DNA from: Isoetes taiwanensis
Lineage: Eukaryota > Streptophyta > Lycopodiopsida > Isoetales > Isoetaceae
Assembly (NCBI GenBank): GCA_021234155.1
Contig: JAJEKV010000064.1
Coordinates: 250,001 to 314,000 of the forward strand
Direction: 5' to 3'
Length of the DNA: 64,000 nucleotides
Within the stretch, counting starts at the first letter, position 1, and every line of letters starts with the position of its first letter. Made by a program: the position numbers and the translations under genes. Positions 1-64,000 of the stretch are shown here, piece by piece. The notes under the pieces are model-generated. The model did not search any database, was not told where the DNA came from, and saw nothing but the letters and a program-made list of their open reading frames with translations.

Positions 1-139
1 TATTGTAGGAAAATTATATCAAAAGTCAACTGTAACAAATTTGGATAAAATGATCATGTGATCACGTGTTCTTTCCGTTTAACCTGTCCTTGTTGAATGG
101 TCCTGAGCTAGTTCTTATGTTTCCTGAAGCCCCTCTCTT

Positions 140-1800
140 TGCTCAATATTGCAGGATTCACCAATAGGGTCCTTCATCTGCTCATCCAGCACTCTATGCT
201 CCTAGATCAGCTCCCACCTCAATGGATATCTCTCACATCCGCCCCTGCTCTTTTTCGGTTTGCAGCTCCCCCACCTCAGTCTCTGGATCACCAAATGTTA
301 CCTCAGTCTCTGGATCACCAAATGTTAAGACTGACTGAAATTCAGAGATCGCAAGAGCAAATTGAAGAGGCTCGTGGACAGTATATGGACATTGATCGGT
401 GTGGCATCCACCCACCACCAAAACATCCATCGGCTCTTCGTCAACTATGAAAATTAGCAAAAGGATCTAATTCCTCTGCATCTCAGCCCTCAGTTCCTGC
501 TTCATGTAGCACTGCTCCTCCCATTGCATCCCAATGTGGTCGCTTTGATCCATTTCAGTGGGCTGGTTTGGTTGATGAGGTTACTGCCATGCCAGATGCC
601 CAGGAAACATCCTCAAATTCCCGTGAGACACCAACGGTCTCATCTGAATTGGCCCCATCACAAGGTCAATGCAGTTACTTTCATAGAATGTTCAGGGGGT
701 AGCCTCCTCCCCCCTCAAATGGAGTCGTATTTCTTTCTATTTATCTAGATTGGATGCTTAGTTTATACGTCTTCAAGAGCACAAGAAGGGAGATGTATCA
801 AAGCTTGCAGACATGATTGGTCGAAGGTTTAATGTTCTTATCGCAGCAGCTGATTCTGCCAGTGCAGGGGTGGTGATAGCATGGCTTCCTTCGTTGCTCC
901 TCATCTTCACTCAGGCTGATCGTTTTGGTCATTGGGCCCTAATTGTATGGCAGAACAAGGGATTAAATATGGTCTAATTAATGTTTACACCCACAAACAG
1001 GCCCCATCGAGAGCTTCACCGCGGGGCCCTCCTTGCGCTGAAGATGCTCAAATTTGGGCTACCACATTTCATGGCTTCTTGTTGGGGATATGGTGGAAAT
1101 GGAGTCTGATCGGTTGGGGGCTACTTCTACACAGATGTCTGGTTTTGAACGCCAGTAGTGGCTCTGCTTATTCCATAACTGCAACCTCTCGGAGATTGAT
1201 GGTGAAGGTGCCTTTACTTGGTACAATGGTCAAGTTGGTGGGGGTCATGCAAGCTCTCGGTTGGATAGAGCTTACCGGAATGCGATGTAGTTGTGGCACT
1301 TCCGTGTCTTTTTTCGGTTCCTCGGCCGCCTCGAGACAACCTCGCCGCACCACCATCCGCAATTCATTTCAGACGAGCCTCTGCAGCCGACGGCGCCCCG
1401 ACGGGACGGACGTTCTCGCTTGAATGTAACGCTCTTATGCCGACTTTCGAAAGGCCGCAAGAACACTTGGACAATTGCCTTCAACCGACGCCGAGGCATG
1501 ACCGCATAGTGGATGCAATTGCGGCACCAAAGGTTTTGCCAAAACAAGGGGGTGAGTCCGCAAATGCAGGTCGTGCTTTATTGGACACCTTGTATCAGGA
1601 CCTGCTCCATTCTTGACAGAGACGTCTTTCAGGTGTTCATGATCGTGATATTTTGGCATAGATCCAAGCATTGGAGGAGGAGCAAATTTAGCAGGCAAAG
1701 ACGAAGGCAGGTCTGCAGTGTTTTCGTGATGGAGACCGTTGTACAAACTTCTTTTTTCCAGCGGCGGCTAAGAGGCATCGCATGAGGCAGCACTGACAAA
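140..1800 (+). mobile_element. L1-type LINE relic, endonuclease region (copy A)
   Basis: This is the remnant of a non-LTR retrotransposon encoding an apurinic-endonuclease-like domain. Across several broken frames one reads HWALIVW and GLINVYTH (endonuclease core), CNLSEIDGEGAFTWYNGQ and SSRLDRAYWN (C-terminal endonuclease), then GRALLDTLYQDLLHS and CFRDGDRCTNFFF, the linker that precedes reverse transcriptase in plant L1 elements. The reverse transcriptase itself does not follow. Upstream, 480-700 reads as a continuous coding-like stretch containing CGRFDPFQWAGLVDEV, possibly the end of ORF1 or the 5' part of ORF2. Stops and frame changes are frequent between 950 and 1,600, but many coincide with CAG/CTG discrepancies against copy B, so some of the decay may be apparent only. 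The family assignment is firm; activity is excluded. Confidence 0.85.
273..327. repeat. 27-bp tandem duplication
   Basis: Two head-to-tail copies of a 27-base unit beginning CCTCAGTCTCTGG. It is also present in copy B near 54,750-54,804, so it predates the segmental duplication. Confidence 0.9.
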
Positions 1801-2159
1801 GCCTGCCCTGGCGTGCCTCCCCAATTCATCTGCCCATCTCAATTATGAGGCGATGTGTCCATATGCGAAATGAAACGATGAGTCTGTGCTTTTACATAAT
1901 TCGTATTGTAACCTTGATTCATTTGAATGAAAATTCATATTCAATTATATGTTATTTAGCTGGATTTGTCAAAAATAAAGCATCAAGTGTTCAAAAGAAT
2001 TCAAGTCTTCAAAAGAACGCAAGACTACACAAAATGAATTACAAAGCATTATGACATTCACTTGTTGAACTTTAACTCAATACAAATTCATTTTCATTTC
2101 ACAATTGAAATACAAAACTTCAGGATTTTCGAGTTCTGAATATTACAAAATTACAGGTT

Positions 2160-2494
2160 TTACATTTTATCGTCATCAGAATGAACTTCTAGTAATTTCT
2201 GTAAAATTTTCTCCTCATCTAAAGGATCCAACCTATATACAGTCCTGTTTTGACATTTAATTGGTGGTATAATTGCACAAATTTGTGTTGTGAAGACTAT
2301 GTCATTAGTATCTTTTTTGCAAAGATCATAGCTGACGGTTGATCTCATACCCTTCGTGTAATACATACCTTCTACAATATTATCCCCGCAAGGTACCATG
2401 TTCCAATCATCAAAATAGTCTTGTTCACATAATTGCCTCACATGCCATCCAAGTAATAGCCACCGCAGAAACTTAAAAGTTCCCTCGTATGCAA
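2160..2494 (-). CDS. Terminal exon of an unrecognised gene (copy A)
   Basis: The reading frame runs from a good splice acceptor (pyrimidine-rich tract ending TTGCAG just beyond 2,494) to a TAA stop at 2,160, giving about 110 residues. It begins AYEGTFKFLRWLLLGWHV, passes through DYFDDWNMVPCGDNIVEGMYY and ends in an acidic tail, LLEVHSDDDKM. I do not recognise the family. There is no signal peptide and no long hydrophobic segment. The protein is identical in copy B over the full exon length, while neighbouring transposon relics differ. No upstream exon could be recognised before the next LINE relic, so the gene may be a fragment. What argues for a genuine exon is the acceptor, the sustained frame and the exact conservation; recent duplication alone could also explain the identity. 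Confidence 0.5.
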
Positions 2495-2784
2495 CTGCAA
2501 TAGAGATTCAGGATTAATATAGAATCATAACTACATCTAAGGTTAATTTTTTTCCCTTCCTTTTCACCTTGGGCTTCGTTGCTCTGGAGAAAAAGCGGAT
2601 CCAGCTTTCCCTTTACGGGCATCTAGCATCGTTACCTGCTCTATATATCTCCTCTAAAGACTTCAGTAGCAACACTCTCCATCCGTGAAAGATGGAGGAG
2701 TTCGCAAGAAGGAACTCGGGGCTTTTCTAAATTTTAGAACTGTTATATTGAAAAATAGTAGATATAATGACGCACGTTTTTGCT

Positions 2785-2865
2785 GCGATGTCATGGTACA
2801 TGGACACCTTAGAATTGCAGGAAATATTGTACCTCCCTTTAAGCAAACCTGCTAAAAAAAAAGAA
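2785..2865. repeat. Dispersed repeat, member 1
   Basis: The stretch from ATGTCATGGTACATGGACAC to the poly-purine run after CCTGCTAAAAA is also found, diverged, at 31,419-31,490 and nearly unchanged at 57,253-57,330 in copy B. The 31.4-kb copy lies outside the duplication, so this is an independent repeat family. Confidence 0.6.
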
Positions 2866-2959
2866 AAAAAGAAAAGAAAAAACTTACCGAGGAAGCATGT
2901 ATTGAGATATTGCTTCAATGAGTGTGATCTTCATTATTCTATACCTATGTGCATCTAGG

Positions 2960-4062
2960 TTTTTACGTTTTCATTTTGGATAGCCAACAAGATGTTCTAA
3001 ACCCATGGCCTTTGTGTAAGTATGGTTTGGAAGCCTGATATCTCCCATGTCTACCATGTTCTAGTAGTATAGTATGTGACGTTCCAAAATTGTATGCTGT
3101 AGAGGCAAGGATCATGTCTCTTGTAGGAGAATTGGATACGGAACTGTAGGTTTGGCTCCAAGAGATCGAGTTAGAAAGGATTTCTTGACGCGTTTTAAAT
3201 TTTTTCAAAATGGCAACTGATACTATTGGTTCCCGTACTTCCACTATATACAAAAGAACTAGTTCTACCAAAACTACAAACAAGTGTGCCTGCTGGAACT
3301 AGTCATAAAGCTCTGCTTTGTGGCAATTGTTCTTCATGACATAAAGATCTTTCCAATCTGCTGTCACCCATTATCGGATATAGGTGTCCCAGTATATGGT
3401 AGTAATGAACTGCATTTCAAAGTATCTGTATGTTTGCACCACTTCTATGTTTTAAGCTTGGTAAGTAAAGTGAGATTGTCTCTATAGAGGATGATACCAG
3501 AAATACCTTGGTCTTTGCCAAGTTGACCCGTATTCCAGTGGCCTAACAAAAGTACTTAGTACATCCAGATGCTGCTATGTACTTGTTAACATATCTACAT
3601 CATCTGCATATATTAGCCAGATGTGATGAGCAAGCTGGGCTCCCCCTTCCCTCCCCCCTCCCCCCCCTGAGCAAGCCAGTTCTCAAAATGATCAATGTAC
3701 ATGCCAAATAGCATAGGAGAGAGTGAACATCCTTGGCCCAATGCACTTCTACTAGTATGATGGCATGATGGTGGCGTTTATGTTGAGATCTTTCCATGTA
3801 GTCTGTATATTGCATTTTTCAATTCTTGAGGGATTCCTAACTTCAATAATCTCTCCCACAGCGTCTCCCTAGGAATAGTTTCCAAAGACTTTGTAAAGTC
3901 TACGAAGCAGCAGTACAAGATCGTGTCGTTTATTTCTGTTGTCCTGTAGCAAGGTACACAATATAAAAATATGGTCAATGGTAGAATGCTTAGGTCTGAA
4001 ACAACTTGTCCAAGTGCGTGCACCCCTGTTTCCTTTGCCCACGCTGTCAATTGCATAGGCAA
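2960..4062 (-). mobile_element. LINE relic, reverse transcriptase region (copy A)
   Basis: A second, different LINE lies on the minus strand. From high to low coordinates the broken frames give FRPKHSTIDHIFIL, then CCFVDFTKSLETIPRETLWE followed by LLKLGIPQELKNAIYRLHGK (reverse-transcriptase fingers and palm), then QGCSLSPMLFGMYIDHFENW and IWLIYADDVDMLT with the catalytic YADD near 3,590-3,620. The segment at 2,963-3,283 reads KSFLTRSLGAKPTVPYPILL, a typical C-terminal LINE segment downstream of the polymerase. Stops and frameshifts separate these pieces and no endonuclease or 5' part is seen, so this is a 5'-truncated fossil. It could not be assigned to a named clade from sequence alone. Confidence 0.85.
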
Positions 4063-4295
4063 TCCACTATTGGCTTGATATATTAGTTTATGCGAAGTTG
4101 CAGAGACATATTAACAAAAGTCGAAGAAATGCTGCTAACAAAGCTAAGTATTTTCTGATTTTTCTAATTTTTAATTTGCTGATTTTTAGTTTTCTAATTT
4201 CTACGTTGTTGCTTTTCTAATTTTCCAAGTATATTTCTGACTTTTTCATTTTTTTAGTTTATGGTTCTAAATGATTTGCTAGTTTTTTAATGTAG

Positions 4296-4660
4296 GTCCA
4301 TGGTCATGCTGAGGCACCAAACTGTTTTGAAGCTATTTTAAGAATGATGAAAATGGTTCAAGAGGCCAATTCAACTTCTAGCTAATTTGTTGCATCCCAT
4401 GTGGAGAGAAGAGGTTACATTTATCAATTCAGAACTAATAGATGCATGGATGAGTTATGCAAAATTTTTACCTGCATTGATGATTGTGGCACATGCTCTT
4501 TTAGCTATACCTTGGCTAGATATTCTAAACGAGGTGCACCCTGGACTACCTCTGTCATCGGGTCCTACATCATATGCTGGAGCCTCTGGGCGCCTCTGGT
4601 TTGCCTAAGGTTTTGGAAAATGAAATACAAAGACTCATCTCTATATGGGTTTGCCTAAGG
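4296..4660 (+). other. Exon-like segment of unknown origin (copy A; copy B at 58,772-59,134)
   Basis: After an acceptor-like TTTTTTAATGTAG, a frame opens with VHGHAEAPNCFEAILRMMK and ends at a stop at 4,385. An overlapping frame from about 4,383 gives a cysteine-bearing stretch, RCMDELCKIFTCIDDCGTC. Either could be an exon with the other a shadow. The sequence is conserved between the two duplication copies. I cannot name the protein, and the alternative that it is non-coding remains open. Confidence 0.3.
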
Positions 4661-5101
4661 TTTCAGAATATGAAATGCGAAGACTCAAATCTCTACCTAA
4701 ATAATTCAATATTCTAATAAGAATGTTTTAACCAATGCAACCAGTGAACTAATGTAAATCAATCGAATTGATGTCTAGGTTGAGGTTTCTTGGCGCCTGC
4801 GGCTAGGGCGGCGGCGGCAGGGAAGGTCGCCCTCTTCCTTGCCCTTCCGGCACTGCAGCAGTTGGTCAGATCGGATTTAGAGAGGCTTCAGCGGCTAGCA
4901 GGGATAAGGCAAGCATTTTTTTGGGTTTGCATCTCTCATTAGTCTAGAAGATTTACGGTTTGGGAAGCATCTCCAGGGCAGGTTCTTGATCTCACAGGTA
5001 AACCACTAACGTGGTATTTTGTTCTGATGCTTTGGCTTGCATCATAATCTTTCTTGCAAAAAGATTACACCGAAACAACGTGGATGCTCATAAGGTGGAA
5101 C

Positions 5102-5132
5102 CACACTCACCCCGGTTTTTGGTCCACTGTTG
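5102..5132 (+). repeat. Left terminal inverted repeat
   Basis: A 31-bp terminus beginning CACACTCACCCC and including TTTTTGGTCCAC. It pairs with 15,924-15,954 at 27 of 31 positions. A second inverted match lies just inside: AAAACATCCACTGT near 5,241 against its inverse near 15,798-15,812. Confidence 0.85.
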
Positions 5133-5306
5133 AAAACATCAGTTTTGGTAGGTCTACATGTCCTGTTTTCAAAGAATCCTACATGTGGATTTGTGGAGGT
5201 ATGGTTTTGTTCGATAATGGTGTTCTTTTTTCAGTGGACTAAAACATCCACTGTTGTTTTGTAGTTTCTTCTATTGTGACATGTCATTTTATAATACAAT
5301 CCACTG

Positions 5307-5650
5307 TAGGAAAGAATACTTGAATTTCTACATGTCTAATAATTCTATTGTCACATGTCTTTATAGATGTAGGAAAGAATATTTGATTCTCTACATGTCC
5401 TATACTTCTATTCACATGTCTTTATAGTAGTAGGACAGAGTACTTTATTTGCTAAGGCATTGTAGGAAAGAATACATGAATTACGACATGTGTAATACTT
5501 CTATTATCACATGTCTTTATAGAAGTAGGAAAGAATACTTGATTCTCTACATGTCCTATCCTTCCATATCACGGGTCTTTATAGTGGTAGGACAGAGTAC
5601 TTGATTTGCTACATGTGATGCACGTGCACGATCACATGTCCTTATACTAG
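5307..5650 (+). repeat. Subterminal ~62-bp tandem repeat
   Basis: About five and a half copies of a ~62-bp unit beginning GTAGGAAAGAATACTTGA or GTAGGACAGAGTACTT and containing CACATGTCTTTATAG. Unit starts are near 5,307, 5,370, 5,431 (short), 5,462, 5,525 and 5,588. Such arrays close to the ends are typical transposase-binding regions in CACTA elements; that role is inferred here. Confidence 0.8.
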
Positions 5651-5865
5651 TATTCCATGCAAGACAAGTTACTTCAACTGCTTCAATTACTTAACGCCTA
5701 TTTTGCATAACAAAACCATCAAGAATTTGATTTGTATTCCTTGATTCGGGTGCATGACCGCTGCAACAAATCCCTAAGCATTAATGTCATAGGACCACGC
5801 AAAATCTTAACAATATCCTAACACCATCAAGTCCATGTCCATGTCATTCATATCTTGCCTTGGTC

Positions 5866-6815
5866 ATTCATGCGTTGGAGCCTACGTGGCATGTTGGAGC
5901 GTAGGTGGCATGTTGGAGCCTAGGTGTCATGTTAGAGCTCACGTGGCATGTTGGAGCCCGTGTGGCATCTTGCATGTTGGAGCTGATGGTGGCATATTTG
6001 AGCCACGTTGGCATGCTTGAGCCTAGGTGGCACGTTGGAGCCAACTTGGCATGTTGGAGCCTATGTGGCATGTTGGAGCTCACGTGGCATGTTGGAGCCT
6101 AGGTGGCATGCTAGGTGGCATGTTGGAGCCCACGTAGCATGTTGGAGCGTAGGTGGCACATTGGAGCCTAGGTGGCATGCTAGAGCTCACGAGGCATGTT
6201 GGAGCCTAGTTGGCATGTTGGAGCCTACGTGGCATGTTGAAGCCTTTGTGGCATGTTGGAGCCTAGGTGGCATATTTAATCCACGTTGGCTTGCTTGAGC
6301 CTAGGTGGCACGTTGGGGCCAACGTAGCATGTTGGAGCTCACGTGGCATGTTGGAGCCTACGTGGCATGTTGGAGCCTAGGTGGCATGCTAGGTGGCATG
6401 TTGGAGCCCACGTGGCATGTTGGAGCCGTGGGGTGGCATGTTGGAGCCTAGGTGGCATGTTGGAGCCTACGTGGCATATTGGAGCCTAGGTGGCATGTTT
6501 GAGCCACCTTGTCACGCTTGAGCCTAGGTGGCATGTTGGAGCCACCTTGGCATGTTGGAGCCTAGGTGGCATGTTGGAGCCTAGGTGGCACGTTGGAGCC
6601 TAGGTGGCATGCTAGAGCTCACGAGGCATGTTGGAGCCTAGTTGGCATGTTGGAGCCTACGTGGCATGTAGAGGCCCAGGTGGCATGTTGGACCCTAGGT
6701 GGCATATTTGAGCCACCTTGGCATGCTTGAGCCTAGGTGGCACGTTGGAGCCAACTTGGCATGTTGGAGCTCACGGGCATGTTGGAGCCCGTGTGGCATG
6801 TTATAGCCTAGGTGG
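5866..6815 (+). repeat. 19-bp satellite array 1
   Basis: Roughly fifty imperfect copies of a 19-bp unit with consensus CATGTTGGAGCCTAGGTGG. Variants at the TAGG position include CACG, TACG and AACT. Because 19 is not a multiple of three, all frames are open for short stretches and give spurious MLEPRWHVGA-type peptides, which are not genes. Confidence 0.92.
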
Positions 6816-6829
6816 CCGACCCCCGTGAG

Positions 6830-9370
6830 ACGGACATCACAAAGGTTACCGAGGCGTGCTTTCCTACCGGTGCTCCTCCCGAGGGCAAATGCCAATGCCT
6901 CCCTTCCCCGAACCTAGTTTCCCTATCCGACCGCTGAATTCTCCATTCGTAACTTGCTCGAAAGCAGGCTCAAAAATTCAAGATCCGTCCGGAGAACATA
7001 TCAAACCGCAAAGTGTCCCCGCAATGAATCGTGTAGAAACCCAAGTGTTTTGTCGTTTGGGCAGTACAAAGGCTCCGGAATGGAGATTTGACTTCCTCAT
7101 ATCGTCCGAAACAACGAAATTACCCTAGGGACCAAGTTACACGGTCATTTTTTGCAGCAAAAGAAACACGAATCCTCTACATGGCAGTATTCTGCACCCT
7201 CCGCTAAGCCAATTCACTACGAACGTGTTGGACATGAGCTACTTTGGCGCTTCCGGGAGCAGGGATGGTCTTCTGCCCACGAAACTTGGTCTCCAGGGTA
7301 ATGTCGATGTTTTGAGTCCGTTGGCAGAGTCAGATCACAGTTCCGGGGTGGGAGAGTTGCCCGTCCGTGGCCAAGGACCCTCCAGAGAGGACCTTTGGGA
7401 CGAACTTCTTCTGAAAGGTTTTAGGGCTCCGTCTTCTGGCATCAATGCCCTCCCACTACCTCATGACATTGTGCAAGATCCTGGTCCAATCTGGCTAGGG
7501 TATGGCCTCCAAAACGTAAACCCTGTGCGTTGCTAGGTTATTGTAGGGTTTACGTTATGGAGGTCGAGTTTTATTCAGTTGCACTTGAGACATGGTCGAG
7601 AAGCTACAGTTGAAAACAAGAAGCAATAGAAACTGACGAAATGGGGTTTGGATTTACCGAGGCAGGCTTTCCTACCAGTGCTCCTCCGGGAGGGCAAATG
7701 CCAATGCCTCCCTTCCCGGAACCCGGTTTCCCTATCCGACCGTTGAATTATCCATTCAAGTAACTTGCTTCGAGCAGGCTCAAGAAAATTCAAGATCTGT
7801 CCGGGAAAACATATCCCTCCGCAAAGTGTCCTGCAGTCGAGAAAGGACTTTAGGGCGAACTACTTCCGGAAGGTTTTAAGGTTCCATCTTCTGGCGTCAA
7901 CACCCTCCCTCTACGTGATGACATTCTGCAAGATCCTGGTCGAATCTGACTAGGATATGGCCTCCAAAACGTAAACCCTGTGTGTTGCTAGGTTATTGAA
8001 GGGATTACGTTATAGAGGTCGATTTTTAGTCGGTTGCACTTGAGACATTGTCGAGAAGCTACAGTTGAAAACGCGAAGCAATAGGAACTGACAGAATGGG
8101 GTTTGGATTTATCCTCCTCCCAGTGTGGCAATTGGAAGTCAAGAGCGCCTTTTGCAGTAGCAAAATTGTTTGGGATCATTCGGGATGGCCAATAGATCCA
8201 AACTCTGTTATTTCAGTTGCTATGGCTCCGCATGCATGTCTAGAAAAGGTGCACCTAGTTATCCAGGAAAACGACCATGTTTTGACCTCCGAAATGTAAA
8301 CCCTACAATAACCTAGCAACACATAGGGTTTACGTTTCGGAGGCCAAAACGTGGTCGTTTTCTTGAAAAACTAGGTGCACCTTTTCTAAACATGCATGAG
8401 GAGCCATGGCAACTAAAATAACAAAGTTTGGATCTATTGGCCATCCCGAATGATCCCAAACAATTTTGCTACTGCAAAAGGCGCTCTTGACTTCCAATTG
8501 CCACACTGGGAGGAGGATAAATCCAAACCCCATTCTGTCAGTTCCTATTGCTTGGCGTTTTCAACTGCAGCTTATGGATCATGTCCCAAATGCAACCGAC
8601 TTAAACTCGACCTCCATAACGTAAACCCTTCAATAACCTAGCAACACACAAGGTTTACTTTTTGGAGGCCATATCGTAGTCAGATTCGATCAAGATCTTG
8701 CAGAATGTCATCATATAGAGGGAGGGTGTTGAAGCCAGAAGATGGACCCTTAAAACTTTCCGGAAGCAGTTTGCCCCAAAGGTCCTCTCCCGAAGGCCCC
8801 TGGCCACGAACGAGCAACTCTCCCACTCCGGAATTGTGAATTGATCTGTCAATTGACTCAAAACGATGACATTACCCTGGGGACCAAGTTTCGTGGACAG
8901 TAGACGACCCCTTCTCCAAGAAGCGCCAAAATAGCTCATGTCCCCCAACACGTTCGTAGTCAATTGGGCCAAGAGGTGGCTGCAGAATACTGCCATGTAG
9001 AGGGTTCGTGTTTCTTTCATTGCTAAAAATGACCGTGTAACTTAATTCCTAAGGTAATTTTGCCATTCCGGACGACATGGCGAAGTCGGATCTCCATTCC
9101 GGAGCCTTTGTACTGCCCGAACAACAAAACACTTGGGTTTCTACACGGTCGACCGCAAGACGCTTCGTGGTTTGATAAGTTCCACCGGATGGATCTTGAA
9201 TTTTTTTGAACCTGCTTGAAGCAGGTTACTTGAACGGCAGATTCAACGGTTGGATAGAGAAACCAAGCTTTGGGAGGGGGGTCATTGGCATTTGTGCTCC
9301 TAGAGGAGCGCTGGCAGCAAAGGCTGCATCGACAACCTTTCTGAGGTCTGTCTCATGGGGTGTGGCCTCT
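6830..9370. repeat. Large imperfect palindrome with nested direct duplication
   Basis: The sequence folds about a centre near 8,314, where CCGAAATGTAAACCCT faces AGGGTTTACGTTTCGG. The right arm (8,325-9,370) pairs with the inner left arm (about 8,000-8,303) and then with the outer left arm (about 6,830-7,560). The left arm additionally holds a partial direct duplication: 7,650-7,990 repeats parts of 6,840-7,540, including the segment with TTTCCTACC and GTGCTCCTCC. Open frames of 60-120 codons occur on both strands but mirror each other and resemble no known protein. Confidence 0.85.
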
Positions 9371-9654
9371 CCCCTCTGGTGAGGAAGCGCGCAAAGTCCT
9401 GGCCTGGTTCGATTTGGGTAAGGGTGTCAGCGTTTTAGTTCTTCAAGATCCCTCTATTTTATCCCTTGCCAAACCTGTCCACAAAAAATTCCAAAGGTTA
9501 TCATAGTTCTTGCATAAAGTCCTAGTCATCATGTCCACGTCATCACCATCTAGCCATGTCACCCAACATTTGCCAACATCACCCAATGAAAAGACCAAAG
9601 ATGAGCATCTTTTCATTTTTAGCCTAGTCAAAACTTGGCCTTGCTTACTTGGCA

Positions 9655-10480
9655 TGCCATGTCACCATTTGGAGTGCCTAGGTGGCCCAGGTGGCATATT
9701 GGTGCCTAGGTGGCATGTCTGAGCCACCTTGACATGTTGGAGCCTAGGTGGCATGTTGGAGCCACATGGCATGTTTGAGCCACCTTGACATGTTTGAGCC
9801 TAGGTGGCATGTTGGAGCCTAGGTGGCATTTTGAGCCACCTTGGCGTGTTGGAGCCCGCGTGGCATGTTTGAGCCACCTTGGTATGTTTGAGCCGAGGTG
9901 GCATGTTGGAGCCCACGTGGCATGTTTGAGCCACCTTAGCATATTTGAGCCACCTTGGCATGTTGGAGCCTAGGTGGCATGTTGGAGCACACATGGCATG
10001 TTTGGTCCACCTTGGCATTTCAAAGCCTGGGTGGCATGTTTAAGCCCTCGACCTTTTCAAAATGCTTAACTAGCAAAATGTGGGATTTCCATCACGCCCT
10101 CAAAGATCCCCATAGATCTATGACACACAACAAATTTGATAACCGCAGCTGCTCGCTTGTGGAATCACCGAAAAGGAAAAATTGTGGTTTTACAAAGAAA
10201 CTTCTATCGACGATGTGGAATCTGGCCCTTAGGGCCATCTTGGCATGTTTGAGCCACCTTGGCATGTTAGAGCGTAGGTGGCATGTTGGAGCCCACATGG
10301 CATGTTTAAGCCACCTTGGCATGCTGGAGCCACCTTGGCATTTCAGAGCCTAGGTGGGATGTTTGAGACACCTTGGCATGTTGGAGCCTAGGTGGCATGG
10401 TGAATCCCACGTGGCATGTTTGAGCCACCTTGGCATATTGGAGCCTAGGTGGCATGTTGGAGCCAATCAAGTGGCATGAT
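9655..10480 (+). repeat. 19-bp satellite array 2
   Basis: Same 19-bp unit and same orientation as array 1, with a higher share of the GAGCCACCTTGGCATGTT variant. It is interrupted at about 10,045-10,235 by unrelated sequence. The two arrays flank the palindrome. Confidence 0.9.
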
Positions 10481-10489
10481 GGATCCTTG

Positions 10490-11990
10490 TGGTACAACAT
10501 TTGAACCATAACAAATAACATATGAGATCAATCAAACCTAAAAAACAGGAGTTTAAACAGCTTTGATAGCTGGTGCTTTCATTTTGGTTTCCCAATACTT
10601 AAAAAACAATTTTATGGCTTGCAATATAAGGAGAGCACAAACCCTAGGTCGTGCACCCCTTGAGTTAATAATAATACAGTTGTCACTAATTCCTTACAAG
10701 GACTGGTTAAAGGCTAACATGCAACCTCATGCCACCCTAACCAGTAGAGTGAGACAATGATCCCAGATCATGCGGTTACCCCGGGCAAAAATGTCTAACA
10801 ACGGACTTTACTCACCATGAAATCCCAGATTCCCACGTCCAAAATTGTTCAGGACTCCTAGATTTTTAACGAAAAGCCGAAGCTTTCAAAATTGCAAATT
10901 TTTTCCCGGATTAATTGAAGATAACAACTGGTTACCTCGAGCTTAACAAGCTCGATTGCATCACTCAGTTGCCCTAGCCGAACCCTATCATATCCAAAAG
11001 GGTATAGTAATATTCACCAAAACATTAATATTTTTAGGGTCTTGCCCTTTTCCATGTGGTTCGCCTACATTCCACTCATCGAGCCCCTACCGCTCATGAC
11101 AAACCAACTCATACTCCCGAGTGCTAGAATTTACAACCTATTTTCCTTTTAGCAAACCCAGTTTGCAAGAATGCAAAGAGTTTGTACTACCAACAAGTGC
11201 CCTTGGCTCTTGTTAATTACTAGTTCAAATAGTACCAAATATATTAGCTAAAATCATTAATAATAAATATTAACTAAGCTAAGTAATAAATCATTAAAAC
11301 CCCTTTAAATTTTAATGGTTGATAATGGGTTACAAAATCCCCGATTTCATTAATGGGATGATAACAGGTCTTGGTTACCTTTAACAAAAAAATATCACAA
11401 AATCAAAAGTTAGAATTACTTAAATCGTGATTCCGGCGGTTACATAATCAATCACCCAAGGCTGCTTTGGTCTAGTACGCTTGATCACAAAAATTGCTTT
11501 CTAGCTTCATCTTTACCAGATATTTTGTATTTATGCAATCAGAGAATTATTCTTTTCTTTTTCTTCTAGGCTAATGACTCGACCCGACATTAAGGTCGAT
11601 AATATCCCGCGGCAATGGCCCGTAAAAATATGGCCTAGTGGCCATGTGGCTAGGAAAGTCCAAGGATGTCATCTAGCCCATATGATTTAAACCTAGAAAG
11701 CCTCAACGTTGTCATGTGTGAAGTTTAAAAAATAGGCATTATAAATTTGTATCACATCCAACCGCGAGATGAGTGGCTAAGATTATGATCCGTGTCATTG
11801 AATCCTATTGGCCCATTTTAACTACCGAGATTAACTAGCCGATTTGATCCGCCCTCCAATTTTTGCCGCTTTTATCTCCCTCCTTTTTTTTCTTGGCTTT
11901 TCAACCGAACGTGGGCTCCGCCAAGCTCCTCCGCCATGCCTCCCGACCATGCTCCTCGCCATGCTCTTGGGCCATTTCCTTCCTTGCTTC
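10490..11990. other. Unassigned transposon interior
   Basis: Low-GC sequence without a credible gene. The short open frames near 11,840-12,400 overlap on both strands and look like shadows. Confidence 0.5.
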
Positions 11991-11999
11991 GCTTCCTTC

Positions 12000-12135
12000 C
12001 GGTGGCATACGATATCAAGGAGGGCATCGCTTTCCTTCCGATGGCATACGATATCAAGTTTCCTTCCGATGGCATACGATATCAAGGAGGAAAACGCCGG
12101 CTGATGCATACAGATATGGCATACGATATTGGAAG
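12000..12135. repeat. Short repeats with GGCATACGATATCAAG
   Basis: Four spaced copies of GGCATACGATATCAAG or close variants, usually preceded by CTTCCTTCCGAT, within about 130 bases. The period is irregular at 30-60 bp. No function is evident. Confidence 0.7.
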
Positions 12136-12139
12136 GAAG

Positions 12140-14280
12140 GCCAAGTATCCGAAGCTTCGTTTCCCGCCTTTGCAAGACATCGGCATCACCGTATGGCCTT
12201 CTTGCAAATGACATCTCTCAGATGCTCCCCTTTTGCTTGCGATTCTCTCCAAAGTGGCCCTTGATTGCACCTCCTGCTTCTTTCCGATCCAATCTTCTTA
12301 GCAAAGATTTTCTTCAAATCGCAGTCGCACCATTATCTTCGCCTCCCTATCGCTTGGATCTCGCCTCGAGTTGGATCTCGCCCAGACTTCTTTTCTTTCA
12401 TAATTGTTATGAGAATAGGTAATTTGACAGGTGAGAATTTATGCATTTTTTATTAGATGTTAATAACTTATCAATGATGTCTAAGATGAGATTGATTTTC
12501 GTATGCCAGATACAATGATCATCTCCAACATGCCAGATACAGGATCATCTCCAACAACCTTTTCAGCACTCATGCTACTTTGTTACACATCTACTCATGC
12601 CGCTCTGATAATCCACAAGCCTCTTCTTGTCATAGCAGATATCCTCTGCTACCACACAGTCCTGCAAAACCTTGATATTGCAGAGATCAAAAGCTTTTGG
12701 TTGTGCAACGGGCTGCATCTGATTTTTCAAAACTTCTTATGGTACAACGAAAACCTCTTATGGTACAATGATGAATGATGAACAAAATATCTTTCCACTA
12801 TTTTTTATTTATTCCATATTTTGCTTTTGCTTCCCTGAATAACTATTTACAGGTTTATCTGCGTTTGCAGCCTTGTACTAGCAAGAGGAGAGAGATCATT
12901 GGACAATGCTTGCAACTGCAGCAGCAAAGCTGCAAGGCTCACATCTCGGCCTTTTTTTTGTAACCATAGTAGTACAGCCTCGGCCTTCTATTTTTGAAGA
13001 ATAGTACAGATGTTGCAAGCCTTGTTTATTTGCAAGTACAGGTTTTGCAAAAGATGTAAGATCTTTTGATCAGAAGGGATGGCAGGTTATGATTTTCCTC
13101 CTTTTAGCCTTTGTTCGTGGCTATGTTGTAGCAGTATATTCTAAATATCATTGTTTTCTTTGTACCATTGATGTCCAGAATAATTTTCTCTCCGAGCAAA
13201 GATTAAAGGCTGTAAAACAAGAATGTAAAATCTTGTTTCTAAAAAAAGAATGGCAGCAATAAGTTATTTTAACCAAATGCTTTAAATAAATGCAAACCAC
13301 CAGCGCAAAAAACAACCATTATTTAAGAGCTATGCACAACCTTATTAATTAGATTAAAATAATATCTACACTTTTTCAACATGTCTTTCATTGGAAAAAA
13401 ACATGTCCTTTCTTAGAAAAACACCTAATAAAAACTGGAAAAACATGTTTTTTGTTAAACGTGCCACATGACAAGATTTGATTAGTTAAAAGGATGTCCA
13501 CGTGTAAAGCTGTGCCACGTGTAAAGCTGTGCCACGTGTCAAGATTTGATTGGCTAAAAAAAGATGTCAACGTGTAAACCAAACGTGTTGTTTTTGTAAA
13601 CTTAAAAAAAGTCCATGGATATTTTACGTTGGTTTTCTTGCAAAAACAACACTTGGAAATAACTAATTTAAGAAATAATGTGTCTACTTTTTAATAGCTA
13701 CATATAATATTGAGGAAAACAATATTTGAAATAGCAATTATTTTTAAATGCTACATGTGGATTTCTTTAAACACTACGTGCTTTCCTCCGATCCAAATTG
13801 CTACGGTTCCAGCATGCCACGATTTGGCGTCCAGGCTCCCCTTCTGATCTGCTTGGCCATGGAGTAGCGGGTTCGGCCATGGCATAGCTTCACGGCAGCA
13901 TCACACACTGGCTTTTCGGCAGCATCAAACACCGACCTCCCTCTGCTCCATGGATTCAGACACAGCTTAGCCAGGCGGGCTTGGCAGGTCGCCTTCAATC
14001 GGTTTGCAGGCCTTAGCAACACGTGGTCTTGAGTCCGGTTTGTTTTGATTTTGCCTTGGGTTTTGCCTTTGCTTCTGTTGGTTCTGTTTTACCTCAGACC
14101 TGCTCAGCCTTGCTTCCTTTCTGTGCTCTGGGTATGATCTAGCTTCAGCGTTCCCTGCGTGGATACCTTAGCCCCGACAGGGTTTCTTCACCACCCTTTG
14201 CTTCTCGTTTGGCTTCCACCAATTTGTCTTCCCTCGGCTTGTCTCTGCTTTGCCCTGGTTCCTGGCTCCTTTACCATTGC
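12140..14280. other. Unassigned transposon interior
   Basis: No gene is supported. At 13,480-13,570 a motif, TGTGCCACGTG plus TCAAGATTTGATT, is repeated about three times. A diverged relative (TTTGCCACATG, ATTTCATTGGTTAAA) occurs at 51,470-51,545 beside the large inverted repeat, hinting that the two elements share subterminal sequence. Confidence 0.4.
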
Positions 14281-14289
14281 CTTGTTCTC

Positions 14290-15250
14290 AGCATGGCCCG
14301 TAAGATCAAACGTATGGCCCGGGAGACCCGTAAGGAGAAGAATCTCATTCGGCTGCCTCGAGCCCCCCCTGTCCCCCTACCTATGACCCCAATGATTGCC
14401 CTTACCTTCAGACAAACCCCATCATTTGGGCCCCAAATACCCTCTCCCCCGTACCACCGCCCCCGATGCCTCTTTTTAGTCACTCTTTAATCGCTACTTT
14501 GACATCCTTGATGCTCGCCCGTTGTTTGCCCGAGGGTACTTGATGGGATCCATACGGCCCCGCGCCAACGCCACTCTCACCGAGACATCCGCCTAGCTGC
14601 CACCGCAGGTCGGTCCAGCTTTACTAGAATTATCAAGTATAGGCCTCAGGGGCAATGTACCGGCCCCAGGGGTCACCAGCAGCAGCCTATGTGGCCCTCC
14701 CATGCACAAAGTGAAAGTGGTTCGCCTATGACCGGGCCGACACACAGCCTATGTTCGCACGTACTCCTCCAGAGGATTTGCCGCCCCCTGTCCAGGCTGC
14801 TGCCGAGGTTCCGCTTCCAGATGCTGGTACGGCCCCAAGTTACTCACCGGGCCTTTCTCTCAAGCATTGTGGGTCTTATGAGATTCGGGTGATTCGCCCC
14901 CACAGAAAGCAAAGCGGCCTCTTTTTTGCTCGGAGATGCACATTCATGCCGACGGCATCCTTTTCAAGATCTGGCCGGGTGGGAGCAAAGACGGCCGACC
15001 GCCCCGCCATCTCTTGGTTTGCTTTCAAAATGCTCTTTCCAGACTGCACGTCTTGCGGCATGGCAATCATTTGAAGGGGACCACCTTCTCAGTGCAGGAA
15101 GATTTGACTCCGGTGCAGCTCTGCAGACGGAAAGAGGAATTATGCCGGGTCCGAGAGGCCCGCCTGCAGCAGAAATGGGCAGTGTACAGAGGCGGTCGAG
15201 CTATCATTAGGGATCAATGGCCAACTGATGCCTGGGCAGTCTTGGTCTAG
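14290..15250 (+). pseudogene. LINE ORF1-like relic carried in the transposon
   Basis: The clearest part is the frame at 14,936-15,247. It contains LFKIWPGGSKDGRPPRHLLV, then LKGTTFSVQEDLTPVQLCRR, then KWAVYRGGRAIIRD. The order of G-T-x-F-x-V-x-EDLTP-x2-L-x2-R followed by a basic segment ending in a short RGGRAII-type strand matches the C-terminal part of ORF1 proteins of L1-like retrotransposons, which bind the element RNA. Upstream, 14,290-14,930 is GC-rich with proline-rich frames broken by stops and could be the ORF1 N-terminus. No endonuclease or polymerase follows. Its presence inside a DNA transposon means either capture or nested insertion. Confidence 0.5.
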
Positions 15251-15254
15251 CCCT

Positions 15255-15445
15255 GGGTTTTGAGTGATAACGGGGCTTTGTCCCCATGTTTTGTTGTAAT
15301 GGGGCTTCGTCCCCATGTTTTGATTGGTTTTTACTTGGGCTTCGGCCCACGGTTCTGTTGGGGCTTCCGCCCCCTTTGTTTGTTCTGGTCCCATAGCCCG
15401 ATTGGGCTCCGTGGACGTTAAAATTCTCTTCCTTCCTTCCTTCCT
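15255..15445 (+). repeat. GGGGCTTCGTCCCC repeats and (TTCC)n
   Basis: Several copies of GGGGCTT(T/C)GTCCCC or GGGCTTCGGCCC, each a small self-complementary motif, are followed by a TTCC run at about 15,428-15,448. It lies directly after the ORF1-like stop and could be its 3' UTR and tail. Confidence 0.55.
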
Positions 15446-15625
15446 TCCTAAGAAAACAATGACAAATTTTAAAAATTACAAGTAGAGGAAAAAAACAAAA
15501 CGCATAGAAAAAGAGAAAAAGATCTGTCTTTTTCCCTAAGAAAACAATGACAATTTTTAAAAACTACAAGTAGAGGAAAAAACAAAACACATAGAAAAAG
15601 AGAAAAAGATCTGTTTTTTTTACTT
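15446..15625. repeat. Right subterminal tandem duplication
   Basis: Two ~95-bp copies starting TAAGAAAACAATGACAA and ending in AAAAAGATCTGT. Related A-rich sequence with ACAAGTAGAG occurs at 54,180-54,470, just left of copy B. Confidence 0.8.
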
Positions 15626-15923
15626 CTTCATGTGTAGTAATACGTAAATCTACGCGTGTAATTTTCAAAAAACAATGCATGACTTCTTAAAAAAACAACA
15701 GTGACAAAAAAAAACCACGTGTAGAAAAAACTGATAAAAACAATAGTGAAAAAAAGGACACGTTGACAAAAAAACAAAAAGCTGCTGGAAAAACCACAGT
15801 GGATGTTTTTGCCAAAAAACCACTGTCTCTTTGTGCAAATCCGGATAAACGGGCCACGTGGACTTTTGGGGCCATTTTGGTGTTGTTTTTGGCATAAAAC
15901 AACACTTCCGTACAACTAAAAAA

Positions 15924-15954
15924 CAACTGTGGACCAAAAATTGGGGTCAGTGTG
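15924..15954 (-). repeat. Right terminal inverted repeat
   Basis: Reverse complement begins CACACTGACCCC and continues with TTTTTGGTCCAC, matching the left terminus. It is followed immediately by the duplicated AAC. Confidence 0.85.
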
Positions 15955-16770
15955 AACAGATCAGTGTGATTTCTAGAACAGAGAGGTTTCTTAGCCTTAC
16001 AAAGCCTTTCAGTCCTTATTTTTCTACAGAGCCCGAAAATTGTTGGCCATTCTCGTCCCTTGTTTCTTTCTCCGACTCTTTCTTACTAGCAAGACAGGTC
16101 CAGATTTACTATGTTATGATCAGAAATTTTCATGTTCGGCAGGATGTCTTTTGGATTTTGGAAGCATTGATTTATTGAAGAAGAATAACATGTCGTATGT
16201 CAGGGCAAAATGCATTGATCATTCAAGCACTGAAGCTTGAAATATTGTATCCTGGGGCTATTTTAAGAACTGTTATGCTTGGAATAGCTATTTCTTTGGT
16301 ACTAATATGCCAAATACCAGGTTCCATCCAATCTGATTTGGATCACTCGAATACTGCTATGTTCGAGTTGCGTATCTATGGTACTGATATACCAAAATTA
16401 CAGGTTCCATTCAAACTTGAATACTGCTATGTTCAAGTTGATTGGAATTCTATGGCTTTTCTCTGATGTTCCATGGTACTTCTTCTATTCCTCATGCTTC
16501 TGAATGCTTAATTTGGCACTCCAAGATTACATGAATCTTTCGGGAGTTTTCTTTCCCAGTATCTTCTTGTATATTCTGGTTACCAAGTTGGAGGATTCAT
16601 GCGCTTAAAGTTTATTAGCTCTTAGAGCAGATAATAAGCTTCTGCACAAAGAGGATTTGCTTCTCTATGTGTAGTGAAGCATTGTACTTTTTATCATATC
16701 ATATATAATATAAAAATTGGTACCTTCAAAAAAAAATAAAAAATAAAATAAAAAAAAATGTAAATCAATC

Positions 16771-19378
16771 TTGTTAATTTGGGATTTTCAGGTTTGGCAA
16801 AAACTTTTTTGGAATTTTTTTTAGCCCAATTTCCTAAGATTTGGAGGAAGTTAGACGCCTGGAAAAAATTCCGATCAATCAAAAATCGCATAAAATTAGT
16901 TTCATATATATGATTTGGTGTTTTGGAATTTCATGGCTTTGGGTTATCCATCCCGGATTTCTAATCCTGGCTTTCCTCAGCGTCGAGACACATCGATGCC
17001 ACTTGCGTAGGCATTGAGCGGCATCTCCAATTGCAATTCTATGCACTGCCTTCAATTTATTTTTCTCTATTGGCTTCCTTTGTGCTGTCAGTCCGTGATC
17101 ACCAAGGTGGTTTTATAACATGTTTAAAAACAATAATTAAATATAATGCTTTATATGCATGGTTTGTGGTTGTGGTATGGTATGGTGGTAATAAGGCGTG
17201 GTTTAATATATTGTTATATATACCTGATTCTTAGAGTGATAAAATAGCATGACTTATTGATGTGGTAAATATTTATGATTCTCATTGTGTTTACGTGTCA
17301 TAGGTCATGATTGTTTAATGGCCTTGCATGTCTATATGTCGAAGCCATAATGCTTTTGGTATGGAACAGTGGTTTAGTAAATTTTTTATGGAGTGGTTAA
17401 AGGTCATAAATAACTAACGTTTTGTTTTCCAAAGCATACTAAGACACCATATAATTTTATTTGCCTAACCTGTAGTGGTTTCTTTGTCCAACTCCAAACC
17501 CTTCCTAGTTGGTGTATTCTTTGAAGCATATATCACTAACGTCTTGTTTTCCAAAGCATAGGTGTATATGACTAGTGGTTTCTAAAAGATCGTCCCAAAT
17601 TCCATATGCTTGCAAGATCAAAAATAATAAAAACAGATAAAACAGAGCTCTCAGGATTTGAACCCCAATTTAACCATATACTATGCATTATCCCCAAAGT
17701 GGATACTTTAGTCGTGCACTAAATCACTAATTCTCGCTAATTCTCCCTTATTGCTAATTCTCATCCATTAGATCAAGGAATATCCCCAATCTAATGCCTT
17801 ATCGCTCTACTTCAACCGTCCATAAAAATCATGATGGGGTCAAACTGTTATTTCCATGTCACCATATGGTTCTGCGTCCATTGTAGGAGGTCAAATATAC
17901 TAGTCAAATCTTATTTACTATTTTCAAGCTTCAGGAGAACATTCCAGCCAAAGTTGGCATGCACACAATGTAACGCCATTGAAATAGAACAGCCAAGCAA
18001 ACAAAGCAAGTTCAGATTGGCGCAAACAAATGAACCAAATTTGGTGACGACTTCCACCCCTGGATCCCTCCACCACGACAACACAAGTATAACTACAGCT
18101 CCTCTATACCTGCACCTTTTACAGTGACCTCCTTCCTGACAGCAACACTCCAACATTAACGCCTATAGGCATACTAAGAAGTTAGCATAAACCAAGCAGG
18201 AGAAGAAAAATTCTACTGCAACTAATTAACTGTTTATCAGTGTTTAGCCCACTATGCACTACATTCACAGAGCTTGCAGCCCTTTCTGACGCATACTAGG
18301 AGTAGAGAGTTAGTGTGAATGTGAATGCAGAGGTAGAGAACACAGAAAGCTTGTTGTCTGGCTTCACATGTCATTGCTGTCACATGCGTACGCTCCAATT
18401 GCCACGACTTCTTCTGCTGCATAGTTTGAACATTGGCAGGAAGAGGAGCTGGAGAAATTGCTTACATAAACACATGTGCACTACATGGACAGTTGAAGTT
18501 CAAAGGAGGGGTCTCCATGCCATTCCTGAACAGCCCATCCTGAAACCTGAATCCATTCTCAAGTATGCACAGTTTAGAAATTCTGCCCAATAACAGACCA
18601 ATTCATACCCCATAGCATCGGTACTACCTTGAACATGTGCTGCCTTCGGTGAAGCCCACATGTCGCACCATGCAACCACTACTTCAGTACACCTACATAG
18701 CCTGCGCAAAGAAGTTAGGCTGGAGCACGGAGTTAGGCTGGAGAAGGGCCTTTGTTAGCGCTGTTGCACTTGTAGCTGCTGCCATAGCCAAGAGCTGAAA
18801 GAATATTCATAATTTAGAAACAGTGCCATTGCCAAGAGCCACAAGAATATCTATAATTAAGATCACGAAAAGAATATAGATGCAAAACAAAATTGTATTC
18901 CAATAAAAGGTCTCAAAAAAGAGAGTTATTGATTGCTGACATAGCCAAAAAGCTTTGTTAAATACAGTAAACCCTACTCCGCTGTGTGGATTTGATTGAG
19001 CAAAAGACGAACATTGTGAAGCATTTAAGTTGAAAGAGAAGCATTTACTCTAGGAATAAGAAACCCACTGACCAAGCAATCAGCTAAAACTTCTAGCACC
19101 TCGTTAGTCTTATAGAGTTGCTTCAGTCTGAAACTTTTCTTAAATGGGAAATGCCTGCAGATAAGATTAGGCTCCAGAAATGCACAAATTGGACAGATGG
19201 TGCACTGGCAAGTGCTGCTCTATAAAAGCAAAAAGCAAAGATCCCATAGAAGCACATGAAATGACAATAAAAAATAACGGAATTTTCAAGTGAGATCAAG
19301 ACTATGAAATTGATGACATAAATTTACAGAAGGGAATATAGCAAACAAACTGTAAGAACTCCTTATCTGTCATTTATT
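16771..19378. other. Non-coding flank of the duplicated unit (copy A; copy B at 60,388-63,022)
   Basis: No credible gene. Copy B lacks about 10 bp near 17,735 and has about 19 extra bases near 61,630. Part of this interval is presumably 3' UTR or downstream sequence of the minus-strand gene ending at 19,379. Confidence 0.5.
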
Positions 19379-20028
19379 TCAGTAGTTCGAACTCATGGGG
19401 GGAGCATTAGCAGAGAGAAGAGATCTTGATCTTGTATTCTGCAGTGAAACTGCTTCATGCCAAGTAACTACAAAAATGAAGGAGAAAAATCAGTACATCT
19501 TAAAAAAAAAATTTTAATCATCTCAAAGTGCGAAAGTAGACCACAGACATGTAAAAGAGGATACCTCCAAAACGCAGCATCAGGTTGGCTTGTATGATTT
19601 CCTTGATTATGGTCGTCAAACTTTCAATGGGAATAACTCTCTAGTTTCTGGTATGGGTTTGCAATGAAACAGGATACAAACTTAGAGATACATCACTAAA
19701 GGAGATACATTTGTCAACAGAAGAACATACCTTCAAACAAGTCATACCTTAAAACCTGAAGAAAAATACCACTGTACCTGCAAACTTAAAGAGAATCCGC
19801 TCTCACACATGCAAAACTGAGAGTTGCTATTGACATTGTTTCTATGTTTCTAGAAGCAGTTCCTTAATATATACCTTGAAGCAAATCCACATCAAACATG
19901 GAAGAAGGAGATGCAATGATGCGATTTCTAACCAATGCCTTCCCTCGTTCCCATGCTTTGCCCATTGCCATTTGTGCTTCCTGCGGTTGGAAGATCAAGA
20001 AATAAGCTCTATAACTGCGTCTATGCAT
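19379..20028 (-). CDS. Four-exon 3' end of an unrecognised gene (copy A)
   Basis: Four exons join in consistent phase with GT-AG borders: 20,028-19,875, 19,777-19,756 (a 22-base microexon, least certain), 19,638-19,565 and 19,467-19,379. The predicted product is 112 residues, reading MHRRSYRAYFLIFQPQEA, then KAWERGKALVRNRIIASPSS, MFDVDLL, RVIPIESLTTIIKEIIQANL and VTWHEAVSLQNTRS, ending SANAPPMSSNY. The first exon follows an acceptor (TTATTCTTGCAG), so the ATG shown may be internal and more exons may lie upstream. I do not recognise the family. There is no membrane segment; the composition is that of a soluble helical protein. The phase consistency across three introns makes a genuine gene likely. 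Confidence 0.6.
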
Positions 20029-20285
20029 CTGCAAGAATAAAAAAAATTAAGGAGAAGAAGAAGGGATGCCATGTTGCAGACCTATCAGCCAGGTTTTAGC
20101 CTCTTGCCAGCAGACTCTACAAAATGTTCTGACCAGCCCCTAGACACACCATCGCCAGTTCTGTCACTCCCTTCTTTTGCCCTACTGCCACGTTAGGAGC
20201 AAGAAATCAGGAAGGGCATGGCCTGTTTGCCCTCCATCAGAGCGAGAAATTTAGAAAACCTAAAAACGTTAGGGAGTTACCCCGA

Positions 20286-21556
20286 AACGTTAGTGTGTAT
20301 TGTTTTGTTTAGGCCGTTAGATGATGGCATCTTTGTGGGAATATGCCGGCAGGGCAGATCCCCGCCTCTCCCTATGGGTCAAGATGGGGTCAAATTGACC
20401 CCACTTTATAGGGGTGCTCCCGGCATAAATACCATTGGCTTAATAAGCACAAACACCGTATTGTACAAGAAAGCAATCCTACATCCCAAATACCACATGC
20501 CATCTGGGCCTGGGGAATTGAACGCCAATTATATTCCAATGCCCATGGATCTAAGGCCATACTGGCCTGTATGCCAGAATTCAGAGGCTTGTGATGCAGA
20601 TGAGAAGGGCAGCATGCCGACATCAAGTCTGGTTACGCTGAATGTGGCCCTGCCCTAAACCATCCAAGATGAAAACAAATCAAAGACTGTTTCGAGTCTT
20701 TGATTGTATCTGTTTCGATTCTTCTTCAACGGACTAGCACCTTCAGGATTGCAAGTAGAAAATGATGAAGATTATGCTACAGGTCACGACCATCAACACA
20801 AGCCCACGACCATCATGGTGTGCACGGCAAAACATCTCTGAGCCCATCCACAGCATCAGCCTCGCACAGAACCATGGCTTCCAGCAAAATATAGAAGAGG
20901 AGCAAAATATTGAACGGCAATCATTGGTGCAAATCCGACCTCCGCCATAGCTGTGGCACTGCTCTTGGCACAACTGATAGAGCTAGAAACAGGGGAATCG
21001 GAAACGGAACTTAGGCTACAAGATGAAACTGAACTATATTTGTTCCTAGCAATGGTGTTACACCGCAGCTACATTCATCAAATCCCTCGTCAAGGAAATT
21101 GAAGGCACCCTTTGCATCGATCCCAGCCTCAGAGAAGATGCTCAGGCATTTTGGCAAGACAAAAAGCAGACTGCAAAAAATTGCCCAGTCTTTTCCCCTT
21201 CCGATTTACCCATCCACGCCTGAAATTCTAGTCACCAATCCTTGCAATGGATGGACTCACAAATAGCCGGAGATTTGAAGAAGCTACTGCAAATTTGAAA
21301 GGAGGACCTGCTCCTCCCCTTCATCGCCATGCTGCCACCAGCAGGAGCCGCAATTAGAAAACCCATGGCAGTCCAACATCTGCCCATGACCCACGCGCGC
21401 TCTTATCCACAATCTAACCTACGCCAAACACAAAAATACTGCTTCTTCCCCTAACTGACTTGCCAGCGTCAGCTTTCTACTTTTCTAGATACGAATACAG
21501 TAAAAAACAACTAAGAATCTTAAGTTATAAACATACGGAAGTTGATCGTGCACACA
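20286..21556. other. Copy-A-only segment
   Basis: Present in copy A and absent from copy B, where the flanks join with about 10 bases of filler. It holds one open frame on the plus strand (20,218-20,658, 146 codons) with no recognisable motif. On the minus strand near 21,300 a frame opens MGFLIAAPAGGSMAMKGRSR, which could be a first exon but is unsupported. No inverted termini or target duplication were visible, so a deletion in copy B is as likely as an insertion in copy A. Confidence 0.6.
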
Positions 21557-21574
21557 TTATCGCCAAAAACTTAA

Positions 21575-22105
21575 ATGTACGAAAATTTTGGCCGGAACTT
21601 CGATTTTACATGAGAACATTGGAACATGAGAATACATTGGCCATTACATGAAAATACATTGGCAATTACATGAAACCTTCATTTCACATTCATCAGATGA
21701 AGAAGAAGAGGAGGATAACCCTCCTCTTGAGATGATTATGGCAAATAACCCTCGAGGCCGGCAGGCCGAGAGGGTTATCTGCCATAATCATCGAGAGAGG
21801 AGGGTTGGCCTCCCTTAAACATCTGGTGGAGGGGATTATCACCATCGATTTGATAATCTCCTCAATCTCAGCCGTGGACTTGATAATCACTCAGGAGCAA
21901 TGGATTATCAGAGATAACCTCTGCTGCCAAGATGCCGATTTAAGGGTGGAGATTGTTGCGATCAAGATAATCCACGACACCAGATGTTTAAGAAGGCTGC
22001 AACATGAATTAAGAGTTGAAAATTCTTCTTCATTCTAAAATTCTTCTTCATTCATTGAAAAACTAAATGTACATGAATTTTGGCCGGAACTTCAAATTTG
22101 AAGGC
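21575..22105 (+). repeat. Direct repeat pair with TTTTGGCCGGAACTTC
   Basis: A motif of about 35 bases, roughly AAATGTACGAAAATTTTGG plus CCGGAACTTCG, occurs at about 21,570-21,606 and again, diverged, at about 22,064-22,100. It flanks the stem-loop. The first copy is where the duplication resumes in copy B. Confidence 0.6.
21717..21806. repeat. Long stem-loop
   Basis: The left arm 21,717-21,753 (AACCCTCCTCT ... AATAACCCTC) pairs almost perfectly with the right arm 21,770-21,806 (GAGGGTTATC ... GAGGAGGGTT) across a 16-base GC-rich loop. It could be a small foldback element or a hairpin-RNA precursor. TGATAATC and GGATTATC motifs continue to about 21,980. Confidence 0.8.
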
Positions 22106-22109
22106 CAAT

Positions 22110-23250
22110 TTCTGCTCTTCAAATTTACGCTTCTGGTTGCCAATGGTTGTATGCATTGTATTCCATAATTGTCTTCGTATAAATATATGTACATACATAC
22201 GTAGGGGAGCGCCTCTTTATACGGAGGTCTAATGTGTAAATTCATGGTGCATTGATTTGGGATATTCACAAGAATATCCCTGGATCCAATGATCCAAAGT
22301 GTGTAGGTAGAAGTGTGCCAAAAACGTTTCAAATAAGTAGATGTTAACATATTCCTTAAAGAAAATTTCAGGTATGGTAATATCAACGGGGAGACAAGAG
22401 GGAAGTACAAATTCCTATAGCAGATGGTTGCTTTTTTTTCAATAACTCTAATATGATCATAATTAGCATCATGAAGTGTCTCTGCACCATGTCTACATCT
22501 ATTTCTGCAAATGCTAGATCCAACAATAGATTACCAGTCCAAGTGAAGGAGTTTCGCACGCATTTCACAATGTTGAAACCTTAAAGATGGAGAATATGAA
22601 ATGGTATAGTTTTGGATGAGACATTTTTCATCTTCACAATCATAAAAATGTTGTAAAATGCCGTGTTGATAATTCTTGCAAATATTCAAATGGTCGTTCA
22701 TCAAACAGAAAACACATCAGCAACATATAAAAGTTGAGCTAATGGCCAGATTCTACATGCGGCAACGACACCTCTCCCTTATCTCAACTTCTGGCTTCTT
22801 TTTTTGAGGGCTACAACTCTGTGATTCCATTGCGACAGTTATAGTATGAAGCCAATTCAAAATTGTTTAAGATCATACTATTGAGCAAATCTACATCAGA
22901 TTTGTCCGGCACTTGGTTCAATTTTTGAAGATCATGGATCACCACCGCCAATTAATCGAGTGTTTGGGAGTTAAAGCGGTAGCGTTTTTATTATTTTGGT
23001 AATCTCTAACTATTGCAAGGAACTAGAAGGCCAGTGCTAGTTATGACGTGCCATTGTAAAATTCGTTCACGCAGAACTGGCACTCATTTAATTCAGTCGA
23101 GTCTGGCCCTAACATTGCTATGAACAATAACAATCTTCTTGATATGGTAGAAATTTCAATGAGAAATAAAATTGTCAAACATATTTTTTTTAAAAAATCT
23201 ATCTCTAAACTTCTTTAAACGAGATGCTTAAGAGAATGCCATATCGGTTC
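22110..23250. other. No gene recognised
   Basis: AT-rich. Minus-strand open frames at 22,063-22,568 have no recognisable motif and low-complexity composition. Confidence 0.5.
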
Positions 23251-23423
23251 AATGCACTCAGAAACATGCAACTAGAAAATGTTGTAGTATAAAGGGGACC
23301 AGGGGGGAGGGGGGGGGATATAGATGCATGTAGAAAATATTAATCAACTTGCAATCCTCAAGCCTAGAGCAGATAAGGAATGCAGTCTGCGGCCCAACAA
23401 GAGACAGATGCATTGAATCTTGT

Positions 23424-23800
23424 TTAAGCATGAGCATCATCAACATCAAATGTAAATACTTCATCTGTGTGTGTATCCTTGCCAAATATATTGTTCATCA
23501 TGTATGGCAAGTCCCTGGCTTTGCTTCTCACTCCATAGGACAGCTTGTCTTGCATGTTCAGTGTTAATGCCATGGAAGGCACATTTAACCAAAGCAGCCT
23601 CAAGTGTCTTGAACAAAATCTTTTCACACTCAAAGTGGGACATTCATCCTTCAATATAATCATGAAAGCTATCTTGAAATAGGCGCTCGAAAAAGGAATT
23701 TAATACTTTGATCATATTTCTCTACTTTAAGGATGTACATCCCAAATGCTTCAAGTGCCAAAAATGAATGAGCTTCTTTGAAGAAAGCATTCTTTATATA
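23424..23800 (-). pseudogene. Exon-like relic of an unknown protein
   Basis: The frame at 23,643-23,461 reads HFECEKILFKTLEAALVKC, then HGINTEHARQAVLWSEKQSQ and DEQYIWQG. Upstream, at about 23,800-23,700, another frame reads FFKEAHSFLALEAFGMYIL. Both have protein-like composition (mixed charge, amphipathic helices) but are separated by stops, and splice sites are not convincing. No family is recognised. Confidence 0.3.
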
Positions 23801-24059
23801 AATCTTCCATAAATTCTAGTCCCTCTGCCATAATTATCTCTTATCCAAGCTCATTCTCGTGTGTATGAAATGTTGGTATGATGTCTAAACTGGATACAAT
23901 TCTCTTGGGTTACAACGTTTGTTAGAACTGATCACCCGAATTAGAAAATCATAAGCAATTGCCTGTTTATGGATGATTAGTCTAAGGTGAAAGCTTTGAA
24001 GACTGCTACATTTAAATCAGATATATGGTGTCTTATGAGCTTTAAGTGCATTTTGTAAA

Positions 24060-24940
24060 AAAAAGGTTCTAGGGTCATAAAGGCAGGGCTTCGAGCCAGC
24101 GTTGAAGCTCCACAACGTTTGGGTGGTCCCCATTAGTAACTCCACATGAATTGGAAACTCAAGAGAATATTCTTAGTGCCCCGCACAAAACACCATCAAA
24201 CAAGGGTTTGTCTTTTGGGCAGCCCAAAAATAATTACACCTATAGTGGTTTGGTAATGATTAAGTTACAATAGCTACTTCCTTTGGAGTCTTGTGTTAAT
24301 AGCCATCATGAAATAACATGAAATAACGACCCTTTTGAGTGAGACTTATAAATAACCACCAAATTGACCATAACCCAATTCTTAATAAATCAATATTGTA
24401 ATAGAATAGAATATGATTTTATCGTCCACGGAGACCAACTGGCCTATGGGACCAACATGAATAATCGCTATGAAATTTAAAATAGCATTAAAAACAAACT
24501 ACAATTGAAACCAATGTGAATAACCATCATCATATTTAAAACAATGTTGAAAAACTCTTGCAATAAACCACTGCCAATTTGATAAACCATGGTGTGTTAA
24601 CAAACCATAATGAATTACCACTATTTCATTAAAAACCATATAAAAAACTATTATCAACTCAAATAAGCCATGTGTCAACAAAAAACCAATATAATTATAA
24701 AAACCACAATAATATGTGGTTTTTATTAAGGACGAAAAAATGTGCATAGAAAACCACACCAATAGTGGTTTCTTAGTGGTAAATTATAGTAGTTAATTTT
24801 TTGGGTGCCTTGTGACCATATAAAATCCATATAAGGTTTTTAATGATATCAACCCACAAAGATGTATTGGTTTTATTAAGTGGTTTTGTATATATAACTA
24901 GGGTAAAAACCCATATTGGTTTTAATTTTGGGTGCCTTGT
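24060..24940. repeat. AT-rich block with AGTGGTTT / AAACCAC repeats
   Basis: Many direct and inverted copies of AGTGGTT and AACCAC-type motifs, for example AAACCACAATAATATGTGGT near 24,702-24,721, plus two copies of TTGGGTGCCTTGTG (about 24,801 and 24,928). It is probably a decayed small DNA element; no defined ends were found. Confidence 0.45.
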
Positions 24941-24944
24941 GTGA

Positions 24945-25199
24945 CTATGGAGGACGTCTGATAATAGGAGATGTAATCCATCGAGTTAAAGCATAACGCA
25001 CTGTACATGTTCTTGAGTTTTCAACACAACCATGAAGAAAAGGCTCCGACATTTTCATATGTTCCTTTCCTATGCTCTGATGAATGTTTGAAAATAATTT
25101 GAGATGATATAGAAGATGATGCTTTAAGCCACGGTAGTACCCAGATATGATCCGATCATCTCCATAAAGGGTAAACAGGTCCCGTATTGATTCTTTCAT
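24945..25199 (-). pseudogene. Short protein-like frame, unknown
   Basis: An 84-codon frame reads ESIRDLFTLYGDDRIISGYY, then RGLKHHLLYHLKLFSNIHQS. It has plausible soluble-protein composition and no stop over its length. No splice context or domain was recognised, and it may be a relic of a transposon gene. Confidence 0.3.
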
Positions 25200-25638
25200 A
25201 AGTTAGGTAACGAGGTTTGACATTATTCTAATCTACATTTGTTTACATTTGAATTGCAATGCAGTGTTTAGCATTGAGGTTGGAAATGTCGTCTGGCCTG
25301 ACATCTAAAACAATGGGTTTCTTATTTTTGTAGTTTTCTTCCGTTTGTCAGCTTCTAACCATATCTGCTCTCATTGAGACAATAAAAGAGCAGTTCGCCG
25401 TGAACCCAATATGGAGAATGTCTTTAGCTCGGCAACTAAAACAACCTAGGTATTTTTTCCACCTTCACTTGATGGGATTGCCGATCTTTTGTTTGCAGAT
25501 TTGCTATTAACATTATTTTAAAGTTATATGCATGAAGGCGATTACAAGTTGCCCAGTTCAGAACCATTTCATTTACAAGATGTATAAAGCAGCAACTTCT
25601 TGCAGATTGGCTTCCTGCAGTACTTTAAATTTTACAAG

Positions 25639-25676
25639 AAATTTATTGGGGCGGCCAAGGCCGCCGCGAACATTTT
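25639..25676 (+). repeat. GC-rich motif GCGGCCAAGGCCGCCGCGAA, copy 1
   Basis: A ~35-bp block embedded in AT-rich DNA, flanked by TTTAT and ACATTT. A second copy at 31,970-32,005 differs at only a few bases, while the surrounding sequence does not match. Confidence 0.65.
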
Positions 25677-26491
25677 TCTTCCAAATCCATTATGGGGGAT
25701 TTGTGTGAACTTGGAACCAACGTGAAAACACATCTTCAAGCATATCTCAAGCCATGATGCTTTGCCCTCATATTGAAGATGATAATGTTATTTCAAGGCT
25801 CTCAAAATGAGGTTCAAATTTTGTGATTCACTTTGCTCGCATTAGTTAGAAGTGTGCTTAAAAACAAACATTTAAATAAAACGTCATTAACCAAGGGAAA
25901 TTGCCATTTTAACAGTTAAGTATTGGACCTAGTAATGCTAACCATACATTTACTTATAGCCTAGTATCTTCGCAAAATATAAATGCATTCAGAGTTGAAG
26001 AACAAATTGAATTTCCATTTTCTAGGCACATCCAATAACTTAACGCATGACTCAACATTGAAATCTATTTAACTTAGTTGTTCTATGTCTAAAGGCCACT
26101 GGAATATTTATTCTCATGCCACTTCTGCATAACTTTATACATGACTCAGGTCCAATTGGAAAGGAGAGGGAGTCCAATTGGGGTACCATGCAAAGAACAA
26201 AAACAGAAAATAACAGAGGGGCATGTGTGTATTGGTGTTGGTGGTTGGAATGTTGGTGCCTCGCATAAATTGAAATCAAGATAAATTGAAATGGCGCCCC
26301 GTGCTTTCTCGCAGTCGTAGCCAAGAATGCCCTTCCCCTTCCCGTTCCACATTACAATATGGCCAGAGTAGCTAAGAATGTTCTACCCGATTAGCATTCT
26401 AGTATATTGGCTATGGCAAATGGCATCACCGAAAATGATAAGATGAAATGACGATCCAACCATGATATTAACCAAGATATTATGGTATTGT

Positions 26492-26493
<2 letters not shown>

Positions 26494-26523
<30 letters not shown>
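26494..26523 (+). repeat. (GATA)n microsatellite
   Basis: About seven uninterrupted tetranucleotide units. Confidence 0.95.
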
Positions 26524-26666
26524 CTTACATCTTTCGCCACAAAGCCATACTGCATGTCAGTTTAGACGGAACCGTTAAAACTGAAGGGAAACCTAGACTA
26601 TTCAAAATCGACCCCTAGACCCAGACAAATTCATCCGTCTGTTTCAAATTTCAAATAAGAAATTAC

Positions 26667-27306
26667 CTCTCTTTTTGCAGACAACATATCAGCTTCCACA
26701 TTTTCACAAACAAAAACATCAATCTGTAGAGGGAAAGCACAAAACATGTATCAGATTCAAAAAATTTGCAATTTAAGCAAGATTTACAACCGTTACCAAG
26801 AAGAAAAATGCGTAAAAGAAACGTTTTTTTTTTACCCCCTCTCTGGAGGGTTCTCGTGCTTTCAGAGATGGAGAAAAAGCTTGAATTCACATACCTCCAA
26901 GGTCCAGCGACGGGCCAAGCCCTCTTCTTGAGCTTCAGCGTCAAAGCAGCTCCCAAGGACAGCAGAATTTGTCCTAGAATGTGCCACTTCTGCTAATCGT
27001 TCTGAATTCTCCGGCGAGCATTCGCCCTGGCATTCTGCCGGAATTGTTTTCTCGTCAGAATTGCTGCCTTCTTGTTCCGGTCTGCCTACAGTAGCCTCGT
27101 CCTTACTGCCTATTACGGGAAGATTCTTCTCAAGCTTTCTGTTTCTGAGCTCCAAATATGAAATTTGAGATTGCTTGAATTCTTGCTTCAGATTTGAGCG
27201 CCCCTGCTGTAATGCCAGTGTTCTGGCCCTTGTTCTTACACCTAGAACTGCTTGAGACCCCTCTAACGCAGCTCTTTTTTTTATTTTTTCTCATATATTT
27301 CCCCAT
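26667..27306 (-). CDS. Kip-related protein (KRP/ICK), cyclin-dependent kinase inhibitor, 5' exons
   Basis: KRPs bind cyclin-CDK complexes in the nucleus and restrain the plant cell cycle. Exon 1 (27,306-26,895) starts MGKYMRK, the family's N-terminus, and carries GVRTRARTLALQ and the signature SQISYLELRNRKLEK. An acidic, serine-rich stretch follows (DEKTIPAECQGECSPENSER), ending RRWTLE at a GAG|GTATGT donor. Exon 2 (26,723-26,667) joins in phase and reads IDVFVCENVEADMLSAKRE before GAG|GTAATT. The C-terminal CDK-inhibitor domain normally encoded by the next exon was not found in the following 2 kb, so it is distant, lost or missed. The MGKYMRK frame and the GVRTRAR frame differ by one base at an A-rich run (27,274-27,291). 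That is either a homopolymer error or a real frameshift. An upstream in-frame ATG at 27,342 is less likely as start. Confidence 0.8.
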
Positions 27307-27342
27307 TCTTGCAGATTTCGAAGATCTGGTACCCGGCGCCAC

Positions 27343-29035
27343 AGTTTCTAGCTAAGATAATTTCCACATACGGACAATTCTTCTTGCAAATTTGCTTCTC
27401 CAACTCAATTTCTCGAAAATTAAGCTTTAAACATCAAGAAATTGAACAAATGCTCCTCTCTGGCTACAAAAATTGAAGAACTGGACTGTACAGAAACATC
27501 TTTCGTCGAATTCGGACAGAATTTGAAGCTTCCGCTTTAATGACCTTCATATAAGAGCTTTATGTGCTTCGAAATGCGAGATCTTTGCTTGCCTTAGCAC
27601 GACAGCGTCAGAGCGAAGCCAAAATTGGCATCGTGAGAAGCACGGCAGCTAAACCGTGTGCAGAGATTGCTGCACCTGGATTGTTGCAGAGAACCACGAA
27701 AAAAAAAGAAAAGTGAAGTACACGTGTCGGCCTCGCCTGAGGCAGAACCCAGAAAAATTAGGTAAGGGAAAAAAAAATTCAAAAATGGATGTATCTTTAT
27801 ATATGGTTTGATATGCACTGGAGGAGACTGGTGAACATATATGTTAGGCAAGTTTTGATTGTTTATTATGGTTGAAATTGGGTCTTATACAATAGTCTAT
27901 ATGTTATAATGACAATTTAACAATGTACAGATGCATGAGCATGGAGCAATAAGATACTATATTAAAGAATTGCACACTTTTATCCAGCAAACACATATAA
28001 TATAGCACGCCTTCCCAGCCTCATCTTGACATTGAAGGTATGACACTATTCTTTGTTAATCAATAGGCTAATACTCTGATACGATGGCCAATATTCTGAT
28101 ATGATATCCATTTATTCTACAACTTTTTGGGTTGCCCCTAAGGGGGCAAATCCTCGCTTAGGTGGGTTCTTAGCATATTCTAAGGATATGCTGATATATC
28201 CCTAGTATATTCTGAAAACTGCTCCAAACCTCCTAGCGCCCTTAAACTGGCGGTCACCCTCGTTAGTGGGCGAAGCTCTTCTTACTGAATAACCGGAAAA
28301 TGCATTCCTCTAAAATGCATTCATCTGCAAGAATTGCATTCCAGATCCCGTTAATCCCTCAGAGCTCGAGCCGCATGCCAAAGCCAGAACAACAGCCCTG
28401 AAAGCCTCATTGCACTTGTTTTTGGTCGTCGGGTTTTTTCCTGCCCCGTTAGGTTTTCCTTGCCGAAATCGATTTCCCTGTGCCGAAATGGCTTAATCTC
28501 CTGCTGCATTTGCTTGTTCTGCTTCCAGCCACTTCCCTTGTTGCGGAAATTGCTATCAGAGAAAAGGGATTCAAGGAGCTCTCACGGTGTTCGAAGTTGC
28601 CAGGTACATTGATTTGCAGATATTTTGATGCCATTCATGAGCATATTTTTCTTAAACAGAATTCAGTACAGTTGCAGTAATGCGGTTGTTGAGTTTAATT
28701 TAGAGTAAAGCTCTAGTGAATATTTGGAGTGTCTCATCTGATTTGAGTATAAAAGAGGAGGTTTTGTTGGTTCTGAAGCAATATTGAGGTATTAGATCCT
28801 GGAAAGTATGATGATGAGAATCAACTGCTGAGTTGGCATGGCCATAGAAGGACATATAGATCCGTTTTCAATCGAAGTGTCAAAGAATGACGAGATGAGA
28901 AAAGTGAATCCATTGTGGTTCTGAAGTAGAATAAAGCCCTAACTACCTACCCCCATTGATAATACAAGTCTACAAAGAAACCCTGAAATTACCTGCCTAG
29001 GATGATATAATTACAAACATGTTCAAGTTAACCCT
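27343..29035. other. KRP upstream region and intergenic DNA
   Basis: It should contain the KRP promoter (right of 27,306 on the minus strand), but no defining element was identified. A 66-codon plus-strand frame at 28,480-28,680 begins with a signal-peptide-like LLLHLLVLLPATSLVAEI but has no other support. Confidence 0.4.
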
Positions 29036-29039
29036 GGCA

Positions 29040-30340
29040 GGTTGTGTTTAGCCATGCAGTTACAATGAGTAGGAGTTGGCAGAATAGTAGTTATTCATAG
29101 ACCTGAAATACCAATTGCCTTCTTCTAAGCCGCCTATGCAACTGCACACATTAAGAATGCTAACATATGAAACATTATCTGGCATTATCGTTTCCCCTTG
29201 CATCTGGACAAAATATTTCAGGGCAAGAAAGACTTCTCCATGGTGTGCATAACCTGCAATCATTGCATTCCATGCCACTACACTTTACTTTGCCAATCTC
29301 TTGAAGACGTTTTGTGCTTCCTTTATATTACATTTGGCATATGTATCAACAAGGATGTTCCCCATAATTGCATCACATTGAAGTCCTTGTCTGACTATCC
29401 TTTCATGAACTATTCTACCTTGCACGATTGCTCCTATAGTGCACATGCCTGCAAGGTGCTTGAAAATGTTACCTCATCTGCCTTTATACCCTCCTGTTGC
29501 ATCCTTTCAAAACATTCTACAGCTGCAATACCATCCTTGAAGGTTGTACCCAGTGATCATTGCATACCATGAATCTACACTATATCTCGCCAACCTCAGA
29601 AAGACTTTACCTGCTTTTTCCAAGTTTCCACACTTAACATACATATCTATTAGAGTAGTGGTACAAAGTCGTCAACCTGAACTTTGCTTTCAATCATACA
29701 CTCATGGACTAAGCGGCCTTGCTCTACTTCTTTTGGCATGGCACAAGATTTCAAGATGCTTGTAAATGTCATTGCATCTGGCTTCAATTCCCCCTTCTTG
29801 CATTCTCTTAAGACATTCTAGTGCTTCACAAAGACATCCATTTTGAGCATATCCTGCAATAATTGCATTCCATGACACTATGTTTGGCTTTGGGCCTTCC
29901 TCCTGCATTTTTGCAAAGCATTTCTGAGCCAGTAGATATTCTTTACACTGAACATATGCTGTTATCATTCCCGTCTATGGCACCACATCTTGGTGTGCTA
30001 ATCTTAGAAATAACTTGAGTTGCCTCATCTAACCTGCTACATTTAGCATACATGCCAACAAGTGCACTTCCTACAACTGCGTGTAGTGCATATTTCAAAA
30101 TCTGCCCATGGACAAGCTTGGCTTGATCTATTGCTCCCATGCTGGCACATACTTGTAAGATAACTGTAAAAGTGGCTTCATTTGGCCTCGTACCTTCTTG
30201 CATCTTCCAGTAAGTTTGTAATGCCAGAAGGCCTTCATCATACGGCAAATACCCTGCAATCATGCCATTCCATGCTACTACATTTGGTTTTTGGCCCTTA
30301 TATTGCATCATCTTAAAGCACATCGTGGACAAGGATTTGA
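29040..30340 (-). pseudogene. PPR protein pseudogene
   Basis: PPR proteins bind organellar RNA through tandem 35-residue helical repeats. Successive pieces in broken minus-strand frames read PNVVAWNGMIAGYLPYDEG, ASMGAIDQAKLVHGQILKYA, VVGSALVGMYAKCSRLDEAT, then (29,968-29,702) PNIVSWNAIIAGYAQNG, then about 29,640-29,300 with IDMYVKCGNLEKAGKVFLRL, and finally (29,278-29,060) VAWNAMIAGYAHHGEVFLAL. These are P, L and S-type repeats in correct order for a PLS-class protein. At least four frame changes and several stops interrupt them, and no start or C-terminal E/DYW domain is present. Repeat spacing is kept across the breaks, so decay is recent or partly due to sequence error. Confidence 0.88.
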
Positions 30341-30698
30341 ATCCTCTGGCGGATGGAGTGCCCCCTAAACACCTTGATCACCAGATTCCTGATCTACTCT
30401 GTATATCAAATTGGCTGTTGTTAGACCAAGATTTTTCATTCATGGCAGTATCAATAAAATTTCTGTTTTGAATGACAAGTCTTTAGAAGAAAGGGCTGTT
30501 AATGCTATAATCTGGTCCTCAAACATGAGGCCCTCTACTTTCCAATGGTTGGAAACCTAGCAGCCCACAAGTCCACAAATGGGAGCAAGCTTTCACCCCG
30601 TTCTTTAGCATTGCTTCCGTTGTAAGATGTAGTATAGGAATCACACTATACTTGGTAGATTCGTGGATCCAGCCAAGGGTTGGCAAGGCTCGTGATAA

Positions 30699-30710
30699 TG
30701 GTATCAGAGC
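30699..30710 (+). other. Primer-binding-site-like TGGTATCAGAGC
   Basis: This 12-mer is complementary to the 3' end of plant initiator tRNA-Met and is the classic primer-binding site of LTR retrotransposons. No coding sequence of an LTR element follows on the plus strand, so it may mark a decayed element, or be chance. Confidence 0.4.
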
Positions 30711-31418
30711 GAGGTTCGTTCTCCTCTGTTGGCAATTAACGACATTAATGGTAGGATGATTATAATTGGTAGAGGGCTAATCATAAATGCATGATGACAA
30801 TTAGTACTGTTGCCACTTCTTAGTGTTAGAAGTATGTCTTGTTTTAGTTTTATCCTGATGAGTAGGGTATTAGCAACTAAATATTGACATGGAGGTCATG
30901 AGATCATAGAGGTATGATCTACGAGATATAAGAAGTAACAATAGAGAGATGTAGATGATAGTTAATTGTTACCTATCCAGTCAAATAATCTGATATGGTC
31001 TAAGATCACGACGTCGTGAACTAGGTTTATGAGAAGGTGTTCAGTTTAGTGAATAAAAAGAATCGCTAAAAAAGAATAATCTTGTAATCTTCCATCATGG
31101 TATAATGTTTATGACATTAGTTCTTTGCCGTTAAAGCCACTCCACCATTATTTGGAAATTAAACATGAGAAGGATAAATACAAAGAATGAAAGATGAGAA
31201 GGATGAATACAAAGAATGATGCATGAGAAGGATGTTCTTGGAGGTAGGTAGCGAACCATAGTTTAGCCGCATGCCGGAGTGAATAGAAGCCTGATGTAGA
31301 AGGCCACGGCCACGAAGGACGAAGGAGATGAAGGAATTACCTGGATTTTTTAAGAAAATTCATGACCGTTGTATTGGAAAATATGCAATTCGATAGCATG
31401 CAATTATTTTGGCTTACG

Positions 31419-31490
31419 TGGCATGACATGTGGACACTCTAGAATTGTAGCAAACATTGCACCTCGGGTTAGGCAACCCTGCTAAAAAGG
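31419..31490. repeat. Dispersed repeat, member 2
   Basis: Diverged copy of the element at 2,785-2,865: GGCATGACATGTGGACAC ... AGAATTGTAG ... CCCTGCTAAAAA. It lies outside the segmental duplication. Confidence 0.6.
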
Positions 31491-31969
31491 AGACAAGTTT
31501 TATTTTTACACCAATATAAATGTGTGCACGACGTTGGCATAAATTAGGTTGCCCTTATATTTTGATATTTTACCAAAAAAGCCCTTGTATTTCAATTATT
31601 TCCTTAAATGCCTCTGGTCAACAAAATATTATTGTATTATAGCATGTTCACCTAAATGCCTCCAATTTTTGAAAATTGCCATTATAATTTGCCAACTATC
31701 TAGAATAAAACACCACAAAACACATGATGATGGAGTTAATGAAGATGTTATCTTACTGCTAGTTAGGGCGTCCAAGGAAGGCGCATTCACTCTGAGGATG
31801 GTGGCTCATAAAAGAGGCCATTGCGATGTAAAAATTACTAAGAGTTTGGGCATAACTGCCATATTTATCGTGCATCACCAGTATGAGACATCACACAGAA
31901 TATTTTCAAAAGAATTTACTTCTATTGGTTCAAAATGTATGTTCTGGTAGTCAATTATCTTACAAATAA

Positions 31970-32005
31970 ATTTATCAAGGCGGCCAAAGCCACCGCGAAC
32001 ATTTC
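31970..32005 (+). repeat. GC-rich motif, copy 2
   Basis: GCGGCCAAAGCCACCGCGAA with the same TTTAT and ACATTT flanks as the copy at 25,639-25,676. Confidence 0.65.
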
Positions 32006-33206
32006 TTTAGTTCCAAACCTGTGTGGTTGGATAGTTCTTAATATCTAACATTTGATAATGGTTCCTTGCTTAGTATTGAAATTTGTGCCCGTCACAACAA
32101 TACAGAACATGTTCCTAAACATGTGAGATCGAAGTGCTTAAGCATGTCAATTAAAAATTTACATATTGGAAGCAACATGAACCTGGAGGAAGAACTAAAT
32201 GTAGCACGCAAGTTACCACACAAGCTACAATGGGATCCATTGTAAGCGCGTAAGAAAGAAGAAACCATAAACAATGAAAGAAAAAAGATGTTAAGAGGAG
32301 AGATATGTCATAAATTATAGTTATAGAGTAAGAGAGAAATGAAGCGCCTAAAAACCTTTCAAAGTAAAGAGGGCTAGAAAGCAAAGTTTGTTTAATTACT
32401 GGCTTTTTCATGTTTAAAGGAGAATGGCAAGTGGCATTTTGAAGGCGATGCGAACATGATTTCTCAATTATTCGTTCACTTAGGTTTAGGTAAGTAAGCA
32501 AGGACAAAAAAGAAAGTAATGAAAACTACTGTGTTTTTTGCCAATTTTATAGAACGTGAAATTTTCTCTACTATTTCCACAGCGGCGCCATTAATCATCC
32601 CCTTATTTCTTGCCGTGACTCTATTTCTTTGCTATATTTTGCAACCGAAGCTTCTGTAAATTGCCAGAAGGATCATTACAGCTTTTGAAAATCGAAATGG
32701 GGACAAACGGATCGAAAATGGCCAGAAGCGTCGAAGTGCTTTTACATTATTTTTGGACATGGAGCTCATGTTAAGCCAGCTTTCTAGCTTGAAGGTTATG
32801 CCCCGGATTGGTGCTCCTAGCGCTAATGAATAGTTGCCTCTCAATTTTGTTACAAAAAAGAGAGAATGAGAGAGAATAGAGGAAACAAAAAAACAAAGGA
32901 AGGGAGCAGACTCGTCTGTAGAACAAAGGGCTGCATAAACTTCAGGGTATTGCCAAATCCCGACAGCATCTAACTCTAGGTAGATCGAGAAACTAAAGCA
33001 AAGCAACAAAACTCAACACGCGTCAAAAAAATTTCTTGAGAATTATACCGCACGCCATGCAATAACGTGTCAACATTTAAAATAGGCACCAAAGAATAGG
33101 ATCTACCGAATTTAAATTACATATGAGAGAAAAGGGCGCATCTTGTATCAAAAATATTTGTTAATGTGCCCATTTTTATGAAGCGAGGGCATTTTAGTAA
33201 ATTCTA

Positions 33207-34224
33207 TTATAGTTTAGGGGCATTTTGGTAAGCATCCATATCCTTAGCAACTCGATCTGCCTCCATCACACCTTCTGCCACTTTAATAACAGGATTTGGA
33301 GGTAAATGTCTCTGTATAACATAAAAAGGTGATAAACCTGTGGCTGAGTGTGTGGCCATATTATAAGCAAATTGAACCACTGGCAGATACCGCTCCCAAT
33401 CAGAAACCTGCTCATGTACAAAACTGCGTAACATGCTTAGAAGAGTTCTATGAGTAACTTCTGTCTGCCCATCCGTCTGAGGATGGAAAGCTGTGGAGAA
33501 ATGCATCCTTGTACCTAAATTTGTAAACAATGCTCTCCAAAACTTGCTGCAAAACTTTGAATCTCTGTCAGAAATTATTACCTCTGGCAATCCATGGTTC
33601 TTAAATACTTCTTTCAAAAATAATCGTGCAGCATCATGAGCTTTTAATGTCTTTTTGCAAGGAATAAAGATTGCATACTTACTGAGACGGTCCACAATGG
33701 TCCAAACCTAATCATTACCTTGTCTGCTCCGTGGAACACTAACAAAGTCCATACTGACATGTCGAAAAGGTTTTTCTGGAATACTTAGTGCCATCAATAA
33801 TCCTAATACCTTGGCATGAGAATCTTTGATTTTCTGACACACAAAACACAACAACATCATTTCTCATAGTTTTCCAATAGAAATACTTTGAAACCAAATC
33901 ATGAGTATTAAAAATACCCCTATGACCTGCTATTGGTACCTCATGACATTCTCGTAGAACTGTTTCCCTGAATTGTGGAGCAACACAAAGACAATGTTTG
34001 AAAAACAAATATCCTTTGCGTAAATAGAAATTGTCAATAATACGTTGCTGGCTTTCATGCAACTCAATCCAAACACTACCAAATTCATCATCTTGCTCAT
34101 ACATACCCTTCATTGCCTCAAATGTGCTTTCCCGCCAAAGGGAAAAATTATTCACCTGAATAATGTCATCTGGATGACGCATGCGACTAAGAGCATCAGC
34201 AACTTTATTCTGTGGACCTTTGAA
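33207..34224 (-). pseudogene. Ty3-type integrase with fused RNase H tail
   Basis: It starts with the RNase H terminus NKVADALSRMRH, then the zinc-binding region with HEVPIAGHRGIFNTHDLV. A frame slip follows near 33,840 in the CxxC part (VVVFC / CVCQKIKDSH). The catalytic core reads MDFVSVPRSRQGND, then DRLSKYAIFIPCKK, ISDRDSKFCSKFWRAL and HPQTDGQTEVTHRTL, supplying the D-D-E triad. The 33,207-33,695 part is open for 162 codons up to SATGLSPFYVIQRHLPPNP. A chromodomain is absent. Confidence 0.85.
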
Positions 34225-34530
34225 GGTTACTCCATCGACAGTAACTTCGAGAGTCTTGTAATTTACTATAGGATCAATTTGTCTCCACCATGGAATTCCA
34301 ACTACGATGTCCACTTTCCTCAAATTTGGAACCACCATAAAATCATGAGTCGTGAGATAATCACCAAGTGCAATTTTTTGATGTGGCACTTTTGCTGATC
34401 AAGAACCAAACATGTTAGTACAAATGCCTGCCACTGTACGATTAGGAAAACGAACAGTAGGCAATCCCAAACGTTGAACAAGTTCTGAAGAAATGAGATC
34501 ATGCGAGGCGCCATTGTCCAATTGTACAAT
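34225..34530 (-). pseudogene. Ty3-type aspartic protease remnant
   Basis: The motif LDNGASHDLISSELVQRLGL lies near 34,470-34,525, with the family's D-S/T-G replaced by D-N-G. The frame then continues through HQKIALGDYLTTHDFMVVP and VGIPWWRQIDPIV. The active-site change and a stop after MFGS indicate an inactive enzyme. Confidence 0.75.
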
Positions 34531-34689
34531 CACATGAGTGTGACCAATATGTCCATCAAACAACAATAGGTCATGAGAATCTGCGTCCCCTGGGATCTCG
34601 GTTGTGCCGGTATTGACCTTTTCCTTATCACCAACTCTCTTGTCATCACGTCCACCATGGTCACTACCACGGCTAGATCTTCCCCGCTT

Positions 34690-35700
34690 ACCAACACGGC
34701 AATCACGAGCATAGTGACCTTAACGGCCACACTAATAACATGCATCAGCTTCAGAGGTAGCAGGACGTGGCCGTTTGCCCAATCGATCAAATACAGATCT
34801 TCTGGGACCATCAGATCTTCTTGGACCATCCTGATCACGAACCATGTCTACATGGTTTGCACGCATTTGAGGTGAAAACCTTCGCCTTTGTTGCTGCTGG
34901 CGCTGCCGTGAATTTGAACCTCGAGCAAGATCATCCTTCTCCAAATGAAACGAGTCTTAATCTCCCTTTTTGTTAATCCCGCCATTTGACTTAACAAGGT
35001 GTTAAATCTATTGGCGAAATCATCCACTGATTCATCAGCACGCTGCTTCATGGTTCGCCACTGCTCCTGGACAAAGTCCTTATAATTGTCTGGCATAAAT
35101 TCAGACCTCATAAGTTTCTTCATTCTAGTCCAAGTATTGATGGGTTTATTTGCTGCATTAGCAGCATCCACCTTCTGCTGCCACCATAATATAGGGTCCC
35201 CTTTTAATTGAGCCCGCGCCCAATACAATTTTCACGGTCGGAGTACTCATGCTCGGAGAAGAAACTCTCCATCTTAGCGAGCCATCAGAGTAAGGATGCA
35301 CCATCGCGCTTCCCATAGAAGTAATCCAACTCCACCTTTGGATCCTTAGGCTTTTTCTCCTTCATAGTGCCATCATCATTGTCTTGGTCCAACTTTTGCA
35401 CTAAAAGCTTTTGTAATAACTCATTTTGCTTCACAAGCAAACGAGTCAGGCTATCTCGAGATGTTTTCTTCTTAGCTTTTTTCATCATAGTTTTAGCAAG
35501 ATTAAAAGGTTTCAAAACTTGCTCTCCTGACTCTCCATCGTCATCCAAATTATCGTTCATAGGAAGAACATCTTCTCCCTCAACAGAATTATCTTCCTCA
35601 ATCGGAATTCCATCCAAATCTTCTTCCACAATCTTCTCGACAACAAAGACGCTTTCAGACTTTTTGCCTTCTTCGCCATATCCGCTCACCGTCAAGATGG
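34690..35700 (-). pseudogene. Ty3-type gag with zinc knuckle
   Basis: The frame at 35,695-35,285 encodes an acidic, lysine-rich N-terminal part ending VELDYFYGKRDGASLL. The next, at 35,228-34,970, is the capsid domain (LKGDPILWWQQKVDAANAAN, MRSEFMPDNYKDFVQEQWRT, DESVDDFANRFNTLLSQMAG). A CCHC zinc knuckle follows at about 34,690-34,745 with the spacing Cx2Cx4Hx4C, but it carries two in-frame stops, at the x positions after CY and after CGR. The frame change at about 35,230-35,285 and another near 34,960 confirm loss of function. Confidence 0.82.
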
Positions 35701-35739
35701 ATTCACGTCAGGTTCACCACTTTTACGAATAAGGGCAAA

Positions 35740-36880
35740 AAGGCACTTGAAAGAAGGATATATTTGGCAGACACAAGCGCGAAAATGGATTGTTTATTCA
35801 ATAAAGGTAATACAGAGAACAACAGGAGTAAAGAAATAGTCCAACCACCCGATCACGGAACTAGCACTTCAAAACAATGAAGTAAACCGCTAGGAGCCTC
35901 CAAGACTCCGCCGCTAGTCCCTCCCCTGAACTATGATGCAATCCGAGCAAAGCCAATCTTTTAGGAGACGACCAATGATGCCACATTATTCCCCAACATG
36001 TTCTTATAAACCATCAAGGATCTATTCTCGTCCTCTCATCTATTATTAGCTCTGGCTCCTATAATACACCAGACAAAGATTAGCATTATCTATTCTTTAA
36101 ACTCCTCCAATCATAGATAACCAATAATAGAGTAGCTAATTCTATTTCTATGGTGCACTATGATTGACATGACAATTAGAATAGCTAATTCTAATGCCAT
36201 GGTTGTATAAACGTCTGGACTTTCTCATAACGTTCTAACTTTTAGAATGTATTCGTAACGCAAGCATATCTGCATATCTGAAAAAATAGGCTGGAATATC
36301 TCCCTGTGTTGCTAGCAGCGGACTTGCATCAATTCCATAACTCATCAATGGCCTGTATTCCAGCTCCATCTCATTCTCCTTTACAAATCCCGGTAACTCA
36401 ATTTGGTTTTTCTCATATGTTCCCATGAAAATTCCACCCTGCTCACATACTTAATCTTCCAATACAGCCTAGCATACACAATTTTCTTTGTTCTGTCAAG
36501 ATTTTAGAAAGATTATCACCAAGTATTTTTAAAGATTGAGATGATCTTATATCACTAAGTATTTTTACAGATTGAGATGATCTTACCCTTCGCTGAGGCA
36601 GAACAGACCTAGCATGCAAAGCCAAACCCTAGATTGCAGCCTTGGATGCACAAAATATACAGCTTCCAAGTTTTGCTTTAAATCCCTTGGTAATCCATCG
36701 TAAATCCATCCTAAAATTCCTAAGTCGTATTTAATTAAAGTGGGACAAATCTTGAAATTTGGGACTCGGACTGAAAATGGGACTCACACACCATAAAGAA
36801 TTACACATGACACACATAGAATTGGGTTACTTGTTTTCCTCATAAATTTTACAAACCACTAGTTGAGATAGTTTTCAAAC
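35740..36880. other. Between the Ty3 element and the DUF7869-type gene
   Basis: No gene is recognised. It probably includes the 5' untranslated or LTR part of the Ty3 element, but no primer-binding site was visible. A tandem pair of ~36 bp (AAGTATTTTTA-AGATTGAGATGATCTTA) lies at 36,515-36,588. Confidence 0.45.
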
Positions 36881-36889
36881 TTCTCAATA

Positions 36890-39825
36890 TTATGTGCCCT
36901 CATACAATGATATAGCATGGAGGTTGCTCATGGCCTTGTCCATCTCCCTTCTTGGGATCTTGTGTGTGTTGTCCTTTGCAACGTGAGAACTTGGATATGA
37001 CCATACCACACACTCCACCAATTCCCTCCTTTGAGGGTCAGCATAATTTGCCCTCCACTTCTTCTCCCAGCAGTCAGTGTATTGCTCCTTTAAGTTGCCC
37101 TTCTTGTGTCTCCCAATGGGCTCCCAATATTGAATTTGGAATCCAGGCCTAACTCCTCTCCATCGTGGCATAGTGGTGGTTACATCGAGAGTGCCACCCC
37201 TAACCATATTGGACCGTCCTCATCATCGCCTTACTAGCACAAAGTATCCTTCCTTGATGTCCTCAAAGGGATCCCACTCAGGAAGATCAAACCACTTCAG
37301 CTTTGAGGCCTTACTTCCCACAAACCACTTGGAACCCTTGTTGGGACCCAAGTGAGCATTCTTAGACGTGCTTGCACCTTGAGAACCCTCCCATCTTGAC
37401 TCGGCAAGAACCCGCCTCTTAGCTCCCTCCCACATGGTCGTTCGGGCTTCTAAGCATGTCACAACTTTCTCCCAGTACTTGATTAGGGAGTCCATTTGAT
37501 TTTTCTTAAGAGTGGAGGTGTGCTTTCCATTTCGAACATCATCCCAGTGCGTTATGTAATCCTTGATGCCCTTCACCAGTTGGCTAGAGTCTTTGACTGT
37601 CTTGAAGGGAGGTATTGGTTTTGGCTGCCCTTTAGGAATGAGAACTTCACCAGCAGCACCCCTTTGCCACAACTCGATACCTTGTACAGGCATCCACAAC
37701 TTGTCACCTGGTCTCCACTTATATTGCATGATTGGTATTCCATCCCTAACCCAAAACTTGAACTGAAGTGGCTTTGTGTGTCCTGTCAACTGGTCCTTAC
37801 CATCTAGCAAGTATCCTTCTACAAATGATTTCCAATCTGCAACCTCATCCATCAAGAAAGCCATTGGGTTAGGGTCAATGCAGCTCTCAAACACATCCAT
37901 TAGTTCGGGAGAGTGGTCACGTTTTCTCTTGAGCTTGGTGGAGAAAGTTCCAAAGAATCCATCTATATCATCATGCGTATGCCCAACCATCATGAATCCC
38001 ACTTTCACAACTTTGAATACTCCCACTTTGTCAAGTATGACATAGCCCCAAACATCCATCTATTCTTGTTTTTTTCCAACAGCTTGTCCAATCAACACAT
38101 AGCTCCTGGGCAAAGGATTTTTCAAGTAAGGGGAAATCATCCCAAGTCCTCCTTGATTCACCGTTACACCTTGGATGTGAGCTTTTTAGTCAGCCTTTGG
38201 TGTAACAAAGCGGTTGATCATCCATCAAAGCCTCAAAATGGGTGTCAAGGGGAATACCTCCTCCCTTCTATCGATCCTTTCTCTAGTGTTCTCGTGCACT
38301 TGAAAATAGAGAGCTCACATGGAAGTTTGGATCATCTCTCCATAGATCAAGCACAAAATGACCATATGTTCCAGTTCCATGACCATGTGTTAATACACCC
38401 GCCAGACTTACTTTCATCTAAAAAGCGCTTTTGACAACGCTTTGGGTAAAGGATCTAGCTTTGGCAAGAAAGTCTTGTGTTGGTCCATCTTATCATGAAT
38501 TATACACAAAAAATTGTCCGGCTGCATCTCGTAAAATGTTCTCCACTTTGCCAATACAACTGCCTACATGATATTTGGTCCCTTTGGTGATCTGCAAATT
38601 GCTCCCCCTAATTGCCATTCTTTCTTTCTCTATTGCAGTTTGATGCAAGTGTATCCTTGAGTTGAATGCAAGTGTTGCACTTTGAGAATGGCATGTGTTG
38701 TAGGACACTCACGCCCCGAGAAGTGAGTGCTCCATAACTTGCTGAAATGTGATTGAGAAAGAGGCCTACCTCCAAGAGTTTCCAGGATGGAGTTGACCTC
38801 CTTAAGGCACTCCTTTTGGATATAGTGTTGTGGCAAAACTTTTTGCACCACTCGCACACCGTGCTCGCTCACCTTCGACTTGTGGGGCATAGATTGAGAC
38901 ATGTATCTCACAAAGCTCTCAAGACCGCAATGGCCTTGAGAGTATTTGCTCTAGGTTTCAAAGTGAGTGCATTACCATGTTGGAACAAATCGTGCCCTTT
39001 TTCTAACCTCAAGCCCCAAAGATTCAGTAAAATGAAGACTTGCTCACCCCAAGAATCCATCTCAATGCTCTCATACATACCTTCATGCCCCTCAATTGAT
39101 ATAGTAGCCGCCCCAGATTTTCATCATAGCTGGAATTCCTACACAAGGAGTAAATGAAATTAATCCTATCTTTTTGAAGTCGTTCAATGTATTGGGACCT
39201 TATCCAAGCGACGAGGTCATCCACATTGTAATTGCAACTGGCAATCTAGGTTGCAACACTCTTGTCCCCTAATTGCCTCCGTGTTTTCTCTCCGTTGGTG
39301 CCATACTTTCCATCCTTTCTAAATATTTGTCACTTCTAGGCCTCTTGGGCACCCTTGGCTGCCTTCTATGAAAGACATAGCGTCTCTTCCTTGTGATCAA
39401 AGAATGCTCATCGACCACCAAATCTTCCACATGGCCTTGGGTGGGCCTTGGGGTGTGTAGTTCAGTAGGGCATTCTAGAGTATCACCATTCTTGTGTGTA
39501 ATATATCTAATTGGCCATCTCAACTGAGCTTGGGACTCCAGCAGCCCTGAGCACACAATGCAATCACTAGAGCTTCCCTGGGACATGATTGTATCAACTT
39601 CGATAAGAAGCTTCACAATGCCAACTCCAAGATGTTCATCTCCCAGCCTCTCATCATTCACACTATCAAATGGATCAACTGCAGTTATTATGCCCTCTGC
39701 AAATACCGTCTGGTTGCAAGGGTGCAACAAAAGGCAACCCTTCTTCCTCCATTGGAGCCTAGGGCAATGGCCTCTGCTGGACTTCCTTGGCTCCATTTTA
39801 CTCATCTCACATGCTCCCTGAATGA
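36890..39825 (-). CDS. DUF7869-type (transposase-like) gene, probably decayed or multi-exon
   Basis: The most informative frame is 38,059-37,223 (278 codons). It starts near DVWGYVILDKVGVFKVVKVG and contains FMMVGHTHDDIDGFFGTFST, the hallmark of DUF7869 proteins, which are thought to derive from DNA transposases. Upstream frames supply IHDKMDQHKTFLPKLDPL and GVLTHGHGTGTYGHFVLDLW (about 38,500-38,300). Further upstream, 39,820-39,269 begins near MSKMEPRKSSRGHCPRLQWR and reads FAEGIITAVDPFDSVNDERL, GIVKLLIEVD and LRWPIRYI, resembling the DUF8039 domain of plant transposon proteins. The C-terminus continues at 37,207-36,890 (EPIGRHKKGNLKEQYTDCWE). About five frame changes occur; some may be introns. 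Function is unknown. The family assignment rests on remembered motifs. Confidence 0.6.
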
Positions 39826-39834
39826 AAAAGCTCA

Positions 39835-40090
39835 CATTAAAACCATATAGCCCCAAACACCACAAAGATGACCATGTGAACCATATAAAACCATACAAAC
39901 ATATTAAATATAACCATATTAAATCATACAACCATATTAACTAAAATCATATAACCATATTAAACCATACAACCATACTCATTCTAAACCATATGTAAAC
40001 ATTGTAACCATATATAACCATTGAAACTATTCAACCATTGAAACCATATTAAATATATAAGGTAACATATATAAACATATAACCTAACCT
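39835..40090. repeat. AACCATAT-rich low-complexity block
   Basis: About twenty irregular copies of ACCATAT / AACCATA spaced 8-18 bases apart, immediately upstream of the DUF7869-type gene's first frame. Confidence 0.75.
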
Positions 40091-40628
40091 TTCATATCTT
40101 GTCATGGCCACGCGGCGCCCTCGTCGGGCTGAAAGCGTGGCCATGTCAAGAACCCGCGACCGCCACGCCATGGAGGGCATGGCCCACACGCGATGTAAGT
40201 TTATTATTGCACTTTTTACGAGTTCGAGGGTGCAGCCGTAATTAATCGCACCCTCTTCCTCTCCCCCGACCATTCTTCCTCCCCCCTGTTTTCTCCGATC
40301 ACTCTTCGAGCTCAGATTTTCCTTAAAAGCCCGCTTTTCGATCAGCGATCGATCGAACCGAGCCATTCCAAGGCCATCTTATGACAAGAGCTTGGTCGAC
40401 GGATCGACGCTTCCAAATACCGGGTTCTCGCAGATTGAGTGTTCGAGCGGGCGCATCGCCTCGTAAGAAAGTGAGGCCCTTTTTAGTGCTGCTTTTAGTT
40501 TTCTCAGAAGTCCTTTTATCTGCATTTTTACTTATATTCTGTTGTTAGAGGCTCTTATTAATCTCTCGATACAATTTACAATTTACCGACAAATCCTTAT
40601 TCACGCTTTTGCGAACGACTATACCCAC

Positions 40629-40673
40629 ATGGAATCGAACACGGAAGCCTCCTCCTCATCCAAAGCAAATCCG
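40629..40673 (+). CDS. Possible first exon of an unknown gene
   Basis: A short frame MESNTEASSSSKANP ends exactly at a strong donor (CCG|GTATGTTT). Upstream DNA (40,090-40,620) has promoter-like GC-rich then CT-rich character. The short serine-rich start resembles many plant first exons. Whether it belongs to the gene at 43,276-46,727 is not known. Confidence 0.3.
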
Positions 40674-41136
40674 GTATGTTTTTGTAATATCATACCCTTT
40701 TTAATCTCATTTCTCTGTATCGTTTCTCTCTTTTCTCATTAATCTCATTTGTCTCCACTGTTCTCTGCTTTTCTCATTAATCTCACTAATCTCTCTCATA
40801 TCCGCTTTCCTTTTGTATTGTTTTCTGCTTTTGTTATCTTTTTCTTGCTTGTGGTTGAATTGAATACATTGTACGTGCAAAAGTGAGAATAGTGGTTAGA
40901 GTAGTAGCAAGCAACCGAGATGTCACTCATCGAGACATGTTTTTAGGAAGTAAGATATTGCAGAGCATTAATGTAAGAGATTCACAAAAGATATAGCTAA
41001 ACCGCCTAAGAATGTTTCATAACGTAACATAACTAGGAATGTTTTTCTCCCAAGAAGAACTAAGAATAGGAATTGCTTCACAGAATCGATTTCTAACTCA
41101 CAAAGATATCCTCCACCGCAGGAGACATGCGAGGGA

Positions 41137-42415
41137 GTGGCGAAGTTGAGAATACTTGACTTGCCAACAAATCCAGAAGTACAGGCCTTCTTCTCGACTC
41201 ATGAGTCGAGAACTTCTCGACCGGGCGAGGCTTTGGTGAAGAGGGAGTGTACACTCGACCTGGCACTGCTGAGGGATTCTCGACCGCTGATTGGATTGCA
41301 CATACGCCTACCCAATGTCTTCACATTCTTTTAAGCTCGCTTGCAGCCTTCTCGACTCGTGAGTCGAGAATGTCATACCGGCCAATGGCCCTTTGTGCAA
41401 AATGCAGTGCCTCCACCCAACAGTCACTCTCCTTCAACCATGCTCATCGAATATTATGAAGAGGACTGGTTCGACCGGGTGGAGGCCTCCGACTTAACCA
41501 ACTTTCTCTCTCGTGAGTCGAAAAAACGCAGTGCTCTAGTGCACTTAGAGCTGGCTCCCCGCAGACGTCTTAACCACTCTCCTTCTATCTTCCTGACATT
41601 ATGGCGGGAAGTGGTTTTGACCCGCCCAGCCAACTCTTAGCAACCCACCTCCCGCGGTGTGGTCGCAGCGGGCCTCTACCCAATCAAAGACCGCCTCCTT
41701 CAACCATCTTCGCCGAATTTTATGGAAGGGATGGGCTCGATTGGTGGAGGCCCTACAACCAACCACGGGAAAACCACGTAGTTTAGTCAGAGATTCTTTC
41801 AAGGAAAGTCGGGAATGCCTTACCCAACCGGCACTCCATGTGTACCATCCGGAGTTCTCGATGGCTTAAGGCATTCTCGACTTGCGAAATCGAGAATGTA
41901 GATACGGTTAACAAATGCGATTCTCGACCGCTAGTCGAGAATCCTCTTAGTCACCAATTCTCCGTAGGTGGAATGCGATAGGCCTCTACCCAAATGAGCC
42001 ACTCTCCTTCGAACCATCTTCGACGCATCATAGCTGAGGGGCTCGGACTGGGTGGAGGCCTCTACAACTAACCACGTGGAAACCATTGAAGCTTGTCGCC
42101 CGCATTCTCGAATTTGTGAGTCGAGAATGTAGACAGGAAGCCAAGCATTCTCGACTCGCAAGTCGAGAATCCCTTACAGCCAATTCTCCTGTCGAGAATC
42201 CCTTACAGCCAAGGCTTGCATTCTCTACAACTACTGCACTTTCTGTTCTCCTGTTTTTAGTCCCAAGTGCCTCTAGCCTGTCTGAGCCACTCTCCTTCGA
42301 ACCATCTTCCTCGAATATTGCGAAGAGGAGTGGTTCCGACTGGGTGGAGGCCCCTCCGACTAACTACAAGAGGATGCATTTGAACCGCATCTCCTGGGCC
42401 TTAGACCTAGCCTGA
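41137..42415 (+). repeat. Four ~300-bp periodic units with exon-like cores
   Basis: A core of about 100 bases recurs at about 41,395-41,500, 41,670-41,765, 41,975-42,075 and 42,270-42,365. Each core holds (C)CTCTACCCA or a variant, CTCTCCTTC(G)AACCATC, a CGAATATT(A/G)(T/C)GAAGAG-type block and GGGTGGAGGCC. In one frame the first core reads SPSTMLIEYYEEDWFDRVEA; the others are similar but frame-shifted. Between cores lie copies of the CTCGACTC/GAGTCGAG palindrome. No known protein matches. Confidence 0.7.
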
Positions 42416-45400
42416 TCTATGTACAACATTCCAAGATAACATCCTAATCCAAGAAAAAATACACCTAAACGGAATCGTTTTTTACCCCGATCCATTGTTT
42501 CCTAGCCGAGCATCTCTCAACCCGTAGAGTAAATCATCTCTCGGCTGAAAAATGTTGGACAAGGAAACGATGAATCTGCTTGAGCTTATCGCCAGCTTCC
42601 ATTATTTAAACACGTATCTGGCATGTTCTACAAGCTAAATAACATAGGCATCTCTCAAACTCACCTCTTCACGCAGAATTTCCTTGGGCCATCAGATCAC
42701 GGATCCCGCAGCCTCACCTAGAGTCTTTGCTTCTTCGCCGGTCTCATCAAGAGTGTATTCGCAAGATCTAATACTTGTGACATCGCGATTCTCGCAGATC
42801 CCCGCTCCATGGCGCAGTTAGAAGTAGAGTTCCCGTGGTTCGGCAGCTCCTCTCCGCTTCCTACCTTAGCTCCGTGCTCATCGATCAAATCAATCGCTTG
42901 CAATAGGACGCTACGGTCGAAAAAAAACACACATATGCAAGGCGCCAGCAGCCTTTACCGCGTCAGCGGGCGCCATTCCGAAGTCGCTATACGATGCTCG
43001 CCCAACTCAAGGTCGCCAATGCCGCAATCAAGATAAACTACGCCCGCCACTAAGTCCCTTGATGTGATTAAATTTCGAATAGTGTTTGGGCGGGCTAAAG
43101 GCTTACCGTGGCTGCACTTTTAGCCCGCTTTTTTCATAAATGATTGCATGTCCTTAAATTCAAACTAAAGAACACGCCCGATCTTTTTACATGCAGTCCT
43201 AAAACTCACAACGCGCGGAGGAAACTTAATTTACAGAAGGGTCCGATCAGGAAGAGGATGAGGGGGCATACATACATGGCGACTCCATCCAAGAAGCGAG
43301 GCGCCGGAGGGGATGCTAGTTCTAGCGGCACCAAGAAGAAGAAGACAAACACCCCAGGTGAGCTCGAGGTTTATCTTTTGTCTAATACCTTAACCGATCC
43401 ATCCTTTCTTCTTGCAAAGATTCACCGCGACTCACTAGTGATCACCGGGCAACTCCGCTCTTCGCCATCGAGGGACCGAGACAGAGCTTCTTGACACACC
43501 AGCCAGATTCTTGGTGGTATGTCGAGGTATCAACAAGTGGGAAGGAGAAAGATCTGTTTCTCCACCAAAGAGACAAGAAGAGCTCCGGAGACAAGTACAA
43601 GAAAATCGGTGTTGTGCTCTCCGTCTCAGCGCCAGATTCGAAGCATTTAACACTACATGTCGAGGACTGCCGTAAGAGTAAGTTCTATCACACCAAAAAT
43701 TATCGGCTTTCAAATTATTCTCACTCTTCCATGAGCAAGGCGAAGGGCACCAAAAAAGGCAGCGCTTTTAAATTGTCGTAACCTTGGGTGGAAGGATCCG
43801 AAGGGATGAAGGAGGGCGGAACCCTAACATCCGTGGAGCTTGGAATGGAGATTTCCGTGAGTCGAAAAACTGCTCAATACGGGAGCTTCACTTCTACCGC
43901 TCAAGACTCTACAACACTCTACAAGGGGGAATGAAGTTGTGGTTCATACGTAAAAAGTCCGCCAAAGACCAAAGATGGAGAAGATGACACCACACCGAGG
44001 AATCGATGACGAAGGAGACGAAGATATGGTCGAAGTCCCCAATAATGGATCCGTGATGATCGATCAGGATTTCACAGAGAGGGGCACGTAAAATGGAGCC
44101 GGCCGCTCAAGATATCCGCTGGGAATATCACACAAGCCGCCGACATTAGGCGGCCAAGGTTTGCACGGGAGATGCCGCCTTGTTCAACCACGAAATTTAA
44201 TCCAAAGACACATGCCGGAGATTCTCAACTCGATGGTGCGACATCCCGCGCTGCATCCAATGCCCGCGATGTCATACCTTTTAGCGATCGACCGGCCGGG
44301 CTTGTTCACCGAAGTCCGAGGAAGACCTCGAAGGGAAAAGACGCCCCCGCTCGGGTAGTGGACGGTCAAGATTCAATGAGGGCGGCGCAAGTATTGCGAC
44401 GGAGAAGGAGGTGCCGCAAAGGATCAAGGATAGATATGCCAGCGAGAGTGCAGAGTTCTTTCACGGAGACGCCAAAGAACCGAATCGCCAAAGATTAGTC
44501 AATCGCTGTAACACAATAGCAAATGAAAAGCCGCCTACGCGAGGTAAATAACTCGATTTTTTTCGACTCAGCGAAGTCGAAAAGCCATACCATCCTAACA
44601 TTTCCGACATCATCGGGTTTCTCGACCGCGAAATCGAAAAGCCGTGGGAACACGTAAAATCAAAGGATGTAGAGCTTTCGACTCAGCGAAGTCGAAAAAC
44701 CTAGAGAAAATTAGACATTCAGGGACTTTCTCGACTCATGAGTCGAAAACCCCGGCTACTATTTACCGCTTATTTCGGTGTTTGTAGATACTATCATGCT
44801 CGACATTGGTACATTGATCGAATGCAGCCCTTATCCCGACCAGATCATACACGCTTAGGCAACAAAGGGAAAGCATTGGGTTGTCCTCGGCCCTAAAGGA
44901 AACAGGCTCCCTCTGATAAGTGGAAGACCTTTGAGAAACTATGCAGATATGTTCTCACTGAGGGCCGTGAAGATGATGAGGGAGAGGATGAAGAAGAGAA
45001 GAAGAAGAGAACACCAAGGAAAGGCGGGGAGTCTCTCTCGCACCAATATGACCTCATTCTTAGCACCGAGGCTGTCCGGGAGAAATGGACCCGAGATATG
45101 GGCTCAATGGACAAGAGGCAAGTCAAGGACAAAGAATGGAGAATTTCCATCCGTGCCGGACCCCAAGTTGTTTGACAAGCAGTTCATGAAGAGGATACAG
45201 GGCCTCACTCGACAAAGAAACGCTTTGACCCGCAAGGCGTAATCTTGGATGGAACAATCCCGCTAAGGAAGACTAGGAGTTCTAAAATGCAGACGCAAAG
45301 GATTATGCCACGCCCCCTAAAGCGGCGTATGTTAGAAGAAGGCATCACTGAAGTTCTCAACGCTGCATCTAATGAATACCATGACTTTGATTTTTACAAG

Positions 45401-46510
45401 GAAAAGGCTGCCCTTGATGAGGAAGACATGAAGGAATTGAACCGCCTATGTCAACCCTACATCAACACCAAGTGAAGCTGCACGCCAAAACCCTTCCTTT
45501 CCCTGAACGTGCTATGGCAATTCTGAAGAGGAAGCTTGGATTCGGGGTGGTCCCATTTAAGGCCGACGATAGCTCCCCCCCATTTCTGGTAACTTTGGGA
45601 CACAAGGGATTTGGTGGTCCGAACCGCACTGACCAAAGGGCACTATTTGTCATCAATATGATCAAGACCCCACCCTTTTTATGACAAAGCCGACATAGAG
45701 CAAGGGTACAAGACGGTTCGACATGACCGACCGATACTTTCGTTTCCTTGTCTTTTGCATGCCGGGCAATCAGACAACTGCTGTCTCCCAATGGGCAGCT
45801 GATATTAACTTCACCAACAAGATCATGTACTCCATATACGAACTTGATCATGAGTGTAGACTTGGCTTGCCGAAGGCACCAAGCTTTGCCAACATAGTTT
45901 TGGTTTTGATTTCAAGATCGGCTGTAGACCTGGATAAGTGGTGGTCTAGCGAGCATCATTATCTCGACAGGTTCATGATCTCTCAAGAGCGTATGGAACC
46001 CCGAAGGGGGCAGATTTATGGAGGATGTTCCATCGATGGACAAGGTCAAAGAAAGATGGTGCGACAGTCCTATACATAGAATTCCTATCCGCCAAGAGTT
46101 ATCAAGTACTTCATAACCAGCCGGTCGAGGAAGATCAAATTGTATGCGAGTGGTACATGAATGGCCTGTTCTCTCAGGGGGCTATGCTGTTTGGAATGAA
46201 ACCTATATCCGTGGTTGGAAATAAGGACATGGTTGAAACCATTCGGTCATACCTGGATCTGCTTCATGAGCATTTCAAGGGGAGGAAGACAAATGGAAGC
46301 AATAAAGACGACGAGGACGAGGGAGACCAAGCCGACGTGAGACGGAATGTCGGCGGTTTAGACAAGGATGTTTGCCGAACACATTCTTGAGAATCCGAGA
46401 TTGAGGTGAGTTTACTTTGTTATCGGTGTTTCTCGACTCGCGAGTCGAAAAAACTCGCTTCCTTTCAATACCTTTTTTTTCATTCTCGACTCACGAAGTC
46501 GAAAAACTCG
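41190..46510. repeat. Interspersed palindrome family CTCGACTC-GAGTCGAG
   Basis: At least twelve copies of an imperfect 20-24-base palindrome whose best members read TTCTCGACTC then (A/G)(T/C) then GAGTCGAGAA. Positions: 41,191, 41,349, 41,873, 41,921, 42,104, 42,148, 44,557, 44,618, 44,679, 44,729, 46,430 and 46,483, with half-sites at 41,512 and 42,192. Copies from 44.5 kb on end in GTCGAAAA. The members in 44.5-46.5 kb fall inside predicted introns of the plus-strand gene; earlier ones separate the ~300-bp units. There is no such family elsewhere in the window. Confidence 0.85.
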
Positions 46511-46727
46511 CTTCCTTTCGACGGATGTCATCATTTCGTGGAGTTCCATGTCAACGACTCCGGATCATTGTCATTGGATACCGGCGTTCACGCCGCGAGG
46601 AGGAGAGTGCACTCCACAAAGACAATCCAGCAAGCAAGACACCGCCACGGCCCGAAAAGGACCTAAAAGATAATGATCCCGCATTTGATCCCGATGAACC
46701 GGAAATATGGTCGAGCCAAACTCCCTG
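43276..46727 (+). CDS. Multi-exon gene of unknown family
   Basis: Exon 1 (43,276-43,357) encodes MATPSKKRGAGGDASSSGTK plus a lysine run and ends at CAG|GTGAGC. The next exon joins in phase at 43,420 and runs to 43,781: LFAIEGPRQSFLTHQPDSWW, YVEVSTSGKEKDLFLHQRDK and KKIGVVLSVSAPDSKHLTLH. Later pieces are at about 44,170-44,544 (EKEVPQRIKDRYASESAEFF, ending at CGAG|GTAAAT), 44,789-45,475 with an acidic tract (EDDEGEDEEEKKKRTPRKGG) and MLEEGITEVLNAASNEYHDF, 45,470-45,684 (LPFPERAMAILKRKLGFGVV), 45,723-46,079 (YFRFLVFCMPGNQTTAVSQW), 46,025-46,400 (GLFSQGAMLFGMKPISVVGN) and a last exon ending DPDEPEIWSSQTP at 46,727. Several frame changes within exons remain unexplained, but the area is strikingly poor in CTG/CAG, so consensus error is plausible. 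No domain is recognised; basic and acidic tracts suggest a nuclear protein. Confidence 0.5.
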
Positions 46728-46739
46728 ATTGTTTTTTTG

Positions 46740-48430
46740 CGGTTACATAAGACTCAAATAGACCACCACAAAGCTCATATCCATACATTCGCGTCGGATT
46801 TTGCAGGCCATAAACCGGAGAAGCCGCTTCTTGCAAATAATATTCCCTAAAATACACGTAAAAGAAACACATATTTCTGAAAAATCGAGAAAATGTTACA
46901 TATTTTAAGTTGCTAGGAATGAAAACTCGATTTACTTCCAACCGTAAAAGGATTTTCTCGAAATGGCATGAATTAGCCTCCCCGCTTGTGTCGAGGCCAT
47001 GAAATCTTAGGAAATTCAGCTTTTCCAGATTCAATTCAAATATCAAAGATCTTAGTAATCTGCATTGCGATATAAGAAGAAAATTTAGGACTTTTATAGG
47101 TGCCCAAGAATCGAATAGAAATCACGTGCTTTGCTTCCAAGCAAAGCTTCCACCTAAGATCAAAACCCGGCGCCTTTAATATAAAAGATCGAAATAGTTC
47201 CGCCATAGCCACTTATTCGCCCAAAATCCCATAGCTTTAGGATGCCTAAACAGACGTAAGAGCGTAATAGTTTAGATTTAAAGATAGATAGAATAGAGCA
47301 AAACCCACCTATAGATGAAAGTCCAAGTAGCAATAGAATAGACAGGCCCGCTCCAAATTTGAAGAGCTCCAAAGTTGATGCCGGGTGAGCTGTCGCCTAG
47401 CTTGCGCAAATGGATCCACGAAGATCTACCGCAATTCCTAAAGGAAATGGTGTAGAACATGGCCATTTTTCCTTTCCTCATTTTTTCCCTTTCCTTGAAG
47501 CCCCCTATTTTTTCCTTCCGAAAAAACGCGGGCGCTTCGTAACGGTATCAATATTGAATATTCCAAAAGCATCTTGCCCTTGAGATTTACATATGTTAAG
47601 ATAGTTAGACATTTATATATTTAACATATGCGTTTTAGTTCATACAAAATAAGGCCCAATGTGCAAGAAAAAAGCATATTTGGTCATGTAGTTTAAAAAT
47701 TCGTTAAAGTTCCATTGATCTTACAAAAACATTAAATTCTAGGGATAATTGATAACATGTATCTAGAAATATTCACATGGAGGATCAACAAGGATGAACC
47801 TAGTTTGGGCTCCACGTCGATCCACATCAACATATTTAATTTGGGATAAAACATTTACTTCACGCTTTATTGCTTGAAACTCATCAAGAGCGAGTGATTG
47901 TTTAGCATAATGTTCACCCAATCCCTTTGTAAGAGTTTCAGAACTTTGAGGACGATAAACTTGTTCTTATCTATGGAAAGCTTTTCATTTCCATCATATT
48001 GCACGATGGAGTAAACACGCTTTATCCCAGGCCTCCCTACTTATTAAGGCGAGACTAACCTTGTCATCACTACAAGCCGCAATGTAACCAAGTGCCATAA
48101 CCGTGGTCGGCTATTATGCGACCCCCACCACGAAAAATCATATTCATACTCGATCCACCATGGTTCAAGTATTCATCCATGAAGTCTTTGTTTACTTCAA
48201 AATCACCACCCCCACCTAATTTTTACAAAAATAAGTGCATCTTTGTTCTCGTCAAAACTACAAGGTTTGAGCCGGAGGATAACCCTAGTCATGCTTTTTT
48301 TTTACGGTTGAAGAAAGAATCGCAAAGATATTATATAGTAAGCTCACCTTTTTGTCATCTGTGACCTTTTTTCCATCTTTTATTTTTAGCGGTTTTTTCT
48401 TGACTTCTCGTAAAGCCGAAGGGAGGGAGC
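46740..48430. other. No gene recognised
   Basis: Short minus-strand frames at 46,663-47,481 are rich in hydrophobic residues and lack motifs. At about 48,060-48,300 a CT-rich plus-strand stretch reads like a 5' UTR. Confidence 0.4.
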
Positions 48431-48436
48431 GGGAAG

Positions 48437-48735
48437 GATCTCCTTTTTATTGCAATATCTCTCCCTCTCTTTCAACAGTTTCCGCTTCCCGGTAGCGATT
48501 TTCATCTCTTTTTCTCATGCGTGAAGGTAAGGAGCTCTTTTCATTGCAAGTATTTCTTAGATGATTTGCTTTGTTTTCTTACGTTTATGCATTTATTACT
48601 ACTTTTACGTTTTTCTCTTATGCATGTAGCGAGCTTTTTAATTGCAATATTTCTTGGATGATTTTGATTTGTTTTCTTACGTTTATGACAGATTATTACT
48701 TACTTTTACTTTTCCTCTTGTGCATATAGCTCGAG
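48437..48735 (+). repeat. ~109-bp tandem repeat
   Basis: Two full copies and one partial. Each contains GAGCT(C)TTTT-ATTGCAA, TATTTCTT(A/G)GATGATTT, GTTTTCTTACGTTTATG and ends with TGCAT(G/A)TAGC. Each copy ends in an AG that could act as a splice acceptor. Confidence 0.75.
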
Positions 48736-48739
48736 CATA

Positions 48740-49250
48740 GCGTATATTAAGTTTGTCATGTCATGAACAAGCCGTGCAAACAAACAGCTTTGAATCTTCC
48801 AATAATCAGCTAGTCAAAAGGGTGCATCATACTTTTACCTTTCCTATTCTATATAATTCATGTCTCCTTGAAGGAATTTGATTATGACCATGAGGTTGTA
48901 GTACATTCCATGACCGTCTCTGTCATTTATTGCAAAAGGTATATTGTACAATGCTAATAACTGGTGACCTAGAAAACTCTTTCTGCACTGCTTTCTTATG
49001 AATTCCCTTCTTGCAGTGGCCTTGATTCATCAGGGATAGTATACGTGTGAAAGCTCTTGTTGTCCAACACTCACAGAGAAAAAGGACCTAAGAGCAAGAG
49101 AAATACGGTCGAAGGATATCCAGCAGTTTGTAGCAAAAAAAACAAAAGCGTGGAATATGCTATTTGAAGTTTGTACAATGTGTGTTGAGGGGTGCTTTAG
49201 AAGAAGAATCTAACTCTTCCTCTATGGATATAATGCCAGATAATCCATTT
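48740..49250. other. No gene recognised
   Basis: AT-rich, with no sustained frame. It leads into the short frame at 49,259-49,441 (MMNGDDDRLDAYMNLSHAFI), which may be an exon of the next gene but is unsupported. Confidence 0.3.
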
Positions 49251-49623
49251 TTTTTCCAGTGATGAATGGTGATGATGATAGATTAGATGCATACATGAAT
49301 TTAAGCCATGCGTTTATAGCCATGTTTTTTTCATACATACAGGAGGGGCTCGATTATGCAAGGAAGCATACATCTAAAGAGAGTGAAATGGATTCAGAAT
49401 ATAAGGTATTCTATTTTGAAATGTACAATCGCCCATCCTAGCAATAGCAAAGATGCCAAGTTTTGCACAAAAATTCTAGAGGAACATGACTAGTTCAAAG
49501 CTTTTTGAATTATGTGTTTTGTTAAAATATACGATTTTATATAAACTTTGAATTCCATCAATCTTGATTAGTGAAGAAAGATGAGGGAACCACAAGCAGA
49601 GGAAGGTATAGGCATGACAAAAG

Positions 49624-50151
49624 ATGAGGAACACGAAGGCAGAAGAGGAAGGTGTAGGTGTGACACAAGATGAGGAACAAGAAGAGGAAGGTGTAGGCAT
49701 GACAAAAGATGAGGAACAGGAAGAGGCAGTAGAGGAAGGTGTAGGTGTGACACAAGATGAACAAGAAGAGGAAGACTATGTTCAGAATTTTTTTACATCT
49801 AAAACTCGTCAGCAAATGGCATGCCTCTATCATATAAGCATTACTAAAGATACAATCCATCTCCTTCACGTTTTATTCTTCATTTGCTCATTAAGAATTG
49901 TGTTTCTTGCCTACAGGTTTGACGAAATGAATAAATGTTGTCACTCGGACAATGATAAGCCTTCACCAACAAATGCTTTAAAGGTCTTTTGTAATACAAT
50001 GGAATCAGTTGCAGCTGTTGAAAACATTACCTTGGTAGATCCATTTTTTGTTTTTATTGTACTCGAATGCAAAACTATCCATTTTGTTTTGGAGCATCTT
50101 CAATCTAAATGGCAAAATGAAAGAATAACAATATCACAATGCATCATATAA
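49624..50151 (+). CDS. Acidic-repeat ORF, unknown protein
   Basis: This is a 175-codon frame, among the longest uninterrupted ones in the spacer. Residues 6-47 are about three imperfect copies of EEGVGVTQDEEQEE / EEGVGMTKDEEQEE, encoded by a ~57-66-bp minisatellite (49,590-49,775). The rest reads DYVQNFFTSKTRQQMACLYH, a hydrophobic stretch, then FDEMNKCCHSDNDKPSPTNA and ESVAAVENITLVDPFFVFIV. The hydrophobic middle may instead be an intron, since TTGCCTACAG|GTTTGACG at 49,917 is a good acceptor. No family is recognised. The mirrored minus-strand frames over the minisatellite are shadows. Confidence 0.4.
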   Translation: MRNTKAEEEGVGVTQDEEQEEEGVGMTKDEEQEEAVEEGVGVTQDEQEEEDYVQNFFTSKTRQQMACLYHISITKDTIHLLHVLFFICSLRIVFLAYRFDEMNKCCHSDNDKPSPTNALKVFCNTMESVAAVENITLVDPFFVFIVLECKTIHFVLEHLQSKWQNERITISQCII

Positions 50152-50159
50152 CGTGATAC

Positions 50160-51680
50160 AACGTGGTGTAATGTAGCGGACTTGTATAATCTACGGAGTT
50201 GGTTACGATGGCAGTCCATATAGGATACTTGTTAGGATGCTTGTATTTGGAGACTTAACTTTCACTTATAATTTTGCAGGAAGGCTATACAATCGTTGTT
50301 GCATGAAGCGTATCAAGAAGGGTAAAGAGAAGCATCAATTGCAAGGTATCAGATTGTAACATGTGAATATTATGTAGACGGAATGGGGCAGCATCCTCAT
50401 TAGGAATGGGGCAGCATCCTCATTAATATATGCCTAATATTAGCATATCTTTGTTTTGAATCATATTAGGCCTCCACCTCTTCTTCCAACAATCAACATA
50501 GTTATTAGATAGTTATTAGGATAAGCTATAACCTTCCTATTGACAGGCTCCCACCAAGAGACATACACCTCTTTGTAGTGAGGTTCTTTAGGTTTCTATG
50601 GGGTTTTCTTCTACATAAGTTAACCATGTAGGGTAGCTATCATGTAGTTACTGGGGACATCTAAATCCAAAGAAGATAAATTATAGTTCTTTTTTTTAAA
50701 GCAATGATGCTTGTGGAGCCAAAACTTAATGTTACTCCATTTTAGTAATGCTTTATGGTATTCCTAAAGTTCTGCAACATGTTAGAGTTGTGCCTTCGAT
50801 CTGACAAAGGCATCAACGCCACACTTGGATGTACTGATACACATTTATGCATATGCTTTTTAGACTAATTTGATCGTAAGACACAATTTGCAATGTGTGT
50901 TAGATCCAACCATTTGTTTTTTTTTTTTTTCATCTCTTAATAAAAGATTTGATTAGAGGTTCACCAAGGTACTATGGTCTAAAAGACAAAAACGCCACTT
51001 CTAACCAGTTAACTTTGCCTCACATTCTAAACATGTATAATTTTTTTAAGGATATAGACCTTATTAGAAAGAACAACCTTTTTTTTTTTTTTTTGAGGGC
51101 AAGGGTGTTTTTATATTTCATTTAAGAAAAATACATAGTGCAAAAAGAGGCATTCTGCATCAAACCATGGGGATCTCCCTCGGTCGAGGCAGATTCCCCT
51201 ACCGTGAGTACCGCTATACATCATATCAACATATAATTTAGCCGATCTTATAATGATCGGTCTTAATCCAAAAATTCATGGCCATTGTATACGAGGCTGA
51301 TTTATTGTCCGAAAACCAAGTAAGATCGTGAGCCAACTTAGGATACATCCACCAAGTCTTGGATAGTGAGGTCATCTACTTTTGAATTTATTATTTTTCT
51401 ATGTATTATTTATAACTTATTTTTCTATGTATTATAATGATTTTTTATTTAATGGGTATGCCATGTGACGATATTTAATTAGTTATTAATAGTGCTTTTT
51501 AATTTTAAAGGTTTGCCACATGTTAATATTTCATTGGTTAAAGGCACGTTAGAAACACCACTTATTATTATTATTATTTTTTTTTTTTTGTAGTTAGGAG
51601 CATTAAAAACAATAGCTTATTTGACATTGGTTAAAAGCCATGTTAGAAACACCACCTACTTTTTTTATGTGTTATAGTTA
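50160..51680. other. AT-rich intergenic DNA
   Basis: No gene. It contains long T runs (50,918-50,931 and 51,079-51,094), a (TTA)n tract near 51,561 and the TTTGCCACATG / ATTGGTTAAA motif shared with 13,480-13,570. Confidence 0.5.
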
Positions 51681-52130
51681 GAGGGAGTTCGAGTTTTCTT
51701 TGTGTATGCCTTGCATGGTCGGAAATAGCGGGGCTTACGCTCCGCGGGGGCTACTAAGAACAGCCCGATGGAGGCGCCGCAACCAAGCCGGAGGCCCGTG
51801 CAAATGGTGGTCGGCAATGGCGTCTTCGGCCCCGGTGGCTAGCGGGGTGTGGAGATGGTTGCTCCCGCGTGCCTTGCCGAACCCAAGCATGTCATTAGGT
51901 TCTCTTCCAAGCGATTTGGTGATGCGGGGAAGCATGAGGTGTTGAATTCTTTGGTTTTGTTGCGGTCGATTACGCTTGTTGTGAATCGAAGGGCTCAGTA
52001 TAGACCGAAAATTGGCTTGTTGGGTGTTCTTCTGAGTAGGATTTTGGTGTGTTGTCTCAGATTTGTTGGTGTTTTGGGAGTAGCGACCTGATTAGCCAGA
52101 TGGGACTCCCAATCGCCACAATTTTACAGG

Positions 52131-52514
52131 GTGCTTGCTTGCCAGGTGGAGAAATTTTTTTGTATATTCAAGAAGGAATATGTCGGTGATTCGAGTTTTG
52201 TAGCGTGTGGATTGATTGAGGATTCCTCAGCTGTGTTATTTGATTTCCTGATTGTAGAACGATTTCTTCCGGAGTCTGTGTTCTCTGTGCTAGAGACGGT
52301 AGAGAGGCATCAATCATTTGTTGTATCCATGGACTTGCTTGGAAAGTACATCGATTTGTCGGGCCGGTGTTCTAATTGCTACTGTGTGGATGGAGATATG
52401 GCTGTTAGAGGGTCAAGGCGAGGTGGAGTTATACAATTGGAGCAGTTGAAATGCTTTAGGATGGGGCAGGTTTTGCAGGGATGGTGTGCTTCCTGCACTT
52501 GGGAAGCCGTGTAA
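52131..52514 (+). pseudogene. ORF in left arm of the inverted repeat
   Basis: A frame of 127 codons (MLACQVEKFFCIFKKEYVGD, then DSSFVACGLIEDSSAVLFDF). It is mirrored by the right-arm frame at 53,590-53,243 with only scattered residue differences, and a shared upstream frame (KHEVLNSLVLL) can be read in both. Preservation in both arms suggests that the ancestral sequence was coding. No family is recognised. Confidence 0.35.
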
Positions 52515-53242
52515 ATGTTTGTTGTTTTGTGAGCCCACGGCTATGTTCTATCAGTGTAAAAATTTATAGTCTTTATGTGTGACTTGGAGTTCGCATAATG
52601 TTTGTGTAATGTGGATCTATTATTTATTTTGTATGCGTTGTTGTTGCTGTACGTATGTGAGGCGTATGGGAAGCGTGTTGATATACGGGGGTGTGAGGTG
52701 TAAAATCTGACACCGTTGATTTAGCATATTCGGAGGATCATACCTTCATCCGATGCTCATAAAAACACATTAACACATATAGGCATTAACACATATAGGC
52801 CTATATGTGTTAATAACACATAACACATATAGGCCTATATGTGTTAATACATATGTGTTAATATATGTGTTAATGTCTATATGTGTTAATGTGTTTTTAT
52901 GAGCATCGGATGAAGGTATGATCTTCAAAATATGCTAGGTCAATCTGCGTGTCGATTTTACACCTCACACCTCCGTATATCAACATGCTCCCCATATGCC
53001 TTACATACGTACAACAAAAACAATGCATACAAAATACACAATAGATCTACATTACACAAATATTTGCAGCAGGAAAAGACATCAAATTACATATGTGAAC
53101 TCCAAGTCACATATATAAAGACTATAAATTTTACATTGATAGAACACACGTACCGTCATAAAATAAAACAAAGAAACTAAAACACATTTACATGGTTTCA
53201 AGCACACCATCCCTAAGAAAACCTGCCCCATCCTAAAGCATT

Positions 53243-53590
53243 TCAATTACTCCAGCAGTACAACTCCACCTCGCCTCGACCCTCTAACAGCCACATCTCC
53301 ATCCACACAGTAGCAATTGGAACAGCAGTCGCACAGCCGATGTATTTTCCAAGCAAGTCCGTGGATGCAACAAATGATTGATGCGTCTCTACCGTCTCCA
53401 ACACAGAGAACACAGACTCCGGAAGAAATCGTTCCACAATCAGGCAATCGAATAACACAGTTGAAGAACCCTCAATCAATCCACACGTCACAAAACTCGA
53501 ATCACCGACATATTCTTTCTTGAATATACAGAAAAATTTCTTCACCTGGCAAGCAAGCATCCTGCAAAATTCTGACAGTGGGAGTCCCAT
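53243..53590 (-). pseudogene. ORF in right arm of the inverted repeat
   Basis: Mirror of 52,131-52,514: FCRMLACQVKKFFCIFKKEY, then LIVERFLPESVFSVLETVET. It diverges after GKYIG because of a small indel relative to the left arm. Confidence 0.35.
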
Positions 53591-54019
53591 CTGAAGCCCG
53601 AGAGTTGCTGGCAGCTACTCCCAAAACACCAACAAATACAGACGACACACCAAAATCCTACTCCAAAGAACACCCAACAGGCCAATCTTCAGTGCGCTGA
53701 GCCCTTCCAGTTCACAACAAGCGAAATCAGACAGCAACAAAACCAAGGAATTCAACACCTCATGCTTCCTCTGCATCATCAAATCGCTTGGAAGAGAACC
53801 TAATGACATGCCAGTTCTGGCAAGGCACAGGGAGCAACCATCTCCACACCCCGCTAGCCACCAGACGCCGAAGACGCCATTGCCAGCCACCATTTGCACA
53901 GGCCTCCAGCTGGTCCGGTCGCCTCCATCGGGCTGTTCTTAGCAGCCCCTGAACAGAGGTCCTGCTATTTCCGAACATGCAAGGCATACACAGAGAAAAC
54001 TCGGACTCCCCTCAAACCA

Positions 54020-54480
54020 TACAAAAAACAAAAATGATGCCCTCTTTTTCCGGCCCACCTAGGCCAAAATCATAGAAATCTGATATTTTCGGGACGTAAT
54101 TAGGAGCATTACAAAAATAGCTAGATTTAAGTAAACACATATGACACTTAAATTTTTTTAAAAATCATTTTATTTTGATGTTGTAATTTTATTTTCCATG
54201 TATAGTAATATCCAAACCTACATATGTTATTTGCAAGAAAAACAACGCTTGGTTTTGGTAAAAATTACAAGTAGAGAAGAAAATATACATACATGGAAAA
54301 AAGAAAAAGAATTGTGTGTACCAATATTCAAACTTACATGTGCTTTTTAGAAGATAAACAACGCGTGGATCTTTCAAAAAACAATAGTTAAGAAAAAATC
54401 ACACGTTGACAAAAATTTGCAAAAAACAATAAAATAAAATGACACATTGACAAAAAAATAAAATAAAAGGTCCCAAAATT
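54020..54480. other. A-rich sequence at the left border of copy B
   Basis: Motifs ACAAGTAGAG(A)AG, CACACGTTGACAAAAA and AAAAACAATA are shared with the right end of the 10.85-kb transposon (15,560-15,800). The border with copy B lies at about 54,480. This may be the end of a related DNA element against which the duplication abuts. Confidence 0.5.
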
Positions 54481-54616
54481 ATTGTAGGAAAATTATATCA
54501 AAAGTCAACTGTAACAAATTTGGATAAAATGATCATGTGATCACGTGTTCTTTCCGTTTAAACTGTCTTTGTTGAATGGTCCTGAGCTAGTTCTTATGTT
54601 TCCTGAAGCCCCTCTC

Positions 54617-56265
54617 TTTGCTCAATATTGCAGGATTCACCAATAGGGTCCTCCATCTGCTCATCCAGCATTCTATGCTCCTAGATCAGCTCCCACCTCA
54701 ATGGATATCTCTCACATCCGCCCCCTGCTCTTTCGGTTGCAGCTCCCCCACCTCAGTCTCTGGATCACCAAATGTTACCTCAGTCTCTGGATCACCAAAT
54801 GTTAAGACTGACTGAAATTCAGAGATCGCAAGAGCAAATTGAAGAGGCTCGTGGACAGTATATGGACATTGATCGGTGGCATCCACCCACCACCAAAACA
54901 TCCACCTCTTCACAACTATGAAAATTAGCAAAAGGATCTAATTCCTCTGCATCTCAGCCCTCAGTTCCTGCTTCATGTAGCACTGCTCCTCCCATTGCAT
55001 CCCAATGTGGTCGCTTTGATCCATTTCAGTGGGCTGGTTTGGTTGATGAGGTTACTGCCATGCCAGATGCCCAGGAAACATCCTCAAATTCCCGTGAGAC
55101 ACCAACGGTCTCATCTGAATTGGCCCCATCACAAGGTCAATGCAGTTACTTTCATAGAATGTTCAGGGGGTAGCCTCCTCCCCCCTCAAATGGAGTCGTA
55201 TTTCTTTCTATTTATCTAGATTGGATGCTTAGTTTATATGTCTTCAAGAGCACAAGAAGGGAGATGTATCAAAGCTTGCAGACATGATTGGTCGAAGGTT
55301 TAATGTTCTTATCGCAGCAGCTGATTCTGCCAGTGCAGGGGTGGTGATAGCATGGCTTCCTTCGTTGCTCCTCATCTTCACTCAGGCTGATCGTTTTGGT
55401 CATTGGGCCCTAATTGTATGGCAGGAACAAGGGATTAAATATGGTCTAATTAATGTTTACACCCACAACAGGCCCCATCAGAGAGCTTCACTGTGGCCCT
55501 CCTTGCGCGGGAAGATGCTCAGCTTGGGCTACCACATTTCATGGCTTCTTGTTGGGGATATGGTGGAAATGGAGTCTGATCGGTTGGGGGCTACTTCTAC
55601 ACAGATGTCTGGTTTTGAACGCCAGTAGTGGCTCTGCTATTCCATAACTGCAACCTCTCGGAGATTGATGGTGAAGGTGCCTTTACTTGGTACAATGGTC
55701 AAGTTGGTGGGGGTCATGCAAGCTCTCGGTTGGATAGAGCTTACTGGAATGCAGATGTAGTTGTGGCACTTCCAGGTCTTTTTCGGTTCTGTCTCAGAGA
55801 CAACCTCAGTTTCAGACCACCATCCGCAATTCATTTCAGACGAGCCTCTGCAGCAGCGACGGCCTGGACGGACGTGTTCTGGTTGAATGTAACGTTCTTA
55901 TGCTGACTTTCGAGAAGGCTGCAAGAACACTTGGACAATTGCCTTCAACCGACGTCGAGGCATGACTGGCATAGTGGATGCAATTGCGGCAGTCAAAGGT
56001 TTTGCCAAACAGTGGGGCCGAGAGTCTGCAACAGCAGGTCGTGCTTTATTGGACACCTTGTATCAGGACCTGCTCCATTCTTGACAGAGACGTCTTTCAG
56101 GTGTTCATGATCGTGATATTTTGGCATAGATCCAAGCATTGGAGGAGGAGCAAATTTAGCAGGCAAAGACGAAGGCAGGTCTGCAGTGTTTTCGTGATGG
56201 AGACCGTTGTACAAACTTCTTTTTCCGTGCGGCTAAGAGGCATCGCATGAGGCAGCACTGACAAA
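54617..56265 (+). mobile_element. L1-type LINE relic, endonuclease region (copy B)
   Basis: This is the counterpart of the relic at 140-1,800, with clearer frames. One open stretch from 55,284 reads through the start of the endonuclease domain (FGHWALIVWQEQGIKYGL, then INVYTHNRPHQRASLW). A second from 55,628 carries LFHNCNLSEIDGEGAFTWY and SSRLDRAYWNADVVVALP. Around 55,985 the frame reads FAKQWGRESATAGRALLDTL, which is the expected LINE sequence where copy A is scrambled. No reverse transcriptase follows. The element is a fossil shared by both duplication copies and was therefore present before the duplication. Confidence 0.87.
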
Positions 56266-56624
56266 GCCTGCCCTGGCGTGCCTCCCCAATTCATCTGCCC
56301 ATCTCAATTATGAGGCGATGTGTCCATGTGCGAAATGAAACGATGAGTCTGTGCTTTTACATAATTCGTATTGTAACCTTGATTCATTTGAATGAAAATT
56401 CATATTCAATTATATGTTATTTAGCTGGATTTGTCAAAAATAAAGCATCAAGTGTTCAAAAGAATTCAAGTCTTCAAAAGAACGCAAGACTACACAAAAT
56501 GAATTACAAAGCATTATGACATTCACTTGTTGAACTTTAACTCAATACAAATTCATTTTCATTTCACAATTGAAATACAAAACTTCAGGATTTTCGAGTT
56601 CTGAATATTACAAAATTACAGGTT

Positions 56625-56959
56625 TTACATTTTATCGTCATCAGAATGAACTTCTAGTAATTTCTGTAAAATTTTCTCCTCATCTAAAGGATCCAACCTA
56701 TATACAGTCCTGTTTTGACATTTAATTGGTGGTATAATTGCACAAATTTGTGTTGTGAAGACTATGTCATTAGTATCTTTTTTGCAAAGATCATAGCTGA
56801 CGGTTGATCTCATACCCTTCGTGTAATACATACCTTCTACAATATTATCCCCGCAAGGTACCATGTTCCAATCATCAAAATAGTCTTGTTCACATAATTG
56901 CCTCACATGCCATCCAAGTAATAGCCACCGCAGAAACTTAAAAGTTCCCTCGTATGCAA
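56625..56959 (-). CDS. Terminal exon of an unrecognised gene (copy B)
   Basis: Same exon as at 2,160-2,494, with the same acceptor, frame, stop and predicted residues. The flanking relics on both sides are also in the same order. No upstream exon is recognised here either, so both copies look like the same isolated 3' exon. No function is proposed. Confidence 0.5.
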
Positions 56960-57435
56960 CTGCAATAGAGATTCAGGATTAATATAGAATCATAACTACA
57001 TCTAAGGTTAATTTTTTCCCCTTCCTTTTCACCTTGGGCTTCGTTGCTCTGGAGAAAAAGCGGATCCAGCTTTCCCTTTACGGGCATCTAGCATCGTTAC
57101 CTGCTCTACATATCTCCTCTAAAGACTTCAGTAGCAACACTCTCCATCCGTGAAAGATGGAGGAGTTCGCAAGAAGGAACTCGGGGCTTTTCTAAATTTT
57201 AGAACTGTTATATTGAAAAATAGTAGATATAATGACGACGTTTTCTTTTCTTTGCGATGTCATGGTACATGGACACCTTAGAATTGCAGGAAATATTGTA
57301 CCTCCCTTTAAGCAAACCTGCTAAAAAAAAAGAAAAAAAGAAAAGAAAAAAGAAAAAACTTACCGAGGAAGCATGTATTGAGATATTGCTTCAATGAGTG
57401 TGATCTTCATTATTCTATACCTATGTGCATCTAGG

Positions 57436-58538
57436 TTTTTACGTTTTCATTTTGGATAGCCAACAAGATGTTCTAAACCCATGGCCTTTGTGTAAGTATG
57501 GTTTGGAAGCCTGATATCTCCCATGTCTACCATGTTCTAGTAGTATAGTATGTGACGTTCCAAAATTGTATGCTGTAGAGGCAAGGATCATGTCTCTTGT
57601 AGGAGAATTGGATACGGAACTGTAGGTTTGGCTCCAAGAGATCGAGTTAGAAAGGATTTCTTGACGCGTTTTAAATTTTTTCAAAATGGCAACTGATACT
57701 ATTGGTTTCCGTACTTCCACTATATACAAAAGGACTAGTTCTACCAAAACTACAAACAAGTGTGCCTGCTGGAACTAGTCATAAAGCTCTGCTTTGTGGC
57801 AATTGTTCTTCATGACATAAAGATCTTTCCAATCTGCTGTCACCCATTATCGGATATAGGTGTCCCAGTATATGGTAGTAATGAACTGCATTTCAAAGTA
57901 TCTGTATGTTTGCACCACTTCTATGTTTTAAGCTTGGTAAGTAAAGTGAGATTGTCTCTATAGAGGATGATACCAGAAATACCTTGGTCTTTGCCAAGTT
58001 GACCCGTATTCCAGTGGCCTAACAAAAGTACTTAGTACATCCAGATGCTGCTATGTACTTGTTAACATATCTACATCATCTGCATATATTAGCCAGATGT
58101 GATGAGCAAGCTGGGCTCTCCCTTCCCTCCCCCCTCCCCCCCCTGAGCAAGCCAGTTCTCAAAATGATCAATGTACATGCCAAATAGCGTAGGAGAGAGT
58201 GAACATCCTTGGCCCAATGCACTTCTACTAGTATGGTGGCATGATGGTGGCGTTTATGTTGAGATCTTTCCATGTAGTCTGTATATTGCATTTTTCAATT
58301 CTTGAGGGATTCCTAACTTCAATAATCTCTCCCACAGCGTCTCCCTAGGAATAGTTTCCAAAGACTTTGTAAAGTCTACGAAGCAGCAGTACAAGATCGT
58401 GTCGTTTATTTCTGTTGTCCTGTAGCAAGGTACACAATATAAAAATATGGTCAATGGTAGAATGCTTAGGTCTGAAACAACTTGTCCAAGTGCGTGCACC
58501 CCTGTTTCCTTTGCCCACGCTGTCAATTGCATAGGCAA
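57436..58538 (-). mobile_element. LINE relic, reverse transcriptase region (copy B)
   Basis: Counterpart of 2,960-4,062 with the same truncation, the same stops and the same YADD segment (near 58,066-58,096). Only a handful of substitutions separate the two, so the element was already dead when the duplication happened. Confidence 0.85.
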
Positions 58539-59240
58539 TCCACTATTGGCTTGATATATTAGTTTATGGTTGCATGCAGAGACATATTAACAAAAGTCGA
58601 AGAAATGCTGCTAACAAAGCTAAGTATTTTCTGATTTTTCTAATTTTTAATTTGCTGATTTTTAGTTTTCTAATTTCTACGTTGTTGCTTTTCTAATTTT
58701 CCAAGTATATTTCTGACTTTTTCATTTTTTTAGTTTATGGTTCTAAATGATTTGCTAGTTTTTTAATGTAGGTCCATGGTCATGCTGAGGCACCAAACTG
58801 TTTTGAAGCTATTTTAAGAATGATGAAAATGGTTCAAGAGGCCAATTCAACTTCTAGCTAATTTGTTGCATCCCATGTGGAGAGAAGAGGTTACATTTAT
58901 CAATTCAGAACTAATAGATGCATGGATGAGTTATGCAAAATTTTTACCTGCATTGATGATTGTGGCACATGCTCTTTTAGCTATACCTTGGCTAGATATT
59001 CTAAACGAGGTGCACCCTGGACTACCTCAGTCATCGGGTCCTACATCATATGCTGGAGCCTCTGGGCGCCTCTGGTTTGCCTAAGGTTTTGGAAAATGAA
59101 ATACAAAGACTCATCTCTATATGGGTTTGCCTAAGGTTTCAGAATATGAAATGCGAAGACTCAAATCTCTACCTAAATAATTCAATATTCTAATAAGAAT
59201 GTTTTAACCAATGCAACCAAAGAACTAATGTAAATCAATC

Positions 59241-60373
59241 AATTGATGTCTAGGTTGAGGTTTCTTGGCGCTGCTTGGGCGGGCGGCGGCCGAGGGAAGG
59301 TCGCCCTCTTCCTTGCCCTTCCCAAGACCGCAGCGGCTTGGTCGATCGGTTTAGAGAGGCTTCAGCGGCTAGCGAGGATAAGGCAAGCATTTTTTTGGGT
59401 TTGCATCTCTCATTAGTCTAGAAGATTTACGGTTTGGGAAGCATCTCCGTATGTGGTTCTTGATCTCACGGGTAAACCACTAACGTGGTATTTTGTTCTG
59501 ATGCTTTGGCTTGCATCATAATCTTTCTTGCAAAAAGATTACACCGAAACAACGTGGATGCTCATAAGGTGGAACAGATCAGTGTGATTTCTAGAACAGA
59601 GAGGTTTCTTAGCCTTACAAAGCCTTTCGGGTCCTTATTTTTCTCTGAGCCCAAAATTGTTGGCCATTCTCGTCCCTTGTTTCTTTCTCCCCCTCTCTTT
59701 CTTACTAGCAAGACAGTCCGGTTTTACTATGTTATGATCAGAAATTTTCATGTTCGGCAGGATGTCTTTTGGATTTTGGAAGCATTGATTTATTGAAGAA
59801 GAATAACATGTCGTATGTCAGGGCAAAATGCATTGATCATTCAAGCACTGAAGCTTGAAATATTGTATCCTGGGGCTATTTTAAGAACTGTTATGCTTGG
59901 AATAGCTATTTCTTTGGTACTAATATGCCAAATACCAGGTTCCATCCAATCTGATTTGGATCACTCGAATACTGCTATGTTCGAGTTGCGTATCTATGGT
60001 ACTGATATACCAAAATTACAGGTTCCATTCAAACTTGAATACTGCTATGTTCAAGTTGATTGGAATTCTATGGCTTTTCTCTAATGTTCCATGGTACTTC
60101 TTCTATTCCTCATGCTTCTGAATGCTTAATTTGGCACTCCAAGATTACATGAATCTTTCGGGAGTTTTCTTTCCCAGTATCTTCTTGTATATTCTGGTTA
60201 CCAAGTTGGAGGATTCATGCGCTTAAAGTTTATTAGCTCTTAGAGCAGATAATAAGCTTCTGCACAAAGAGGATTTGCTTCTCTATGTGTAGTGAAGCAT
60301 TGTACTTTTTATCATATCATATATAATATAAAAATTCGTACCTTCAAAAAAAATTAAAAAAAAAAAAAAAAAA
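59241..60373 (+). mobile_element. Poly(A)-tailed retrocopy, uninterrupted (copy B)
   Basis: The same retrocopy without the nested transposon, 1,133 bp between direct repeats AATGTAAATCAATC at 59,227-59,240 and 60,374-60,387. The tail is a long A run at about 60,345-60,373. The 89-residue frame at 59,815-60,084 is open here too and identical in its visible residues. Presence in both copies shows that it was inserted before the segmental duplication. Confidence 0.75.
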
Positions 60374-63022
60374 AATGTAAATCAATCTTGTTAATTTGGG
60401 ATTTTCAGGTTTGGCAAAAACTTTTTTGGAATTTTTTTTAGCCCAATTTCCTAAGATTTGGAGGAAGTTAGACGCCTGGAAAAAATTCCGATCAATCAAA
60501 AATCGCATAAAATTAGTTTCATATATATGATTTGGTGTTTTGGAATTTCATGGCTTTGGGTTATCCATCCCGGATTTCTAATCCTGGCTTTCCTCAGCGT
60601 CGAGACACATCGATGCCACATGCGTAGGCATTGAGCGGCATCTCCAATTGCAATTCTATGCACTGCCTTCAATTTATTTTTCTCTATTGGCTTCCTTTGT
60701 GCTGTCAGTCCGTGATCACCAAGGTGGTTTTATAACATGTTTAAAAACAATAATTAAATATAATGCTTTATATGCATGGTTTGTGGTTGTGGTATGGTAT
60801 GGTGGTAATAAGGAGTGGTTTAATATATTGTTATATATACCTGATTCTTAGAGTGATAAAATAGCATGACTTATTGATGTGGTAATTTTATATGATTCTC
60901 ATTGTGTTTACGTGTCATAGGTCATGATTGTTTAATGGCCTTGCATGTCTATATGTCGAAGCCATAATGCTTTTGGTATGGAACAGTGGTTTAGTAAATT
61001 TTTTATGGAGTGGTTAAAGGTCATAAATAACTAACGTTTTGTTTTCCAAAGCATACTAAGACACCATATAATTTTATTTGCCTAACCTCTAGTGGTTTCT
61101 TTGTCCAACTCCAAACCCTTCCTAGTTGGTGTATTCTTTGAAGCATATATCACTAACGTCTTGTTTTCCAAAGCATAGGTGTATATGACTAGTGGTTTCT
61201 AAAAGATCGTCCCAAATTCCATATGCTTGCAAGATCAAAAATAATAAAAACAAATAAAACAGAGCTCTCAGGATTTGAACCCCAATTTAACCATATACTA
61301 TGCATTATCCCCAAAGTGGATACTTTAGTCGTGCACTAAATCACTAATTCTCCCTTATTGCTAATTCTCATCCATTAGATCAAGGAATATCCCCAATCTA
61401 ATGCCTTATCGCTCTACTTCAACCGTCCATAAAAATCATGATGGGGTCAAACTGTTATTTCCATGTCACCATATGGTTCTGCGTCCATTGTAGGAGGTCA
61501 AATATACTAGTCAAATCTTATTTACTATTTTCAAGCTTCAGGAGAACATTCCAGCCAAAGTTGGCATGCACACAATGTAACGCCATTGAAATAGAACAGC
61601 CAAGCAAACAAAGCAAGTTCAGATTGGCATATGTTACAGTAATAGATGCAAACAAATGAACCAAATTTGGTGACGACTTCCACCCCTGGATCCCTCCACC
61701 ACGACAACACAAGTATAACTACAGCTCCTCTATACCTGCACCTTTTACAGTGACCTCCTTCCTGACAGCAACACTCCAACATTAACGCCTATAGGCATAC
61801 TAAGAAGTTAGCATAAACCAAGCAGGAGAAGAAAAATTCTACTGCAACTAATTAACTGTTTATATCAGTGTTTAGCCCACTATGCACTACATTCACAGAG
61901 CTTGCAGCCCTTTCTGACGCATACTAGGAGTAGAGAGTTAAGTGTGAATGTGAATGCAGAGGTAGAGAACACAGAAAGCTTGTTGTCTGGCTTCACATGT
62001 CATTGCTGTCACATGCGTACGCTCCAATTGCCACGACTTCTTCTGCTGCATAGTTTGAACATTGGCAGGAAGAGGAGCTGGAGAAATTGCTTACATAAAC
62101 ACATGTGCACTACATGGACAGTTGAAGTTCAAAGGAGGGGTCTCCATGCCATTCCTGAACAGCCCATCCTGAAACCTGAATCCATTCTCAAGTATGCACA
62201 GTTTAGAAATTCTGCCCAATAACAGACCAATTCATACCCCATAGCATCGGTACTACCTTGAACATGTGCTGCCTTCGGTGAAGCCCACATGTCGCACCAT
62301 GCAAACCACTACTTCAGTACACCTACATAGCCTGCGCGCAAAAGTTAGGCTGGAGCACGGAGTTAGGCTGGAGAAGGGCCTTTGTTAGCGCTGTTGCACT
62401 TGTAGCTGCTGCCATAGCCAAGAGCTGAAAGAATATTCATAATTTAGAAACAGTGCCATTGCCAAGAGCCACAAGAATATCTATAATTAAGATCACGAAA
62501 AGAATATAGATGCAAAACAAAATTGTATTTCAATAAAAGGTCTCAAAAAAGAGAGTTATTGATTGCTGACATAGCCAAAAAGCTTTGTTAAATACAGTAA
62601 ACCCTACTCCGCTGTGTGGATTTGATTGAGCAAAAGACGAACATTGTGAAGCATTTAAGTTGAAAGAGAAGCATTTACTCTAGGAATAAGAAACCCACTG
62701 ACCAAGCAATCAGCTAAAACTTCTAGCACCTCGTTAGTCTTATAGAGTTGCTTCAGTCTGAAACTTTTCTTAAATGGGAAATGCCTGCAGATAAGATTAG
62801 GCTCCAGAAATGCACAAATTGGACAGATGGTGCACTGGCAAGTGCTGCTCTATAAAAGCAAAAAGCAAAGATCCCATAGAAGCACATGAAATGACAATAA
62901 AAAATAACGGAATTTTCAAGTGAGATCAAGACTATGAAATTGATGACATAAATTTACAGAAGGGAATATAGCAAACAAACTGTAAGAACTCCTTATCTGT
63001 CATTTATTTCAGTAGTTCGAAC

Positions 63023-63657
63023 TCATGGGGGAGCATTAGCAGAGAGAAGAGATCTTGATCTTGTATTCTGCAGTGAAACTGCTTCATGCCAAGTAACTAC
63101 AAAAATGAAGGAGAAAAATCAGTACATCTTAAAAAAAAAAATTTAATCATCTCAAAGTGCGAAAGTAGACCACAGACATGTAAAAGAGGATACCTCCAAA
63201 ACGCAGCATCAGGTTGGCTTGTATGATTTCCTTGATTATGGTCGTCAAACTTTCAATGGGAATAACTCTCTAGTTTCTGGTATGGGTTTGCAATGAAACA
63301 GGATACAAACTTAGAGATACATCACTAAAGGAGATACATTTGTCAACAGAAGAACATACCTTCAAACAAGTCATACCTTAAAACCTGAAGAAAAATACCA
63401 CTGTACCTGCAAACTTAAAGAGAATCCGCTCTCACACATGCAAAACTGAGAGTTGCTATTGACATTGTTTCTATGTTTCTAAAAGCAGTTCCTTAATATA
63501 TACCTTGAAGCAAATCCACATCAAACATGGAAGAAGGAGATGCAATGATGCGATTTCTAACCAATGCCTTCCCTCGTTCCCATGCTTTGCCCATTGCCAT
63601 TTGTGCTTCCTGCGGTTGGAAGATCAAGAAATAAGCTCTATAACTGCGTCTATGCAT
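63023..63657 (-). CDS. Four-exon 3' end of an unrecognised gene (copy B)
   Basis: Same exon structure as copy A (first exon 63,657-63,504, last exon starting 63,096). The last exon differs: copy A has six G in the plus-strand run near 63,030 and copy B has five. Translation therefore stops directly after SANAPP, five residues earlier than in copy A. The change is at the extreme C-terminus and may be tolerated, or may be a homopolymer error. Everything else visible is unchanged. Confidence 0.58.
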
Positions 63658-64000
63658 CTGCAAGAATAAAAAAAATTAAGGAGAAGAAGAAGGGATGCCA
63701 TGTTGCAGCTATCAGCCAGGTTTTAGCCTCTTGCCAGCAGACTCTACAAAATGTTCTGACCAGCCCCTAGACACACCATCGCCAGTTCTGTCACTCCCTT
63801 CTTTTGCCCTACTGCCGCGTTAGGAGCAAGAAATCAGGAAGGGCATGGCCTGTTTGCCCTCCATCAGAGCGAGAAATTTAGAAAACCTAAAAACGTTAGG
63901 GAGTTACCCCGAAAAACCAAGGAATATCGCCAAAAACTTAAATGTACGAAAATTTTGGCCGGAACTTCGATTTTACATGAGAACATTGGAACATGAGAAT

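Follow-up and report, generated by a model that had tools for sequence, protein, structure and literature searches.

An abundant CACTA-like family in Isoetes taiwanensis: a large non-autonomous member and a candidate source gene for its proposed mobilisation in trans

The element, its empty target site and its interior

The window, a 64,000-nucleotide stretch of the genome of the lycophyte Isoetes taiwanensis, contains a 10,853-bp element at 5102-15954 (+ strand) that was resolved to a single base. We found the left edge to be GGTGG-AAC directly followed by CACACTCACCCC (first element base 5102), and the right edge to be GGGGTCAGTGTG directly followed by AAC-AGATC (last element base 15954), so that the 3-bp target duplication AAC occupies 5099-5101 and 15955-15957. 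Two-ended genome patterns and comparison of the termini identified 31-bp terminal inverted repeats at 5102-5132 (+) and 15924-15954 (-), which agree at 27/31 positions. The subterminal repeats consist of one 13-bp inverted motif, AAACATCCACTGT, at 5242-5254 (+) and inverted at 15796-15808 (-), and of TACATGTC, which is repeated on the left side only. Inverted termini starting with CAC and finishing with GTG are present in the window element and in six further copies found by similarity (L001-L006), and in these the termini are CACACT, not exactly CACTA.

The unoccupied target, GGTGGAACAGATC, is present once in the window, uninterrupted, in duplicate copy B at 59568-59580 (+), as found by motif search, self-comparison and reading of outside paralogues. 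In the self-comparison, 1-5101 matched 54480-59575 (97.1%) and 15954-20287 matched 59572-63914 (98.5%); hence, the break was placed at the element edges. The element entered copy A later than the local duplication of the region, because the identical uninterrupted 13-mer was found in 5/6 paralogues read outside the window; the sixth is uninterrupted and diverged. A first-pass annotation had proposed the element with these ends, flanks and subterminal matches, its empty site and its insertion after a segmental duplication, and each of these points was borne out.

The interior is composed of 19-bp arrays, non-coding units of ~815 bp and a nested 1.66-kb repeat. From the left, ~62-bp subterminal tandem repeats (5305-5445 and 5462-5616, +) precede a 19-bp array of ~50 units (5874-6816, +) that is common to the family loci read. 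The ~815-bp units follow in tandem and inverted order and form a palindrome (6821-9360), and then come a second and a third 19-bp array (9685-10040 and 10234-10466, +). Genome copies of the 1.66-kb interspersed repeat (13787-15446, +) have a common 3' end and frequently differ in their 5' start, and L001 and L002 do not have this repeat at the corresponding point; it is the one copy-specific passenger found in the window element. An 87-bp tandem duplication (15447-15620, +) lies in the right subterminal region, to which a 25-bp match of 88% was found in one 10-kb piece around a host Transposase_21 locus.

We found no coding cargo in the ORFs and units examined. Variation in the 815-bp units is equal across all three codon phases and their gaps are mostly 1-2 bp, so a coding unit was rejected. 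Of the 31 ORFs listed for the element, 10 were compared with Pfam and none had a match above cut-off; Rfam gave no family at threshold over the window. Inside the element, tblastn gave no match with host Transposase_21 proteins or with the transposase-like gene described below (C112 type). These searches agree with the earlier statement that the element encodes no transposase.

A high-copy family with exact 3-bp duplications

The exact two-ended 31-bp pattern, which corresponds to the termini first described as CACACT(C/G)ACCCC, had 963 matches in the genome (480 on the + strand and 483 on the - strand), and its reversed control had 0. Because the genome-wide patterns had the CACACT start as a requirement, these matches are no independent evidence for that start. 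Four left-end copies (L003-L006), retrieved using a query without the first three bases, all begin at the same CACACTCACCCC, and their flanking DNA differs; ends extending beyond the proposed points were not seen in them.

The target duplication was exactly 3 bp in 20/20 of the first-tested end pairs; when the ends were re-paired at random in 10,000 trials, an average of 1.5 and never more than 7 of the 20 pairs had it. The 20 pairs had 16 different triplets (ATT, CTT, TAG, GTT, ACA, ATG, ACT and others). Among further end pairs, 8/9 had exactly 3 bp duplicated; the ninth (C536) initially failed, and post hoc re-pairing of end 18010 with the next end, 46640, gave CAG/CAG. The L001 copy has the duplication TTA. 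Of 20 family loci, 19 had the 19-bp repeat within the stretch that was read. We interpret the window element as a large, non-autonomous, CACTA-like member of an abundant family. The earlier description of a large non-autonomous passenger was right as to autonomy, while the idea of a lone element with special cargo gave way to hundreds of copies in which this interior is the usual body; the claim that its ends depart from standard CACTA stood.

A sister type (C890 type, L051) resembles the window element in its terminal motif and its 19-bp repeat and differs from it in the interior, and no transposase was seen in 10 kb of it by ORF list and tblastn. One tested sister-type pair (C1052, both ends of left type) had no duplication; hence, its ends may belong to separate elements. 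When longer members of the family were inspected for a transposase, they yielded mostly nested LINE and LTR-retrotransposon pieces.

A transposase-like gene inside CACACT ends

We found a broken transposase-like gene inside a 21-kb element (C112:978919-999898) that has CACACT ends as in the window element and an ATC duplication, and whose interior includes 19-bp arrays and one or more 815-bp units. This element is a candidate for a transposase-bearing relative. Its gene copy carries interruptions (5 TGA in a single piece), and the gene has no match above cut-off in Pfam or NCBIfam. Another gene copy is on the same strand as the listed left end C911:161318 and 10.8 kb inward of it, and the linkage of gene to ends rests on these two loci. 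At 21 places, at least 1419 of the 1491 bases between the gene and the 19-bp array are colinear, and at 20 of these places a match to the gene lies within about 12 kb. Among the contigs up to C578, nine have gene matches, and only that of C112 is inside listed ends (1/3 for the close group). No gene locus was found near the right ends in two overlapping lists of 40, the second of which came from a variant right-end search aimed at linking ends to gene loci (0/40). The protein also has more distant relatives, at about 33-43% identity, and several frames in that group reach 600-970 codons. Synonymous and non-synonymous counts among three gene copies showed no constraint.

Pieces of the gene show the motifs D..A, C..C and D.MH. 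Among six host Transposase_21 proteins, D..A then C..C occurs in 2/6 and C..C then D.MH in 3/6, and all three together in none. Against these six loci the gene had no similarity by BLAST or by hhalign with thin profiles, and searches of solved structures gave no usable match. We tentatively suggest that the CACACT elements and this gene form a distinct CACTA-type lineage, seen only in the Isoetes taiwanensis genome in this analysis, whose non-coding derivatives may have expanded to hundreds of large copies with satellite-like arrays and whose longer-frame relatives may be the distant protein group.

Proposed mobilisation in trans and its significance

The reading we favour, with a probability of roughly 0.7, is a single insertion, after the local duplication, of a high-copy cut-and-paste CACTA-type transposon mobilised in trans, most likely by the lineage of the C112 gene. 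The window element having no transposase of its own, a putative enzyme supplied in trans would cut at the CAC...GTG ends, as in the superfamily, and insertion at a staggered site would yield the 3-bp duplication that we observed. The likeliest source of that enzyme would be the lineage of the broken gene in C112; judged from its co-location with the ends, this is probably the mobilising lineage.

A less likely possibility, which we nevertheless take seriously, is that ordinary Transposase_21 (TNP2-type) enzymes of canonical CACTA elements mobilise the family and that the new gene is nested in C112 and near the C911 end only by chance. Such enzymes are plentiful in the host (at least 167 matches from the 150 candidates scored out of 2311), family copies frequently contain nested retroelements, and 0/80 listed right ends have the gene nearby. 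Against this, neither CACACT ends nor the 19-bp repeat were found in any of six 10-kb pieces around Transposase_21 hits, and no autonomous copy was recognised there, though the pieces may stop short of the elements' own ends; the sole plausible end pair in them is of CACTACTA type (L054). Chance would also place only ~0.01 gene loci within 15 kb inside an end, by rough arithmetic on 21 gene loci and 120 listed ends, and one was seen.

A PIF/Harbinger-type element is very improbable. This superfamily also yields 3-bp duplications, which are TWA-restricted, and, on visual inspection alone, an ORF in C357 (L095:1113-1598) resembles Harbinger; Pfam had no match for that ORF, the ends start with CAC, and this origin is disfavoured because the duplicated triplets are varied. 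Least probable of all is precise excision from copy B: cut-and-paste elements do excise, but the outside copies of the target are uninterrupted, and no excision footprint was seen in copy B.

Among known systems, the family is closest to plant CACTA (En/Spm) elements, which likewise have CAC...GTG ends, terminal inverted repeats, 3-bp duplications and abundant copies without transposase; their short subterminal repeats, in both orientations near both ends, have at most a partial counterpart in the window element. Their termini are CACTA, with the variant CACTG, whereas those of the window element are CACACT(C/G)ACCCC, and the linked gene escapes the Pfam model Transposase_21. In Chenopodium, Jozin CACTA elements may contain satellite DNA or tandem repeats; there the satellite array is an addition near the 3' end, found in an element with a Transposase_21 domain, whereas much of the body of the transposase-less window element is built of arrays and 815-bp units (PMC8978399). 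A 20.5-kb soybean CACTA element is likewise very large and, unlike the window element, is termed putatively autonomous (PMC2613891). Open-licence literature listings yielded no described CACTA family in lycophytes.

The analysis thus describes, at base resolution, an abundant family of non-autonomous elements in a lycophyte. Because empty sites and exact duplications are available together with a candidate source gene, it becomes testable whether very large non-coding elements are mobilised in trans, and if the gene encodes the enzyme, it would represent a CACTA-type transposase lineage missed by Pfam and NCBIfam.

The insertion, its empty site and its interior

We found that the CACTA-like element occupies 5102-15954 (10,853 bp) with AAC flanking each side, and end-to-end comparison of its 31-bp ends gave identity at 27/31 positions (mismatches at 7, 13, 14 and 27). 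The window has a single uninterrupted 13-mer target, located in copy B at 59568. By self-comparison, 1-5101 is 97.1% identical to 54480-59575, and 15954-20287 is 98.5% identical to 59572-63914. Hence, these two flank alignments to copy B place the break at the 13-mer site, and the element with AAC on both sides and an empty site in copy B, as claimed by the first-pass annotation, is borne out. A 4-kb copy B query (57500-61500) matched at full length only at copy B and copy A among the 40 scored of 5531 candidates, the copy A match being split around the element. Just upstream of copy B's aligned start lies a palindromic 2.4-kb stretch (51660-54033), 82% self-complementary.

The ~1.1 kb around the target site (59254-60372) is part of a repeat that is also found elsewhere. 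Among six outside copies read across the site (86-95% identical), five contain the exact 13-mer, and the sixth is diverged at the site, yet uninterrupted. Since the target is uninterrupted in these six copies, the empty state is ancestral and the element was gained by copy A, in agreement with the earlier claim that insertion followed the segmental duplication.

The element body holds left subterminal ~62-bp repeats, 19-bp arrays, ~815-bp units, both tandem and inverted, and a ~3.3-kb segment also found in two other copies of the family, L001 and L002; its right subterminal DNA spans ~510 bp. Across 35 copies of the 815-bp unit from 14 sources (copies spanning at least 700 bp, with L094-L096 left out), variation was even over codon phases (0.1116, 0.1106 and 0.1109), and gaps were mostly 1-2 bp. 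A 1,660-bp repeat at 13787-15446 is missing from that point in L001 and L002; genome-wide it has many copies with a common 3' end and variable start points, by which it appears retroposon-like.

Pfam searches of 10 of the 31 listed element ORFs gave nothing above the cut-off (top DUF2024, E 0.11), and tblastn inside the element found no match to ORFs from Transposase_21 (TNP2-type) loci (E up to 1e-4) or to the new gene described below (E up to 0.05). The claimed absence of an encoded transposase holds for these ORFs and searches. Elsewhere in the window, an LTR retrotransposon remnant with integrase core and integrase zinc-binding matches lies at 33210-34398 (-), and a 278-aa ORF at 37226-38059 (-) matches DUF7869 (E 1.2e-19); an ORF adjoining Transposase_21 locus L057 has 41% identity to the latter.

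Copies of the family in the host genome

We searched 1,658,258,908 bases in 1110 contigs and found the exact 31-bp end pattern 963 times (reversed control, 0). A 26-base pattern with up to three mismatches occurred 1881 times (control, 0), a count that may take in a sister type with the same terminus and a different interior. This sister family (L051 1-10000, G000:C890) shares the CACACT terminus and 19-bp repeat, and its left end gave 1064 candidates, the best 40 of which were scored. Searching with the terminal ~200 bp, a check proposed by the first-pass annotation, yielded many copies: a 216-bp left-end query was 100% identical to all 40 scored matches (best 40 of 1039 candidates; the window's own locus is absent from these), and a 220-bp right-end query was 95-100% identical to the best 40 of 1161 candidates. 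The 19-bp repeat was present in 19/20 family loci, most of them partly read, and in L051, and in 0/6 Transposase_21 pieces; the sole family locus without it is a 9-kb C534 piece bearing an LTR-retrotransposon gag frame. Inside another copy, an ORF at L095 1113-1598 (-) is Harbinger-like by eye, with no Pfam match.

The 3-bp target duplication, also proposed for checking, recurred. All 20 end pairs, facing neighbours 7.7-30.4 kb apart chosen among listed ends (many of which fall outside this sample), had identical 3-bp flanks, none with a longer match; randomly re-pairing the same flanks 10,000 times gave a mean of 1.5/20 and a maximum of 7/20. Sixteen kinds of triplet were duplicated, A/T making up 48/60 bases. 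Of nine further pairs, right-end variants included, eight had the duplication; the failing pair, on C536, has a third end nearby, and pairing 18010 with 46640 post hoc gave CAG/CAG. The 9,385-bp copy L001 is flanked by TTA/TTA, and one sister-type pair had no target duplication. We conclude with high confidence that the element is a genuine insertion, resolved to single bases, and that it belongs to a non-autonomous CACTA-like family that is abundant and has unusual termini.

A Transposase_21 locus (L054 228-8682, G000:C1045) has a possible CACTACTA end pair with a TAT duplication, which suggests that canonical CACTA elements are also in the host genome. Among the open-licence papers listed for CACTA in Isoetes and lycophytes, no title or abstract opening describes such a family, and the term CACTA is absent from the main text of the Isoetes taiwanensis genome paper (PMC8566536), as seen in part; CACTA background is found in PMC8978399 and PMC4158355.

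A transposase-like gene and the probable source of the enzyme

A 21-kb element with family ends and 19-bp arrays, C112:978919-999898, is flanked by ATC/ATC, and ORFs in its 10-kb piece L094 were first judged by eye to resemble a CACTA transposase C-terminus. One of these ORFs had 98 genomic matches, and a second piece, from L098, had 93. Many copies of the close group carry in-frame stops, and a more distant group (about 33-43% identity) includes several frames of 600-970 codons. In L098 the gene is split into four ORF pieces. L098 and L099 diverge by about 1-2% in the first three, 7% in the fourth and 15% in downstream DNA (2-6%, 4% and 15% for corresponding parts between L098 and L097). This lower divergence of the gene pieces suggests past constraint, which is not evident from the small synonymous and non-synonymous counts.

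The gene pieces carry motifs in the order D..A, C..C, D.MH. Among six host Transposase_21 proteins, two have D..A with C..C 18 residues later, three have C..C then D.MH, and in none were the three motifs seen together in the order of the gene. Pfam, NCBIfam, BLAST and hhalign (with thin profiles) gave no convincing link for the gene; a weak FnI_RECK match to one piece (E 0.0034, below the cut-off) was taken as chance. The search for an autonomous relative yielded an interrupted transposase-like gene between family ends on C112.

On C112, this gene is separated from the 19-bp array by a 1.49-kb segment, which is colinear over at least 1419/1491 bases at 21 places, C112 included, and a new-gene match lies within about 12 kb at all except C1053. 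G000:C1045:18298-18333 kb holds two gene copies with the downstream segment, both in one orientation and separated by ~31 kb. A left end of 100% identity, C911:161318 (+), lies 10.8 kb upstream of the start of C911:172115-176129 (+), one of the 21 loci; by our own arithmetic, chance would place any of the 21 on the inner side of a listed end (120 in all), at a distance of up to 15 kb, about 0.01 times. Were all 21 loci in family elements, however, each list should include about one such end, and the single case in three lists is rather low.

The rival reading, that host Transposase_21 enzymes mobilise the element and the new gene lies near the ends by chance, we consider unlikely. Two results nevertheless speak against linkage of the new gene to the family. 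No right end among 40 + 40 listed (two overlapping lists) is near a new-gene locus. Up to C578, where the listing appears to include all zero-mismatch ends, nine contigs have new-gene matches (C35, C43, C112, C135, C141, C176, C181, C271 and C452), and the gene is inside listed ends only on C112 (1/3 for the close group C112, C141 and C271). Because of these two results, we lowered the probability of our preferred explanation from 0.8 to about 0.7; that of the rival was also reduced slightly, to keep the odds consistent. We infer with moderate confidence that the new gene belongs to the family's enzyme. In our preferred explanation, this non-autonomous CACTA-like family is probably mobilised in trans, for which the lineage of the new gene would be the likeliest enzyme source.
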